Origin: a virus
IMG/VR virus record: IMGVR_UViG_3300017991_000137
Span: 1 to 54,558 of that record
Direction: 5' to 3' (one strand)
DNA length: 54,558 nucleotides
Part shown: positions 1 to 54,558 of the stretch, in pieces
Layout: each line of letters starts with the position of its first letter
Position numbering within the stretch: position 1 is the first letter of the stretch
Translations under genes and position numbers: made by a program
The notes under the pieces: model-generated
The model's database searches: none
The model's input: the letters and a program-made list of their open reading frames with translations, nothing else
Told to the model about the DNA's origin: nothing

Positions 1-681
1 ATTATCAAGCGTTTTGGGCGTGCCCGTGAATTGGCGAAGCGCCCAATCGGAGGCCGACATCGTCTCCCGAATAATCGGGAGGTGGTCGGAGTTCATATCC
101 TGGACTTCGTCGATAGCCACCTTGTCCGCGGAGATACCGCGGACGCGGTCAGCATTCAGGAAGGCAAAGCTGAACAGCATCTTTGACTGGTTCTTGAAGG
201 ATCGGTGGAGAACGCTGTTCACGGTATCGGTTCCTGTCCACAGGAATTGTACTGGGCTTTGGTCGATGAATGGCTGGACGAACATAGTACTGAAACGCCG
301 AACCTGCTCAAAAAGCGGCATTACATAGAGCGTGGTTAGGTTCGGGATCGATACAGACGTAAGCACGCCGTGCGCCGACAGGGAAGTGGACTTGGATACC
401 TGTCGCCCGGTCTTGTAGACTAGGGCAGATGGCATCCGCAGGCGGAACACTTCCTCAAACGGGAAGTGGTTCTGCAGGGTGTACGGTTTTCCTTTGAGAT
501 TGAGCAGGAGCGGCAGCGCCTGAGCCAGTGAGTCGATCAGTCCGGTCTTGATCAGCAGCCCGAAACGGGCCACGCGTTCAGCCGGAGTCAGGTCGGCAAC
601 CTCCTCAGGGTTCAGAGAGGCAGCGATCAGTTGCATCTTTGCAGCGGCCAATGCGTCCGGCCCATCGAGTGGATTTACCAT
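1..681 (-). CDS. terL: Terminase large subunit, N-terminal part (runs off left edge)
   Basis: This is the ATPase motor that packages DNA into the prohead. I translated the minus strand by hand, because the ORF is open at the window edge: 227 codons are present and the C-terminal nuclease domain lies outside. A Walker A-like GRQVSKST is at residues 92-99, and the Walker B region has VAIDEVQDM (D191, E192) followed by a TGTPKT motif III-like segment. The start at 681 has an AGGAG ribosome site. Its ATG overlaps, on the opposite strand, the start codon of the next gene (CATG at 679-682). The portal at the other end of the window lies on the opposite strand, so the packaging genes are not in the usual head-to-tail order. 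Confidence 0.93.
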   Translation of the reverse strand, partial: MVNPLDGPDALAAAKMQLIAASLNPEEVADLTPAERVARFGLLIKTGLIDSLAQALPLLLNLKGKPYTLQNHFPFEEVFRLRMPSALVYKTGRQVSKSTSLSAHGVLTSVSIPNLTTLYVMPLFEQVRRFSTMFVQPFIDQSPVQFLWTGTDTVNSVLHRSFKNQSKMLFSFAFLNADRVRGISADKVAIDEVQDMNSDHLPIIRETMSASDWALRQFTGTPKTLDN

Positions 682-826
682 GATGTCTCCTGATGATAAG
701 CAGCGTGAGCTCGAAAAGTTCCGCGCTGTCGAAGAGTTTGCAGGGCACGCCTGGAAACAGACGCGTGTCATTTTCCTCGCACTGCTCACCTTATGGGTAT
801 TGTGGTGCTATCTTAGCTGGCTTTGA
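680..826 (+). CDS. Small membrane protein, divergent from terminase
   Basis: A 48-residue protein with a charged N-terminal half and one hydrophobic segment at about residues 30-48. The frame extends upstream to 548, but that part lies antisense to the terminase, so I start it at ATG 680 (683 is possible). No strong ribosome site is visible, which lowers confidence. A holin-like or other membrane role is possible but not shown. Confidence 0.55.
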   Translation: MMSPDDKQRELEKFRAVEEFAGHAWKQTRVIFLALLTLWVLWCYLSWL

Positions 827-832
827 TAGTAT
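824..832 (+). promoter_or_regulatory. Extended -10 promoter candidate
   Basis: TG at 824-825, one base, then TAGTAT at 827-832 forms an extended -10 element. No good -35 lies at the expected distance. The same TAGTAT hexamer occurs in the two best promoters of the window (25839 on plus, 9801 on minus). A 7-bp hairpin (ACGGTTT/AAACCGT, 844-869) follows before the 897 gene. Confidence 0.4.
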
Positions 833-896
833 AGCTAGGAAAAACGGTTTACGAAAAGAGTGAAACCGTCTAACAAACAGCCGGGAGGGGCTGAAT

Positions 897-1118
897 ATGG
901 CAATTACCATGAGCGCGAAGTTGTTCCTCGAGCGTGCTGGTCTGCGGCCTACCTACCGCCGCCCAGTGCCGACCACTGTCCCGGAGAACAATCCGGTCCT
1001 CAGGTATCCGATGAGCCGGCCACTACCGCCGGCCTGGACCAAGACGGACGGATATCCTCCACCGGATAGAGGTTCAACTCAGGACGACCCGTGGCATCTT
1101 GGCCCACCGGAGGAATGA
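897..1118 (+). CDS. Small Pro/Arg-rich protein, unknown
   Basis: A 73-residue protein rich in proline and arginine with no recognised domain. The start at 897 is supported by a GGGAGGGG ribosome site. Its stop overlaps the next start (ATGA at 1115-1118), so the two are likely translationally coupled. Confidence 0.75.
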   Translation: MAITMSAKLFLERAGLRPTYRRPVPTTVPENNPVLRYPMSRPLPPAWTKTDGYPPPDRGSTQDDPWHLGPPEE

Positions 1119-1291
1119 TGTTCGAATCATTCGCCAAGACCTCGTTCTTCATCGCCATAATCTGCGGTGCCTGCGCCTTCATCTCCGCTGAGGACGGACC
1201 GCTCTGCGGTATTCCGCTCCTCGCAGGTATTGGCGCCATCATTGCGGCATTCTATGCTGCAAAGGGTTTCACCCAAGGCGACCGCGGATAG
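1115..1291 (+). CDS. Small two-helix membrane protein
   Basis: A 58-residue hydrophobic protein with two predicted membrane segments (about residues 8-28 and 36-52). The ATG at 1115 (or 1118) follows GGAGG at 1109-1113 and overlaps the upstream stop. No family recognised. It heads a short run of membrane genes with 1300. Confidence 0.7.
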   Translation: MMFESFAKTSFFIAIICGACAFISAEDGPLCGIPLLAGIGAIIAAFYAAKGFTQGDRG

Positions 1292-1299
1292 GAGTAGCC

Positions 1300-1710
1300 A
1301 TGACAATCCTGGAGTTCGTTGCTGTGTGCCTCGCCGCCGGCGCGCTTGTCGATGCCTGGCTACACGAGCCCGGGCTCTTCGACGAGGTCCGTGAGTGGAT
1401 CAGTGTCTGGGGGCAGCCGCGTCCGGACGAGGTCCGCGAAACCGGCCTAACGTGGCGCGCGTGGGGTCGTGGAAAGATAGCACAGCTAGCAGGGTGCCAC
1501 AAATGTATGACATACCATGCGGCATTCTGGCTCCTACTTTTGTTTTGGCTGCCAAGCCACTGGCTGAACCCGCCTTGGACCCAAATCTTGTTTTTCCCGA
1601 TTTGGGCCCTGGCGGCTACCCGTTTTTCCCTTCTTATGGCCGATCTCCACGATCGGCTGACTGAATTTAGTTCGCAGGAACAAAATGAGCGACAAGAAGA
1701 AATTCAATGA
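1300..1710 (+). CDS. Membrane protein with CxxC motif, DUF1360-like
   Basis: A 136-residue protein with an N-terminal hydrophobic helix, a CHKCMTYH motif near residue 67, and two further hydrophobic stretches. A CxxC beside a membrane helix is typical of the phage DUF1360 family, function unknown; that assignment is by pattern only. GGAG precedes the start. The tail overlaps the next gene by 26 nt. Confidence 0.85.
   Translation: MTILEFVAVCLAAGALVDAWLHEPGLFDEVREWISVWGQPRPDEVRETGLTWRAWGRGKIAQLAGCHKCMTYHAAFWLLLLFWLPSHWLNPPWTQILFFPIWALAATRFSLLMADLHDRLTEFSSQEQNERQEEIQ
1665..1687 (+). promoter_or_regulatory. Palindrome copy 1 (GTTC-GCAG-GAAC) over a start site
   Basis: ATTTAGTTC, loop GCAG, GAACAAAAT: 8 of 9 arm positions pair. 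The AGGA in the centre is also the ribosome site, and ATG 1685 falls in the right arm. It belongs to a seven-member family (10753, 14705, 18967, 28592, 38103, 47348). Confidence 0.75.
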
Positions 1711-2077
1711 GGTGGTCGTTGAATCCCTCCACGGACTCGCCGAGGACATGCTCGCCGACATCCCGGAGCTGGAAGGCCTCGTGATCGGCATCGTCTACAG
1801 CGATGGCCTCGAAGAGACCAAGCCCAACGTGCTGGTAGTCGGAGACGTCAACGACCCCTTCTTCATCGGAAAGGCCGGCCTCCAAGCCGCCCGCGTATCG
1901 CAGACGGTAATGGCTGCAACCAACAAGCATTTCCAGCTCGCTCTGCAGGTTCGCGAACAACTCCAAGAGGAGATCGATGGCAAACGACGTGAAGCGGAAG
2001 GCGCCAAAGAAGGCGAAGCCGCAGATCGAGGGGATAGCGACCCTGAAGGACCTGCTCGACCATCTAAAGATAACTGA
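1685..2077 (+). CDS. Unknown protein with acidic, low-complexity tail
   Basis: A 130-residue soluble protein. Residues 1-95 look like a folded alpha/beta domain; the last 35 residues are a Glu/Arg/Pro-rich tail that lies wholly over the start of the next gene (101-nt overlap, different frame). Not recognised. Its start sits inside palindrome copy 1, so its translation may be controlled there. Confidence 0.85.
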   Translation: MSDKKKFNEVVVESLHGLAEDMLADIPELEGLVIGIVYSDGLEETKPNVLVVGDVNDPFFIGKAGLQAARVSQTVMAATNKHFQLALQVREQLQEEIDGKRREAEGAKEGEAADRGDSDPEGPARPSKDN

Positions 2078-2612
2078 GTGGGACACCCTAATCGTTGGCG
2101 ACGGCAGCGGCACCGGCTGGAAACAAGGCGCCGGATGGGCTGCCGTTCTTATCGATCGGCACAGTCGTGCCAGGAAGCTCTTCTACGGCGCCATGAACAC
2201 TGGCACCGTTACTCTTGGAGAGCTATTTCCGTATCTGCACGCCATGAGTTGGTATGCTGGCAGGGACGGACCGGGAAGGCAACGGCGGCATGAGCTACGC
2301 AAGGTAGGTCGTGCTATGCACGTGCATATCGTTACTGACTCCCAGGTGGTTGCCACGTGCGGCAACAACCCCGGCTCTCGCCGGGCACACCAGGAGCTTT
2401 GGAAGGCATTCGACGAGTACCAGAAGAACGGGTTCATCCTGCACTTCCACTTCATCGAACGCGATCGCGTCAATCTCAACGTGCTGGTCGACGAAGTCTC
2501 GCGGCAGGCCCGGAAAGACGTAGAGGATACATATGACAGAGCAATCGAAAAGCTCTGCAGTCGATACCCAGGTCTCCCTGGAGACGTGTCAGTGTACCAC
2601 TTCTCCAACTGA
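1977..2612 (+). CDS. RNase H-like protein
   Basis: A 211-residue protein with the RNase HI pattern of acidic residues: D42 in VGDGSGTG, E82 in TLGELFPY, D121 in VTDSQVV and an aspartate in VDEVSR near residue 171. The family cleaves RNA in RNA:DNA hybrids, so primer removal is a reasonable role. A strong AGAGGAG precedes ATG 1977, supporting the long overlap with the upstream gene. Confidence 0.85.
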   Translation: MANDVKRKAPKKAKPQIEGIATLKDLLDHLKITEWDTLIVGDGSGTGWKQGAGWAAVLIDRHSRARKLFYGAMNTGTVTLGELFPYLHAMSWYAGRDGPGRQRRHELRKVGRAMHVHIVTDSQVVATCGNNPGSRRAHQELWKAFDEYQKNGFILHFHFIERDRVNLNVLVDEVSRQARKDVEDTYDRAIEKLCSRYPGLPGDVSVYHFSN

Positions 2613-3051
2613 TGTACTACAGAAGATCCCGCCGGTGCCGCTGCACATTGATCTCTACGAGGACAACATGCCATTCGCTTTGGTCGTGTTCTTCCAGGGA
2701 GAGATTGAGCGAATGCTCGACGGGAGTTGGTACCACAAGAAGCAGAAATACCGCATCACATATGGAAACCACCTGACTGGCAGATCCTGGGAGGTCTGCG
2801 ACGAAGGTGTGATAACGTTCAGCGCTGGCGACTTTCCTCGCCTCGTGATCCAGCCAGATGCCCGGCGTAAGAGCGCCGTCATCCTCATGCTGGAGCACAT
2901 CGTAAAGATCGAGAAGATCCCAGAGGATAAGACAGTCTACCGGCACGAGTTTTTCCATCTGCCCGATGAGCCTGATCCCGTCCTACCCGACGAGTACAGC
3001 GAAGGCAGAAAACACCGAGGTATACGACTGAGAAGGCATGCCACAGAGTGA
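2533..3051 (+). CDS. Unknown protein
   Basis: A 172-residue protein with no recognised family. The first 27 residues overlap the RNase H-like gene by 80 nt and are Ser/Thr-rich; the rest looks like a compact beta-rich domain. An AGAGGA ribosome site precedes ATG 2533. The stop overlaps the next start by 14 nt. Confidence 0.85.
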   Translation: MTEQSKSSAVDTQVSLETCQCTTSPTDVLQKIPPVPLHIDLYEDNMPFALVVFFQGEIERMLDGSWYHKKQKYRITYGNHLTGRSWEVCDEGVITFSAGDFPRLVIQPDARRKSAVILMLEHIVKIEKIPEDKTVYRHEFFHLPDEPDPVLPDEYSEGRKHRGIRLRRHATE

Positions 3052-4885
3052 AACACGCCGTTTCAAAATGCATCAGCAGCTGCTGCTCGACATCATCCAG
3101 CGTCAAGCCGGCAGCCTATGGAAAGCAAGCGTCGAAGGGGTCCAGAACTCCGTCGACTCTGGGTCTACTAGATGTGACATCACTTGTACGCAAGGGATGC
3201 TCATCATATCCGATGACGGTAAAGGTTTCCGTTCCAAAGAAGAAATAGAAGAGTTCTTCGAGGTATTCGGACAGCCACACTCCGTCGAAGAGGAGAAGCA
3301 GTTCGGCCGATTCCGGATGGGCCGCGGACAGCTGTTCGCCTACGGGCGTAACACCTGGCGCAGCGGCGAGTTCGAGATGATCGTCGATATCCAGGAGGAC
3401 GGGCTGGACTACAGGCTCCGTACGGGCCTGGAGAACTATCCGGGCTGCACCGTAACCGTCGAGTTGTACAAGCATCTCACCCACGTCGAGCATGCTGACA
3501 TCATCGACCAAATCAAGAAGAACGTGAAGTTCGTCCGGATCCCCATCCATCTGAACGGTGAGGACAAGACGATCACGAAAGACCGCTCGAAAATTGAATG
3601 GGACATGGAGCTCAAGGAAGCGGACATCAAGTTCCGCGAGAACGGGCCCCTCGAAGTCTACAATCAAGGTGTGAAGGTGCTGACCATCAACAGGTATCGG
3701 TTCGGCACCGGAGGCGATGTGGTCACTAAGGTACCGATCAAGGTCAACTTCGCGCGGAACGACGTCATGTCGGACTGCCCGGTGTGGACCAAGATCTCGT
3801 CGAATATCCGCACACACGTAGCCAATACGAGTGTCGCTCGCGACAGTTCTGGCAACGTGGTCAATTCTAGTTCCAGACGACGCCCGCGTGCCCGCACGCA
3901 GAACGCGACGTCGCAGAACACGGCCAACAGACGGTCGCCAATCACCAACGACGCGGACCGCAAGCGGGTCGCGACGTCGATGAAGGACAAGGACATTTCG
4001 ACCCAGTACGCGCGTGCTGCCAAGCTGCACACGCTGCTACAGGACCAGCGACACGTTACGTTGCGGGTCCTACACGGTATTGGTCGCGGTGTCGTGACCC
4101 TCGCACCAGAGGGAACACGACACTGGTCGTACGAATGTCGTCGTATCCAAGACGCCAAGATTGCCGCTGTCCTCGACAGGGTGATGTTGGATCGCTGGAA
4201 CGCCAAGAACGGCCATCAGTTGGTGTGGATCATCAACAAATCCTACTACGATCTCGGCATCCACGGATACAACTTGCAGTACATCGACTACGACAAGACC
4301 GTTGAGGCGATGGGCAAAGAGCACCTGATCCTTGAAGAGAAGGAGCTCACCCGTGTCGAACGGATCGTCTTAGAGGTGCTGCGTGCGCAGATGCATGCGA
4401 TCCAGTATGCGGTGCGGAACTCCAAAGGCAGCCGGGAGTTGTTCATCGGCACCGGGCCGCTGGAGCACTGGACCGACGGCCAGACCTTCATCGCGCTGAA
4501 CCGCAAGGAGGTCAAGCAACTGGGAGCCAACTACCGGGTCTGGAACAAGTACATGATGATGATTCTCCACGAATATTGTCATGACAAGCCCAGCACCGGT
4601 AAGAAGCACCTACATACGAAGGCGTTCTACAGCACGATGGTCGACGCGTTGGACAGCTGGTACCTAGGCAACTTCCCGTACGAATGTTCGCATCGCATGC
4701 CCCGCATCGCTGCGGACGTCAAACGGAAGCTGACCAGGACCGAACTCCACGGCATCGATCTGCAGACGGACGCCAAAAAAGCAGTTGATGAGACATGCGA
4801 GGATCTCGGCATCCCAACGGAACCGCCCGAGATGCTGCCGCTTCCAGACCCGCTACGCGTAGCCACCAATCAGGAAGGAGAATGA
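3038..4885 (+). CDS. GHKL ATPase fused to HExxH zincin-like domain
   Basis: A 615-residue protein. The N-terminus has the ATP-binding signatures of the GHKL superfamily (Hsp90, MutL, gyrase B): N-box E33-xxx-N37-xx-D40, DDGKGF at 59-64, and GRFRMGRGQ at 90-98. A basic Ser/Arg-rich linker lies near 285-320. The C-terminal region has HEYCH (H511, E512, H515) after a hydrophobic strand, then KKHLHTKAF, which resembles the third zinc ligand of SprT-like metalloproteases. ATP-driven protein remodelling with proteolysis is an inference; the protease part rests on this motif alone. Confidence 0.9.
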   Translation: MPQSETRRFKMHQQLLLDIIQRQAGSLWKASVEGVQNSVDSGSTRCDITCTQGMLIISDDGKGFRSKEEIEEFFEVFGQPHSVEEEKQFGRFRMGRGQLFAYGRNTWRSGEFEMIVDIQEDGLDYRLRTGLENYPGCTVTVELYKHLTHVEHADIIDQIKKNVKFVRIPIHLNGEDKTITKDRSKIEWDMELKEADIKFRENGPLEVYNQGVKVLTINRYRFGTGGDVVTKVPIKVNFARNDVMSDCPVWTKISSNIRTHVANTSVARDSSGNVVNSSSRRRPRARTQNATSQNTANRRSPITNDADRKRVATSMKDKDISTQYARAAKLHTLLQDQRHVTLRVLHGIGRGVVTLAPEGTRHWSYECRRIQDAKIAAVLDRVMLDRWNAKNGHQLVWIINKSYYDLGIHGYNLQYIDYDKTVEAMGKEHLILEEKELTRVERIVLEVLRAQMHAIQYAVRNSKGSRELFIGTGPLEHWTDGQTFIALNRKEVKQLGANYRVWNKYMMMILHEYCHDKPSTGKKHLHTKAFYSTMVDALDSWYLGNFPYECSHRMPRIAADVKRKLTRTELHGIDLQTDAKKAVDETCEDLGIPTEPPEMLPLPDPLRVATNQEGE

Positions 4886-4936
4886 TGTTATGAACACGCT
4901 GTTTCGACGGTACTTTCCTTGTCGTGAGGTGGTGCC

Positions 4937-5203
4937 GTGCATGAGAACCTAACCTGGGATATCAAGCAAGCATTGCACATCCGGATACTCGTCGGCGTCG
5001 ATGGCGTCGGCGAGTATTGGGATGACATGCAAAAGGGCCGCCGCAAATCCGCTGACGTATGGCTGTTATACAACAGACCCAGCCTCGCCAGCCCACCGTG
5101 TCCGCAGCGGATACGGTTCATCCGGCTCATCGACCAACTTTACCAAGAGCGAAGGGAGGCCAAACGTGCCAACAACAAAAAGGGAGGCAAGGGTTTGCGG
5201 TAA
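4937..5203 (+). CDS. Small basic protein, unknown
   Basis: An 88-residue protein with a lysine/arginine-rich C-terminus. GTG 4937 is chosen because a GAGG ribosome site precedes it and no ATG is in frame nearby. It overlaps the next gene by 38 nt. No family recognised. Confidence 0.7.
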   Translation: MHENLTWDIKQALHIRILVGVDGVGEYWDDMQKGRRKSADVWLLYNRPSLASPPCPQRIRFIRLIDQLYQERREAKRANNKKGGKGLR

Positions 5204-5471
5204 GTGTAGCACGTCAACCACCGAATGGTATCCATTCACCGGCGGAGCCCAGTTGCCTGCAATCCGTTGCAACCACTGCTACGAGAACGAGGTGCAGCGA
5301 TGCATCCGAGAGCAGCTGGACTTCGACAAAGTAAAATCCATAGAGAAGAAGGAGATCAAACAGCTCAGTGGAGACGACGATGTACGAAGCGTTCGCCCAA
5401 ATGGGCGTGAAGCTCCACAACGACACAATCGAAATCGTGGAAACCTCCGTGTCTTTCCCGATCCACGTTGA
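5166..5471 (+). CDS. Zinc-ribbon protein
   Basis: A 101-residue protein with CGKC and CNHC pairs about 26 residues apart, the spacing of a zinc ribbon, followed by a charged helix. GTG 5166 follows GGGAGG. The last 30 residues (Arg/Asn-rich) overlap the next gene by 92 nt in another frame, again an overprinted tail. It probably binds nucleic acid or protein; no specific role is visible. Confidence 0.75.
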   Translation: MPTTKREARVCGKCSTSTTEWYPFTGGAQLPAIRCNHCYENEVQRCIREQLDFDKVKSIEKKEIKQLSGDDDVRSVRPNGREAPQRHNRNRGNLRVFPDPR

Positions 5472-5703
5472 GCCCTACCCGGGCATGTTCATCTACTCGA
5501 GCAGGTGGAAGGGATTGCTGCCGATCGCCCATGTGTTCTATGACGCTGACCGCAAAGCGTACGTCATGGCCATCGGCGTCGGCGCCTACGATTACACCAT
5601 GACCCTCGAAGAGTGGCTGACCGAGCGGCCATATTGGAAAAAAGCGGAAAACCCGCTGATTGACATGATCCCGCGAGACGAAAAGCCGTCGGAACCGCCG
5701 TGA
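5380..5703 (+). CDS. Unknown protein
   Basis: A 107-residue soluble protein with no recognised family. ATG 5380 is preferred over GTG 5368 because GGAG at 5369-5372 is correctly spaced for it. Three short hairpins follow the stop. Confidence 0.85.
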   Translation: MYEAFAQMGVKLHNDTIEIVETSVSFPIHVEPYPGMFIYSSRWKGLLPIAHVFYDADRKAYVMAIGVGAYDYTMTLEEWLTERPYWKKAENPLIDMIPRDEKPSEPP

Positions 5704-5787
5704 GAGGCCTCCTGAGGCCCATACGCGGCCCGTAAAGCCGAAAAGGGCTCCCAGGAGCCCATTTGCGACCCGGGCCTTAGCGGCCCT
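5704..5787 (+). other. Three GC-rich hairpins between genes
   Basis: GGCCTC/GAGGCC (5706-5719), GGGCTC/GAGCCC (5745-5760) and GGGCC/GGCCC (5772-5786) follow one another in the 107-nt gap. None has a U-run, so they are not classic terminators. They may protect or punctuate the transcript before the 5811 gene. Confidence 0.5.
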
Positions 5788-5810
5788 CTGAGACGATCTG
5801 GAGGCTAGCA

Positions 5811-6386
5811 TTGGTAGCAGCCATTGAAATCCCGTTTGCCCGCCTACCGCGAGACGTGTACATCGAAGGACCCCGCTATCGGGTGGAGATCCCTCGACTG
5901 GACTTCTACGCGTACGAAACGATCGGCGGGTGCATCGGGCACACCGGCGCCCTGGCAATGGCAGACTTTGATGAAAGGAGAATTACCTTGGAAATTGAAA
6001 TTCCCATCAAGAAAGAATTACTGCTTGAGACCCTACGGAAGAACCGCGAGGAACATCAGCAGATCTATGACGAGGCGCTCGCAGCATACTGCAAGCGTGC
6101 ACAAGAACACTGTGAGGCACTGGTTGCGAAGTTGAGGAAGGGCGAAGCCGCATACGTCGGCGTCAACTTCAACCCGCCGGAGAACCACGTCAAAGACTAC
6201 GACCTCGCGATTTCGATGGTGGAGATGGCGGAGACGCCACTCATCACGCTCAACGCTGAGGACTTCTCCATGCTGGTCCGCGACGACTGGGGATGGCAGA
6301 AACGCTGGCTGAAGACGAGCGGCTCGCTCATCGGCGGACACAGCAACTCGGCCTCGACAAAATGCCTGGCCATGTACAACGAGTAG
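5811..6386 (+). CDS. Conserved phage protein of unknown function
   Basis: A 191-residue product from TTG 5811 (GGAGG at 5800-5804). From residue 60 it resembles a widespread unassigned actinophage-type family: a start like MEIEIPIKKELLLETL, a helical stretch, then DYDLAI...MLVRDDWGWQ. That family normally begins near this point, and a strong AAGGAG at 5975-5980 precedes an in-frame TTG at 5988. Two products from one frame, or a shorter real gene at 5988, are both possible. Confidence 0.8.
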   Translation: MVAAIEIPFARLPRDVYIEGPRYRVEIPRLDFYAYETIGGCIGHTGALAMADFDERRITLEIEIPIKKELLLETLRKNREEHQQIYDEALAAYCKRAQEHCEALVAKLRKGEAAYVGVNFNPPENHVKDYDLAISMVEMAETPLITLNAEDFSMLVRDDWGWQKRWLKTSGSLIGGHSNSASTKCLAMYNE

Positions 6387-6399
6387 GCCTTAACGCTGT

Positions 6400-6452
6400 G
6401 CCGTGGTGCGTCGGTAGCTAATCCCTTCTGGCGCACCGCGGCCGCGATTTTT
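6400..6452 (+). terminator. Terminator at convergent gene ends
   Basis: An 11-bp stem (GCCGTGGTGCG 6400-6410 with CGCACCGCGGC 6432-6442, one G-U pair) and 21-nt loop, followed after six bases by five T. It ends the plus-strand run and meets the stop of the minus-strand operon. Confidence 0.65.
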
Positions 6453-6690
6453 ACTCTTTGGGCCCGGCAACGAGGTCGTTGCGGAACGCGCTCGCCGAGC
6501 AGTTCAGCCCGAAGGTCTGCTTGGCCCACTCGAAGAGTTCGCGTTGGGAGATGCCGTCGTAGCGGCCTTCTTGCCATCTGATGACGAACTCATTCCACAG
6601 TTCCTTCTGTTCGCCCTTGAGCGTCCTGGCTGTGATAACACGGCTTCGCGATTCGAGTTCGTCGAGTGGGGAGTTCTTCTTCTTCGCCAT
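6451..6690 (-). CDS. Small unknown protein, possible HTH
   Basis: A 79-residue protein with a basic N-terminus and a helical segment (residues 45-72) compatible with a helix-turn-helix; this is a weak resemblance. It is the last gene of the minus-strand operon. Its start overlaps the stop of the SPFH gene (TAATG). Confidence 0.75.
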   Translation of the reverse strand: MAKKKNSPLDELESRSRVITARTLKGEQKELWNEFVIRWQEGRYDGISQRELFEWAKQTFGLNCSASAFRNDLVAGPKE

Positions 6691-7265
6691 TACTCTGCTT
6701 CCTCGGTTTCTTCGTTCTGCGGCAACGGGATGATCTGCGTCGAGCCGATTACCCGGTGCATGTTGGTGAGATGGAAGTCGGACATGAATGCTACTTCCAC
6801 GTCGACGCCAAACGGTTCAAGGTCCTTTCGGATCTTGTTGGTGATCATATGGTTGATGCGTTGATGTCTCCGCACCAGGTCTTGCATCGTCTTACCGACG
6901 ATTGCTTGGATAACACCCTCTTGGGCTCGGTCACGTATCGTGGTCTCGAAGTCGTATGTTTCGACCATCGCTTTGATGATGTCTTTTATGCGGAAAACAA
7001 CGGTCACTGATATTGTGATGCCAAGTGGTAGTGTGCTATCATGCGGTAATGTCTGAGCCTCTAAGTTCAGAGTATCTCGGACAACAGGATGGACTATCGG
7101 TCTTTGGATGGGAGGCCAGTAGAGGTGGAAGCCAGGCCTGAGTCGCTTCGCTCTACCGAGGGTAAGCATCACACCTTCCTGAGTCTTGTCGACATGAAGA
7201 CCTCTCGGGAAGATTCTTGATGCCCACCGCAGTAAATCAGATAACCACCCAAGACCGATGTCCAT
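6690..7265 (-). CDS. SPFH/band 7 (stomatin-prohibitin) protein
   Basis: A 191-residue protein with the band 7 core: VDKTQEGVMLTLGR, RPGFHLYWPP, a beta-rich middle, then an alpha-helical repeat (RDRAQEGVIQAIVGKTM). SPFH proteins form membrane-associated rings. The N-terminus is only weakly hydrophobic, so membrane attachment may be peripheral. It is shorter than cellular stomatins (about 250-300). Phage homologues are known but their role is unclear. Confidence 0.88.
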   Translation of the reverse strand: MDIGLGWLSDLLRWASRIFPRGLHVDKTQEGVMLTLGRAKRLRPGFHLYWPPIQRPIVHPVVRDTLNLEAQTLPHDSTLPLGITISVTVVFRIKDIIKAMVETYDFETTIRDRAQEGVIQAIVGKTMQDLVRRHQRINHMITNKIRKDLEPFGVDVEVAFMSDFHLTNMHRVIGSTQIIPLPQNEETEEAE

Positions 7266-7272
7266 GCTGTTG

Positions 7273-7779
7273 TTATCCTGGTCTGAGGATTCCGAGTACC
7301 TTCGCGAGCCGCGCGAGCTTCTGATATAACTCCGTCAGCGTCCCGTTGTTCGGGATGATCACATCGGCCACGTCAGAAGACATTTCTAGGGAAGGGTCCT
7401 CATCCACATCCCGCTCGATCCACACGACAAGGTCGATCATGCCGCGATCTAGCAATGCTTGCAATTCGCCGGCCCTCCGGATGCCGTTGAGCAGGTTGGA
7501 TTCCTTGAGCATATCCTCGTAGAGGGTGATTCCCAAGGGCTGATTATACTCCCAAATGATCTTGGCCCATAGGACCCGGTGATTATGCCGATCCTCCCAA
7601 CAATCGTGAGGGTCGACGTACCCAAAATCTCGGCCAATCCGGTCAAATACTAGCGGTGCTGCCGCCTCGCTAGTACTGCCAGCATTGACCAAAATCGTGT
7701 TGTCGGAGAGCCACTGCATGGCGGTGTCTTTGCCGCAGCGACCGGGTCCGCAGATCGCGAGATTCAGTCGTCGTTCCAT
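7273..7779 (-). CDS. P-loop nucleotide kinase
   Basis: A 168-residue protein with Walker A GPGRCGKDT at residues 11-19 and a small kinase layout similar to phage deoxynucleoside monophosphate kinases. The substrate cannot be read from the sequence. With the neighbouring HAD nucleotidase it suggests adjustment of nucleotide pools. Its start overlaps the 3' end of the 7764 gene. Confidence 0.82.
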   Translation of the reverse strand: MERRLNLAICGPGRCGKDTAMQWLSDNTILVNAGSTSEAAAPLVFDRIGRDFGYVDPHDCWEDRHNHRVLWAKIIWEYNQPLGITLYEDMLKESNLLNGIRRAGELQALLDRGMIDLVVWIERDVDEDPSLEMSSDVADVIIPNNGTLTELYQKLARLAKVLGILRPG

Positions 7780-8081
7780 TGCCAGTCTCCATGGGCGTCC
7801 ATGTAATCGGTCCGCGGATGGGCTCCGTACAACAACATCGCCCGGCAGGCGATGGCTGCGACCTTACGCAGGGCCTGCAGCGTCTTCACTTCGTCGGCGC
7901 CGTGCACCCAAGCCTCTTCGGCCTTGCGGGCGTACACGGCAAGCGTGACGAGCTGGCCCACTACGCCGTGGTCCTTGCCGTCACTGCGATCGGTGTCAGC
8001 GAACGAGTTCTGATACTGGAGCTCGCTGTTGATCGCTTCGATCACTTCCGGAGTCAGCGCCGGATTCGGGATGGTCATCAT
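7764..8081 (-). CDS. Conserved phage protein, unknown
   Basis: A 105-residue helical protein. The pattern (NSELQYQNSF...KDHGVVGQL then ALRKVAAIACRAMLLYGA) resembles a family seen in many phages and usually annotated hypothetical. ATG 8081 overlaps the stop of the upstream gene (ATGA); the longer frame to 8159 is antisense overlap and rejected. Confidence 0.8.
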   Translation of the reverse strand: MMTIPNPALTPEVIEAINSELQYQNSFADTDRSDGKDHGVVGQLVTLAVYARKAEEAWVHGADEVKTLQALRKVAAIACRAMLLYGAHPRTDYMDAHGDWQWNDD

Positions 8082-8650
8082 TCTTCTAGCAGTCCTTCGT
8101 ATTGCTCGTGGACGCAATCCATCGGTTCGTCCCACCGAGCACGGAAACGGTTGTAACACGCAGGGAACACGATCTGCCGCGCACCCCGCTCACGGAACTT
8201 CAACTCGTACCGCTCGTCGTCGTCGACGAGCAGCACGCCGGGCTTCGCCACGCTCTCTTTACGGCCGGTGAAGATGACGTCATGTTCGTCGATCTCCTGG
8301 CCGAAGTTGCGGCGGAGCCATGTCAATTTGCCACGTACGCAGTACGCGGTGTCTCGCCCGTTGAGCTCGGGCAGGCATATCGGCCGCGACAAGAATGTCA
8401 CCGGCCCGATCTGGCGGCAGAACTGGTACAACTCGATCGCCCACGGGAAGATCGGGATCTCGTCCCAGAAGTAATGCTTCTCGTCGACGATTGGTGCCCA
8501 GCACTCTTCCTGCGTGATGCCCAGCACCTCTTCGAGGCAGCGGGTTGTCAGATTGTGTGCCAGATCCATTCGCTTGTGGATATGCATGAAGGCGTGGACG
8601 AAATCAGCGATCACGCCATCCATATCCAGGTAGATTTCTTCGAAACGCAT
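8078..8650 (-). CDS. HAD-family 5'-nucleotidase-like phosphatase
   Basis: A 190-residue HAD enzyme. YLDMDGVIADF gives the nucleophile and acid (D9, D11), FLSRP fits motif II, and LLVDDDERYELKF is the motif III/IV region. The layout matches 5'(3')-deoxyribonucleotidases, which remove phosphate from (d)NMPs. It is coupled to the gene after it by an ATGA overlap. Confidence 0.85.
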   Translation of the reverse strand: MRFEEIYLDMDGVIADFVHAFMHIHKRMDLAHNLTTRCLEEVLGITQEECWAPIVDEKHYFWDEIPIFPWAIELYQFCRQIGPVTFLSRPICLPELNGRDTAYCVRGKLTWLRRNFGQEIDEHDVIFTGRKESVAKPGVLLVDDDERYELKFRERGARQIVFPACYNRFRARWDEPMDCVHEQYEGLLEE

Positions 8651-8651
8651 G

Positions 8652-9749
8652 CTACCTCACCAGTGTGTCATCGCAGAAAATTGGCATGGACAGGATTTTC
8701 CCGTGCTCGTAGTCTATAACTATGAGCGTTTGGGTAGGCGGCTGAGCTTCCGCACCAATGTATTGGGCGTAAGCGTTGTAGCCGACGAGGCAACCGCACA
8801 GCACGTAATTCCAGTCTTCGGCATACTGGTGGAAGTGACCGAGCACATCTAACTCAGCTTGGCGCTCTTTGTTCCACTGGGCGATTTTCTTCCTCAGTGG
8901 AATGTGAACGCCGCCGATGCCGCCACCGCCTTTGATGGCGTCGCCGTGATGGAAGCGGACATCGTGGCCTTGAATGGGCATCCAGAGGTGGTAGCCCTTC
9001 GCGATCTTGAAGTTGACCTTCGAGTCGTTTTGGAAATGCAGTGCGACGTTGTTGTACGCCAACCACTCCCATGAGGTTTTCCAACCAGTGGAAATGGGCT
9101 TCTTCCGAGTCGTACGGCCGTGGTTGCCGTAGTTGCCAAGGAATGTGATTTGGTCGCATTTGACCTGGGACTTGATGAACTCGATGCCGGTGATAAGCTT
9201 TTCCTGCGTGTAGAGGATCGCCTCGGCAGGACCGGTAAAGTTTGACTCCATCAACTCCTCGTGGATGTAGCCATTGATCATGTCACCACCAGCCCAGACA
9301 ACGACCTCTTGGATGTCGCTGAAGCTTTTGATGGTATCCAGAAGGTACACCGCCTTCTGCCAGGTGTTCTCGATGCGACGATCAGCAATCTTCGGGTTGA
9401 ACTTGTTTGCGTTCCCGGTAACCTCCGGGTCGACGTTCTCCTCGCAGTGCCAATCATTCACACAGATGATCGCAGAGGCTTTGCCCCTGCCACGCCGCTT
9501 CTTGCTCATCTCGAGCTTCCGCAGCGTCTTCTCGTCCTGGGTCGCAAGAATCAACTCGGTGTTGTCCTCGGCCAGGAGTAAGTCCTTCTCGGACTGCTTG
9601 TACTTTGCCTCAGCTTCTTTCTTTGCCAACGTAGCAGCGGCCAACTTCCGTTCGAGATCGCGTATCTTGCGAATCTTCTCGTCGTCGTTAAGGGCGGCTA
9701 GTGCATCGAGCTGGGCGAGTTTGGAGGGGGTTTCTTTGGCGCGTGCCAT
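8652..9749 (-). CDS. Calcineurin-like metallophosphoesterase with coiled coil
   Basis: A 365-residue protein. Residues 10-75 are a Lys/Glu-rich coiled coil. The rest carries the metallophosphoesterase motifs: NDWH, GGDMING, GNYGNHGR, HHGD and GHFHQ. The substrate is unknown. ATG 9749 is chosen because GAGGATA precedes it and the promoter at 9796-9824 lies upstream; an extension to 9824 would run through that promoter. First gene of the minus-strand operon. Confidence 0.9.
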   Translation of the reverse strand: MARAKETPSKLAQLDALAALNDDEKIRKIRDLERKLAAATLAKKEAEAKYKQSEKDLLLAEDNTELILATQDEKTLRKLEMSKKRRGRGKASAIICVNDWHCEENVDPEVTGNANKFNPKIADRRIENTWQKAVYLLDTIKSFSDIQEVVVWAGGDMINGYIHEELMESNFTGPAEAILYTQEKLITGIEFIKSQVKCDQITFLGNYGNHGRTTRKKPISTGWKTSWEWLAYNNVALHFQNDSKVNFKIAKGYHLWMPIQGHDVRFHHGDAIKGGGGIGGVHIPLRKKIAQWNKERQAELDVLGHFHQYAEDWNYVLCGCLVGYNAYAQYIGAEAQPPTQTLIVIDYEHGKILSMPIFCDDTLVR

Positions 9750-9795
9750 GGATCCGTATCCTCGCTTGGGTGAGAAAAATAACCTTGCTACCTTC

Positions 9796-9824
9796 ATACT
9801 AACCGATCTGTGAGAAATCGTCAA
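9796..9824 (-). promoter_or_regulatory. Sigma-70 promoter of the minus-strand operon
   Basis: On the minus strand TTGACG (plus 9819-9824), a 17-bp spacer, then TAGTAT (plus 9796-9801). It lies about 50 bp upstream of ATG 9749 and can drive all six genes down to 6451. Confidence 0.75.
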
Positions 9825-9853
9825 CCTCTATTATCTGCAAATTTCAGCAAAAG

Positions 9854-9877
9854 TGCTTGCCTTGCAAGCATAAGGAG
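9854..9877 (+). promoter_or_regulatory. Leader hairpin directly before a ribosome site
   Basis: TGCTTGC, loop CTT, GCAAGCA: a perfect 7-bp stem (9854-9870) one base before AAGGAG (9872-9877). It could affect ribosome loading on the 9887 gene. A TATTAT at 9829-9834 may be its -10, without a clear -35. Confidence 0.45.
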
Positions 9878-9886
9878 ACTCCACCC

Positions 9887-10204
9887 ATGCCAAACACCAT
9901 TCCCGTAAACCATTGCCCTGACGTGGAGCTGACGAAGCTCCCGAGCAAGTCAGTGGTCACGTACGACGGTAAGCAGGTAAAATTGGGTATGGCAGTGTAC
10001 TTTCGCTTGTCCCCGGGACACGCGGTCAACGAGTACGTGGTGGTTTCTGATCGAGCGATAAAGCGGAAGGATGGCTACTACATCATGGTAGCTGGCGGAC
10101 GCAGCGTCGCGGCAGCAATGCCGGCACTAGACTTCGTGGTGTGCAAAAAGCTATGGTGGGAGTTCTACCAGAAACGCCACGGGAAACGGAGGACCGATGG
10201 ATAG
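9887..10204 (+). CDS. Unknown protein
   Basis: A 105-residue soluble protein, unrecognised, with a basic C-terminus. ATG 9887 follows AAGGAG at good spacing; the in-frame TTG at 9857 lies in the leader hairpin and is rejected. The stop overlaps the next gene by 8 nt. Confidence 0.85.
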   Translation: MPNTIPVNHCPDVELTKLPSKSVVTYDGKQVKLGMAVYFRLSPGHAVNEYVVVSDRAIKRKDGYYIMVAGGRSVAAAMPALDFVVCKKLWWEFYQKRHGKRRTDG

Positions 10205-10562
10205 CCGTATGTGGCCAAAGTGTCCGAAAGGAACGCAGGCCAAAATTGAAAAGAACGCGAAGCTCCACATGGAGTATTTCCACGCGTTCGCGGAAGTGTT
10301 TGACCGGAATCTCGACGAATTCTGGATCAACAGTGTTAGAGGTTTTGACCATGAGGGCTTCGCCCGGGCAATGATTCGAAAGCAGACACGCGGAAAGCTG
10401 GTCGATGCCGTTCGCGCCGAACACGGCGACGAGGCCGCTCAGCTGCTCCGCAAGCTCGTTCCGTCAGGGTGCACATTCAACCGACGGAAGGGCATACCTT
10501 CTAGAAAGCCCAGGCAACGCCGTCGTACGACCTACAAGAGCGTGGCAAAAAGGCGTCGCTGA
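10197..10562 (+). CDS. Small basic protein, unknown
   Basis: A 121-residue protein with a strongly basic tail (an RRRTTYKSVAKRRR end), suggesting nucleic-acid binding. GGAGG precedes ATG 10197. No family recognised. Confidence 0.82.
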   Translation: MDSRMWPKCPKGTQAKIEKNAKLHMEYFHAFAEVFDRNLDEFWINSVRGFDHEGFARAMIRKQTRGKLVDAVRAEHGDEAAQLLRKLVPSGCTFNRRKGIPSRKPRQRRRTTYKSVAKRRR

Positions 10563-10598
10563 GTGTCGTCGCTTGGCCCGCCGCCCGTCAATTGTGCC

Positions 10599-10723
10599 GG
10601 TTCGCGATCAGTCACACAGTGCAAATGACACCTGACTCGCGACCACATGATGGGTCTCACGCGGAGGTCGTTACGCGGTGCCTCCCTGAGCTGGACGGGG
10701 CGACCCACACGGGCGCCCCGTCC
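10599..10723 (+). ncRNA. Structured leader upstream of the sigma-factor gene
   Basis: Three consecutive stem-loops lie in the 192-nt gap: GGT-CGCGA-TCAG with CTGA-TCGCG-ACC (10599-10644), GGAGG/CCTCC (about 10670-10686), and a perfect 10-bp stem GGACGGGGCG/CGCCCCGTCC (10693-10723). The last is not followed by a U-run. This may be a cis-acting regulatory leader or stable RNA; I did not match it to a known riboswitch. Confidence 0.5.
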
Positions 10724-10751
10724 ACGCAACCATTTTCCTATGGAGGACGTA

Positions 10752-10773
10752 ATTTTGTTTCCAGGAACAAAAA
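10752..10773 (+). promoter_or_regulatory. Palindrome copy 2 (GTTT-CCAG-GAAC) at sigma-factor start
   Basis: TTTTGTTT, CCAG, GAACAAAA with one G-U pair. TTG 10755 lies in the left arm and AGGA is in the loop/right arm. Confidence 0.7.
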
Positions 10774-11516
10774 GTGCAATGCTGGACGATAGCGAGTGGA
10801 TGTCGCGCATATGTCAGCAGGTGGGCGTTTTGCCCAGAAAAGATCTCGACGCTGCAGCCGCCGCCGGTAAGGAGGACACCGGGCCGTGGAAGCAGGCGAT
10901 CGAGAGCGTCGTAAGGTACACGTGGGGGCTGGCAATCAAGCTGCATAACGAGAGCGTCCCCGCCGTCGACCTATTTCAAGAGGGGATCCTGGGCGCCATG
11001 CACGCCATCGACGCGTGGGATCCCAATCACGAGTCCCGGGCCGGCTTCCAGACATATGCCGGCTGGGCGTCGCGACAGTACATGCTGAAGTACCGCGCGG
11101 AAGACCGCCTGATTCGCCTGCCGATCGCATGGTTCCAAGGAATCCCGCGACCGGAGTGGATTGAGAGGTTCCCCGAGGCAACCAAGCCAGCGTTGTCGAC
11201 GAACACGGAATGTCGTGGCGAAGGCAAGCGCGCATTGAAGCTCGGCGACGTGCTTCCCGACAAGAAGATAAAGCAGCCATACGAGAACGCCGACCTCGAC
11301 GAGCTGTTCGATCGCTTCCACCTCATCGTGAGTCGTATGGAAGCCCGTCGGCGAGAAGTCCTGATTCGTCGCTTCCACGGCGAGACACTCGAGCAGGTTG
11401 CCAACGTCATGGGCGTCTGCAAGGAGCGTGTTCGCCAGTTGCAGATGGACGCGATGCAAGACATAAACGTATTCAGATCAACTCCCATTGTTTACACGGA
11501 GAACGTTATCGTATGA
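10755..11516 (+). CDS. RNA polymerase sigma-70 family factor
   Basis: About 253 residues. Region 2 is recognisable (DLFQEGILGAMHAI, FQTYAGWASRQYM), as is region 4 with its helix-turn-helix (ETLEQVANVMGVCKERVRQLQ). It should redirect host RNA polymerase to phage promoters. Start choice: TTG 10755 has GGAGG at 10742-10746 with 8-nt spacing; ATG 10740 lacks a ribosome site, and ATG 10779 is the next alternative. The start lies within palindrome copy 2, so its own translation may be regulated. Confidence 0.92.
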   Translation: MFPGTKSAMLDDSEWMSRICQQVGVLPRKDLDAAAAAGKEDTGPWKQAIESVVRYTWGLAIKLHNESVPAVDLFQEGILGAMHAIDAWDPNHESRAGFQTYAGWASRQYMLKYRAEDRLIRLPIAWFQGIPRPEWIERFPEATKPALSTNTECRGEGKRALKLGDVLPDKKIKQPYENADLDELFDRFHLIVSRMEARRREVLIRRFHGETLEQVANVMGVCKERVRQLQMDAMQDINVFRSTPIVYTENVIV

Positions 11517-11941
11517 GCGAGACACTGATCATCCTCAAGCCCGACTGCATCAGGCGAGGTCTCATGGGTGAGGTCCTCAAACGCTTGGAGCGGAAGGGCG
11601 TCCGATTCCTTCGGATGCGAGCACTGCAGATGACCGACAAGCACATCGAAGGCTTGTACGGCAAGTTCAAGGACGAAGATTTCTACAAACGCATCTCAGA
11701 GTTCATGGCCGGAGGCCTGTCGGTGGCCGGCGTTGCATATGTGCCGCACGCCATCGAAACCAGCATAACCACAGTCCGCACTCTCATGGGCAGCTTCACG
11801 GCTCCTCAGGCGGGCACCATCCGCGGCGACCTCGCCAAGTCACCGCATCACAACATCATCCACGCCAGCGACTCGCCAGAGAACGCCAAGCGTGAGATCG
11901 AAATCTTCTTCCCAGGCTACCCCGGCGACGTCGCCATGTAA
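11513..11941 (+). CDS. ndk: Nucleoside diphosphate kinase
   Basis: A 142-residue protein, the usual length. ETLIILKPDCIRRGLMGEVL matches the NDK N-terminus and NIIHASDS carries the catalytic histidine. It transfers phosphate from NTPs to NDPs. The segment corresponding to the Kpn loop is divergent (YVPHAIETSITTVRTLMG). ATGA overlap with the sigma-factor gene implies coupled translation. Confidence 0.93.
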   Translation: MSETLIILKPDCIRRGLMGEVLKRLERKGVRFLRMRALQMTDKHIEGLYGKFKDEDFYKRISEFMAGGLSVAGVAYVPHAIETSITTVRTLMGSFTAPQAGTIRGDLAKSPHHNIIHASDSPENAKREIEIFFPGYPGDVAM

Positions 11942-11960
11942 GTGGCGCGTCTGCTGGCGT

Positions 11961-12326
11961 ATGCTTCGGGATCGCAACGGCGTGCCTGCCACCCTCTTCC
12001 ACGGTGTGCAGGGTTCACGCGTACTGCCTCTCGATGAGTGGATCGAGGCAGATCAAAAGACTGCATGGGACGGGGATCGCCGGACGGCTACCAAGTACCG
12101 CTCTGGCTTCCACGTCATGCAGCATGCAAACGATATCGTTCGATTCTCCAATCGTTTCCGCAACATCTCCGACCTAGTGATATGCAAGGTTTGGGTCCGC
12201 GGGGACATCTGGGAGAAAGAACATAGCCCGTCACCAATACTATTGGCGGCAGAAATGCAAATCCCATCGAGTGCGTGGGACGCGCGACTTACACTTACCT
12301 ATATCAGGAGTAACTACGGAGGGTGA
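11961..12326 (+). CDS. Conserved phage protein, unknown
   Basis: A 121-residue protein containing RTATKYRSGFHVM and VRGDIWEKEHS, a pattern I associate with an unassigned phage family. ATG 11961 is the first reasonable start after the NDK stop; its ribosome site is weak. Confidence 0.78.
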   Translation: MLRDRNGVPATLFHGVQGSRVLPLDEWIEADQKTAWDGDRRTATKYRSGFHVMQHANDIVRFSNRFRNISDLVICKVWVRGDIWEKEHSPSPILLAAEMQIPSSAWDARLTLTYIRSNYGG

Positions 12327-12327
12327 C

Positions 12328-12567
12328 ATGGCAAACGTTATCGCCGTTTGTGTTCTAATTGGCATCCCAGCCACAGCTATTGTCTTCTTCCTCGGTTGGT
12401 GGTCTGGCGTGGCGAGTGCAATGCACCGCGCCCAGCAATTTCAGGCAGCCCGGAAGCGAGTCACTACGCACGGCATTACGGTATTCGAATGGCGTGGGGA
12501 GTACGGCTGGGAGTTTGATCGCTTCTACAGCGACGGCGTCGAAACGCCAGGGAAGGAGACGGGATAA
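12328..12567 (+). CDS. Small membrane protein
   Basis: A 79-residue protein with one N-terminal membrane segment (residues 3-28) and a soluble tail. GGAGG precedes ATG 12328. First of five consecutive small membrane-protein genes; lysis or membrane-takeover roles are possible but not shown. Confidence 0.82.
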   Translation: MANVIAVCVLIGIPATAIVFFLGWWSGVASAMHRAQQFQAARKRVTTHGITVFEWRGEYGWEFDRFYSDGVETPGKETG

Positions 12568-12869
12568 TGGGCTGGTTCACCTTGGGTGCGTTATGCGGCA
12601 TTATAATAGGAGGCGCCATTATGGGTTGCCTCGGAATGCTGCATGGCCAGCGCGTCATTCAACAAGCAGCCATCTGGGCCGGCGTGGCCGAGTGGCGTAC
12701 CGACAAGTCGACCTACGATCCTGTCTTCGTGTGGATGTCTCGAGAGGACACCTACACGCTGAATGGGGACTTCGTGGATGACGTAATGCTAACCAACAAG
12801 GAGAAAGACCTTGCAAAGGGAAGATCAACCGGAGGACAGGCAGATGACGAGCCTGGAGAGAGCAGTTGA
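12567..12869 (+). CDS. Small membrane-anchored protein
   Basis: A 100-residue protein with an N-terminal glycine-rich membrane helix (residues 4-25) and an acidic soluble domain. Its ATG overlaps the previous stop (TAATG). Confidence 0.82.
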   Translation: MGWFTLGALCGIIIGGAIMGCLGMLHGQRVIQQAAIWAGVAEWRTDKSTYDPVFVWMSREDTYTLNGDFVDDVMLTNKEKDLAKGRSTGGQADDEPGESS

Positions 12870-12990
12870 AGAGGAACTGATTGCACAGGCACGTACCCGG
12901 CGAAGGCAGGGCATGGTGGCTGCTGCTGCGCTCGTCTGCGCCTTCGCTGCGATCATCGTCCTTGTCCTCGGCAAAGTATTTGGATTCTGA
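12844..12990 (+). CDS. Very small membrane protein (48 aa)
   Basis: Translated by hand: a charged N-terminal helix rich in Glu and Arg (residues 1-22), then a hydrophobic segment of Ala/Val/Leu/Ile (24-43), ending GKVFGF. GGAGG lies 8 nt before ATG 12844. It overlaps the previous gene by 26 nt. Confidence 0.7.
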   Translation: MTSLERAVEEELIAQARTRRRQGMVAAAALVCAFAAIIVLVLGKVFGF

Positions 12991-12991
12991 C

Positions 12992-13105
12992 ATGAGTGAC
13001 TTCAACGACGGCTGTCTGTGCGGCGCCGCAATAATCTTCGCGATCATCGGACTGGTGTGCCACATCATCTGCTTGGTCGCCTACCTGATGGGAGCCCATC
13101 CATGA
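12992..13105 (+). CDS. Very small Cys-containing membrane protein (37 aa)
   Basis: A single hydrophobic segment with three cysteines (CLCGAAII, CHIICLVAYL). The ribosome site is weak, but the ORF fits exactly between its neighbours, with an ATGA overlap to the next gene. Confidence 0.6.
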   Translation: MSDFNDGCLCGAAIIFAIIGLVCHIICLVAYLMGAHP

Positions 13106-13674
13106 GTGAAGGAAGCAGCAAGAGTAGCATGGCCCTTATCGTCCTCTTCATGGCGGTAGGTGTCGTCCTGCTCTCGAAGGCTTGTGTCCGAGACGCCGAC
13201 GGTGCAAATCGATGCCGCGGCGGCACGTGCAGTGTTACGGCACAAGTCAAGATCGTCAACAAGGACGACGAACCAGTCAAGGCGGAGATCACCGCTTGGT
13301 CGAACGACACTTGGCTACCGGAAGAGTGGATGGAGAGTCCCAAGGAGATCCCTCAGGACGACCGTCCCATTCCGACCTGGGCCGAAGCCACCCAGAACAA
13401 AGCGACCACGTTCATCGACCTCTGTACCAAGTACAAAGAACACCGCGCGAACGTGATGCAAAACTATCGTAAGATGAGCGTCCATTACGGACTGCTTCCG
13501 ATCGATCATCCCGACAAGGACAAGATGTATCGACGGTTGCTACTTCAGTGGATGATCATCAACGGAAAACTCAACCTCGACGACGTGAGGCTTTATCCTG
13601 GGAGCGCCGACAAAGAAGCGCGCGCCAAGATGAAGAACTTCAGACATGAGGATAAAGGTATCGGCATCGACTGA
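13102..13674 (+). CDS. Membrane-anchored protein, unknown
   Basis: A 190-residue protein with an N-terminal hydrophobic segment (residues 9-27) ending LLSKAC, followed by a Cys-containing loop and a large soluble domain. The sequence around the cysteine is a poor lipobox, so a membrane anchor is more likely than a lipoprotein. Spanin-like topology is possible. A large terminator follows. Confidence 0.85.
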   Translation: MSEGSSKSSMALIVLFMAVGVVLLSKACVRDADGANRCRGGTCSVTAQVKIVNKDDEPVKAEITAWSNDTWLPEEWMESPKEIPQDDRPIPTWAEATQNKATTFIDLCTKYKEHRANVMQNYRKMSVHYGLLPIDHPDKDKMYRRLLLQWMIINGKLNLDDVRLYPGSADKEARAKMKNFRHEDKGIGID

Positions 13675-13998
13675 TACTGGAACGGTCGACGGAGCTGGTG
13701 GTGTCTTTGTGCCAATATGGGCTAAGCCAGCTCGTCGACCTGTTATCCTTTTTTCTGTATGGGCTTTAGTTAGAGCCGCCCACCGAACGGGTGCGGCGGC
13801 GTTCGTTTACGCTAGAGTGACGATAGGAACTCTAGCGTAAACGAACAACTAAAGTTCAAAAACGATTTAGTTGTTAATTACTAGTTCCCGTGCGTTACTT
13901 TCGACCCTACCTGTTAAGATAGGTAACCTTGAGTTCTACCAGGGACGCAGTGGTTGCGACCCGATTTTTTATGACCTCTGATTAGGAGGAGCCTGCCA
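13675..13998 (+). other. Structured intergenic island with 18-bp perfect inverted repeat
   Basis: The longest gap in the window (324 nt). After the terminator comes a GC-rich hairpin (about 13775-13798), then a perfect 18-bp inverted repeat (13801-13818 and 13829-13846, 10-nt loop). Next is a 10-bp repeat AACAACTAAA/TTTAGTTGTT (13844-13853/13866-13875) that shares three bases with the first, so the two cannot both form fully. A small TACCT/AGGTA hairpin and a T-rich end follow. Candidate replication origin, operator or regulatory RNA. Confidence 0.7.
13684..13754 (+). terminator. Strong hairpin terminator
   Basis: GGTCGACG-(G)-AGCTGG pairs with CCAGCT-CGTCGACC: 14 bp with one bulge and a 28-nt loop, followed by six T at 13749-13754. 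It ends the transcript of the small membrane-protein cluster. Confidence 0.7.
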
Positions 13999-14601
13999 AT
14001 GGCAGCAAAGCAGAAGCCGCGTAAGGGGCCAAACGGAGCCCCTAACTACACCGAGATTGCCATCCGTTTGATCAAGAAACATGGCAACATCCCTGCTGGG
14101 GAGATCGTCGAGAAGAACCAAGACGAGTTCCCCGACTTGCGTGAGCACCACATTTATAGTGGTACCACCAAGCTCTGCAAGCAGTACGGTGTTTCGACAC
14201 GGAAGGAAGCCCTGGACGCCTGGAAGAAAGAGAAGTCTATCAACCGGAAACGGAAGAAGAGTCTCAAGAAAGCCAGGGAAGCCAAGGCACAAAAGGCTGA
14301 GGCCCGCAAAAATGGCAACCACGAGGACAAGCCCGTCGAGGCTGTCGAGATCGTGGACGCGACGGACGCACCTGCGGGCGCAACGATGTTGGAAATCCCG
14401 TCCGACTTCGATGCCGTCACCGAATTGATGGCGGCTGCGAAGCTTACTACCGATCCGCTCATGCGGCTCGGGCTTGTGGCGCAGGCGACTGCGCTCATCA
14501 AGCGAGAGTTCACCTTCGCCATGTCGCAGGTGTCGGTAGACGAGTTCGTCGATGCGGCTGCCAAGGCCGCGCAGACGATGGTGGCGGGAGCGACTGAGTA
14601 A
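13999..14601 (+). CDS. Unknown protein with possible DNA-binding N-terminus
   Basis: A 200-residue protein. Residues 15-65 are helical and look like a winged-helix or HTH fold (AIRLIKKHGNIPAGEIV), followed by a very basic Lys/Arg helix (80-110) and an Ala-rich C-terminus. GGAGGAG precedes ATG 13999. Being next to the inverted-repeat island, it could bind it; that is inference. Confidence 0.85.
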   Translation: MAAKQKPRKGPNGAPNYTEIAIRLIKKHGNIPAGEIVEKNQDEFPDLREHHIYSGTTKLCKQYGVSTRKEALDAWKKEKSINRKRKKSLKKAREAKAQKAEARKNGNHEDKPVEAVEIVDATDAPAGATMLEIPSDFDAVTELMAAAKLTTDPLMRLGLVAQATALIKREFTFAMSQVSVDEFVDAAAKAAQTMVAGATE

Positions 14602-14620
14602 GGCTGGAAAGCCCGACCGG

Positions 14621-14700
14621 ACAGGGTTGCCTGCGGAAAGAGCGCTGTGGTGAGACGCCCCCCAATTTCATTACAGCATGCTCATTCGCAGGCACCCTGT
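14621..14700 (+). ncRNA. Structured RNA leader, about 80 nt
   Basis: ACAGGG-TGCCTGCG (14621-14635, one bulged T) pairs perfectly with CGCAGGCA-CCCTGT (14687-14700). Inside, GAGC-GCTGT (14640-14648) pairs with ACAGC-GCTC (14673-14683), leaving a C-rich apical loop. It ends five bases before palindrome copy 3 and the start of the 14725 gene. The long imperfect stem looks like a cis-regulatory element; no known class recognised. Confidence 0.6.
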
Positions 14701-14704
14701 GCCG

Positions 14705-14727
14705 ATTTAGTTCCGGAGAACAAAATG
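14705..14727 (+). promoter_or_regulatory. Palindrome copy 3 (GTTC-CGGA-GAAC) over a start site
   Basis: ATTTAGTTC, CGGA, GAACAAAAT. GGA is in the loop, GGAG acts as ribosome site, and ATG 14725 is in the right arm. Confidence 0.75.
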
Positions 14728-14943
14728 GAAAAGAAAATTTGCGACATCTGCGAAGCACACATTAAGCCCGGCAAAGAGACGTATACGATCGTCAGGATCA
14801 CACCTGTCGGTACCGACGGGCCCAATAACGAAAGCAAGGCCTTCGACATTTGCAACGAATGCCTGGCGATGCCCATACATCAGAGCTCGCTTCGAGAGTT
14901 CCTCAGCAAGCTCGGCAAGGCCATCGCGGACCAGTTCCGCTGA
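14725..14943 (+). CDS. Small zinc-ribbon protein
   Basis: A 72-residue protein with CDIC near the N-terminus and CNEC about 37 residues later, a zinc-ribbon or treble-clef layout, then an amphipathic helix. The start lies in palindrome copy 3. TGATG overlap with the next gene. Confidence 0.85.
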   Translation: MEKKICDICEAHIKPGKETYTIVRITPVGTDGPNNESKAFDICNECLAMPIHQSSLREFLSKLGKAIADQFR

Positions 14944-15785
14944 TGCCCATACCCTTTCGCTACGAACGTGTGCCGCTATCGCCGGCTGGCGTGGCCGCAT
15001 ACTACGCGACGGTATATCCGTTGTGCGGGAAGACCAACACCAGATCCGATGAGCTGTTGTCGGCATTACGATTCATCCGTGGGCGGTGGGTTCTCAGGAG
15101 TAAGGAGCTGCGTGAGGTTGGTTGGGCGGCATGCACCGAGGACAAACTCGAGTATGCGCGCAATTGTCCACCCGTGCCGGTGCAAGTTATGCCCCGAACG
15201 CGGCCCTGCTCCTTGAGGATCTGTCCATTCTGCCATGCTCGTCAGGTGATGTCCGTCTTCCGCGCCGTGCGGGACTTCATCCAGGAGGAGCTGAATGGCG
15301 CCCCCGTCCGTGTAATAGCCCGGTCATACGCCCTGGGTCATAAAAGCGTCCGTGAGCCGATCTTTACGGATCTGGACGGTAGCATAGGCACCTCGTTGTA
15401 CGAGGTCCTGGATCGCCACATACCGCTGCGTCGCATCTTTCGTCAAGAGCTGAAGCAGACGCATGGCGGCATCTACTGGCATACGATAACGCCGGTGACC
15501 AGCGAGGGGGAGCTGCCTGACGGCTCCTTCGGCAACTGGCTGATCCGACACGCCTGTGTCGCAGTCGCGCCGCCCATGTGGGACTGGTCCTTCCTGAAGG
15601 AACGGGCCGTGCTGCGTGAGAGTCCGGACGATTACACATTAGCCTGGATGATCGGAAAGGCCTTCCGATATCCGGAACCATGGCTGTCAGCGGAAGCCCC
15701 GATGATGGCAGACTTTCTCAATCACCTTGCCAATACGCGGCTACGTGCCACGTTTGGGAGTCTACGCGGACATGAACGACCTTAG
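14943..15785 (+). CDS. Unknown protein with CxxC zinc motif
   Basis: A 280-residue protein. CSLRICPFCHARQV at about residues 90-103 resembles the zinc motif of some plasmid replication proteins, but I see no HUH endonuclease motif, so no function is assigned. ATG 14943 overlaps the preceding stop; the frame further upstream is antecedent overlap only. Confidence 0.85.
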   Translation: MPIPFRYERVPLSPAGVAAYYATVYPLCGKTNTRSDELLSALRFIRGRWVLRSKELREVGWAACTEDKLEYARNCPPVPVQVMPRTRPCSLRICPFCHARQVMSVFRAVRDFIQEELNGAPVRVIARSYALGHKSVREPIFTDLDGSIGTSLYEVLDRHIPLRRIFRQELKQTHGGIYWHTITPVTSEGELPDGSFGNWLIRHACVAVAPPMWDWSFLKERAVLRESPDDYTLAWMIGKAFRYPEPWLSAEAPMMADFLNHLANTRLRATFGSLRGHERP

Positions 15786-16500
15786 TGAGACGTTTCGACG
15801 TCTTGTCATACGCCACAAGCTGTCGTCGGCCGACCAGCTGGGCATCTTGCAGACCTACTTTGAGGACCGCAAGGAGCCGACGGTCGACGACATGATTGCC
15901 TTCTTCGGTGTGCTCGATCAAGCATACGTTGAGCAAGCACAGAAGGCGTACAGCGCACCAGAGAGTATGGTGCCAGAGCAACCAGAGGAGCTGACGCTGC
16001 AAACGTACATCACCCGGCAGTTCGACCGCGACCTCATGGACAAGCTGCAGCAGGTTCCTGCTGAAGTTGGGCACATGACGATTGCCGAGACGAAAGACGG
16101 AGACAAGGAGGGCCGGACCATTATTTTGGATGTGCCCGACCAGATCCTCGCGTCGATGCAAGCAGCACTGGCAAACGAGCAAGCGGATCGTCCCGGCGTG
16201 ATCTCTGCCGGACTTTACGCACAGCTACCACACGATTCTGCTACCGTCGCTATCGCAGTGACGGAGGCTACCCACGAAAACGGCGGTCCATATCTCGATG
16301 CTTGGATCTCCTTGCCGCCCGAAACTCCGGATTATCCCAACGCCCCGAATCCTTCGCTGCCGCCCATACGGATCTTGCAGAGAGACTATGTCTTCCGCTA
16401 TCCTGACGGCACGTATCGAACGATTCGATTACGAGCGACGGAGCCGCAAGGATGCCCATTCGAGACGACCGACGAAGCGAGAAACAACGAAAGTGCCTAA
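15772..16500 (+). CDS. Unknown protein
   Basis: A 242-residue protein: a helical N-terminal part (residues 1-90), an acidic middle and a beta-rich C-terminus. Not recognised. The start overlaps the previous gene by 14 nt. Confidence 0.85.
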   Translation: MNDLSETFRRLVIRHKLSSADQLGILQTYFEDRKEPTVDDMIAFFGVLDQAYVEQAQKAYSAPESMVPEQPEELTLQTYITRQFDRDLMDKLQQVPAEVGHMTIAETKDGDKEGRTIILDVPDQILASMQAALANEQADRPGVISAGLYAQLPHDSATVAIAVTEATHENGGPYLDAWISLPPETPDYPNAPNPSLPPIRILQRDYVFRYPDGTYRTIRLRATEPQGCPFETTDEARNNESA

Positions 16501-16661
16501 GGTGCCAGACGATGTTTCTCTCTAAACATGCGGGCAATCGGATTTGCCCGGAATGTACGGCTCGTCCGCCGCAAACCAGCGGACTCCGACATATCTCGTT
16601 CGATATCGATACGTACCAAAGAAGGAGGGAAGTGGATGACAAATTCAACGGAAGCGGCTGA
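16452..16661 (+). CDS. Small zinc-ribbon protein
   Basis: A 69-residue basic protein with CLRC and CPEC pairs 15 residues apart. It overlaps the previous gene by 49 nt and the next by 26 nt. GGAG precedes ATG 16452. Confidence 0.75.
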   Translation: MPIRDDRRSEKQRKCLRCQTMFLSKHAGNRICPECTARPPQTSGLRHISFDIDTYQRRREVDDKFNGSG

Positions 16662-18156
16662 GAAGCAACAGGTGGCTCTCGTCATCGGGCCCACGATGTT
16701 CGACATCGCGGAACAGGGTGAGGTCACCCGAACTGATCAAACTGCCCCGGTTCCGATCCTCGATGTCCACCACACCAATCTACTGTTCGGCGGCGGCGCC
16801 CACGCGTTCATGTCTGTGCTGGAGTTGCAGTGCCCTGCGGTGTTTATCACGATGCTCGGCACCGACAAGCACAGCGTGAAGTTCCGCCCAACTCTCGAGG
16901 CGGCGGGTATGAATCCGTCGTTCCTCATGGAGATCGTTGACCCGAACTACGATCCGCAGACCAACGTACGCCAGTACGCGGGTACGCGGCTCATGTCTCG
17001 GCAGTGTATCGGCGGCAAAAACCTGCCGAACGCGGACAACACGATCATGCACGAGTTCCACCGGGCGCTCCAGCTGTTCGACGTACAAGTGATCCTGCTG
17101 TCCGACTACGACAGGGGTGTCTGTACACCCCATGTGGTCACAGAGGTCATTGCGTACGCCAATCAGGTCGATATCCCGGTTGTTGTCGATCCGGTGCCCC
17201 ACCGATTCGGGGAGTACCGTGGCGCAACGATCATCACGCCGAACAAGCAAGAGCTCTTCGAAGGCGTCAAGACGGAGCACGAGACCACCGTCGAGCTGGC
17301 TAGTGCCTACGTCGTCGACCACATGGGGATCAAGAACTGTATCACCACATGTGGCGAGGACGGCATTGTGCTGGCGAGAGAGGGCCTCAAGAAGATCAAG
17401 GTCGTCGACGCAATGACCGCCGACGAGATTGATACCTGCGGCTGCGGCGATGCTGTGGCCGCGGCAGCGACAATGGCTCTGTTCACGGGAGAAGGTGCTG
17501 AGTGTGCCGCCCGATATGCACTCGCCGCCGGAGCCTGTCAGGCTGAGCGGATCTGTGCCTATCCTGTATCCATGATGGACGTGCACCTGAAACTGGCCTG
17601 TGAGCTTGACGAGATCAAGAACATGAACGTCAGGGGTGCCGGTACGCTCTGCAAGTCCGCGCGCGAGAACGGGCAGATCGTCGGAGTAGCCAATGGCGTG
17701 TTCGATATGCTGCATCCTGGCCATGTCCACCTGCTGGAGCAGGCTGCGGAGGAATGCGACGTGCTGGTCGTGTTAATGAACACGGACGAGTCGGCCGAGC
17801 GGATCAAGCGGAAGCCGACAATGTCCTATGACATGCGAGCTCGCATGATACAAGTTCTCAATGGTGTGGATATCATCGTCCCGTTCGACGGGGATACACC
17901 CACGCCGGAGATCATCATGCTGCGGCCCAACTTGCTGTTCAAGGGTCCCGAATTCAAGGACCTGGAGGATGACGTCCCTGGCGTCGCCGAAATGGCAGCA
18001 TGGGGTGGCAGGTTCATCGCCGTGGAGCCCGCTCTCGATATGAGCACCACGAAGATCATCGATCGCATTCGAGGCGTAGATGCAGAAATCTCGGAAGCTG
18101 CTCCGGCAGGAGAAGCTGCAAAGAGCCCTGAGGGGGCTGGAGACGTTGCGGAATGA
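16636..18156 (+). CDS. hldE: HldE-like bifunctional heptose kinase/adenylyltransferase
   Basis: A 506-residue protein (cellular HldE about 477). Residues 1-330 are a PfkB-type sugar kinase with DTCGCGD at 266-272 (usual DTxGAGD). The C-terminal part is a cytidylyltransferase-like domain with HPGH at 360-363 and a STTKII end motif. HldE phosphorylates heptose-7-phosphate and then adenylates heptose-1-phosphate, giving ADP-heptose for LPS core. Start ATG 16636 has GGAGGG. A different sugar substrate is possible. The last 77 nt overlap the next gene. Confidence 0.9.
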   Translation: MTNSTEAAEKQQVALVIGPTMFDIAEQGEVTRTDQTAPVPILDVHHTNLLFGGGAHAFMSVLELQCPAVFITMLGTDKHSVKFRPTLEAAGMNPSFLMEIVDPNYDPQTNVRQYAGTRLMSRQCIGGKNLPNADNTIMHEFHRALQLFDVQVILLSDYDRGVCTPHVVTEVIAYANQVDIPVVVDPVPHRFGEYRGATIITPNKQELFEGVKTEHETTVELASAYVVDHMGIKNCITTCGEDGIVLAREGLKKIKVVDAMTADEIDTCGCGDAVAAAATMALFTGEGAECAARYALAAGACQAERICAYPVSMMDVHLKLACELDEIKNMNVRGAGTLCKSARENGQIVGVANGVFDMLHPGHVHLLEQAAEECDVLVVLMNTDESAERIKRKPTMSYDMRARMIQVLNGVDIIVPFDGDTPTPEIIMLRPNLLFKGPEFKDLEDDVPGVAEMAAWGGRFIAVEPALDMSTTKIIDRIRGVDAEISEAAPAGEAAKSPEGAGDVAE

Positions 18157-18409
18157 GCTCGCATTCGAGCAGATCCGCATCGTCGTGAGTGACGAAGATC
18201 GTCACTGGCAGTTCTTCTACGGAGGCAGTCACATAGCAGATTACTGGCCAGCTTCTGGGCGCGGACATATCGTAGGTACGGAGAAATCCGTAGTCTGCGC
18301 TAGTGTCTCTCAGGCCCAGAAGCTGGCAGAGTCTGCTAAGAAGCAGATGTTCAAGAGGATCCAGCAGGCAATGGCGTTGCCGATTGAAGCTCCTCCCGGA
18401 GAATCTTGA
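18080..18409 (+). CDS. Unknown protein
   Basis: A 109-residue protein with a basic helical N-terminus and C-terminal helix. Its 5' part overlaps the HldE tail and its 3' 59 nt are antisense to csrA. No family recognised. Confidence 0.72.
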   Translation: MQKSRKLLRQEKLQRALRGLETLRNELAFEQIRIVVSDEDRHWQFFYGGSHIADYWPASGRGHIVGTEKSVVCASVSQAQKLAESAKKQMFKRIQQAMALPIEAPPGES

Positions 18410-18524
18410 TCTCCTTGGGAGCGTCGATACCGATGCGCACTTCCTTGCCTGCCCGTACGACGGTGATGACAACGTCGTCACCGACGCGGATACGTTCACC
18501 TTCTTTGCGGGATAATACGAGCAT
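18351..18524 (-). CDS. csrA: CsrA, carbon storage regulator (57 aa)
   Basis: Translated by hand from the minus strand. The start MLVLSRKEGERIRVGDD and the core VRIGIDAPKEIKILREE are the CsrA signature. The RNA-contacting residues correspond to L4 and R43 (E. coli R44). CsrA binds GGA in hairpin loops of mRNA leaders and usually blocks translation. It has a perfect AAGGAGGT ribosome site and its own promoter, and is the only minus-strand gene between 9750 and the right end. Its 3' end is antisense to the 18080 gene. Confidence 0.95.
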   Translation of the reverse strand: MLVLSRKEGERIRVGDDVVITVVRAGKEVRIGIDAPKEIKILREELQSATPLPAGSS

Positions 18525-18553
18525 GGTAACCTCCTTGCAGTAGTGTTGTCCCC

Positions 18554-18582
18554 AATATACACGGTAATTACCACCAAATCAA
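18554..18582 (-). promoter_or_regulatory. Sigma-70 promoter of csrA
   Basis: On the minus strand TTGATT (plus 18577-18582), 17-bp spacer, TATATT (plus 18554-18559), about 30 bp upstream of ATG 18524. Confidence 0.78.
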
Positions 18583-18594
18583 CTGGAGGGAAAG

Positions 18595-18966
18595 GTGCCT
18601 TCACGTTACTACCAACGCCTGTATGCCGACGCCTTCGAAAGGGATCGGGTGGCGTTGGCAACACTCATTCGCATGTTAGGCATGACGGAAGTCGATAAGC
18701 TGGTCTGGGATAAGGGCTTTTGGGAGCACGAACCTATCGACCAGGCAATGGAACACGCACGCGGTCTCACAGATATGAAGGACTGGTTTTACGACCGGCT
18801 AAAGAATATGCTAGTAGAGAACCGCGTGACCGTTCTGGGCGTCACCCCAGACAACACAGTGGAGCCGATACGCGATCCAGCGGTCATCGACTTCGACGAC
18901 GAGGTGTTCCATACCGAGGAAGCATTCTTCAACATTTTGGAGAAGATACGCACCCTCGACGACTGA
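18595..18966 (+). CDS. Unknown acidic protein
   Basis: A 123-residue helical protein with an acidic C-terminus, unrecognised. GTG 18595 follows GGAGGG. It begins just beyond the divergent csrA promoter and may share a control region with it. Confidence 0.82.
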   Translation: MPSRYYQRLYADAFERDRVALATLIRMLGMTEVDKLVWDKGFWEHEPIDQAMEHARGLTDMKDWFYDRLKNMLVENRVTVLGVTPDNTVEPIRDPAVIDFDDEVFHTEEAFFNILEKIRTLDD

Positions 18967-18989
18967 ATTTTGTTCCGGAGAACAAGATG
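18967..18989 (+). promoter_or_regulatory. Palindrome copy 4 (TGTTC-CGGA-GAACA) over a start site
   Basis: ATTTTGTTC, CGGA, GAACAAGAT: 9 pairs including one G-U. GGA in the loop, GGAG as ribosome site, ATG 18987 at the end of the right arm. Confidence 0.78.
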
Positions 18990-20165
18990 CCGAGAAAGCC
19001 ACTTGCGATTATCACTGCCGATTGGCATATCCGACGTCAGGACCGTGTATGGTACCGCCGGGAGACTCTGTCCGGCGATACCAGCTACGGTATCCAACAG
19101 GTTGTCAATCTGGCCGAACACTACCGCCCGGAGGCCGTATTTCTCCTGGGCGACCTATTTGATCAGCGACTACAACAGTCCGATGCCCTGATGACAATGC
19201 GGCGTGCCATGAAGCAGTTTGAGTTCATGCATGTCGAAGTACCATTTGTCCAGGGGCAGCACGAACTGTCGTACCCACCGCTGATGTGCGCTATCCATGG
19301 GTGGCCTGACCACCGGCATTCTGAGACGTTCGAGGTGGGTAACGCCGTCGCGTATGGACTCGATTATCAGAGACCACGCGACGTTGAATCCGCCCTGAAT
19401 GATGTCCCGGAAGTTGACCTTCTTCTTACCCATCAGGTCTGGAAGGACTTCATGGGCGACGACCGCGGTGATGCCTGGTTCAGCTCGGCAACACCGTCGA
19501 TCATTGCAACGGGCGACTACCACAAGACGGTGGTCGCCGATTACGGAACCAAACGAGTGATTTCGCCCGGCCCGCTGTGTATGCAGAACATCGGGGAGGA
19601 GCCAGCCAAGAGCGTCGTGCTGCTTTACGACGATCTGACGACGGCAATCATCCCCCTCAAGAGCCGCGGAGTGTTTCACTGTCGGATACACACGGAAGAG
19701 GAGCTCCAGAGCTTCATCGACACCTGGAAAGACAACCCGGCACGCGTGCCGCAAGAGATGGTGCATACTAGCGTACGTACCAACATCCTGCGGGTATGGT
19801 ATCGGGCCGACATTCCAGAAGCACGTCCTCGGATTGAGGGCTGCGTCGGTAGCTCGGTGCATCTTTTCCTACAAGTGATGCCCGTTGAGGACCCACAGAT
19901 AACCCTCGATGCGGAACGGCGCGTGACCGCCGTGCTGCAAGGTGGGTTGGTAGGTTGCATCAACGAGCTATACAGCGAGAACCCGGCCGTCAGAGACGAC
20001 GCCATCAGGCTGGCTCGCACCAAAGACTTCAAATCTGAACTTCAACACTTGTATACCGAAAGACTTAAAGATGGCATTGACAGTGACGGAAAAGGAGTAC
20101 TTCCGACAAAGGCTCCGACAGATCCACGAACGGGAGAAACAGCGAATCGCGGCTGCGAACCCTGA
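18987..20165 (+). CDS. sbcD: SbcD/Mre11-like nuclease
   Basis: A 392-residue metallophosphoesterase with ADWH, GDLFD, GQHE (usual GNHE), THQ and GDYH motifs in order. It pairs with SbcC (22229) to process DNA ends and hairpins. The last 95 nt overlap the next gene and encode a Pro/Thr/Gly-rich tail. Confidence 0.9.
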   Translation: MPRKPLAIITADWHIRRQDRVWYRRETLSGDTSYGIQQVVNLAEHYRPEAVFLLGDLFDQRLQQSDALMTMRRAMKQFEFMHVEVPFVQGQHELSYPPLMCAIHGWPDHRHSETFEVGNAVAYGLDYQRPRDVESALNDVPEVDLLLTHQVWKDFMGDDRGDAWFSSATPSIIATGDYHKTVVADYGTKRVISPGPLCMQNIGEEPAKSVVLLYDDLTTAIIPLKSRGVFHCRIHTEEELQSFIDTWKDNPARVPQEMVHTSVRTNILRVWYRADIPEARPRIEGCVGSSVHLFLQVMPVEDPQITLDAERRVTAVLQGGLVGCINELYSENPAVRDDAIRLARTKDFKSELQHLYTERLKDGIDSDGKGVLPTKAPTDPRTGETANRGCEP

Positions 20166-20751
20166 CTGGGACAAGGAACTTGCGGCGATGGCGCACGAAG
20201 CCGTAGCCGACAAGACTAATTGCGACGATCTCTTCGAGAAGATCCGCAAGTGCGACGAGAAGCTTTCCAAGCTCCACGACGAGGGAGAGAAGGCAAAGAA
20301 AGCGCACGCGGCCAAAGTCGAAGCCGTTGAGCAGCTCAAAGAATCTTTCCAGCGGGATATTGTCAGCCGCGCAACCGGCATCCCGCCGAACGACTGTCAT
20401 CTTGGGTCGTACCAATACGGGCACAACCCGGAGTCAGTCCCGTTCGGAAAGTTCCCACAAGCAGCGGCGCAGGCGTTACGCAGCCAAGTAAAAGACGCGG
20501 AACGAGCGGTCCGCTTTACGCATCCCGTCGGTGCTCAGCTGGAAGCATTGAAAGATCGTGTCGCATACTACGAGGACCAGTTACTGGCCTGCAATCAACA
20601 TACAGCACTCCAAGCCATCTGGGATGAGCTCACCGAGGAACTCGGCGACTTCGACCCCGATGCACTCACCAAACGCCAACCACGAAGGGTGCGAACCGAT
20701 CGTAATGGCAAAAAGCAAGGCGCGGAAGCAGAAGGTGTCGCCACTGGGTAA
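20071..20751 (+). CDS. Coiled-coil protein, unknown
   Basis: A 226-residue protein with a long charged coiled coil (residues 5-95), a middle domain and a basic tail overlapping the methylase gene. Position between sbcD and sbcC suggests a part in recombination or replication, but nothing is recognised. Confidence 0.85.
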   Translation: MALTVTEKEYFRQRLRQIHEREKQRIAAANPDWDKELAAMAHEAVADKTNCDDLFEKIRKCDEKLSKLHDEGEKAKKAHAAKVEAVEQLKESFQRDIVSRATGIPPNDCHLGSYQYGHNPESVPFGKFPQAAAQALRSQVKDAERAVRFTHPVGAQLEALKDRVAYYEDQLLACNQHTALQAIWDELTEELGDFDPDALTKRQPRRVRTDRNGKKQGAEAEGVATG

Positions 20752-21583
20752 GATCCACGGCGGCAAAGCCTATCTCGCTCGGAGGATCATTGCTCTGCAT
20801 CCTCCCGCAATTCAGTATAAGAAACACGTGGAAGCCTACGGCGGTCTGGCCTCGGTCAAGTTGAACTTGCCCGAGCCAACCCGCCAGTGGCCCCGCATTG
20901 ACGTATACAACGACACGAACACTCGGCTCACGCACATGTTCACCATGCTGCGTGACGAGCCGGAGGTCATGAAGATTCTGCTTCAAACGACGCTGTATTC
21001 CGAAGCTGAATTTGAAACCGCTAAGGATCCGGCAGCATACGCCGCCGCCAACGATGCGGAGAAAGCGCGTCTGACCTACATTCTGCATCAGATGTCGTTC
21101 GGCGGGCGGAAGAAGGACTTTTCCCGGTCCAAGAGCCGCACACGCCGTGGCATATCCGATGTGGTGTCTGGGCATCTCGGGAGCATACACGATATGCTGC
21201 CCACCATCCTGGACACGGTCCAGTGCTGGCAGATAGAGAACCAGCCAGCCATCGCCTGTATGACGTATCACGACGCTGCTACGACGATGTTCTATCTGGA
21301 CCCGCCGTATCTCCCGTCGACACGCGCCAAAGGCAGCCGTAAGGCGTACGGCGAGAACGAGATGACGTATGAGCAGCACGAGGAGCTGTTGGCCGCTATA
21401 CGCAAGCTGAAGGGCAAAGTGCTCATCAGCGGGTACTCGTCGGACCTGTACATTACAGAGCTGGAGGAGAACGGCTGGATTCGGCACGAGTTCGAAATCG
21501 CGAACCATGCTGCCGGTCCCGGTAAACAGAAGCGGCGCATGGTAGAATGCGCCTGGTCTAACTACGAGGTGAAGGATGCTTAA
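20705..21583 (+). CDS. dam: D12-class DNA adenine methylase
   Basis: A 292-residue protein. GKIHGGKAYLARRI near the N-terminus is the SAM-binding motif and DPPY at 199-202 the catalytic motif of N6-adenine methylases. It could protect phage DNA from host restriction. ATG 20705 is used (weak ribosome site); the upstream frame is overlap with the coiled-coil gene. Confidence 0.88.
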   Translation: MAKSKARKQKVSPLGKIHGGKAYLARRIIALHPPAIQYKKHVEAYGGLASVKLNLPEPTRQWPRIDVYNDTNTRLTHMFTMLRDEPEVMKILLQTTLYSEAEFETAKDPAAYAAANDAEKARLTYILHQMSFGGRKKDFSRSKSRTRRGISDVVSGHLGSIHDMLPTILDTVQCWQIENQPAIACMTYHDAATTMFYLDPPYLPSTRAKGSRKAYGENEMTYEQHEELLAAIRKLKGKVLISGYSSDLYITELEENGWIRHEFEIANHAAGPGKQKRRMVECAWSNYEVKDA

Positions 21584-21902
21584 TTCACTGTATCAATCAC
21601 ACCATACACCCATTGTCCCTCGATTCATCCGCAATCTGCGGTGGTGCTGCGAGGCATATGGGCATGTTAAAATCAACCTTTCACACGTGTGTAAAGGTGA
21701 GGATCCGGCGCAGTATGCCCGTAAAGGACGTCGCTCGCACGGACTAACTCTTCCACAGGCAGTGCGGCTGTTCGCGCCGGAGTTGCTTCGCGAAGGGCTC
21801 GTCTCCTTCTTTGACGACCCGGAGAAGCATCGGCTCGATCCGCCAATAGCACCTGTAGGCATCATTCAACAAGGAGAACCTAGTGGCCAAGAAAGTGGAT
21901 GA
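21576..21902 (+). CDS. Unknown protein
   Basis: A 108-residue basic protein with no recognised domain. GAGG and AAGG precede ATG 21576; it overlaps its neighbours by 8 and 20 nt. Confidence 0.78.
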   Translation: MLNSLYQSHHTPIVPRFIRNLRWCCEAYGHVKINLSHVCKGEDPAQYARKGRRSHGLTLPQAVRLFAPELLREGLVSFFDDPEKHRLDPPIAPVGIIQQGEPSGQESG

Positions 21903-22254
21903 CGCTCTGATGTACAGGGCTATCGAGAGTTTTTGTTCGTTCCGCCGTCTGCTCGAGGCTGCCATCCGGCACGCCAAGGAATGCGGCGACGCGCTCAACG
22001 AGATCATGGATGTCGTCGCACCAAAGACCAGCCAAGCCAGTAAGTGGGCCGCCTTCTGTACAGAGAAGTTGCCCATGGACTGCGACATGGCTGACAGGCT
22101 GCTGGACTTTTCCCTGCTGCCTAGCGTGACCCGCGACGATTTCCTTCCAGGCACAGCGAGAGAAGTATCGCTCCTCATGGAGCTCTTCGAATATCTCCTG
22201 CCAGAACAAGACGAGGACGAAGACGACGATGCTGATTCGCCGGATTCAACTTGA
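21883..22254 (+). CDS. Unknown protein with acidic tail
   Basis: A 123-residue helical protein ending in an Asp/Glu-rich tail. GTG 21883 follows AAGGAG. It overlaps sbcC by 26 nt. Confidence 0.82.
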   Translation: MAKKVDDALMYRAIESFCSFRRLLEAAIRHAKECGDALNEIMDVVAPKTSQASKWAAFCTEKLPMDCDMADRLLDFSLLPSVTRDDFLPGTAREVSLLMELFEYLLPEQDEDEDDDADSPDST

Positions 22255-24352
22255 GAACTTTTGCCAGCACCGGCGCCAAGACATACGATTGGTGCCTGGA
22301 CTCAACATGATTGTTGGGTCCAACGGTGCTGGAAAAACGAACCTGCTGCGTGCCATCCAGTTTGCCATGATCGGAGATTCCGGCGGCGAACGGGAGAAGG
22401 CTGCAGACATCTACCAGGGCTGTGGCCCGAAAGACCGCTCATTCGTGCAGATGGAGTTCTCGCACGGCGAGCACGAGATGACCGTGACCCGAAGCCTGCA
22501 GCCGTCGTCCAACGAGTTGGTGATCGGCGAGGCGTCCTGGAGCACGGTCAACACGATCAACGAGGAGATCGGCCGACGGCTGGGTGCCAGCAAGCGGCAG
22601 ATCAGCGACTACGTGTTCGTGAAACAGCGAGGCGTCGACAGCATGTTCGACCAGAAGCCGGCGGAGCGAGCATCATCGCTTGCATCGCTATTTGGCCTGG
22701 AGAACGCCGAGAAGATCTGGCGGTACGTTGGCGAGTTCACCAAAGACATCGAGGTCCCTACCACATTGATGGGCGAGGCCGCGATCATGAACGAGCTCAC
22801 CGCCGCCCAGACAGCTGCCGACGACATCGTAGAGGAAATGGAGTCAATCGACATCCCGGAGGACGTCGAGGAGTACTCTGCCGATCAGAACCGGATCATT
22901 ACCGGCTTCGATACCAGACTGCGCCTTGCCAACGACCGCGATATCGTACAGAAGCGAATCGACGGTAAGCTTGGTGAGCTCGGCGAGCTTGCGGAAGAAA
23001 CGAAGGTCATCCAAGTCGACATCGACGCTTTGGCAGATGCCCTCGTGCACATCGCTGGCGATGTTGCCACGGCGAAGAAGAATCTGTCCCAGTGGCAGAC
23101 CTACCATGCGACCCAGGCAGCTCGCGAGCAACTTGCCAAGGACGAGGCCGACTACCAGAAACAGCGGGCCGACTTCGGCGAGATCCCGGACGAGCCCATC
23201 ATGGACGACGAGCAGCGAGAGCGGCTTACCAAGCTGCGTGCTACTTGTGCCACTCTGCGGCAGCGCATCAAGGACCTGGACAGCATGGCGACGATATGTC
23301 CCACGTGCAACCAGGAACTGCCCGATGCCCATACCGTGGGCGAACAGCTGGTCAATCTGCGAGAGACGCTACAGATTGCGGAGCATGACAAGCTGCCACT
23401 GGAAATGCTCGCCGAAGAGGTCGAGGAGTTCAAGAAGTGGCGGGAAGAATGTCAGGCGTTCGCCGACTGGAAGGCATCTCTTCAAGAACGGGCAGCGGCA
23501 TTGTCGACGCTAACCGCGCCGAACATGCCGGAGTCCGACTGCAAAGAGATCCTTGAAGAGCAGGAGTCGTTCTCCACCGCACTTGTTGATCTGCAGAAGG
23601 CGAAGACCGAGATTGAACAGGAACAGGCCAAAGTCGGTGGTGCTCTCGAGCAACTCCGCGAACGACTGGCCAACGTAACCAAGCAGTTGCAAGACATTCC
23701 TGTCGTGCTAGCAGAGGAAGCAGATACCGCACGGAGCAATCTTGGGTCTCTCCGTAACAAGCTCGGACAGCGCAATGAGCTCAGCCGCAACCTGGCTGTA
23801 GCACAAGCGACTATCCAACGCTGGGAGGATCTCCTCGGCGACGTACGCGCCACGCTGGAATCTGCGGGGCGAATACGCGAGGTCGTTGCCCACCTCGAAG
23901 AGGTGCGAAACGTCTTTCATCGCAATGAGGCTCCCCGTGTGGTAAGCTATACGTATATCGAGCAAATGCTCGAGGACGTGAACAGGACCCTCGAAATCTT
24001 CGAGGCGCCGTTCCGTGTCGAAATGGACGAGTATCTGGGTTTCACGGCACGCTTCTTAGATGGTGTGCGTGTGCAACCCGATCGACGACTGTCAGTTGGC
24101 GAACGAATCGTGTTGGCTATGGCGTTCCGGATCACCGTGAATGCTACATTCGCCGGCCAAGTGGGCTTGCTCATCATGGATGAGCCAACCGCAGGGCTGG
24201 ATGAACACAATCTTGGCTGCTTGCCGCGGGCCCTTGAGCGCCTACGTGAGCTGTCGCATGAGCGTGGCCTGCAAGTCCTGTTCGTCACCCATGAACCGAG
24301 GATTGGCCATCTCTTCGACCACCAGATCACACTCAACAATGAAGGCAGTTGA
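22229..24352 (+). CDS. sbcC: SbcC/Rad50-like ATPase
   Basis: A 707-residue SMC-type ATPase: Walker A GSNGAGKT near residue 32, long coiled coils, a zinc hook C357-P-T-C360, ABC signature LSVGERI, and Walker B LLIMDEPTAGLDE. It is shorter than cellular SbcC (about 1,000), mainly in the coiled coils, as in T4 gp46. Works with the 18987 product. Confidence 0.94.
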   Translation: MLIRRIQLENFCQHRRQDIRLVPGLNMIVGSNGAGKTNLLRAIQFAMIGDSGGEREKAADIYQGCGPKDRSFVQMEFSHGEHEMTVTRSLQPSSNELVIGEASWSTVNTINEEIGRRLGASKRQISDYVFVKQRGVDSMFDQKPAERASSLASLFGLENAEKIWRYVGEFTKDIEVPTTLMGEAAIMNELTAAQTAADDIVEEMESIDIPEDVEEYSADQNRIITGFDTRLRLANDRDIVQKRIDGKLGELGELAEETKVIQVDIDALADALVHIAGDVATAKKNLSQWQTYHATQAAREQLAKDEADYQKQRADFGEIPDEPIMDDEQRERLTKLRATCATLRQRIKDLDSMATICPTCNQELPDAHTVGEQLVNLRETLQIAEHDKLPLEMLAEEVEEFKKWREECQAFADWKASLQERAAALSTLTAPNMPESDCKEILEEQESFSTALVDLQKAKTEIEQEQAKVGGALEQLRERLANVTKQLQDIPVVLAEEADTARSNLGSLRNKLGQRNELSRNLAVAQATIQRWEDLLGDVRATLESAGRIREVVAHLEEVRNVFHRNEAPRVVSYTYIEQMLEDVNRTLEIFEAPFRVEMDEYLGFTARFLDGVRVQPDRRLSVGERIVLAMAFRITVNATFAGQVGLLIMDEPTAGLDEHNLGCLPRALERLRELSHERGLQVLFVTHEPRIGHLFDHQITLNNEGS

Positions 24353-25358
24353 TCGAAAAGCGTTGAAATTGCACGTATCGGACGGCAAGGTTTGGTACAT
24401 TCGCGGCGCCGGTATGCCGGAGCCATCGCATGTCTCTGTGGACGAGTTCTTGGAAGGGCCAGTTGCCCGATCCGCGGACCACTTCCGCCTTGTCGGCTCG
24501 CACAGCAACGCTGTGTTGATCACTAAATTGTTCCACCTCAAACAGAAGGATCTCATTTCCAGCGTAGAGGTAGCGACGCCGCTCGTCTGTGTTACAGAGG
24601 CAGAGCGACGTAACCCAGAGGCCATGTTGGCCCGCATGCGGTTGTGCTCCCAGCCTCCCAGCAAGGGCGGCTTCCACGAAGTGACAGAGAACGACTACAG
24701 ATCGTATGCGTTGTCCGTCGAAGTGCTAAAAGCCGCAAAACACGGAGCAGCAACCAGCAAGCAGGCCCTCCGGCTGTTGAACAGCCATCCCGCGTGGAAG
24801 GCACTATCGTTCATCACCTCTCTCGACCCGGCACACGTAGCCGGACTCATCTCGTATATCCGCGATCCACGGTGGTTCATCGACCCGTGCTATCCAGATC
24901 GGCTTGGCAAGCTTGAGGCTTCTTTGGGACTAAATCCGAAGACCCAAGCCGGTGTGGCTGGCGTAGCGCCCAAGTGGCGGCACCATCAGCGGTGCTCACT
25001 TGTGCTTCGCTGCTGGAAGAATGACGCCAAGATCCCGGAGGTTAAAGAGAACTTCGAATTGGTGACGCCATTACCCGTTCCGAGCTGTCATCAGATCGGT
25101 TTAGCGCCATACGATTTCGCATGGCGTGTATGGGGCAATCGTATGGGCATCGGTTTGCCCAACGTAGAGCCCAACCCCGTGCTCGCCGATCTGCGTGCGT
25201 CGCAACGTCTAATCGCGTTCCTTCGACACACATGGTTAAGCGAGCTTTATCTGGACTCTCAGGCTGTGCCTGAGATGCAAGCCCCGCTATTCCGTCCGCG
25301 AGACTTCTTCCACTACGAAACGGAAGTCGCAGCGTACGAAGAGCATTGCCTTATGTAA
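24339..25358 (+). CDS. Unknown protein in the recombination block
   Basis: A 339-residue protein with no motif I recognise. Translation probably depends on coupling, since ATG 24339 lies within the sbcC end and has no clear ribosome site. Confidence 0.85.
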   Translation: MKAVDRKALKLHVSDGKVWYIRGAGMPEPSHVSVDEFLEGPVARSADHFRLVGSHSNAVLITKLFHLKQKDLISSVEVATPLVCVTEAERRNPEAMLARMRLCSQPPSKGGFHEVTENDYRSYALSVEVLKAAKHGAATSKQALRLLNSHPAWKALSFITSLDPAHVAGLISYIRDPRWFIDPCYPDRLGKLEASLGLNPKTQAGVAGVAPKWRHHQRCSLVLRCWKNDAKIPEVKENFELVTPLPVPSCHQIGLAPYDFAWRVWGNRMGIGLPNVEPNPVLADLRASQRLIAFLRHTWLSELYLDSQAVPEMQAPLFRPRDFFHYETEVAAYEEHCLM

Positions 25359-25367
25359 AGGATAACC

Positions 25368-25742
25368 ATGTTAAATCCAAGTGACGTTCAAGAAGCCGTA
25401 CGCGCCAAACTCGCAGCCGAGATCGTCGAGCGATTGACGCCCGACGAGATCACGGCGTTGTTGACCAACACGCTTACTGCGCTGTTGGAGGAGTGGACGT
25501 TCAAGACCGAACTCCGTGATGCGCTGGCCAAGCGGGCGAGGAAGATAGCGAAGGAGATCCTCAAGAGTGAAGAGTGGGAAGGCAAGATCCGTCAAGCTGT
25601 GATGGACGGATTCGATGACTATCTCGAAAACCTTAGTCCTGCTTTGGAGGACACGCTGAACGACACCTTCATCGGCAGCAGTGGCCAGTTCGGGCATCAG
25701 TCCCGACTGGGCTATTTTCTGGAAAAGCGGACAGGTAGTTGA
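25368..25742 (+). CDS. Unknown helical protein
   Basis: A 124-residue, mostly alpha-helical protein with alternating charges, unrecognised. AAAGGATAACC precedes ATG 25368. Last gene before an operator-rich gap. Confidence 0.85.
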   Translation: MLNPSDVQEAVRAKLAAEIVERLTPDEITALLTNTLTALLEEWTFKTELRDALAKRARKIAKEILKSEEWEGKIRQAVMDGFDDYLENLSPALEDTLNDTFIGSSGQFGHQSRLGYFLEKRTGS

Positions 25743-25747
25743 CCACT

Positions 25748-25799
25748 AAATATGGGACACGTCTCCCATATGGATACAAAATATGGGATACTACCCAGC
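25748..25799 (+). promoter_or_regulatory. Operator array (TATGGGA boxes)
   Basis: TATGGGA (25751-25757) and TCCCATA (25764-25770) form a palindrome with 6-bp centre. A third box at 25782-25788 repeats AAATATGGGA exactly 31 bp after the first (about three helical turns). All lie upstream of the promoter at 25816. Confidence 0.6.
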
Positions 25800-25845
25800 A
25801 CGTCAGTTTTGCCCGTTGACAGGATCGGCGGGGCTGGGTAGTATC
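25787..25845 (+). promoter_or_regulatory. Consensus promoter inside a 13-bp inverted repeat
   Basis: TTGACA (25816-25821), 17 bp, TAGTAT (25839-25844). The -10 and spacer end are the right arm of a perfect 13-bp inverted repeat (25787-25799 and 25833-25845). A regulator binding the repeat would cover the promoter. It drives the replication block starting at 25876. Confidence 0.8.
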
Positions 25846-25875
25846 GGGAGAGTCGATGGGTAAAAGGATGGACCC

Positions 25876-26310
25876 GTGACCGAGATTGAAGTAACGTTGC
25901 AGTTCAACCAGCACTCGCTGGGCGACTGCCGACATAAGAAGATCAGCAGGATGCTGCGGGACCCAAACGGCCGCGTAATGTTCCTGCCCACTTGGTGGCA
26001 GGCTCTCATGCGTTACGCGGCTAAAGTCGTCAATAGGCATCACGATGATGTCAATGACATCGATTGGGCACCTGTTGTGGACGGCGAAACGACGGAGTTC
26101 AAACGGTATTATGCGCAAGGGAGGTACACCGTCCACGAAGCGTTCTTTCCCGGCGACAAGATCGTCGTGCATGCAGTCCTACCACACACCATTCCGGTGG
26201 AGGACTTCCGGGAACTTCTAAGTACCGCGGGCAAGTACCGCGGCATCAGTCCGTACAAGCCGGACCGATATGGAACATTTGAGGTAATCGACGTCAGGAA
26301 AACACGATGA
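25876..26310 (+). CDS. Unknown protein
   Basis: A 144-residue protein, not recognised. GTG 25876 follows AAAGGAT. First gene behind the regulated promoter, so it is a candidate for early expression. Confidence 0.83.
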   Translation: MTEIEVTLQFNQHSLGDCRHKKISRMLRDPNGRVMFLPTWWQALMRYAAKVVNRHHDDVNDIDWAPVVDGETTEFKRYYAQGRYTVHEAFFPGDKIVVHAVLPHTIPVEDFRELLSTAGKYRGISPYKPDRYGTFEVIDVRKTR

Positions 26311-26438
26311 AAGACACAAGCAAAGAGTGCCGGAACTTCAAGTACTACAAGGGCAAGCATAAGCCCCGGTGCAACGGCGGCAAGCCATGTGAGGCATGCC
26401 AGAAGAAGTTCGAAGAAGAGCAACGCAAGCGCGGATAA
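26307..26438 (+). CDS. Very small Cys-rich basic protein (43 aa)
   Basis: Translated by hand: four cysteines (C8, C22, C28, C31), spaced to bind one zinc, in a Lys-rich chain. ATGA overlap with the previous stop. Confidence 0.7.
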   Translation: MKDTSKECRNFKYYKGKHKPRCNGGKPCEACQKKFEEEQRKRG

Positions 26439-26449
26439 CGACATAAAAA

Positions 26450-26474
26450 AGGCCCGACGGGTCAGGTCGGGCCT
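26450..26474. terminator. Hairpin, terminator-like for minus strand
   Basis: A perfect 9-bp stem AGGCCCGAC/GTCGGGCCT with a 7-nt loop. Six A precede it on plus, so the U-run belongs to minus-strand transcripts; downstream on plus is only AAAATT. It may block antisense transcription or weakly end the upstream plus transcript. Confidence 0.5.
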
Positions 26475-26582
26475 AAAATTCATGACCTTGTAGGACGCGG
26501 TCATTCGGGCGGTATTACTGCCAATGATAGCTGATCCTGCGCAGTCGGTCAACCCACTATGGGAAGACCTTGTGGATTGTCA

Positions 26583-28118
26583 ATGGCAAATAAGGCGGTA
26601 ATTCGTAAGGGCGGGCCTCTCATCGAGATAGCCGACGAACACGGTAATCCCCTCCCGCCACACGTGTATCGAGAGCTCGAAAGGCCTCTATATTACACGC
26701 ATATCACGATGAACTTCGGTGCTCGGGCGTACAACGCCAACACGGGCAACCGGCAGGATCGTGTTACCCAGCGACGTCGGCTGTTCCAGTACGACAACGC
26801 CGGGCGGCTCTGCTGCCAGAAGGGTTTCTACCCCAAACTTCGCAAGATTTTGCTTGGGCTGGGCTACGAGATCATCTACATCGACAAGGATCCGCCGAAA
26901 GATCCACGCATCTATACCCCCGACTGGGACCGACTCTTCGAGCGGTTCACACTCCGTCCAAAACAGGAGGATTGTCTCGCCCAGATCGACATGCACGAGT
27001 ACGGCATCATCGACGCACCACCTGCGTTCGGTAAGACGTACATCATGGCGATGATCGCGTCCATCTACAAGCACGCGAAGATCGATATCGTCACCAAGAG
27101 GAAGGACGTCGTGCTGACCATCAAAGACCTGCTGACGCGCTGGATCCCCAGTGTAGGCCAGGTCGGTGGCGGAAAGCGACGAGATGCGAGGGTGACGGTG
27201 TACACTGCCGACAGCCTGCATCACTCCAACTTCAATGCTGACATCCTGCTGGCTGACGAAGGTCATGAGCTCATGACCGACCGGCTGGCCAAGCAGCTCG
27301 GCAACTATCATCACAGTCGGAACTTCACGTTCACGGCGACGTCCGATATGCGGCTCGACAACGCCCACTACCGTATGGAGGGCATCTTCGGGCCGAAGAT
27401 CTTCAAGATGACGCAGCAGGAGGCTGAGAGCTACAATCTGGTGGCGCCGATCACGGTACAGTGGTTGGACGTCCATATCGATCCCAATCCGGTTGCACAT
27501 CTGCAGTCGTTGGTAGCACAGAAGCGTAACGGCCTCTGGCGTAACCAGCACCGCAACGCCGTGATAGCGCAGGCGGCCAGAGAGTTCGTGCAGCGAGAGC
27601 AGCAGGTGCTGATCCTCGTCGACACTATCGACCATGCGTTGCACCTGCGGAAGCTGCTACCAGAGGCAGAGCTGTGCTACTCGGAAGGAGCACTCCAAGA
27701 TCCCGAGAAGCGTCAGCGATACATCAATGCGGACCTTCTCGCGCCGCACGAAGAGATGACGACCGAGCGACGACTCTCGCTGCGACAGCGGTTCGAGCGT
27801 CGGGACATCATGTGCTGCATCGCCACTGGCGTGTGGGCTGTGGGTGTCAGCTTCGACTCGCTCAACGTATTGATCCGTGCAGATGCGGGTGCCAGTGAAA
27901 CGGCAAACGTGCAGCTGCCCGGACGTGTGTGTCGTGTTGACCCGGGCTCCGGGAAGCAGTGCGGCATCATGGTAGACTTCATGGATCTCTGGGACGGCAA
28001 GTTCAAGGGACGGTCCATGGCACGTCGTAGAGACTATGACAAGCGAGGCTGGACACAGCTCCGGCCAAACGGTGAAGTTTGGGCCCCAGGAACGAGGTAC
28101 AAACGTGTCGGTACATAA
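26583..28118 (+). CDS. SF2 DNA helicase (UvsW-like)
   Basis: A 511-residue helicase: Walker A PPAFGKT, motif II DEGH, motif III TFTATS, and motif VI QLPGRVCR. The arrangement resembles T4 UvsW, which works on recombination and stalled-fork intermediates. ATG 26583 has a weak ribosome site; TTG 26577 and ATG 26559 are in frame. A TATGGGA box lies at 26558. Confidence 0.92.
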   Translation: MANKAVIRKGGPLIEIADEHGNPLPPHVYRELERPLYYTHITMNFGARAYNANTGNRQDRVTQRRRLFQYDNAGRLCCQKGFYPKLRKILLGLGYEIIYIDKDPPKDPRIYTPDWDRLFERFTLRPKQEDCLAQIDMHEYGIIDAPPAFGKTYIMAMIASIYKHAKIDIVTKRKDVVLTIKDLLTRWIPSVGQVGGGKRRDARVTVYTADSLHHSNFNADILLADEGHELMTDRLAKQLGNYHHSRNFTFTATSDMRLDNAHYRMEGIFGPKIFKMTQQEAESYNLVAPITVQWLDVHIDPNPVAHLQSLVAQKRNGLWRNQHRNAVIAQAAREFVQREQQVLILVDTIDHALHLRKLLPEAELCYSEGALQDPEKRQRYINADLLAPHEEMTTERRLSLRQRFERRDIMCCIATGVWAVGVSFDSLNVLIRADAGASETANVQLPGRVCRVDPGSGKQCGIMVDFMDLWDGKFKGRSMARRRDYDKRGWTQLRPNGEVWAPGTRYKRVGT

Positions 28119-28803
28119 CGCAGGCATGATGCAACAACCGCCCGATGACGAGGCAGAAGAGTTCGTACGGCCCGTAAAGCCGCAGGACACTACGTCTAAG
28201 ATGGCGCGGCGGTTGCTCGCTGCGTACCATCGCGAGAATGACCTCCGAAAGTTTCGTGTGGGCCAAATCCGTCCGCGTCATACGCGAGATCCGGAGCTCC
28301 GAGAGCTCTGGTTCAAGCTGGCGAGGAAGCTGCTCCTGATCGGCGTCAAAGACCCGGAGAGATATATGCATGCCCAGTTCAAGTATTCGTCCCCAATCAG
28401 CGAATCGTTGATGGAGGGCCCGCTGCTGAACATGCTCATCTCCGACGACGCACTCGAGCGGTACCACAACTACGCCGACAGGGCACATTCGTACCTTGGG
28501 CAGGCGATGGAATCAGATAAACGACAATTCAAGCTAGCGATGGTGCAGGCCCATCGGCGACACCCTGAGTACAGCAGTGAAGAGCTGTGGGATTTTGTTC
28601 TCCAGAACAAAATTGGCAAGATGTCGCCGTTGTTCAGATACTGTCTGGCTGTCAGCGAGAACATGTCCGGCCTGGCGGAGTCCTTGAAGGCCGCTGCTAT
28701 AGAGCAAGCGTTGACGGACCCGCCCGGTTACCTCCGGTCGTGGAAGGATATCATTCCGCGACCACTTACAGAAGAAGTGGAACAGATCCTAGAAACCATT
28801 TAG
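28105..28803 (+). CDS. Unknown protein between helicase genes
   Basis: A 232-residue helical protein from GTG 28105 (GAGG at 7-nt spacing). Its place just before DnaB would suit a helicase loader, but no motif supports this. Palindrome copy 5 lies inside its coding sequence. Confidence 0.85.
   Translation: MSVHNAGMMQQPPDDEAEEFVRPVKPQDTTSKMARRLLAAYHRENDLRKFRVGQIRPRHTRDPELRELWFKLARKLLLIGVKDPERYMHAQFKYSSPISESLMEGPLLNMLISDDALERYHNYADRAHSYLGQAMESDKRQFKLAMVQAHRRHPEYSSEELWDFVLQNKIGKMSPLFRYCLAVSENMSGLAESLKAAAIEQALTDPPGYLRSWKDIIPRPLTEEVEQILETI
28592..28613 (+). promoter_or_regulatory. Palindrome copy 5 (TGTTC-TCCA-GAACA), inside a gene
   Basis: The most symmetric copy: ten pairs around a central CC. 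It lies in the reading frame of the 28105 gene (encoding FVLQNK), about 200 nt before dnaB, and is the only copy not at a gene start. On the minus strand its loop reads TGGA. Confidence 0.7.
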
Positions 28804-28811
28804 GCGGTACA

Positions 28812-30425
28812 ATGGAAGTACAACCGAATCGATCAGTCGACGAACACGACCTCGATTTCCTCTTTGCACATTTCGTTCACTGCGAGGAGGTCTTTCAGGC
28901 GGCCAAGAGTTGGCTCAAACCAGAGCACTTCTCCAAAGCCGGCGAACAGGCCTATCGCGCTATGTGGCGGGCGATCTCGGAATACTACGACAAGTTCCAG
29001 ATGCTGCCCGCGTACCCTGCCCTGTCGAAGGACACCATCACCAACATGGAAAAGATGCCGGTGATGACTGAGGAGGCCATCGACATGGCTGACGGTTTCT
29101 GTCAGCAGATCTTCGACGAGAAGCTCTGGCCACCAACCAGCATGCATCCCGACGCTGCCATGGAGATCCTGCGTGAGGTCCTCGTCGATCGAGGTCCTGG
29201 CGCTGCGATCCGTTCAGCTATCGAGGATGCCCGTGGGAACGCCGTGTACGATCTCCCCAAGATCGTGGCGGAAGCCCGCGAGAAGATCGACGTCATCCAG
29301 TCGATCGGCCGGATTAAGCAGGATAACAAGATCCCCGAGAGCTTTGCTCAGGTCGGTGGCGAACAATGGCCCACCGGCGTGAAGTTCATCGACGACATGA
29401 TGGACGGCGGCTCTGAGCCGGGTGACTGCAACGTCATCATCGGCGGCACCGGAGGGGGTAAAACTACATTGTCCATGCAGATGGCGGTCGAGATCGCGAG
29501 GCTGCAGGACATGTATGCTACCACAGGCGACCGCGAACCAGGCTTGGTCGTGTTCTTCAGCTACGAGGATGGCCTTCGGATGATGCAAATCCGGGCCATG
29601 TCCTATGCAGCGGAAGTGGACAAGGATACTCTGCGGTTCCTACGCAGCGACGACGAGCTGTCGACCACCGGCGATCTGAAGCTGTATGAGCAGCGGATGT
29701 ACCAGGGGTCGAACAAGGAGCGTCTCGGCGAGAGGGAACGACTGGCAGAGGTTCGCCCATGGATCAACCAATACGTCGAGTTCGTTGACTTCAACGAGGG
29801 CGGCGAAGGTGGCAGCGGCGGTATCCCTGAGGTCCGACAGCGACTGATGGCCATTCAGCGTAAGCGTAAGATGCCCATCCGGGCGGTGTTCATCGACTGG
29901 GCGGGGCAAATGGTGCGTAACCAGCTGCTGGCCGAGCGTGGCGCCGTAGAGGGCTCTAACATGGCACTCGAGCTTGGCGGGCTTCTCGGCATGGCCAAGC
30001 GGGAGATTGCAACGCCGCTGAACTGCGTTGTATGGGTCCCGCACCAGCTGAAGGGTAATTTGACCAAGCGATCGCCAGGAACCACGCCGCATCACTCAGA
30101 GGCGGAATGGTGTGCATCATTCGCTAACAATGCATGGTATGCGTTCTGCATCGGCAAGAAGGACGAGCAACACAGTGTCTGCCAGGTAGCCGCTACCAAG
30201 ACACGACACGCTGAGTCCGTCCCGCCTGTGATCTGCAAGATCAAGGGCGAGATCTGCCGTATGGAAGACGTAGACGAAGATTTCATGTTCGACCCGGCAA
30301 CCGGTGGGCTTTCCCTCCGCGAGGAAGGTGAGCGTGTCGCACGTAAGGTCGATACCAGCCGTGCACAGAAGCGTAAGTCAGACAAGCAGCGACAGATCGA
30401 GAACACGGTGCCAAGAAATGAGTGA
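28812..30425 (+). CDS. dnaB: DnaB-like replicative helicase
   Basis: A 537-residue protein. The N-terminal 120 residues match the DnaB N-domain; the RecA-like C-domain has Walker A GGTGGGKTT (about 211-219), Walker B-like RAVFIDW, and WVPHQLKG. It unwinds the replication fork. The tail is basic. ATG 28812 follows AGGCGG. Confidence 0.93.
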   Translation: MEVQPNRSVDEHDLDFLFAHFVHCEEVFQAAKSWLKPEHFSKAGEQAYRAMWRAISEYYDKFQMLPAYPALSKDTITNMEKMPVMTEEAIDMADGFCQQIFDEKLWPPTSMHPDAAMEILREVLVDRGPGAAIRSAIEDARGNAVYDLPKIVAEAREKIDVIQSIGRIKQDNKIPESFAQVGGEQWPTGVKFIDDMMDGGSEPGDCNVIIGGTGGGKTTLSMQMAVEIARLQDMYATTGDREPGLVVFFSYEDGLRMMQIRAMSYAAEVDKDTLRFLRSDDELSTTGDLKLYEQRMYQGSNKERLGERERLAEVRPWINQYVEFVDFNEGGEGGSGGIPEVRQRLMAIQRKRKMPIRAVFIDWAGQMVRNQLLAERGAVEGSNMALELGGLLGMAKREIATPLNCVVWVPHQLKGNLTKRSPGTTPHHSEAEWCASFANNAWYAFCIGKKDEQHSVCQVAATKTRHAESVPPVICKIKGEICRMEDVDEDFMFDPATGGLSLREEGERVARKVDTSRAQKRKSDKQRQIENTVPRNE

Positions 30426-31524
30426 CGGACAAGCAACTAGACCTGTCAACGATTTCAAAAGCGTGCTCCCAGGGATGCCTGTGCTGAACGAGGTGCTCTA
30501 CAACAGGCTATGCAAACGCTTCGGCGAGGTAAGAATTGCCAAGCAAGGTGAGCGGATGTCTGGCGAATACACGTTCGACAACCGATACGAGATGATCGAA
30601 GGCGGCGAATACTACCGTATTTGCTGTCCCTTCTGCGCTCGGCAGAACACGACGGATACACGATTTCGTCTGTGGATCAATCATCGGTGGGGTGTTGGAT
30701 TGGATAAGCAGGAGCCTGGTCGTCAGGACAACTTCTGGTGGGCGTGGGTGTGCTACAACGAACATTGTGAGCAGCACCCGGAGAACACCCATCAGCTACG
30801 TACCTGGTTGTACTCGGCCATCGGACGCGAGCGGGAGGAAGTGCGGGTCCAGATCGGTGAAGGCGTCGCCTCCGCGTCGCTCGGCCTTGTCGAGTGGCCA
30901 GGACGATGCATCCGCCTCGATCAGCTGCAATCCGACCATCTCGCCTGCCAATACCTGCACAGCCGCGGATTCAATGCCGCGGATGTGGGCCGACAGTGGG
31001 GCGTATCCTACTGCGAAGGCGGAGATCCGAAGTACGGCATGGCCCAAGGCCGCCTGATCATTCCTATCCGTATGGACGGCGAGATGGTCGGTTGGCAGGC
31101 ACGTACGCCGTACGATATGGACTGGAAGGCGTCTCGCGTCCCGAAATACTACAACTCGCCCGGCATCAACAAACGGCTGATGCTGTACGGGCACGATCGT
31201 GCGGTGCATGAAAACTTCTGCATCATAACTGAAGGCGTGACGGACGTTTGGGCTGTTGGTCCTGGCGCGGTCTGCCTGCTCGGCAAGGACATCTCCATGC
31301 ACCAAGCCGAGATGATAAAGATGAAATGGAAGGCCGCGGCGATCGCACTCGATGCGGATGCCGGCGACCGTATCGCCAAAATCGAGAACATGCTGGACAA
31401 ACTTCCGACCGTGGTGGTCAACATGCCGCCCGATACCGACCCAGCAGACCTCTCCCAGGCTCGTTTCTGGGACCTTTTACTGTCGAGTTCGATTGAACAA
31501 GGTGTGGACCTGTCACAACTATGA
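30418..31524 (+). CDS. dnaG: DnaG-type primase
   Basis: A 368-residue protein with an N-terminal zinc-binding region (CCPFC and later C/H residues) and a TOPRIM domain: ITEGVTD near residue 271 and LDADAGD near 312. Overlaps dnaB by 8 nt and the polymerase gene by 4 nt, giving a helicase-primase-polymerase cassette. Confidence 0.92.
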   Translation: MSDGQATRPVNDFKSVLPGMPVLNEVLYNRLCKRFGEVRIAKQGERMSGEYTFDNRYEMIEGGEYYRICCPFCARQNTTDTRFRLWINHRWGVGLDKQEPGRQDNFWWAWVCYNEHCEQHPENTHQLRTWLYSAIGREREEVRVQIGEGVASASLGLVEWPGRCIRLDQLQSDHLACQYLHSRGFNAADVGRQWGVSYCEGGDPKYGMAQGRLIIPIRMDGEMVGWQARTPYDMDWKASRVPKYYNSPGINKRLMLYGHDRAVHENFCIITEGVTDVWAVGPGAVCLLGKDISMHQAEMIKMKWKAAAIALDADAGDRIAKIENMLDKLPTVVVNMPPDTDPADLSQARFWDLLLSSSIEQGVDLSQL

Positions 31525-34500
31525 TTCCTGAAAACATCCCGATCCCCGATCTAGAGGCTATCTTCAAAGGGGATATGGACAACGCGCGGGCAAGGGAGTT
31601 TCCCTTCTACCCGCTTAACTCTCCCGGAATGCCGCACGCTGGGCCTGACTTCATTGCCCACGCGACGGCGATCGGCGACAACGTGGCCTTCAAGACGAAG
31701 GGCTCTGGCGCCGCTAAAGAGGTCACACACATTGGCTGGAACCTGCAATGTCTGTACCTGAAATGCTTGTACTCGAACGACTTCTACTTCCCTGTGAAGA
31801 TCAAGGGTCGTACCGAGGTAGCACGTGTCATCCCCGGACACTACTGGGGATGGGACGCAGGCGGACCTTGCGACATACGTGAACACCTTGACGGTAAGCC
31901 CCTCGTCATGGTCGTCGGCAAAATGCCCGGCAACGACGAGATCAAAGAGGGCCGGAACCTAGTTGGTCCGACAGGTGACGAGCTTCGGCGCGTCGCCATG
32001 CATGTCGGCATCGACGAATTTGAGATGGACAACTGGTATGTTTGTAACATTTGCCGGTGGACAAACCTCAATCCTCAGTCTTCATCCCTCCCACAGGCAT
32101 GGATTAAAGATTGTCTCCCACTACTGCATCAAGAGCTGCGGCTCCTCAAGCCAGATTATGTACTGTGCCTCGGTGCAGAAGCTACCAAAGCAGTCTGCGG
32201 GGCGGGACACACGGTAAACAACATGGTCGGACGGTACGTCGAAGTCGAGGTGCCGATCCACGAACACGGTGAAGATCCTGTTATCCACAAGATGAAGGTC
32301 ATGTCGTCGGTCCATCCGGCGGCCGTCCTGCGGACGACCGAGCTCTACCCAGCGTTCGAGGCGACCATGAAGAACTTCTCCCGACTGATCAAGGGGCAAC
32401 CCTTCACGAAGTCGTCGGAGGAGGACATCACTATCCAGTGCATCTACAAGGAACGAGAACTGAAGGACCTGGTTGACCATATCATCTCGCTGCCTGGACT
32501 GAAGAAGATCGCAGTCGACGGCGAGTGGCACGGTCAGCATCCGGGCGATCCAGGCTCGTACTTGCGGACGATACAGATCAGTCACCACGAGCACTACGCC
32601 GCGGTGATTGTGTTGCGATACAAGGGTGGCGCGCCTGCATTTGCTCCGTCAGCGAGTGCGGCCATTGCCGAGCTGAACAGGCTCTTGGATCGTGACGATG
32701 TGCAGATCGGAGGTAGTTTCTTCTCAGCCGACTTGCCATGGCTGGAATACAACGGTCTGCACATCGCGCATAGGTTTGCTGTACCGCCAACTGTCGAGCA
32801 GATCCGTGGCGGCAACTACGCCGGCGGATTCGACGTGGCACTGGCACAGCACGCATACGCCGAGACAGGTGACTTCAAGTTGGAGGTCATGGCGTCTCGG
32901 TACTGCGGTGCCCCTCGTTGGGACGTAAAGCTACAGGAGTGGAAGAAGAGCTACCTCTCCATCTGCAAGATGAAGGACGAGGAGTTGGATGGATACGGAG
33001 AGTGTCCGGACGAGGTTCTTCTACCATATGGCGGCTATGATGCGGCGTACACGCGTCAGCTCATGGACGTCCATTGCAAGCTTCTGGACGCTGACCCGTG
33101 GGGCAATGACTGCTGGCTGCCGTTCCATATCTCCATGATGGCCTTCCCGGCCTTCAACGAGATGGGCACAGTCGGCGTCAAGATCGACCGGCAGAGGGTA
33201 AATGACCTGACCGACCTCTTTCAGGAGGTACGGGCGGCCAAGCTCGAGCAACTGCAGAAGGACATCAACTGGCCGGGGTTCAACCCGCGAAGTTACTACC
33301 ACGCTACGGAGTTTCTGTTTGGTGAGAAGTATTCTCCCAAGCGCGACAAGACCACCGGCGAACGCATCAGCGTACGGCCGAAGGGTGCGATGTCGTTGTA
33401 CTTAAACCCTGTAAAATCCACGGGCAAGGGCAAGCCTTGGGGCTGGGTCTGCGCCCGTGGAGAACAAGACAAATACTCGCCATCTACCGACAAGGAGGTG
33501 TGCGGGATTTTAGGGCTGCAGCACCCATTGGCGTTGCAGTTCCGTGACGTAAAGCTGATTGACCAAGTGTTGAAGTCGGTATTCCGTCCTCCAAAGATGG
33601 AGGGGACTGAGCTGGCTTTGGACAAAGAAGGTCAACGGATTTACGGTGGCGGCATAGCAAAATATGTCGGCATCGATTCAAGAGTTCGCAGCAGCTTCCA
33701 GCAGGTGAAGGAAACCGGCCGTGCGTCGTCAGCTCGCCCACCATTACAGAATATCTCGAAACGTCGCGAAGACGACTATCGACGAATTCTGGGCGACAAG
33801 TACAAGTGGCCGATTCGTTCCTTCATCGTGTCTAACACGGACCCCGCTTATGGTGAACCCAGTGTCCTAGTCGAATCAGACTACAAAGGCGCTGAACTCA
33901 TGGGGATGGCTGTTCAGGCACGCGACGACACCATGTTGGACCATTGCTTGCGAGCGAATCTACCCGATGGTGATCCAAACCAATATGACATCCACTCGAA
34001 CATAGCCTGCTTGGCGTTCAATCTAGACTGCGAGCCGTCAAAGGCCGGGCTAGAGGCAATCGGCAAAAAGGGCATGCGGGTGGCTGCCAAGAATATCATC
34101 TTCGGAGTGGGCTATGGGCGAACGGCAGAAGCCTGCGCCCGACAGTGCCAAGAAGAAGGCTGCCCGATCACCACATCAGAGGCCGAGCAAATTATCCAGA
34201 CCATTTTCCAGACGTATCCAGGTATCCCTCGACTCCAAGAGGCACTTCGAGCAAGGGTTACGGAACCGGGATGGCTTAGGAATTGCTTCGGAAGGTATCG
34301 CCGTTTCATCAAAACGAGCGACCAGGCCGCGATGGGTGAATTGGAGCGCCAGGCACTTAATTTCCCGTTTCAGTCCATGGTGGCTGATGCGGTCAGCATC
34401 GCCTTGTATTGGTTGAAGAACCATCCACGCAAGGCGGAGTTAGGATTCAAAATCGTCCTCCAGATCCACGACGCGATCGTGCTGGAGGTTCCTACCAGAA

Positions 34501-34721
34501 GCCTCGACATCGTATGCGACGAGATCCTCCCAGAATGCATGGTGGACCGCGTATCTTTTAGAGCTTGTGATCTGGATGGTGTCCCGTACCCGGACAGCCC
34601 AGAGTACCGATTTGGCCTCGATACCGATGTAGCAACTCGGTGGGGCGTGAAGTTGACGTGGGAGGAATGCGATGCATTGGGAATCGACAGAAAATACGGA
34701 AAAAAGCCCAAAAATGCTTGA
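31521..34721 (+). CDS. polA: UDG-like domain fused to family A DNA polymerase
   Basis: A 1,066-residue protein. N-terminal part: a uracil-DNA glycosylase fold with VVGKMPGNDEIKEG (about 130) and HPAAVLR (about 265). Middle: 3'-5' exonuclease with D333/E335 (VDGEW) and a YxxxD-type motif. C-terminal: polymerase motif A ESDYKGAEL (about 785), motif B RVAAKNIIFGVGYG (about 853) and motif C QIHDA (about 981; usual HDE). It is the replicative polymerase; whether the UDG-like part is catalytic is unknown. Confidence 0.95.
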   Translation: MIPENIPIPDLEAIFKGDMDNARAREFPFYPLNSPGMPHAGPDFIAHATAIGDNVAFKTKGSGAAKEVTHIGWNLQCLYLKCLYSNDFYFPVKIKGRTEVARVIPGHYWGWDAGGPCDIREHLDGKPLVMVVGKMPGNDEIKEGRNLVGPTGDELRRVAMHVGIDEFEMDNWYVCNICRWTNLNPQSSSLPQAWIKDCLPLLHQELRLLKPDYVLCLGAEATKAVCGAGHTVNNMVGRYVEVEVPIHEHGEDPVIHKMKVMSSVHPAAVLRTTELYPAFEATMKNFSRLIKGQPFTKSSEEDITIQCIYKERELKDLVDHIISLPGLKKIAVDGEWHGQHPGDPGSYLRTIQISHHEHYAAVIVLRYKGGAPAFAPSASAAIAELNRLLDRDDVQIGGSFFSADLPWLEYNGLHIAHRFAVPPTVEQIRGGNYAGGFDVALAQHAYAETGDFKLEVMASRYCGAPRWDVKLQEWKKSYLSICKMKDEELDGYGECPDEVLLPYGGYDAAYTRQLMDVHCKLLDADPWGNDCWLPFHISMMAFPAFNEMGTVGVKIDRQRVNDLTDLFQEVRAAKLEQLQKDINWPGFNPRSYYHATEFLFGEKYSPKRDKTTGERISVRPKGAMSLYLNPVKSTGKGKPWGWVCARGEQDKYSPSTDKEVCGILGLQHPLALQFRDVKLIDQVLKSVFRPPKMEGTELALDKEGQRIYGGGIAKYVGIDSRVRSSFQQVKETGRASSARPPLQNISKRREDDYRRILGDKYKWPIRSFIVSNTDPAYGEPSVLVESDYKGAELMGMAVQARDDTMLDHCLRANLPDGDPNQYDIHSNIACLAFNLDCEPSKAGLEAIGKKGMRVAAKNIIFGVGYGRTAEACARQCQEEGCPITTSEAEQIIQTIFQTYPGIPRLQEALRARVTEPGWLRNCFGRYRRFIKTSDQAAMGELERQALNFPFQSMVADAVSIALYWLKNHPRKAELGFKIVLQIHDAIVLEVPTRSLDIVCDEILPECMVDRVSFRACDLDGVPYPDSPEYRFGLDTDVATRWGVKLTWEECDALGIDRKYGKKPKNA

Positions 34722-34753
34722 AATGAGGGCTCCCGTATGCCATACTGAGGATT

Positions 34754-34795
34754 CAACTTTCAACCGTTGACTTACAACTTTCAATCCTAACTTTC
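34754..34795 (+). promoter_or_regulatory. Direct repeats before the 34812 gene
   Basis: CAACTTTCAA occurs at 34754-34763 and 34775-34784, exactly 21 bp apart, with a partial third (TAACTTTC, 34788). TTGACT at 34767 lacks a matching -10. Two helical turns suggest an activator or phage-specific promoter. Confidence 0.5.
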
Positions 34796-34811
34796 TATTG
34801 GAGGAACCATC

Positions 34812-36140
34812 ATGGTTCGTCAAGGTGGTGCGGCGGCAGGCCGCTATCGCATGAAGACTGAGGGCCAAAGCTCTCAACGTGGGCTTCAGGGCATGTACGT
34901 CCTGAACGACAACGCCGGTTGCCAAATCTATCGGCCAACCTGGCAGGGAACCCGGACGATCTTCCGGCCATTCCCAGGCAAGGATCCCGAAGACCCTGAA
35001 CAATGGGATCCGTTCCGCCTCAGCGACGAGGAGGGAGACTACGGAGATTGGATCCGTCGGTACACGATGGCATTCAGCTTCGGAAATCCGGGTATCACCT
35101 TCATTCTGAAGGATCCTCGCGACAAGACCGTCGACGATCAACAGAATCCCGTGTGGATGCTGTATCGCGCGATCACCCAAGCCGTCAAAAGTGGCCAGGG
35201 CCACCCGAGCTGGAATCCGCTCGTGTTCGGCGGCGCGGGACGTGGAGCGCCAGTCAGCGCTCCGAAGGACGGGTACATCATGCAGGGCATTCTGATGGAG
35301 CACAAGTCTGTTCCTCAGCAACCGCCTCGTGGATGTGCTATGGAGCATCAGCCCGTCGTGTTGCTGATGAGCCAGTCAGCTGGTAAGGCTCTCATCGACA
35401 AGCTCGCTGAGAAGCGCGAGAACGGCGAATACTGCTATCCAGACGTTACCGATCTGAATAGCGGACTGTTCGTGCAGTTTCACCAAGCAGGCACCCAGCA
35501 CGCTCCCGGCGGGCAAGGTGTCAGCATGACTGCGGGAGTTGGCGGCGGACCGGCCGAAAACAACCGCTACGAGGTAGAGTTACTGGAGACTTACGGCAAC
35601 GGCATTCTTCCCTCCTTCCCGGCGATCCACGAGGTAGCTCGTGCGCACGTGAAGCCATGGGACGAAATTGTCCGTATCCCGACCATCGAAGAGCAGGTCC
35701 GGCTGCTGTGCAATGCCGGCATCCCTGCAACAGCGATCGTGTACGCTCTGGGTGACGTGTATCGGGAGTACATCCCGCAGCACGTGTACGACCAAGCGAA
35801 CGCGCAACGCACGACTGACGCCATCCCGTTTGGCGGCAGCGACAATCCGATGGGAGGAGATCAAAATCCTATGGAACCAACAGGCGGCAACCCAATGGGT
35901 GGCGGCCAAACAGCCACCGCGCCGGATCCCGGAATGCCGACACAAACACAGCCTGTGTCGACAAACGAATCCGCGCCGGCACAGGCTGGTGCAGACATGA
36001 CTTCTGCGGCGGGACCTCCCGCCGAGCCCGCAGAGGGGTTTGATCCGCAGCCGACGCACGCGTCGACCGAGCGGAGCCAGGCCACGCAAGATGCTCTGGC
36101 GGCAGCACGGCAACGTGCTTCCGAAGCAGGGCAGGGCTAA
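34812..36140 (+). CDS. Abundant-type protein, candidate single-stranded DNA-binding protein
   Basis: A 442-residue protein with a basic N-terminus, mixed alpha/beta middle, and a long Gly/Pro/Gln/Thr-rich disordered C-terminus (about 340-442). It is a single-gene unit, with repeats upstream, a TTGGAGGAACC ribosome site, and a strong terminator after it. Between polymerase and recA an SSB would be expected, and none other is visible; the call is from context only. Confidence 0.85.
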   Translation: MVRQGGAAAGRYRMKTEGQSSQRGLQGMYVLNDNAGCQIYRPTWQGTRTIFRPFPGKDPEDPEQWDPFRLSDEEGDYGDWIRRYTMAFSFGNPGITFILKDPRDKTVDDQQNPVWMLYRAITQAVKSGQGHPSWNPLVFGGAGRGAPVSAPKDGYIMQGILMEHKSVPQQPPRGCAMEHQPVVLLMSQSAGKALIDKLAEKRENGEYCYPDVTDLNSGLFVQFHQAGTQHAPGGQGVSMTAGVGGGPAENNRYEVELLETYGNGILPSFPAIHEVARAHVKPWDEIVRIPTIEEQVRLLCNAGIPATAIVYALGDVYREYIPQHVYDQANAQRTTDAIPFGGSDNPMGGDQNPMEPTGGNPMGGGQTATAPDPGMPTQTQPVSTNESAPAQAGADMTSAAGPPAEPAEGFDPQPTHASTERSQATQDALAAARQRASEAGQG

Positions 36141-36162
36141 CGTTCTAGCTGTTTCTCTAACA

Positions 36163-36194
36163 CCCTCGTCGCCTTCGGGCGGCGAGGGCTTTTT
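36163..36194 (+). terminator. Rho-independent terminator
   Basis: An 11-bp stem with one G-U pair (CCCTCGTCGCC/GGCGGCGAGGG), TTCG tetraloop, then CTTTTT. Textbook form. Confidence 0.92.
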
Positions 36195-36211
36195 CATGCA
36201 GGAGAACCATA

Positions 36212-37504
36212 ATGGCTAAGAAACGTACGAAGAAGTCTGACGCACCAGAACCAGTGGTGGATATGTTTCCGGCCGACGATCTGTTTGCAGACGTCGTGTC
36301 GAAAGTAGAGACGCAGATGCAGAAGAAGGGCATGCTTGTGGGGCACGATGAAGTGCTGCAAGTCTTGCCGGTGCCTGCATTCAGTATGCGTTATCTGCTG
36401 CAAAACGAGGGCCTTCCGCTCTCGTGCATCTATCAAGTCGTGGGCCCACAGGCGTCGTACAAATCGACGTTGGCCGCGGAGATCATCCGTTGGCATCGTA
36501 TCTGTGGTGGCGCCGGCTTGTTGTGCGAAGCAGAGACCAAGGCGACGCCACAGCTGCGTAATGCTGTGCTGAACTACGATCCCAAGGCTGTCCGTGTTGA
36601 GGACTGCCTTACGTTCGAGGATTGGCAGAAGAAGACGATCATGTACACGAACCAGCTCCAGAAGAACATGGATGCTGCGAACGGTCCTGGTCGTGTCGTA
36701 CCTTGGTGCGCTGTCGTTGACTCGTTGACGGGCAAGGCTTCGGAGCATACGCTCAAGAACATCGCGAAGAAGGGTCACGCCGACCTGCACTTCCCGGTGG
36801 AAGCTCGCCAGATGGCCGACTTCATGCGGGCGTACCCGCAGATGCTGCTGGGCTGGCCGTTCACCTTTGTGGGTGTCAATCACCTCAAGGTGCAACGGAA
36901 TCCCGACGGCTCCGTCGACATGGCCATCCCGGGCGGCTGGGCGCTGAAGTTCCAGTGTGCGGCCATCATCGAGATGGAACGCATCGGCTCGATCAAAGAG
37001 TTCTCGACGTACAAAGCAGCGACCGTCCGTATGAGTATGATCAAAAACTCCTACGGTCCGGAAGATGCTCGCATACAGGTCAGGTTCAAGACCTGGCTGC
37101 AGGAGGACGCACCTGAGGTATTCAGGCTCCACGCTCGATTCGAGTGGTGGGAGGCATCCATCCTATTTCTGGCTACCGGTGCCGGTCTGCCGAAGGCGAA
37201 AGCCGAGCGGATCGTACCACGTATGAAGGAAGCCTGTGACATTCACGAGAAGGCCGGAGGTTCCGCCGGCAAACTGTACTGGTCGAAGGCTCTCGGTGTG
37301 CCATCCAGCGATGCAATGTCTGCCCACGACCTGGGTGTGATGCTGGAGACGCGTCCCGACGTGCTCGGCGATCTGTACGACGTATGCGGAATTGCCCGGC
37401 GACAGTTCTTCCAGCCAGGCATCGACTATCTGAAGCAGCAAGACGAATACGCCCACATCGTGGCGCAAGCGGACGCTGCCGACGACAAGCTGCGTCGTGC
37501 GTAA
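36212..37504 (+). CDS. recA: RecA/UvsX-like recombinase
   Basis: A 430-residue protein. Walker A GPQASYKST at residues 78-86 (usual GPESSGKTT), Walker B CAVVDSLTG, and a loop-region GVNHLKVQRN. It catalyses strand exchange for recombination-dependent replication. The lysine of the P-loop is kept. AGGAG precedes ATG 36212. Confidence 0.9.
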   Translation: MAKKRTKKSDAPEPVVDMFPADDLFADVVSKVETQMQKKGMLVGHDEVLQVLPVPAFSMRYLLQNEGLPLSCIYQVVGPQASYKSTLAAEIIRWHRICGGAGLLCEAETKATPQLRNAVLNYDPKAVRVEDCLTFEDWQKKTIMYTNQLQKNMDAANGPGRVVPWCAVVDSLTGKASEHTLKNIAKKGHADLHFPVEARQMADFMRAYPQMLLGWPFTFVGVNHLKVQRNPDGSVDMAIPGGWALKFQCAAIIEMERIGSIKEFSTYKAATVRMSMIKNSYGPEDARIQVRFKTWLQEDAPEVFRLHARFEWWEASILFLATGAGLPKAKAERIVPRMKEACDIHEKAGGSAGKLYWSKALGVPSSDAMSAHDLGVMLETRPDVLGDLYDVCGIARRQFFQPGIDYLKQQDEYAHIVAQADAADDKLRRA

Positions 37505-37519
37505 GCACTGGCGGAGCAG

Positions 37520-37579
37520 ATGCCCGGCGAGGTTGACGTGTATCCGCAAATGGCCGACTGGCCAAGTGAGGAACAGTAA
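37520..37579 (+). CDS. Possible 19-aa mini-ORF
   Basis: ATG 37520 with GGAG just before it; acidic 19-residue peptide; its TAA overlaps the next ATG (TAATG at 37577-37581). Could be a coupling leader for the 37579 gene. Too short for a firm call. Confidence 0.35.
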   Translation: MPGEVDVYPQMADWPSEEQ

Positions 37580-38103
37580 TGGTTGAGGCGATGGATCTGT
37601 TTCCCGAGATGAACGACTCGGATGTGCAGTCGCTGGCTCAGTACGAGCATAGTGCTGTCAAACGAGTCATCAGCAAGATCAAGGTTGGCGAGGCTGAGCT
37701 GATGGCTTATCAGCAGGAAGCACTTTCCTCCGTGATGGAAGACAACGACGGCTTGTTGACCTTCCGCATGCTGAGCGAGTTCGGGTTTCCCATTCAACTG
37801 CACGCGATCAAGATGAGGCAGCGGCAGTTCGAGGAGTTCGATCGCGACTTGGAGATGAGACCTCTGCGTACTCCCATCTTTGCCGAGATGGAAGTACGGC
37901 GGGAGGACTTCAAGCAGGGCGAGATCAGCTACCAAGGCATTGTCTTCCCTTGGAAGGGCCGCGGTCGCTATCACGTCCTACACGACTTCCGCATGTCCGA
38001 GCTGGGTAAGACCCTCCGGCTGTGGAAGCTGCACGGTGTTTACTACTATCTGGAAACCTTGGATCACCTCGTCGAGCGGCTCGGTCCGCGAAACGAATGG
38101 TAA
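37579..38103 (+). CDS. Unknown protein
   Basis: A 174-residue soluble protein, unrecognised, in the recombination block. Stop TAA at 38101-38103 directly abuts palindrome copy 6. Confidence 0.87.
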   Translation: MVEAMDLFPEMNDSDVQSLAQYEHSAVKRVISKIKVGEAELMAYQQEALSSVMEDNDGLLTFRMLSEFGFPIQLHAIKMRQRQFEEFDRDLEMRPLRTPIFAEMEVRREDFKQGEISYQGIVFPWKGRGRYHVLHDFRMSELGKTLRLWKLHGVYYYLETLDHLVERLGPRNEW

Positions 38104-38123
38104 TTTTGTTCTCATGAACAAAG
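38103..38123 (+). promoter_or_regulatory. Palindrome copy 6 (TGTTC-TCAT-GAACA), start codon in loop
   Basis: TTTTGTTC, TCAT, GAACAAAG. The ATG of the next gene (38114) begins in the loop itself. No separate ribosome site is visible, so initiation may depend on coupling with the upstream gene. Confidence 0.72.
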
Positions 38124-39229
38124 AGTTCCTGGCGAATCCGAAACTGAAGACATACTCCAAGCAAGAGCTTGATGAGTTCCTCTCACTGCTGGAACAAGCT
38201 GACGCGCATACAGTGCAAGTCCCTATCCAGATGCCCGAAGACATAGCGATCGACGCTAAGGGACGGCTGAAGGATAACGGGTTTGCACTGTCGCCGTTGG
38301 CGTTCCAACAGGTGTGTCGGTACGTGGCCCGCGGTTTGTGGCCACTGGTTTCCGACCTGAGCGGCGCAGTACTGAGCTCACGCTCTTACGATGCTGTGGT
38401 CTCTATACCGCTGGCAATCCGCATCCTCAACGACTGTGTCAACCTCCGGTTCCGTGTACGGGACGGGTTGTGTGGCCGCATGATGATTCAGAATCATCTG
38501 ACCAAGTGCGTCGACGGGGTTGTGGGTCCGCGTTACAAGTATCTGGCCAACTACCAGCTCCTCGAGGGTGCCAGGGAGTTGCTCGCTTCGCACGAGCAGC
38601 CGCTGGAGTTCTACGAGGGTGCGTTGATCGGTCGCCGTATGACTGCTGTGTTCCTTGCCGAAGACCCACTTGGGTGCACCCCGGACGGCTGCGTGCTGCG
38701 CGGTGGTTGCTACTTCACCAACAGTGAGGCAGGAGAATGCGGCGTGCGATGTGCGCCCGTGCTGCAGGTCGACAACGATTTTCGTTGCCTCGGCCCGCTG
38801 CGCGGCATCGCACATGCTGGGCGATCCTTCATGAAGCGAATGGGTACGATGCTTGTCGGAGTGCTTGGGGAATGGACGAAGCTACAGAAGATAGCGACGG
38901 ACACTGAGCACCTATCACAGTCCCTCCGAATGGTCAAGAATGACAGGCCGGACAAGGGACAACGACGCAGACTGGTTAGTCGCCTGACCGAGTATACCGA
39001 GAAAGGTCTTGCGACAGCCGTAGTTCGTCGCGCTCTGTTACGTGGGCGTATTGAGGATGATACTGGATTCCTCCTCTCGCATTCGCCGACGATTGAAGAG
39101 ATGAAGCAGCGAACTATCAATGACCTGTTCATCACGTTGATGGACGTAGCCAACGGTCACTATCCTGAGACACGTGAAGGACTCGAGCGGGCAGCGTTCG
39201 ACGTCCTCGCACAGAAATTCAAACCGTAG
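38114..39229 (+). CDS. Unknown protein, possibly DUF932-like
   Basis: A 371-residue protein. FALSPLAFQQVCRYV and YFTNSEAGECGVRCAP followed by a Cys/Gly motif resemble DUF932 proteins of phages and plasmids (function unknown); this is a weak pattern match. Start at ATG 38114 within the palindrome. Confidence 0.85.
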   Translation: MNKEFLANPKLKTYSKQELDEFLSLLEQADAHTVQVPIQMPEDIAIDAKGRLKDNGFALSPLAFQQVCRYVARGLWPLVSDLSGAVLSSRSYDAVVSIPLAIRILNDCVNLRFRVRDGLCGRMMIQNHLTKCVDGVVGPRYKYLANYQLLEGARELLASHEQPLEFYEGALIGRRMTAVFLAEDPLGCTPDGCVLRGGCYFTNSEAGECGVRCAPVLQVDNDFRCLGPLRGIAHAGRSFMKRMGTMLVGVLGEWTKLQKIATDTEHLSQSLRMVKNDRPDKGQRRRLVSRLTEYTEKGLATAVVRRALLRGRIEDDTGFLLSHSPTIEEMKQRTINDLFITLMDVANGHYPETREGLERAAFDVLAQKFKP

Positions 39230-39237
39230 GAGCCAAA

Positions 39238-40347
39238 ATGGCCAAAACAACTTTGCCTGCGAAGGTAGAGCAGTGGACTGCGTTGCAGGCGCAGTCTTCG
39301 TTTACAGCGGCGGAAAAGGCCGCGTACAAGGATCTCCGGACCCGCGTCGATCAGATCGAAAAGGATACGATCTGGTGGTACTGGGAGCTCGGAAAGAAGA
39401 TTCAAGAGATCTACAAAGACGCCCAGAGCGATCAAGAGCTGTATGGTGCCAATCTGTTGGACCGGCTCGGCATCGCCCTCGGTTTCAGCAACGGACGTCC
39501 TCTGCGGGAGTCCATGCAGGTTGTCGACACGTTCGGCACCAAGAAGCTCTTCATGACGTACGTCAAGCTGAAGGGCGAAGCGGGCAACAGCCTCAGCTGG
39601 TCGCACTTGAAGCACCTGGCGAAGATTGGCGATGACGATCGGCGTATGCAGCTGGCCTCTACGGCTGTCGCCAAGAATCAAACTGCCGATGTTCTCCGTC
39701 AGCGTGTCCAGGAGTACTGTGACAGCAAGAAGCGGGGCTCCGGCCGCAAGCCAAAGACCAAGATCCCGACGACGGCCCGCAGCATGCTCACGCATGTCAC
39801 CTCGCAGTCCAACAAGTTCATCGAGAACTTCGACAAGGCATGGACCGGCGACGCGTTCAGCATCACCGACCAAGTCCACGAGATCCCCTCGGACAAGTTG
39901 GATGACAAGCTCACCGGCGCTTTGGCAGCGACGAAGGTGTCGTTGGAGGATATGCGGGATCGCGCCGACGAGCTGATCGACCAGCTCATGGCGGCGGAAG
40001 AGGACGTCGAGAAACGCATGAAGGCGCAGGCAGAAGCCGATGAGGCTGCTGCAGAGGAAGCGGAGCTCGAAGAGGAAGAGTACGAAGACGACGAACTCGA
40101 AGAGGAAGAGTACGAGGAAGTCGAATACGAAGAGGACGACGAGGAAGAAGAGGAAGAGGATGAAGACGTCGTCGCTGAAGTCGAGGAAGACGAAGAAGAG
40201 GAAGAAGAGGAAGACGATGACGAAGTCGTCAGCCTCAGCGAAGAACGCAATCGCAAGGAGCGAGCGAAGCGGGCTGCCGAGCGGGCCAAGAAGCGTAAGC
40301 GGACTGGCAAGCAGGGCCCGACACGCCGCGGACGCGTCGGCATATGA
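39238..40347 (+). CDS. DUF1016_N/YhcG-like protein with extreme acidic tail
   Basis: A 369-residue protein. Residues 35-165 (DTIWWYWELGKKIQEIY, LGIALGFSNGR, SLSWSHLKHLAKI) resemble the N-terminal helical domain of YhcG-type proteins, thought to bind nucleic acid. No PDDEXK nuclease half follows. Residues 272-335 are nearly all Glu/Asp/Tyr, then a Lys/Arg-rich end. The acidic tract could mimic DNA or bind basic proteins. Confidence 0.87.
   Translation: MAKTTLPAKVEQWTALQAQSSFTAAEKAAYKDLRTRVDQIEKDTIWWYWELGKKIQEIYKDAQSDQELYGANLLDRLGIALGFSNGRPLRESMQVVDTFGTKKLFMTYVKLKGEAGNSLSWSHLKHLAKIGDDDRRMQLASTAVAKNQTADVLRQRVQEYCDSKKRGSGRKPKTKIPTTARSMLTHVTSQSNKFIENFDKAWTGDAFSITDQVHEIPSDKLDDKLTGALAATKVSLEDMRDRADELIDQLMAAEEDVEKRMKAQAEADEAAAEEAELEEEEYEDDELEEEEYEEVEYEEDDEEEEEEDEDVVAEVEEDEEEEEEEDDDEVVSLSEERNRKERAKRAAERAKKRKRTGKQGPTRRGRVGI
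40060..40230 (+). repeat. Purine-rich low-complexity tract
   Basis: Imperfect GAAGAG/GAAGAC repeats encoding the acidic tail of the 39238 gene. Prone to length change by slippage; makes a poly-Ser shadow ORF on the other strand. Confidence 0.8.
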
Positions 40348-41105
40348 TCAAACCATACACGGTTTGTGTCCTTCTATACGGGGACTATCCGGACCTGGCC
40401 GAGAGGGTATTGTCCTCTCTGGCCAGGCCGGTTTTCTACCGTTCCTTCTTTCTGCGGATAGGCTGGCAGAATCTCTCACCAGCATCTGAGTCGGTGCTCT
40501 TGAAGTACGTCGACATCTTCATGGAGAAGAACGACAACCCCATTCTTGCTGGACCTCTCGAGGTCTGCATGAAGGGACAAGAGCCCTACCACAAGTATCC
40601 GCTGATGCGTCGGTTGTTCTACACACATCCGATCCAGTCGCCATATGTCATGTGGTTCGACGACGACAGCCTGATCAGGGCCGACGCGCCGGACGAGTTC
40701 TTCATGGACGTGGGGCAATGCATGGCCCACTGTGACATGTGCGGCCACATCTGGACGATGAAAGTACGAGGAGGACAGCGAGCCTATATTGAGGATCAGC
40801 CGTGGTATAACGGCAAAGCGATCCCGAAAGCACTGAGGTTCGCGACCGGTGGGTGGTGGACCATACGAACGGAGATCCTTCAGCAGCATAACTGGCCGCC
40901 TGAGGATCTCGAACACAACGGCGGCGACATGATGCTCGGCGAGCTCTGCCGTCAGCAGGGCTACCGGCTTCGTAACTACACGCAAGGCCTAGGTATCAAC
41001 TGCGACGATTCGCTTGTTGGCTCTTCCGCTGAGCGGAGGGGTTTTTCTCAGCCTCCGATTGGTGTACGCTATAAACGTAACACGTTTCGAAAGGAAGAGA
41101 AATGA
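40344..41105 (+). CDS. GT-A fold glycosyltransferase (family 2-like)
   Basis: A 253-residue protein starting IKPYTVCVLLYGDYPDLAERVL, with the metal-binding YVMWFDDDS near residue 105 and FATGGWWTIR later. It transfers a sugar from a nucleotide donor; the acceptor could be phage DNA, a capsid protein or host surface. The last 28 residues are encoded across a terminator and look like read-through of the true end. ATGA overlap with the previous gene. Confidence 0.85.
   Translation: MIKPYTVCVLLYGDYPDLAERVLSSLARPVFYRSFFLRIGWQNLSPASESVLLKYVDIFMEKNDNPILAGPLEVCMKGQEPYHKYPLMRRLFYTHPIQSPYVMWFDDDSLIRADAPDEFFMDVGQCMAHCDMCGHIWTMKVRGGQRAYIEDQPWYNGKAIPKALRFATGGWWTIRTEILQQHNWPPEDLEHNGGDMMLGELCRQQGYRLRNYTQGLGINCDDSLVGSSAERRGFSQPPIGVRYKRNTFRKEEK
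41021..41046 (+). terminator. Terminator inside the glycosyltransferase 3' end
   Basis: CTCTTCCGC, TGA, GCGGAGGGG: a 9-bp stem with two G-U pairs, then five T. A -10-like TATAAA follows at 41070-41075, before ATG 41102. A transcript boundary is likely here although the reading frame stays open to 41105. Confidence 0.65.
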
Positions 41106-41488
41106 AACGACAACACACAGCTGAAATCGTCGACATCGAGCAGCATCTGATCGCCCAAGAGCGGGCGGAACGATTGCTGCCGAGGAATGGCACGGACATG
41201 TGGAAAGTCCGTGCGGAACCCATCGACTTTACTCGTCCTGACGGCCCTACAGCATGGTCGGTCATCAAGGACGGCGAGTTGGTGCGTATCCCGCTGATCC
41301 CCTATCGGAGTGCCATGGAGCCTGTTGAGGCTATGCTGGGCTCCATGGACATCATCCAGCGGTACGTCGAGGCGGTGCCCAATGCCGTCCGGACGCATAT
41401 CATTCTAGGCAAACCCATTGAAGACCTGTCCTCGGAGGGGGAAAACGTATTCCGCTTCTGGGTAGGCTTCGCCGCTAAGATTCACTGA
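41102..41488 (+). CDS. Unknown protein
   Basis: A 128-residue soluble protein, unrecognised. AAAGGAAGAG precedes ATG 41102. Probably first gene of a new transcript. Confidence 0.85.
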   Translation: MKRQHTAEIVDIEQHLIAQERAERLLPRNGTDMWKVRAEPIDFTRPDGPTAWSVIKDGELVRIPLIPYRSAMEPVEAMLGSMDIIQRYVEAVPNAVRTHIILGKPIEDLSSEGENVFRFWVGFAAKIH

Positions 41489-41494
41489 GGAAAA

Positions 41495-41983
41495 ATGGAC
41501 GACCCACAAAATCCGATGATGCCATCACCGATGGCACCCGCACCAGGGCCGATTGAGGTTCCGGTGCAGCAAACCGTGGAGACGGCAACGCCAGCTCCAC
41601 AGACGCCCGTACAGCAGCCCACGCTCGCAGAATACGCCTCCGGGCTTCAGCAGGTCCACACAGACCTCCAGCGGCAAACGGATGCGTATGGGTTCTTCAG
41701 GGCCGCTCTCGCGGCTCTCAACCAGATCGCCGCAGATCCCGACGCTGAACGGCCCAGATTGCCGTTTGTCAAGGTGATGTTCCCCTCCGATGGGAAGCCC
41801 ATTGATGCCTCATTGGACCTGAACCAGATGACGCCTGCCGATTTGGCACAAATGCGTCCCATTTTTGCCATGTTGGCAGACAGGTCCGGCAGGGAGCTGT
41901 TGGATGCGTGGTCGAAAGTCCACAAGGTCGCAGATGAAACGCGTCCGATTGTCGAAGCAACCAGAACCGCCCAAGGTCGGTAA
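41495..41983 (+). CDS. Unknown protein with Pro/Gln-rich N-terminus
   Basis: A 162-residue protein: disordered Pro/Ala/Gln-rich residues 1-45, then a helical domain. It overlaps the next gene by 50 nt. Confidence 0.83.
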   Translation: MDDPQNPMMPSPMAPAPGPIEVPVQQTVETATPAPQTPVQQPTLAEYASGLQQVHTDLQRQTDAYGFFRAALAALNQIAADPDAERPRLPFVKVMFPSDGKPIDASLDLNQMTPADLAQMRPIFAMLADRSGRELLDAWSKVHKVADETRPIVEATRTAQGR

Positions 41984-42542
41984 GCTCTTCACCCTCGACG
42001 ACCCGTACAGCCTGGCCACCGACGGCTACCGGCTGGAGGTCACGAGGAATGAGGGGCATATCGAAGCCAGGGTGCTTTGGACCAAAGGGGCGGTCACCGT
42101 ATCGGTGCTGCCCTACATTATTGACACGGATGCGACAACGCCATCCCGTGCTGAGGCAACTCGATCAATTCCGCTCGTCAGCGCCATGCTCGACTACCTG
42201 AATGCGATGGGACATCCCGATCGTATCTTGGAACTGGCGGCAATGGTGGCGAGCTGCGAGCCGATAGAGCATCCGGGTTACGAGTTCTTTGCCGTGACGG
42301 AGCAGGTGCACCGCTTCGTATACTTCACCGACGACGAAGGCACATCATACGAGGTCGTACCAGACTACTGGGTCGAGCCTGTGGAGTGGCTGAACGTCCC
42401 AGACATATACGAACGGTACGCTGATCCTTTGGAGGTAGAAGACCTTGAGCAACCCGGAGATACTGCTACCGGACAAACCGAGATATGTACTCTCCCGTAT
42501 CTACCAGCTCCGGGAGAGGATGATGCAGGACACGCTGACTGA
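41934..42542 (+). CDS. Unknown acidic protein
   Basis: A 202-residue protein, unrecognised. ATG 41934 after AAGG. Its last 32 residues (Pro/Gly/Asp-rich) overlap the next gene by 98 nt. Confidence 0.82.
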   Translation: MKRVRLSKQPEPPKVGKLFTLDDPYSLATDGYRLEVTRNEGHIEARVLWTKGAVTVSVLPYIIDTDATTPSRAEATRSIPLVSAMLDYLNAMGHPDRILELAAMVASCEPIEHPGYEFFAVTEQVHRFVYFTDDEGTSYEVVPDYWVEPVEWLNVPDIYERYADPLEVEDLEQPGDTATGQTEICTLPYLPAPGEDDAGHAD

Positions 42543-43263
42543 GTACTACGGGTACGCGCCAACGGGCGAGCACTTTGAGGACTTGGTTGATGCTATCTGT
42601 GTCTCATTGCCAGGCGTCAAGCGTCACGCCGTGTTCGATTCCGTTAGACACCTTGCCGGCAGCCTGCTGACAGAGGACCTAATGAACGACACGGTCTGGC
42701 GCCTCGCCGGGAATCTAGACCTACTCAAGAGCGGGATAGCAGTCCCGCCGTGGACGGTGCAGACAGACCTCGAATGGATGCCTGCCCATATTCTCGATAG
42801 GGAATTCGCACAGGCGTCGACAGGCGCGCCCGGCGGTATGTTTCGGGTGCGAGTGTTGGCGGGTACAGCATGCCCGGCGATCATCAAGACCTTCTGGTCG
42901 AATCGCGTGTGTGCATTGTTTGCCAGAGAGTGTGGATACACTAATCGCTACCGCAAGCGTCCGTACAGTCATCCGAAAGAGCTGTGCAATCTCCGCACGT
43001 GGATTCTGGTCGACCCGGAGTACTGCAGGCAGGGCAAGCCCGGCTTCCGAAAGATTGAATGTACACAGACGTTTAAGAAATGGAACCACGAGATCATCGA
43101 TATGAGGTTCCGACGCGGGTTCTTGTGCCCGCATGACTACAAGCACCATTGCTACCAATGCCCAATCGGCTACCTCGATTGCCCAGCGGGTACCCATCCG
43201 TTCACGATTTACGCAGAGGACGAAGATGGCGAAGACGACACTGAGTCTGGAAGTGAGGATTAA
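42445..43263 (+). CDS. Cys-rich protein, unknown
   Basis: A 272-residue protein from TTG 42445 (GGAGG at 9-nt spacing). The C-terminal third has C/H clusters (LCPHDYKHHCYQCPIGYLDC) that could bind zinc, then an acidic tail. Confidence 0.82.
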   Translation: MSNPEILLPDKPRYVLSRIYQLRERMMQDTLTEYYGYAPTGEHFEDLVDAICVSLPGVKRHAVFDSVRHLAGSLLTEDLMNDTVWRLAGNLDLLKSGIAVPPWTVQTDLEWMPAHILDREFAQASTGAPGGMFRVRVLAGTACPAIIKTFWSNRVCALFARECGYTNRYRKRPYSHPKELCNLRTWILVDPEYCRQGKPGFRKIECTQTFKKWNHEIIDMRFRRGFLCPHDYKHHCYQCPIGYLDCPAGTHPFTIYAEDEDGEDDTESGSED

Positions 43264-43265
43264 AA

Positions 43266-43682
43266 ATGGCCCTGACAGAGAGCGAAGTCAAGAGGCTGAA
43301 GAATAATACCGCAGTAATCGCTGCGTCGCTTGCCGCGTTGAAGGTAGTCGAAACCGACCTCACCAACGTGGAGCGACTGGTGGCACAGCTCGATAATAAC
43401 AACCAGGTTGATTTACAGCTGTGTCCGAAGGCCGGTTCGCCGCCGCTGACGGTCACATGGCCTGGGCGCGGAGCACTCAGCTTGAAGCATAAGACACTCG
43501 CAGACGAGCTGGAGCCGAAGATCCGCGGATTGATCCGGGAGCATGCGGCGGAGCGCGTCAAGGAGTGGACGGCAAAGCGGGATAACCTGCTCTGCGAGAT
43601 TAACGGCCTCACAGTTGAGGAGGAAGACGAATCCGATAACAGAAAGCCGCGTAAAGTGCGGCCTAGGAGGAGTGATGAATAA
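43266..43682 (+). CDS. Small helical protein, unknown
   Basis: A 138-residue protein with a helical N-terminus and a charged tail ending in basic residues; no family recognised. Overlaps the next start by 8 nt. Confidence 0.83.
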   Translation: MALTESEVKRLKNNTAVIAASLAALKVVETDLTNVERLVAQLDNNNQVDLQLCPKAGSPPLTVTWPGRGALSLKHKTLADELEPKIRGLIREHAAERVKEWTAKRDNLLCEINGLTVEEEDESDNRKPRKVRPRRSDE

Positions 43683-44226
43683 GATCGAAAGAGATCAGGC
43701 CAGTCGTGCCGTACAGATCATGGAGGGCAACCTGAAGGAACTGAAGGAATGCCGCCGTGGGCGGGAATTTTGCGACGACCTGCTGAAGGATTTGGAGCTG
43801 GAGGCGGATGAAGAGGGCGATCGCCCGGAGGTTACCATCCACTTCGACGATGACGGCGAGTTCCGCGTCACAGGGACTATGGCTGGTGATTGTGGCGACA
43901 GCGGTCATGCATATGCCGGCCTAGCAGCGCGTATGCGGGTCGTCATCTATACTGCACTCACGGAATTCCTCCGTGATCAATCTAAAGCCTACCACACGCG
44001 GATTGACAATCTGCTGGATTTGCTGTCTTCGACACCTGCTGTCGAGCAGACACCACAACCTGTAGGGTTAAACACTTTGGAGGTTACCGATGCCGCCAGG
44101 ACGAACGATGACGACGGAGCAGCTGATTCGCGAGCTGCGCGCAAGGTCAATGTTAAGAGGAGAACGGCAAAGAAGCGAGCGCCGAAGAAGAAGTTCGTCA
44201 AGAAGAAAGCAGCCAGGCCTAGTTGA
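43675..44226 (+). CDS. Unknown protein with histone-like basic tail
   Basis: A 183-residue protein: helical N-domain, beta-rich middle, and a Lys/Arg/Ala-rich tail (ending KKKFVKKKAARPS) like the C-termini of DNA-compacting proteins. The basic tail is encoded in the 137-nt overlap with the next gene. GGAGGAG precedes ATG 43675. Confidence 0.84.
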   Translation: MNKIERDQASRAVQIMEGNLKELKECRRGREFCDDLLKDLELEADEEGDRPEVTIHFDDDGEFRVTGTMAGDCGDSGHAYAGLAARMRVVIYTALTEFLRDQSKAYHTRIDNLLDLLSSTPAVEQTPQPVGLNTLEVTDAARTNDDDGAADSRAARKVNVKRRTAKKRAPKKKFVKKKAARPS

Positions 44227-44695
44227 CATGCCAAGCGAACAAGACAACCAACAGATCCACGAGATCAACCGTGCTGCTCAAACGCTGACCGACGCTACCA
44301 AGGCGGTAGAGCAAGAGCAGAAGATCGCTAACGAGATCATCAATGGGCTGAACTCGTTGGAGGAGTACGGCTTCTTGCAGATCCAAATAAGCAGGGCTAT
44401 CACGCGTCCTGGTGCGTGGGTGAAGCTCCGCAGACAGTCAGGCACCAGTTCGACGTCGTTTCAGACGACGTCGAGCGCAGACCTCCACAGGAGGCTCGAG
44501 GAGAAGCTGCTGCCTGTCATAAAACAAAAGCTCACGGAAATCATTCAAGAATCCATGGAAGAGCAACGACGCGTCATGAGCGAGGCAGCAGCCGCGATCT
44601 CATTCGACGCTACCGACAATAGAACCCCTCGTGGTGTGAAGATCCGAAAGGACAATGCGACTGAAGAAAAAGCCAGCGGAACAGGCGATCGATGA
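44090..44695 (+). CDS. Unknown protein with Arg/Ser-rich N-terminus
   Basis: A 201-residue protein. ATG 44090 has a near-perfect TTGGAGGTTACC ribosome site, so I keep the long form although 137 nt are shared with the previous gene. Residues 1-45 are very Arg/Ser-rich; the rest is helical. ATG 44228 gives a 155-residue alternative with weak ribosome site. Confidence 0.78.
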   Translation: MPPGRTMTTEQLIRELRARSMLRGERQRSERRRRSSSRRKQPGLVDMPSEQDNQQIHEINRAAQTLTDATKAVEQEQKIANEIINGLNSLEEYGFLQIQISRAITRPGAWVKLRRQSGTSSTSFQTTSSADLHRRLEEKLLPVIKQKLTEIIQESMEEQRRVMSEAAAAISFDATDNRTPRGVKIRKDNATEEKASGTGDR

Positions 44696-45365
44696 GCTGG
44701 ATCCGCAAAAGATCAAGCAGTATGCGAAATACTGGCATGCGATAACCCCGCACACCGACGAAGAGCGTTGGAAGCGGTGGATATTTGCACTCTGCTCTGC
44801 CCAGCTAAACTGGCAGCAGAATGTGGAAGCATACCAGGCAATAATGACGATGCCATGGGCGACGAAAGACGAGCTCGTGGAGGTACTCGTAGGCAGCCGC
44901 AGCGGTATGTATAATTCCAATGCGAAATGCGTATGTAAATTTGATGCGTTGCATAAGGCACAGCTGAAAAAGCTGGGATACAATCGTCTGCTGGGCCACA
45001 TCAACAATGCTGGCTATGACAATTGGACCCGCTGGCGCGACAACTTCGTGGAGAAGGGACTCGTTTTCGGCGCTGGCCCCAAAGTCGCATCATTCGGAAT
45101 GGAGTTATGCCACCCTGACGACTGCCGTGTTATTGCCGCAGATGTGCACCTCCTACGGCTGTACGGCGTACCCAAAGACGAAGGTGGTAAGCTAGCCACC
45201 TACAAGCGCGTGGAAGATCACTGGGTGTCGCGATGTGACATCTACGGATATTCTCCCATTATGGCTCGCCACGTCTGGTGGGACAGCCTACACGACGAGG
45301 ACAGTACACGATACTGGTCCCACATATTCGAGCCCGCGGGGCTTGAACCCGCAAAGATCGTATAG
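44655..45365 (+). CDS. HhH-GPD superfamily DNA glycosylase
   Basis: A 236-residue protein. FALCSAQLNWQQN, a Cys/Lys-rich middle, then GAGPKVASFGMEL (about 140) and VIAADVHLLRLYGV give the helix-hairpin-helix, Gly/Pro-rich loop and catalytic aspartate of the EndoIII/OGG family. It would remove damaged bases; specificity is not evident. Confidence 0.75.
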   Translation: MRLKKKPAEQAIDELDPQKIKQYAKYWHAITPHTDEERWKRWIFALCSAQLNWQQNVEAYQAIMTMPWATKDELVEVLVGSRSGMYNSNAKCVCKFDALHKAQLKKLGYNRLLGHINNAGYDNWTRWRDNFVEKGLVFGAGPKVASFGMELCHPDDCRVIAADVHLLRLYGVPKDEGGKLATYKRVEDHWVSRCDIYGYSPIMARHVWWDSLHDEDSTRYWSHIFEPAGLEPAKIV

Positions 45366-45377
45366 TAAGCTTGGTAT

Positions 45378-45896
45378 ATGAGCAAAAAGAAGAAACACCT
45401 GTTCCAAATCCGAAGGAAGACATCTCGCGGCAAGGAGCGAGATCCTTTCTACAGTCCCGAGCGAGACATTGCCCACATCGGGCCGAGCCTCGCTTATGGC
45501 GCCATGGTTGCCCTCGAAGAAGAGCATTGGGAACCGTGGCTACGTGAGTTCTTGGAGGACAACGGAGTCACTTATGAGGACCTCGTCGTCACTGAGGCAC
45601 CAAAGCAATTTGCCTCGGCCTTGAACCAAATCATCAAACTGGAGAATCCAGTTGTGGCGATGGAGAAGGCTGGCTTCGACCAGCTAGCTCCCGCCATCCA
45701 AATGCTGTTTTACGCACGGCTCGGCCAGGTATGCCTGGCGGCTATTTGGGCCGGCGTAAAAGATGTCAGTCAAGCGGATGATGAACCCCCAGCCACGATC
45801 CGTGAGCTGCTGGAGGATGTAGAACACGCCATGGATGGTATCTTGCGAGTGCCAGAGGACGACGATGAGGAGCAGGACGATGATGCCGCAGTTTAA
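45378..45896 (+). CDS. Unknown protein with acidic tail
   Basis: A 172-residue protein with a basic N-terminus and Asp/Glu-rich C-terminus; no family recognised. Confidence 0.82.
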   Translation: MSKKKKHLFQIRRKTSRGKERDPFYSPERDIAHIGPSLAYGAMVALEEEHWEPWLREFLEDNGVTYEDLVVTEAPKQFASALNQIIKLENPVVAMEKAGFDQLAPAIQMLFYARLGQVCLAAIWAGVKDVSQADDEPPATIRELLEDVEHAMDGILRVPEDDDEEQDDDAAV

Positions 45897-46740
45897 GACG
45901 GCAGTCCGGCTTGCCCTTGCACGCCCTAATCAACTTGTAGCACTCATGTCCAGGACTTGGTTCAAAGAGTTTGCCCAACGGTTCAATTTCCCCGCAAACT
46001 ACACCACCGTCGACTTGGAGACGACCGGCGTCAGCCCGGAAGAGCATATGATTTGCTCGATCGGGCACACGCGGGTCCGTAACCACGAGATTGTGGAAAC
46101 CAAGGAGGTCTATCTCAACTGGCCTGAATACCCTGGTATCGACCATGAGAAAATGCAGCAGGATCTCTACAACGTGGAGAAGGCCATGCTTCGGCGTGGT
46201 AAGTCCTTCTTCCACTCGTGGGACACCCTGCGGTGCGAAGGCGAAGAGCCTATCGCGACACTCCAGCACTACCTCGAAATGTTCGAGGACATGGAGCAAC
46301 GCAAAGAAGTGCTGATCGCCCATAACGGGTGGCGCTTCGACTGCGAGTTCTTCCAATCCCACTTCCACAACTTCCTGCGGATCCCGTTCACCTTCCACCC
46401 GGATCTGGTGTACGACACAGGCATCTGCGAGAAGGCATCCCAGCTCGACGACATCGACGACCCGCTGCCGGCTCCAGGAGAGACGATGCAGCAATGGGCG
46501 TGGCGGATCGGGGAGTTGCGGCGACGTGGCGTTCTGTGGGCGCTGGACAAGCATTGCGACGAAACGTACGGACTGTTCAAGAAGGCTGGACTCGATACGA
46601 GTGCTGCCCACGCCGCTGGCGCTGACAGTCTGGTACTGCACTATCTTTTCCAAGAGCACCGTCGCCTGGCTGGTCTCGCTGACCAGCTGGATGGTGTCAC
46701 AGACACACCTCAAATCGTCGAGGAAGATGCCCAAGGTTGA
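45880..46740 (+). CDS. DnaQ-like 3'-5' exonuclease (DEDDh)
   Basis: A 286-residue protein. Exo I: TTVDLETTG (D45, E47); Exo II: AHNGWRFDCEFF; Exo III: HAAGADSLV. It could proofread or degrade 3' ends; the polymerase already has its own exonuclease. ATG 45880 follows GAGGAG. Confidence 0.9.
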   Translation: MMPQFKTAVRLALARPNQLVALMSRTWFKEFAQRFNFPANYTTVDLETTGVSPEEHMICSIGHTRVRNHEIVETKEVYLNWPEYPGIDHEKMQQDLYNVEKAMLRRGKSFFHSWDTLRCEGEEPIATLQHYLEMFEDMEQRKEVLIAHNGWRFDCEFFQSHFHNFLRIPFTFHPDLVYDTGICEKASQLDDIDDPLPAPGETMQQWAWRIGELRRRGVLWALDKHCDETYGLFKKAGLDTSAAHAAGADSLVLHYLFQEHRRLAGLADQLDGVTDTPQIVEEDAQG

Positions 46741-47353
46741 ACGCTACCGCGAGCCGGAGGAACTCTCCGAGAAGCTCAGCGGACTGAAGAAGGGGCACGT
46801 TCGTGCGTTAGGTGTCGACCTCGGGAACAACTGCGGAGTTGCGTACTGCGACTTCGATCCCCGTAAACCCATCGACTGGGACAAGATCCAGATGGTGGGC
46901 GGGCAGTTGGACCTGAAGGTTGCACCATATGAGACTGGGCCGCTGCGACACGTGCGGCTCAAACACTTCCTTTTCGTCCTGAGCCCGAGCATCATCGGGT
47001 TCGAAGACGTCAAGAATACACCGTCCGAGGCTATGTACGGCGGAAAGAAGCTTGGTATCATCGTGGCGCGTATCGCCAATGCTGCTGAGCTGCTGGGTGG
47101 CCTCAAAATCACCATGACTACCTGGGCTGAAGAACAAGGTGTACCAGCTGTGAGCTGGTCCATTTCTGAGATCAAGAAGTGGGCGACCGGCAAAGGCAAT
47201 GCCGGGAAGCCAGCCATGATCAAAGCCGCCAACAAGAAATTTCGGGTCGAGCTCGATCCGGAGAATTTCCAGACCAGCGGTACCGACAACATCGCCGATG
47301 CGATGCATGCCTGTGCCATGACGGTCGAGACCTATGCCAAGGGTCTAAAATAG
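46727..47353 (+). CDS. ruvC: RuvC-like Holliday junction resolvase
   Basis: A 208-residue protein with GVDLGNNCG (D31), GFEDV (about E92) and a C-terminal DNIADAMHACAM carrying the last acids of the RNase H-like fold. It resolves recombination junctions before packaging. GAGGAAG precedes ATG 46727. Confidence 0.82.
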   Translation: MPKVERYREPEELSEKLSGLKKGHVRALGVDLGNNCGVAYCDFDPRKPIDWDKIQMVGGQLDLKVAPYETGPLRHVRLKHFLFVLSPSIIGFEDVKNTPSEAMYGGKKLGIIVARIANAAELLGGLKITMTTWAEEQGVPAVSWSISEIKKWATGKGNAGKPAMIKAANKKFRVELDPENFQTSGTDNIADAMHACAMTVETYAKGLK

Positions 47354-47369
47354 TTCTCAGGAACAAAAT
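47348..47369 (+). promoter_or_regulatory. Palindrome copy 7 (GTTC-TCAG-GAAC) in leader
   Basis: Core GTTC-TCAG-GAAC at 47353-47364 with A-rich right flank; less symmetric than the others. It overlaps the ruvC stop and lies 45-60 nt upstream of ATG 47414. Confidence 0.6.
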
Positions 47370-47398
47370 TGACTTTTTGACTTTTGACTTTTGACTTT
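47369..47398 (+). repeat. Four tandem TTTTGAC-type repeats
   Basis: TGACTTT units start at 47370, 47378, 47385 and 47392 (spacing 8, 7, 7), directly before TTAACTTGGAGGG and the 47414 gene. Compare the CTTTCAA repeats before 34812. Confidence 0.65.
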
Positions 47399-47413
47399 AA
47401 CTTGGAGGGAAAG

Positions 47414-48136
47414 ATGGCAAAACCATCGACGATCTTTGTAGGCGCCACCATCGGTGTCGCCACTGACTGGGCACAGTTCGTGTCCGACGTGAAAATCTCG
47501 AAGTCGGTGACTCGGGAGAAGACCAAGGAGGAGCACCGTGAGCGTGGCGTCAAGCTTCGTCACGAGCAAGCGGCAGCCCTTCCAGCGGCCTACCCCGATT
47601 CCACCATCCCAAACATCACGGCCTTCGAGGACAACCAGCTGTACTATCCCGGTACCGCTGTGTTGGCGTCCGCCTATGTGATGGACAACGACGGAAACGT
47701 CCTCTACTCCCAAGCCGCGCCGGCTCCGCACGAGCGAGGCAAGGTGGCTCTGCCGCTCTTGCGCTTCCTCATGGAGACGTTCCCGCGGCAGTTCGGCAAT
47801 TCGCTGCGTCACAGCGATGCAGAGCCCGATAGCATCATCTTCGGGTTCAACATCCGCGAAGTGCTGCGGATCGCCGCGGTCGAGGTCCTCAAGCGTAATG
47901 CCGAGGATCCCGATCACGCTACGGTCGTCCCGGTACGCCTGTGGCACAACCCGATCGGGTGTTACGACCCGCTCGACGTGGTGCTGCCGACCAACTGCCG
48001 GAAGAGTTTTGACTTGTACAGCCTGTTCAAGTATCTTGGTATCGAGGTGGACGACAAGTTCATCACGAATGCCGAGCAACTGGCTAAGAAGGCACAAGCA
48101 ATCGCCATCAAGGCGCAGCTGTTCGTGCCGGAGTAA
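47414..48136 (+). CDS. Unknown protein, faint DnaQ/RNase H-fold resemblance
   Basis: A 240-residue protein. The C-terminal half (GFNIREVLRIA, then YDPLDVVLP and LFKYLGIEVDD) faintly recalls DEDD exonuclease domains, but an N-terminal DxE motif is not evident. Strong GGAGGG ribosome site and repeats upstream suggest good expression. Confidence 0.85.
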   Translation: MAKPSTIFVGATIGVATDWAQFVSDVKISKSVTREKTKEEHRERGVKLRHEQAAALPAAYPDSTIPNITAFEDNQLYYPGTAVLASAYVMDNDGNVLYSQAAPAPHERGKVALPLLRFLMETFPRQFGNSLRHSDAEPDSIIFGFNIREVLRIAAVEVLKRNAEDPDHATVVPVRLWHNPIGCYDPLDVVLPTNCRKSFDLYSLFKYLGIEVDDKFITNAEQLAKKAQAIAIKAQLFVPE

Positions 48137-48169
48137 AACACACTCTCGCGACGGTCGTCAAACCATTGA

Positions 48170-48266
48170 TCATCGGTAGCGACGGTAGCTCGAGGGCTCA
48201 TAACCCTCGGTTCTCCGGTTTTTATGGTGTTGTCCGGAGATCGGGTTCGATTCCCTAGGATGACCA
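48170..48266 (+). tRNA. tRNA-like element, anticodon CAT, unusual variable arm
   Basis: D-arm AGC/GCT (48178-48190), perfect 5-bp anticodon stem GAGGG/CCCTC with loop CTCATAA (CAT at 48199-48201), T-arm with TTCGATT loop (48241-48257), and ACCA at 48263-48266. Between anticodon and T-arm is a 7-bp stem TCTCCGG/CCGGAGA with 15-nt loop, very long for Met or Ile. The acceptor stem is poor in place (CATC/GATG only); GGTCGTC at 48153-48159 pairs with GATGACC at 48259-48265 but is too far upstream. Degenerate or non-standard tRNA. Confidence 0.5.
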
Positions 48267-48293
48267 ATGACCATGACCGATGCCATGGGGTCC

Positions 48294-48323
48294 AGGCAGG
48301 CCGCGGGCACCCGCGGCCTGCCT
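48294..48323 (+). other. 14-bp perfect GC hairpin
   Basis: AGGCAGGCCGCGGG, CA, CCCGCGGCCTGCCT. No U-run follows, so it is not a classic terminator; it may mark the 3' end of the tRNA-like transcript or stabilise the leader of the 48343 gene. Confidence 0.7.
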
Positions 48324-48342
48324 CCCTTAGCAGGAGAAAACA

Positions 48343-49077
48343 ATGGAACTATTCAACCCGGGTAAAGACTGGACGGAAAAGATTGAGACTTCGGCGATGT
48401 CGACGATCTCGACCCGCTTCGCCCTGTCTGAAATGGCAGAGGAGTGGCACTTCTTCAATCATGGTGCCATCTTCACGTATACCAATATGCAGCATGACCC
48501 GGTCGCCGAATGGTACGCACAGCAGCGTCCCGGCACCAAGTTGATGCGGCAGCCATTTAAGAAGCCCGTCTTCCAAGGGTTGGATAAGGAGACGCTGCGG
48601 GGCTTGCCCTGGAACAATGTGGTCTGCGCCGTCGGTCATGACGCGTGGCCATCGTTGTCAGAGCATCTCGGTGGCGTAGCCATCCTCGACCACAAGGCCG
48701 AGGAGTACTTTCAGGTCTTCTCCGGAGACCTCGAAATCTTGGATCCGGTGCTGGCCGAGAGGTACAGCGTATTCCATCCGGACATCCCGAAGATTACAAT
48801 CACAGTGTTCTGCGTCGATGGCAGCAAAAACCGCTGGGAGGTCGTGGACATGGGCATTCCGACTCCGCCCAGGTTCATACGGCGTCCACCTCGACAGGAG
48901 GTCATCGATATGGGGAAGGTTGTCCTCAAGGGCGACCTCCAACAGCTGCAGCACAAGGATAGTCCAAGTTTCAAACCGCTTCTGGAGAAATACGATGCGC
49001 ACAAACTTGAAGCTCCCAACAGTCATGGAGGGCCACTGGACCTTACAGGACGAAAAGGGAAACAGCATCGCGACTAG
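48343..49077 (+). CDS. Unknown protein
   Basis: A 244-residue protein, unrecognised. AGGAG precedes ATG 48343. Its last 27 residues overlap the next gene by 83 nt and are Gly/Pro/His-rich. Confidence 0.85.
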   Translation: MELFNPGKDWTEKIETSAMSTISTRFALSEMAEEWHFFNHGAIFTYTNMQHDPVAEWYAQQRPGTKLMRQPFKKPVFQGLDKETLRGLPWNNVVCAVGHDAWPSLSEHLGGVAILDHKAEEYFQVFSGDLEILDPVLAERYSVFHPDIPKITITVFCVDGSKNRWEVVDMGIPTPPRFIRRPPRQEVIDMGKVVLKGDLQQLQHKDSPSFKPLLEKYDAHKLEAPNSHGGPLDLTGRKGKQHRD

Positions 49078-49303
49078 CAAGGAGTTCCAAAACGCCGTGC
49101 TGGTCATCGAGCCGTTCTTTTACTCTGGGCAGGGCACGCAGATTGCCGCCCAGGTCGAGACCAAAGGCAAAGGCGGCAGGAAGGTCAAACAGGTGGTACG
49201 CATCTCGTCGAGCACCGGCAAGATGACTGCAGAGAACTTCGACAAGAAGCCGAAGCGGATCGACCCGTCTTTTGACCGCCCCGCCCCGCAACCCAAGGAG
49301 TAA
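48995..49303 (+). CDS. Small basic protein, unknown
   Basis: A 102-residue basic, beta-rich protein. GGAGA precedes ATG 48995. Stop is 3 nt before the next start. Confidence 0.8.
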   Translation: MRTNLKLPTVMEGHWTLQDEKGNSIATSKEFQNAVLVIEPFFYSGQGTQIAAQVETKGKGGRKVKQVVRISSSTGKMTAENFDKKPKRIDPSFDRPAPQPKE

Positions 49304-49306
49304 TAG

Positions 49307-49918
49307 ATGTCCGACGAACCCCCGATCCCGGCACCCGATCCTGCACTGATGGAGGCATCTATGGAGGCGTTCCGCAACGGCGAGACCAGGACCGCCAACG
49401 AGATCCTCACGGAGATCCGGGAGCAAAACAAGGAGAAGCCTGTCGAGCTCTCGCAAGATGCCCTACTCGCCATTCTTCGGCGTATGAGTCAGGCATTCAA
49501 ACTCGTCGAGAACACGATCACCGGCGACTTCGTCGGCACCATCTATATCGTGTACGGCAAGACCAACTGCGACGAGCTACCCGTCACACGCAAGTTTGAC
49601 GACGAATCGGAAGCCGCCGCGTTTGTCAACGAATGCCGAGCAGCGCAAGCAGGCGATCCTGACCACAAGCATTTCATCCAAATCTTCTACGGGCAACGAT
49701 GGCTGATCCAGAAAGGTCAACATTGGCATCTCTGGACAGGTAAGAAGGCCATTCCTATCGAGGGCGGCGACATCCTGCCGTTTGTCGACAGTAGTGGCAC
49801 ACTTACCGACGAAGCCAACGCCGCACCAAGCGAACGATATCCCGACAATGGCGAGGTCGAGATCGTGCCCGACGTCAGCGACACACGAGTCGTGGGAGAA
49901 GAGTCCGAAGAGGACTAA
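49307..49918 (+). CDS. Unknown acidic protein
   Basis: A 203-residue protein with disordered ends and a beta-rich centre (residues 70-150); no family recognised. A terminator follows. Confidence 0.85.
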   Translation: MSDEPPIPAPDPALMEASMEAFRNGETRTANEILTEIREQNKEKPVELSQDALLAILRRMSQAFKLVENTITGDFVGTIYIVYGKTNCDELPVTRKFDDESEAAAFVNECRAAQAGDPDHKHFIQIFYGQRWLIQKGQHWHLWTGKKAIPIEGGDILPFVDSSGTLTDEANAAPSERYPDNGEVEIVPDVSDTRVVGEESEED

Positions 49919-49947
49919 TCGAACACGCGTCCAAAACGAGGCATTAT

Positions 49948-49979
49948 AAGGTACCAGCTTAACACCTGGTACCTTTTTT
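49948..49979 (+). terminator. Rho-independent terminator
   Basis: AAGGTACCAG, 8-nt loop, CTGGTACCTT and a run of six T. Perfect 10-bp stem. Confidence 0.92.
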
Positions 49980-50018
49980 CGTTTTGTGTTCCTGACCCTT
50001 TAGATAAGGAGGTGTCAT

Positions 50019-50267
50019 GTGAGTGTAGCTTCAGCGGAAGTTCGCAAACTTCCCAGGAACCACCCGCGTCCCAAGTACAAGAAAACCTATACGAAGAAAG
50101 GCAATTTGGGAACTGTGCGGGTGGTAGTATACGCGGTGCATTTTCCGGGATCCGAGATACTGCCTACTACCGTGGCAGGCGGACTCCCAAAAGAGGAAAT
50201 GCCAGAAGAGTTGTTCGAGGAGCTTTGGCCACGCATTGCCCCTAGTAATAGGGTTCGTGCCGGCTGA
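50019..50267 (+). CDS. Small basic protein, unknown
   Basis: An 82-residue protein, unrecognised. GTG 50019 follows AAGGAGGTG; the ATG two bases earlier is followed directly by TGA and cannot be used. First gene after a terminator, though no clear promoter is visible in the 100-nt gap. Confidence 0.8.
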   Translation: MSVASAEVRKLPRNHPRPKYKKTYTKKGNLGTVRVVVYAVHFPGSEILPTTVAGGLPKEEMPEELFEELWPRIAPSNRVRAG

Positions 50268-50296
50268 CCTCCGACACCGATGAGGTGAAAGTGTCA

Positions 50297-51829
50297 ATGG
50301 ATGAAGTTAGACGACTTCAAATTGGCGGCGCTCAAGCCGCCGTAAATGTACGCGAAACTGTCGACGAGGCTCCGGAGACGACTGATGTCGCTGCGGAGAT
50401 GGCCGAACAAATGTTCGCTGCATATACCAAAGGCTCCACCTGGCCCAAAGAACTGATGGCTGGGAAGAATGGAGTCGACATCGTTCAGTCAATTAGGCTA
50501 TTCGCGCAGAAAGTTCAAGCGAAGAAGAACGCCGACGGCAAGCCGCTTCTGAATCCACTGGAATTGGAAGACGTAGTTGCACGATCGAGTGCTTCTCTTA
50601 CGCTGCCGCTGCAGCATCTCTGCCGATGGACCGTTCTGGTTCGCATCGGTGTCAGGAAGCATCAGCGGGACATTCTGGGTTTCGTGGCTATGGTGCCCAT
50701 GCCGCCGTGTGGATCGGTCAAGCTCAGCCGACCCGCGGACCATCTCGGCAAGACGCACTATGTCTTAACCCATGTATACGGAGATAGGCTTGTTTGCCGG
50801 GGCTATTCTATGCGGGTCACCAATCAAGGTGAGTGCATCCTCGGCGGGCAGGAAGGAAACAAGTGGCTTAAAGACCTCTGGCTCGCGCCAGGTCTTCAGT
50901 CCGTCTCTTCGCTGGTAGCGGCCAAACGTAGAAAGATGGTGCCCAGCGGAGACTCGAAACTGTGTCCACGGGAAGAGCAGAGCGTCCAGGCGATCTGCGA
51001 CGTACAGCGTCGTAAGATCGAGAAAAAGCGTAAAGCTGCCGGGCTGCAGTCCGACAACTTTGGTGGCGCTCATGGAGCTCGACTCGACCTAGAGAACAAG
51101 GCCATCATGACCTCAGCACTATCCTGCGTGCGCGCCTTGCTGGCACAGGCGATCGCGTACAAGGAAGATCAACTCCTTGACGAGATCGCCGGCCGCAACG
51201 GCTGCCTGAAGCACGAGGTTATCGAAAACCCGTCGCTTGCTGGGCAAGAGGAGGAGGCATTCAAGCTGCACCTGCAAAGGCGTAAGCATGCATACACCTC
51301 CTTCTCGCAATGTGGGTCGTTCGCCATCCCGAGCGCCTACATGGTATTCTCGCCATCGACGTGCCCCAAGCACATTCCAGACGAGGAGAAGATCGAGTTG
51401 ACCGGTATTACCGGCGTCGCGGTCAGCTTCAAGTTCTTGGCCACGCGTTACGATGTGGAGAACCTCCGTAAGAGTCCTGCTGCGTTGCCTGAGGTAGAAG
51501 ATCTCTCGCCTCTGGTCGACGCCTGTGGCGTCTCGACAATCAATGGCAAACGTGTCATGGATTACGAGCTGGTGCAGAAGGGCGACGGAGCCAGTGCCGC
51601 TGACTACATGCGGTACACACTGAATGGGGTCCAGGAACCCAGAGAGATGCCCCATGCCGACTTCCTACGTCGCACATCGGTTAGGTTCATTCCGATGGTC
51701 GTAGACTTCCAGAGACGACGATTATATCCGGAGGACTTGCAAGGCACCGACGACGGTGTCCGGTTCGAGTTATCCCATGAAGACGTCAATCCGAGGTTTA
51801 CCCGATGTCAGAAGGCGAAATCACAGTAG
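50297..51829 (+). CDS. Unknown large protein
   Basis: A 510-residue protein with no recognised domain; a basic central helix (about 230-250) and several Cys residues are visible. Start uncertain: GTG 50285, GTG 50291 and ATG 50297 share the frame; GAGG at 50282-50285 suits the last two. Confidence 0.87.
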   Translation: MDEVRRLQIGGAQAAVNVRETVDEAPETTDVAAEMAEQMFAAYTKGSTWPKELMAGKNGVDIVQSIRLFAQKVQAKKNADGKPLLNPLELEDVVARSSASLTLPLQHLCRWTVLVRIGVRKHQRDILGFVAMVPMPPCGSVKLSRPADHLGKTHYVLTHVYGDRLVCRGYSMRVTNQGECILGGQEGNKWLKDLWLAPGLQSVSSLVAAKRRKMVPSGDSKLCPREEQSVQAICDVQRRKIEKKRKAAGLQSDNFGGAHGARLDLENKAIMTSALSCVRALLAQAIAYKEDQLLDEIAGRNGCLKHEVIENPSLAGQEEEAFKLHLQRRKHAYTSFSQCGSFAIPSAYMVFSPSTCPKHIPDEEKIELTGITGVAVSFKFLATRYDVENLRKSPAALPEVEDLSPLVDACGVSTINGKRVMDYELVQKGDGASAADYMRYTLNGVQEPREMPHADFLRRTSVRFIPMVVDFQRRRLYPEDLQGTDDGVRFELSHEDVNPRFTRCQKAKSQ

Positions 51830-52074
51830 TAAATTACCGCGGCGGCGGTGACGCTGCTGTGTGGCTGGACAAAGTATGCGAGCTCGAGCCCGTGCTCTTG
51901 CCGCTCTGGCCAGCTGATTACCCGGAGTTCCTGTGCGTCTATATGTCGCCCAGCGGGGAACTCGGTGTCCCCTCTACACGTTCAGCGATGATGTCGGTTA
52001 TCGGACCGGATCATCTCTGGTTCTGTCGCGTGCCTAGGGCCGAATTTGCGGCCCAGACAGACCTTGAGGAGTAA
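51805..52074 (+). CDS. Unknown small protein
   Basis: An 89-residue protein, unrecognised. GAGG precedes ATG 51805; overlaps the previous gene by 25 nt. Confidence 0.8.
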   Translation: MSEGEITVVNYRGGGDAAVWLDKVCELEPVLLPLWPADYPEFLCVYMSPSGELGVPSTRSAMMSVIGPDHLWFCRVPRAEFAAQTDLEE

Positions 52075-52077
52075 CCT

Positions 52078-52239
52078 ATGAGTATGGAAATTGGCATCCA
52101 AGAGGCTATTGCCACCCTTCGCGCTTCGGAGAATCCTAACCCATTACACGAGGCCGAAGTTGAATGGATGATCCATCAGCATGGCTTCGAGGAAGAAGAT
52201 CTCCCTGGCGCTCTGGAAACGGAAGCCTCAGAGGAGTAA
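52078..52239 (+). CDS. Very small acidic protein (53 aa)
   Basis: Translated by hand: acidic helical protein ending in a Glu-rich stretch. GAGGAG lies in the previous stop region and ATG 52078 is 3 nt after that stop. Confidence 0.75.
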   Translation: MSMEIGIQEAIATLRASENPNPLHEAEVEWMIHQHGFEEEDLPGALETEASEE

Positions 52240-52243
52240 ACTC

Positions 52244-52282
52244 AATCCCAGGGCAGTTTCGTCGCTGCCCTGGGATTTTTTT
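52244..52282 (+). terminator. Rho-independent terminator
   Basis: AATCCCAGGGCAG, 8-nt loop, CTGCCCTGGGATT with seven T. Perfect 13-bp stem including A-T pairs. Confidence 0.93.
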
Positions 52283-52339
52283 AGCTATTGTTGCTAGCAG
52301 CCTCATGGAGTAGGCTGGTGTTGACAGGAAAGGAAGCCA

Positions 52340-53446
52340 ATGCCTCTCACAGCAATAGAACTCTCTCGTGGTGATGTTGCCGAGCACAAGTCAAGGCTGA
52401 CACCCGATGAGTATCACGACCCAACGGAGGAGAATCTCCCGCTGACTGGACGAAGCATGGCGAGTGCCCTACCGCCCGGTATTCAGGGTGCCCACGGCAC
52501 GATCGTCAAGAAGTCCACCATCGACGGAGCTCCGATCGGATATGACCCTTATGCTGTAGCCACGCGGATCAACGTCGATCCCGATATCCAGGGCTACGGT
52601 TTCGTCATGGACCCGTCTGCATTGACCGACGCAGGGCTGCAACAAGCAGTCAACGAGTTCGGCATTCGACAGGCCACCGACGAGAAAGACCAACGTGAGC
52701 GTGCTGCGGATCTGCTGGCCCAGTATGCCATTACGAATAGGCTAGACAGGCCGGCACAAGCAGCAGAGCGTCGTCGGGAAGCACCAGTTCCGCTTCCAGG
52801 CTCGTACGTCGTGCCCAAAGCCACCGAAGGAGGAGGCCAGGTAAAGATGGCAGAGCAGCAACCTGCAGCGGCAGCCCCGCAAGGTGTGCCGACAACACGT
52901 CGGCCCGAGACAGTCATCCCAGATCCGGGATTCACACAGCCACCAAACTATCAGAGTCCGCCGCAGCCTGCGTCGTTCTCCACACAAGGCCGGTCGCAGC
53001 CGCCCGCGCCGCAACAGACTGCACCGCAGCCGCAACAGCCACCACCCACGTCGATGTTCGAGCAGGCATCTGGTGTACCCCCAGCGCCGGTAGCCTCGAC
53101 ACATCCAGCGCCGCCTCTCGCCAACGACGCACCGACGTACAAGGTCGAGTTCGAGATCGAGAACGGCGATGGCGCCATCGAGTCGTGGTATCATGAAGTG
53201 GTCCGTGACGGCCACATCCTGGTCCTCTGCTACGACATCCGTGTCCGCGGCTATCCGCGGATCAAGCTGCGATCGACGTCGAAGGACATCGCCATCCACA
53301 TCGATGGAAGCGACGTCTTCTACATCGCCACCGACCCGGAGATCAAGTTCGTCCATGAGGCGAGCGGCATGGAGTATCAGATCTTCCTGATCAAACAAGA
53401 GCATCCGTACAACGTAGCTGGCGGTGCTATCACTCAGGAAGGATAG
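52340..53446 (+). CDS. Pro/Gln-rich protein, possible structural component
   Basis: A 368-residue protein: N-terminal domain (1-140), a Pro/Gln/Ala-rich disordered linker (150-255), and a C-terminal beta-rich domain with repeated DG turns. It lies two genes before the portal and could be a virion or head-assembly protein; no motif proves it. Confidence 0.87.
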   Translation: MPLTAIELSRGDVAEHKSRLTPDEYHDPTEENLPLTGRSMASALPPGIQGAHGTIVKKSTIDGAPIGYDPYAVATRINVDPDIQGYGFVMDPSALTDAGLQQAVNEFGIRQATDEKDQRERAADLLAQYAITNRLDRPAQAAERRREAPVPLPGSYVVPKATEGGGQVKMAEQQPAAAAPQGVPTTRRPETVIPDPGFTQPPNYQSPPQPASFSTQGRSQPPAPQQTAPQPQQPPPTSMFEQASGVPPAPVASTHPAPPLANDAPTYKVEFEIENGDGAIESWYHEVVRDGHILVLCYDIRVRGYPRIKLRSTSKDIAIHIDGSDVFYIATDPEIKFVHEASGMEYQIFLIKQEHPYNVAGGAITQEG

Positions 53447-53472
53447 GCTACCCGTATGCGTCGAGAAGGTGT

Positions 53473-53739
53473 ATGATGAAGCCTAAATCGGTGAAATCAA
53501 AGGCAAAACGCTGCGCGCCCTCGCTAGACGAGATGGAACGCATCGACACTCTCGATTGGGAGCACGACATGATGGAAAAACAAGGCGTAGTCCGCCCGGG
53601 CGTAACACCCGAGGTCAAGGACGAGAAGAAGAAGGAAAAGACGGCAGCCGACGCAGCAGCAAGCTGCATCAAGGAAGTCACTCGCCAGCTGGAGGACGAT
53701 CCTGTGAAGCGGTTGTCCGATCAAGCCTCGCGCGACTAA
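53473..53739 (+). CDS. Small charged protein, unknown
   Basis: An 88-residue Lys/Glu/Asp-rich protein, mostly helical; no family recognised. GAGAAGG precedes the start. Confidence 0.8.
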   Translation: MMKPKSVKSKAKRCAPSLDEMERIDTLDWEHDMMEKQGVVRPGVTPEVKDEKKKEKTAADAAASCIKEVTRQLEDDPVKRLSDQASRD

Positions 53740-53754
53740 CCACAGGATGATCCC

Positions 53755-54558
53755 ATGTCCTTTCTGATTCCTCCCTTCTCGGGCGGCTACAATCGTGGCG
53801 GCGAGAACATCGAACCGTTCCCGGATCCCTTCTGCGATTATGCCTCCCTGGCGATGCCCTCGTCACTGCAGAATGCTCTGCGGTGGTGCGAGTACATCAT
53901 GCTTGCCAACGGTGTGTACCGCTCGGCTGTCGACCGTATCGTCTCGTACTTCATCACGGAGATCGAGATCGACGGAACCGACAGAGACACGAAGGAGCGG
54001 TACCTCGACTTCCTGAACGACACCCTCGGGATCATGGATATCCTGCGGCTGATCGCGATGGACTACATCACCTACGGCAACTTCTTCGCCTCGGTCGTGA
54101 CGCCATTCCGGCGACACCTCTCGTGTCCGCAGTGCGGCTTCGAGGCGCCACTCAAGCAGATCTACGACAACGCCAAGTTCGGTATGACATGGGCCGGGCA
54201 CGAGTTCAAGGCGACTTGTCCGTTCTGCCAGTACAGTGGCAAGTGGAAGCACATCGACAGACGATCGACTGAGGAGGACGAGCTGATCGTCAAGCGGTGG
54301 AATCCGCATGAGATGGAGCTGGTCTGGGATCCGTACACCGACACGGTCGGACAGGTATGGCGAATCCCGCAGCACTACAAGCAATTCATCAACAAAGGTA
54401 CGCTTTACCACCTGGAACGAGCGCCTTGGGAAGTAATCCAGGCGATCAAGCACAATACCCACATCCAGTTCAACAAGGACGTCGTGTATCACGGCAAGGA
54501 GGATACACTTGCCGGAGTCCTGAACAAGGGATGGGGTATCAGTCGCATCCTGACGAAC
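53755..54558 (+). CDS. Portal protein, N-terminal part (runs off right edge)
   Basis: 268 codons present, no stop in window (hand-extended). GVYRSAVDRIVSYFITEI, the WNPHEMELVWDP beta region, and VVYHGKEDT followed by GWGISRI match the layout of phage portal proteins, the ring through which DNA enters the head. A zinc-ribbon-like insert (CPQC near 125, CPFC near 156) sits in the clip/wing region. AGGATGATC precedes ATG 53755. Confidence 0.82.
   Translation, partial: MSFLIPPFSGGYNRGGENIEPFPDPFCDYASLAMPSSLQNALRWCEYIMLANGVYRSAVDRIVSYFITEIEIDGTDRDTKERYLDFLNDTLGIMDILRLIAMDYITYGNFFASVVTPFRRHLSCPQCGFEAPLKQIYDNAKFGMTWAGHEFKATCPFCQYSGKWKHIDRRSTEEDELIVKRWNPHEMELVWDPYTDTVGQVWRIPQHYKQFINKGTLYHLERAPWEVIQAIKHNTHIQFNKDVVYHGKEDTLAGVLNKGWGISRILTN

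Follow-up and report, generated by a model that had tools for sequence, protein, structure and literature searches.

A GHKL ATPase joined to a predicted zincin protease domain in proteins of phages, plasmids and haloarchaeal replicons

Introduction

What could be the role of a protein that combines, in one polypeptide, the motifs of a GHKL ATPase and those of a zinc metalloprotease? The question is raised by a gene of the IMG/VR virus record IMGVR_UViG_3300017991_000137, the whole of which (54,558 bases) was analysed and is referred to below as the window. The initial annotation had proposed a Hsp90/MutL-type ATPase joined to a SprT-type zinc protease. The open frame was recovered exactly at 3038-4885 (+), with the N-box, DDGKGF and FGRFRMGRGQ motifs all present and with HEYCH and HLHTKAF located at residues 511-515 and 524-530. 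Homologues match the 615-residue protein over nearly its full length, for instance with 43% identity across residues 1-596. PADLOC, PHROGs and NCBIfam provided no name for the whole protein. In public records the family members are mostly labelled 'ATP-binding protein', and also 'hypothetical protein' or 'DNA mismatch repair protein'. The gene and the segments of its product are the following.

3038..4885, + strand: GHKL-zincin gene, 615 aa, open frame without internal stop
3038..3604, + strand: GHKL nucleotide-binding domain, residues 1-189 (Pfam HATPase_c_3, motif conservation, hhalign)
3605..3847, + strand: Hsp90 middle-domain-like (S5-fold) segment, residues 190-270 (hhalign, R240, Foldseek)
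3848..3943, + strand: predicted flexible linker, residues 271-302, rich in Arg, Ser, Thr and Asn (AF2 pLDDT below 50 for residues 269-302)
3944..4417, + strand: middle alpha/beta region, residues 303-460, modelled at high pLDDT
4418..4717, + strand: predicted SprT/WLM-like gluzincin domain, residues 461-560 (invariance, profile matches, AF2)

Among the other products of the window are two DNA helicases, one of them DnaB-like, together with a DNA polymerase, a UvsX-like recombinase and an SbcC-like subunit. No close DNA relative of its positions 1-20000 was found among named phages. Two further genes were noticed: a Band 7/SPFH (stomatin-like) protein is encoded at 6690-7265 (-) (Pfam E=1.7e-17) and has relatives in related phages, and the product of 16528-18156 (+) resembles in its C-terminal part a heptose kinase/adenylyltransferase (PHROG 5.6e-21) and contains a region matching phrog_8133, of unknown function.

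The ATPase module

The key residues of the nucleotide-binding domain are E33, N37, D40, D59-G61-G63, G90-G95-G97 and G136-C137, spread over an N-box (E33-x3-N37-x2-D40), the DDGKGF (59-64) and FGRFRMGRGQ (89-98) motifs and a downstream Gly-Cys pair. Pfam HATPase_c_3 matches the 615-residue protein at E=7.7e-7, above the curated cut-off. Conservation was assessed on 49 aligned full-length members, of which 43 were left after those more than 90% identical had been dropped. N37, D59, G61, G63, G95, G136 and R240 are invariant in all 43, and E33, D40, G90 (42/43 each) and G97 (40/43) are nearly so. On these motifs, the protein is classified as a member of the GHKL ATPase superfamily.

The double label of Hsp90/MutL type stood for its first half, R240 included; likeness to MutL is limited to the nucleotide-binding part. 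Compared by hhalign with six HtpG-type sequences, residues 3-266 scored 97.3% (E=2e-11), whereas the score of 97.0% against MutL concerned residues 19-185 only. Membership of MutL was rejected on this restricted alignment and on the NCBIfam mutl model, which gave 16.3 bits for a cut-off of 180. The hhalign comparison sets VNFARND of the window protein (LNVSRTEIL in relatives) on the LNVSRE arginine loop of the Hsp90 middle domain, R240 being the arginine, with N237 and R240 falling at the position of the LNVSRE arginine of Hsp90. In a Foldseek search with the full model, Hsp90/TRAP1 were listed first (E ~1e-12); the overall rmsd is large, so that only part of the protein superposes.

Further downstream, neither residues 268-462 nor residues 461-600 gave a hhalign signal with Hsp90 above the reversed control, and residues 303-460 on their own have no significant similarity to Hsp90. 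Pfam HSP90 is absent from the families matched by the 34 members from which the family profile was built. Hints of a fuller middle domain were obtained (a full-profile match to HtpG 293-498 at E=0.001 and a Foldseek match to HtpG at E=0.27), but the candidate was rejected and a full middle domain is not claimed, because residues 303-460 alone give no signal above the reversed control. Since neither the remaining middle domain nor the C-terminal dimerisation domain could be found, the module is described as Hsp90-like and not as Hsp90. With its Hsp90-type arginine loop, it is predicted to work like Hsp90.

Hsp90 acts on protein clients, and the closeness of the ATPase to Hsp90, including R240, would suit a chaperone-protease whose Hsp90-like part handles a client that the zincin trims or removes, either in quality control or in the assembly of a virion or a conjugation machine. 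We regard such a role as improbable: phages, conjugative plasmids and haloarchaeal plasmids have no obvious assembly client in common, and residues 303-460 show no significant similarity to the remainder of the Hsp90 middle domain.

The zincin module

The key residues of the C-terminal domain are W478-T479-D480, H511-E512-x2-H515 and H526-x3-F530. H511, E512, H515, H526 and F530 are invariant in the 43 non-redundant full-length members, which places the zincin motif beyond chance. The homologues were checked for loss of HExxH, and every one of the 43 has kept it. The initial annotation had hesitated between H524 and H526 for the third zinc ligand; conservation favours H526, since H524 is kept in just 25/43. 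The pattern of HExxH followed by a predicted third ligand in an (E,H)xx(A,F,T,S,G)-like motif, found in all 43 sequences, is that of a clan MA zincin of the gluzincin type. In the AF2 model, of mean pLDDT 92 for residues 303-600, H511 is placed close to the end of one helix and H526 just ahead of the next, a secondary structure compatible with ligands that would converge on one metal. The zincin dN/dS of close pairs (Erwinia, Paenibacillus, Pseudomonas) is 0.04-0.13, indicating purifying selection much like that on the ATPase; two phage pairs are less constrained, at about 0.5.

The assignment to a SprT-type zinc protease held in part, as profiles and weak fold matches agree with it and no Pfam, PHROG, NCBIfam or PADLOC model names the domain at its cut-off. 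When all PDB sequences were searched with a profile built on residues 461-565, only five matches were obtained up to E=5: two Spartan chains (best E=0.005), one WLM protease (0.04), proabylysin (0.14) and Wss1 (1.6). The four PDB alignments listed centre on HExxH and on the third His-x3-Phe, and the similarity spans about 40 residues with weak E-values (0.005 to 1.6). The Pfam SprT-like model (PF10263) did not reach its gathering cut-off of 25.6 bits, the best case being the zincin region of the family member L045 (E=1.4e-4, 18.2 bits); hmmscan matched this model in 1/34 members, at E=0.013. Searched with Foldseek, the C-terminal model gave nothing at E <0.2. The first PDB match was a putative Zn-dependent peptidase (probability 0.60), followed at lower rank by BepA, BlaR1 and selecase, and among viral models a SprT-like protein was matched with a probability of 0.69. 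Weak singly, these lines are consistent together, and a SprT/Spartan-like reading of the domain is supported by profiles and by weak fold matches. A very distant viral member (L059:234-1844), about 24% identical in the ATPase, has the zincin motif HEVAHCMGEWHDERF, whose spacing looks nearer to that of classical SprT/WLM proteins.

The domain might instead be a structural or regulatory metal-binding domain devoid of protease activity. Such a reading would fit the weak fold matches, and it has a precedent in the plasmid zincin ArdC, which exerts its known function, antirestriction, without needing its protease activity (PMC7213743); conservation of a plasmid zincin is thus no proof that it acts as a protease. 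E512, the catalytic glutamate, is nevertheless invariant in 43/43, which argues against this reading because a structural site needs the histidines and not that glutamate. We consider it very unlikely.

Family and distribution

The family is carried by large phages, bacterial plasmids and some haloarchaeal plasmids. About 200 of 72,556 plasmids have the gene, mostly from Acinetobacter, Pseudomonas and Xanthomonas, with some haloarchaeal ones, as do about 27 IMG/VR loci on contigs of up to 479 kb. The haloarchaeal plasmid proteins match the 34-member profile near full length (E ~1e-113). Relatives occur in bacterial genomes of Pseudomonas, Erwinia, Methylobacter, Burkholderia and Paenibacillus. 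The gene is rare among 796 sampled genomes: it was found in 1/397 further Pseudomonadota genomes, as a fragment at a contig end, and in 0/397 further genomes of the phylum of Paenibacillus. It is an accessory gene, chiefly of mobile elements. That phages, plasmids and archaeal replicons all carry it suggests a difficulty which mobile DNA meets in general.

Some members stand out. The 143.6-kb record of the Pseudomonas cerasi plasmid p58T3 contains three GHKL-zincin copies (L022, L023 and L025) and a Natronorubrum plasmid contains two. A. baumannii ATCC 17978 has a 149-kb conjugative plasmid on which the gene neighbourhood is the same as at two loci recorded as 'Acinetobacter phage MD-2021a' (L006 and L068); these phage records may therefore be plasmid fragments. 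A Pseudomonas/Erwinia/Paenibacillus subfamily (L026, L030, L036) has about 200-250 additional C-terminal residues that terminate in a conserved GETxWSLERNAAAAGF..DYLxWR; this motif appears LysM-like by eye, and Pfam reported no LysM.

Gene neighbourhood

Two genes directly precede the GHKL-zincin gene in the window.

1977..2612, + strand: RNase HI-like gene, upstream, 67-73% identical in five related phages
2533..3051, + strand: 172-aa partner gene, no Pfam match, overlapping the GHKL-zincin start by 14 bases

The 172-aa gene lies directly upstream in six phages including the window, overlapping the start in five and abutting it in one. Across this phage group it has invariant RxxYG, TGRxW and YRH motifs. 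A distant relative of the RNase HI-like protein, in L045, matches Pfam RNase_H at 1.6e-10. Downstream, six related phages have a gene of the size of an NAD-dependent DNA ligase that forms one homologous family, confirmed as a ligase by Pfam in L001 and L011; no such gene is found in the window itself. At plasmid loci, neither the 172-aa gene nor the RNase H gene is a recurrent neighbour. There, and in genomes, the commonest neighbour by raw count is a type IA topoisomerase, at 9/31 loci (Pseudomonas, Burkholderia, Paenibacillus), a link mostly within one subfamily. A single-stranded DNA-binding protein (SSB) gene is located near the GHKL-zincin gene in several Pseudomonas loci. On a P. syringae plasmid the gene is part of the conjugation region, where it has virB11 on one side and the coupling-protein, topB and ssb genes on the other. 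In the phage group as in plasmids and genomes, the neighbours are mostly DNA-handling genes. PAPS-reductase-like genes were also seen within a few kb on plasmids (L061, L064, L065, L071) and phages (L019, L047, L055); the association, with a combined p of 0.007 for PF01507 matches only, was tested after being noticed and is taken as a lead only.

The main rival to a role on DNA-bound proteins, which the neighbours suggest, is counter-defence by analogy with ArdC: the protease would inactivate a host defence protein such as a restriction enzyme, a nuclease or an abortive-infection factor. ArdC, made of a DNA-binding domain and a gluzincin, lets plasmid R388 overcome HsdRMS (PMC7213743). A gene that occurs predominantly on mobile elements (about 200 plasmids, about 27 IMG/VR loci, against 1/397 and 0/397 genomes), whose P. 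syringae plasmid copy lies among conjugation genes and whose C-terminal half diverges faster than the ATPase in pairwise comparison, could occupy such a niche. However, the phage group of the window places the gene by RNase H and ligase and not by known anti-defence genes, and the strong purifying selection in close pairs is not the diversifying signal of an arms race. Counter-defence appears rather unlikely on balance.

Systems that act against competitors are common on plasmids and large phages, and the protein could itself be a defence or exclusion effector, in which the GHKL module would detect an incoming phage or plasmid and turn the protease on. VcSduA, which has an N-terminal GHKL ATPase and a C-terminal effector, protects against phages, and its Shedu nuclease has been proposed to be under the control of the GHKL domain (PMC12137116). 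Against this stand the lack of any PADLOC family match at E up to 1, the lack of a recurring operon with known defence genes and the proximity of replication and repair genes in the phage group of the window, and we give this possibility a low probability.

Proposed function

The preferred explanation, which we hold tentatively and at somewhat less than an even chance, is that mobile elements encode here a metalloprotease of Hsp90 type, gated by ATP, whose most likely targets are proteins bound or crosslinked to DNA. The architecture is well supported: one polypeptide has two complete and conserved sets of active-site motifs, both invariant in 43/43 members across phages, bacterial plasmids and a haloarchaeal plasmid, and each module is homologous to known ones. 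The N-terminal 266 residues would bind, and probably hydrolyse, ATP in the fashion of Hsp90. The lid would close and two subunits would dimerise, R240 of the middle segment completing the site. Zinc would be held by H511, H515 and H526 with E512 as the base, and the C-terminal gluzincin would cut a protein that ATP-driven closure presumably delivers to, or clamps at, the protease site.

The steps of this mechanism are not equally firm. Zinc-dependent proteolysis, ATP-driven closure and dimerisation are inferred from family membership, and the coupling of ATP to the protease more weakly so. The class of substrates is a guess by analogy with the nearest relatives and from the neighbours (RNase H, ligase, topoisomerase III, SSB). 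The likeliest ones would be proteins bound or covalently linked to the DNA of the element, e.g. topoisomerases, relaxases, terminal proteins or restriction proteins. Two considerations count against such substrates: no DNA-binding domain was identified in the GHKL-zincin protein, and Hsp90-type ATPases mostly act on proteins and not on DNA. The roles suggested at the outset, the clearing of DNA-protein crosslinks or the inactivation of host proteins, are both possibilities.

Novelty and significance

The modules are each of a known kind and their combination appears to be new. The fusion had been presented from the start as undescribed, and our search, which left preprints and most subscription papers aside, found no description of a GHKL domain fused to a zincin, SprT or metallopeptidase domain. 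GHKL proteins of restriction systems and MORC have been described with no mention of peptidases (PMC2292703), and jumbo phages encode rIIA-type GHKL proteins and, separately, SprT-like peptidases (PMC7824862).

The family may possibly, though this is doubtful, represent a class of ATP-dependent proteases outside AAA+, in which a Hsp90-type clamp loads substrates, probably DNA-bound, into a Spartan-like protease of the same chain, and which mobile elements would have spread across bacteria, archaea and large phages. The established types of ATP-dependent protease (Lon, Clp, FtsH, HslUV, proteasome) are driven by AAA+ motors. If ATP does drive cleavage, the protein would be an ATP-dependent protease without such a motor and a new way to couple ATP to proteolysis. 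The gene is present on plasmids of bacteria that are tractable in the laboratory, including those of P. syringae and large conjugative ones of Acinetobacter, and single mutants in the invariant residues would be simple to test.

Comparison with known systems

The protein has in common with Hsp90, HtpG and TRAP1 the N-terminal GHKL domain, the start of the middle domain and the catalytic arginine in an N-x-[SA]-R loop. It differs from them in that the zincin domain replaces the C-terminal dimerisation domain and that the remaining middle domain is unrecognisable by sequence. With MutL/MORC-type ATPases it shares the GHKL motifs, and PMS2 and MutL are the nearest PDB sequences of the N-box region, but the similarity ends at about residue 185 and no MutL C-terminal domain was found. 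No restriction operon was seen around the gene. T4 rIIA is likewise a phage protein of the GHKL type, and its C-terminal domain is variable (PMC7824862), although it has no HExxH; a relationship was rejected, the hhalign probability with the family being 1.7%. The PHROG named RIIA was matched by 1/34 members at 1.5e-5, as is expected from the shared GHKL fold.

On the protease side, Spartan (SPRTN), Wss1 and WLM proteins have the same HExxH and third His with a Phe three residues on, and they provide the best PDB matches of the zincin profile. Here the domain is fused to an ATPase, and the similarity is restricted to the active-site stretch. ArdC of plasmid R388 resembles the family as a two-domain protein of conjugative plasmids with a C-terminal gluzincin. 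It has a ssDNA-binding domain and a Glu as third ligand (PMC7213743), in place of which the present family has a GHKL ATPase and, by prediction, a His; membership of ArdC was rejected on these two differences. VcSduA is a Shedu protein in which a GHKL ATPase is also joined to a C-terminal effector enzyme (PMC12137116): the effector is a PD-(D/E)xK nuclease there and a predicted zincin here.
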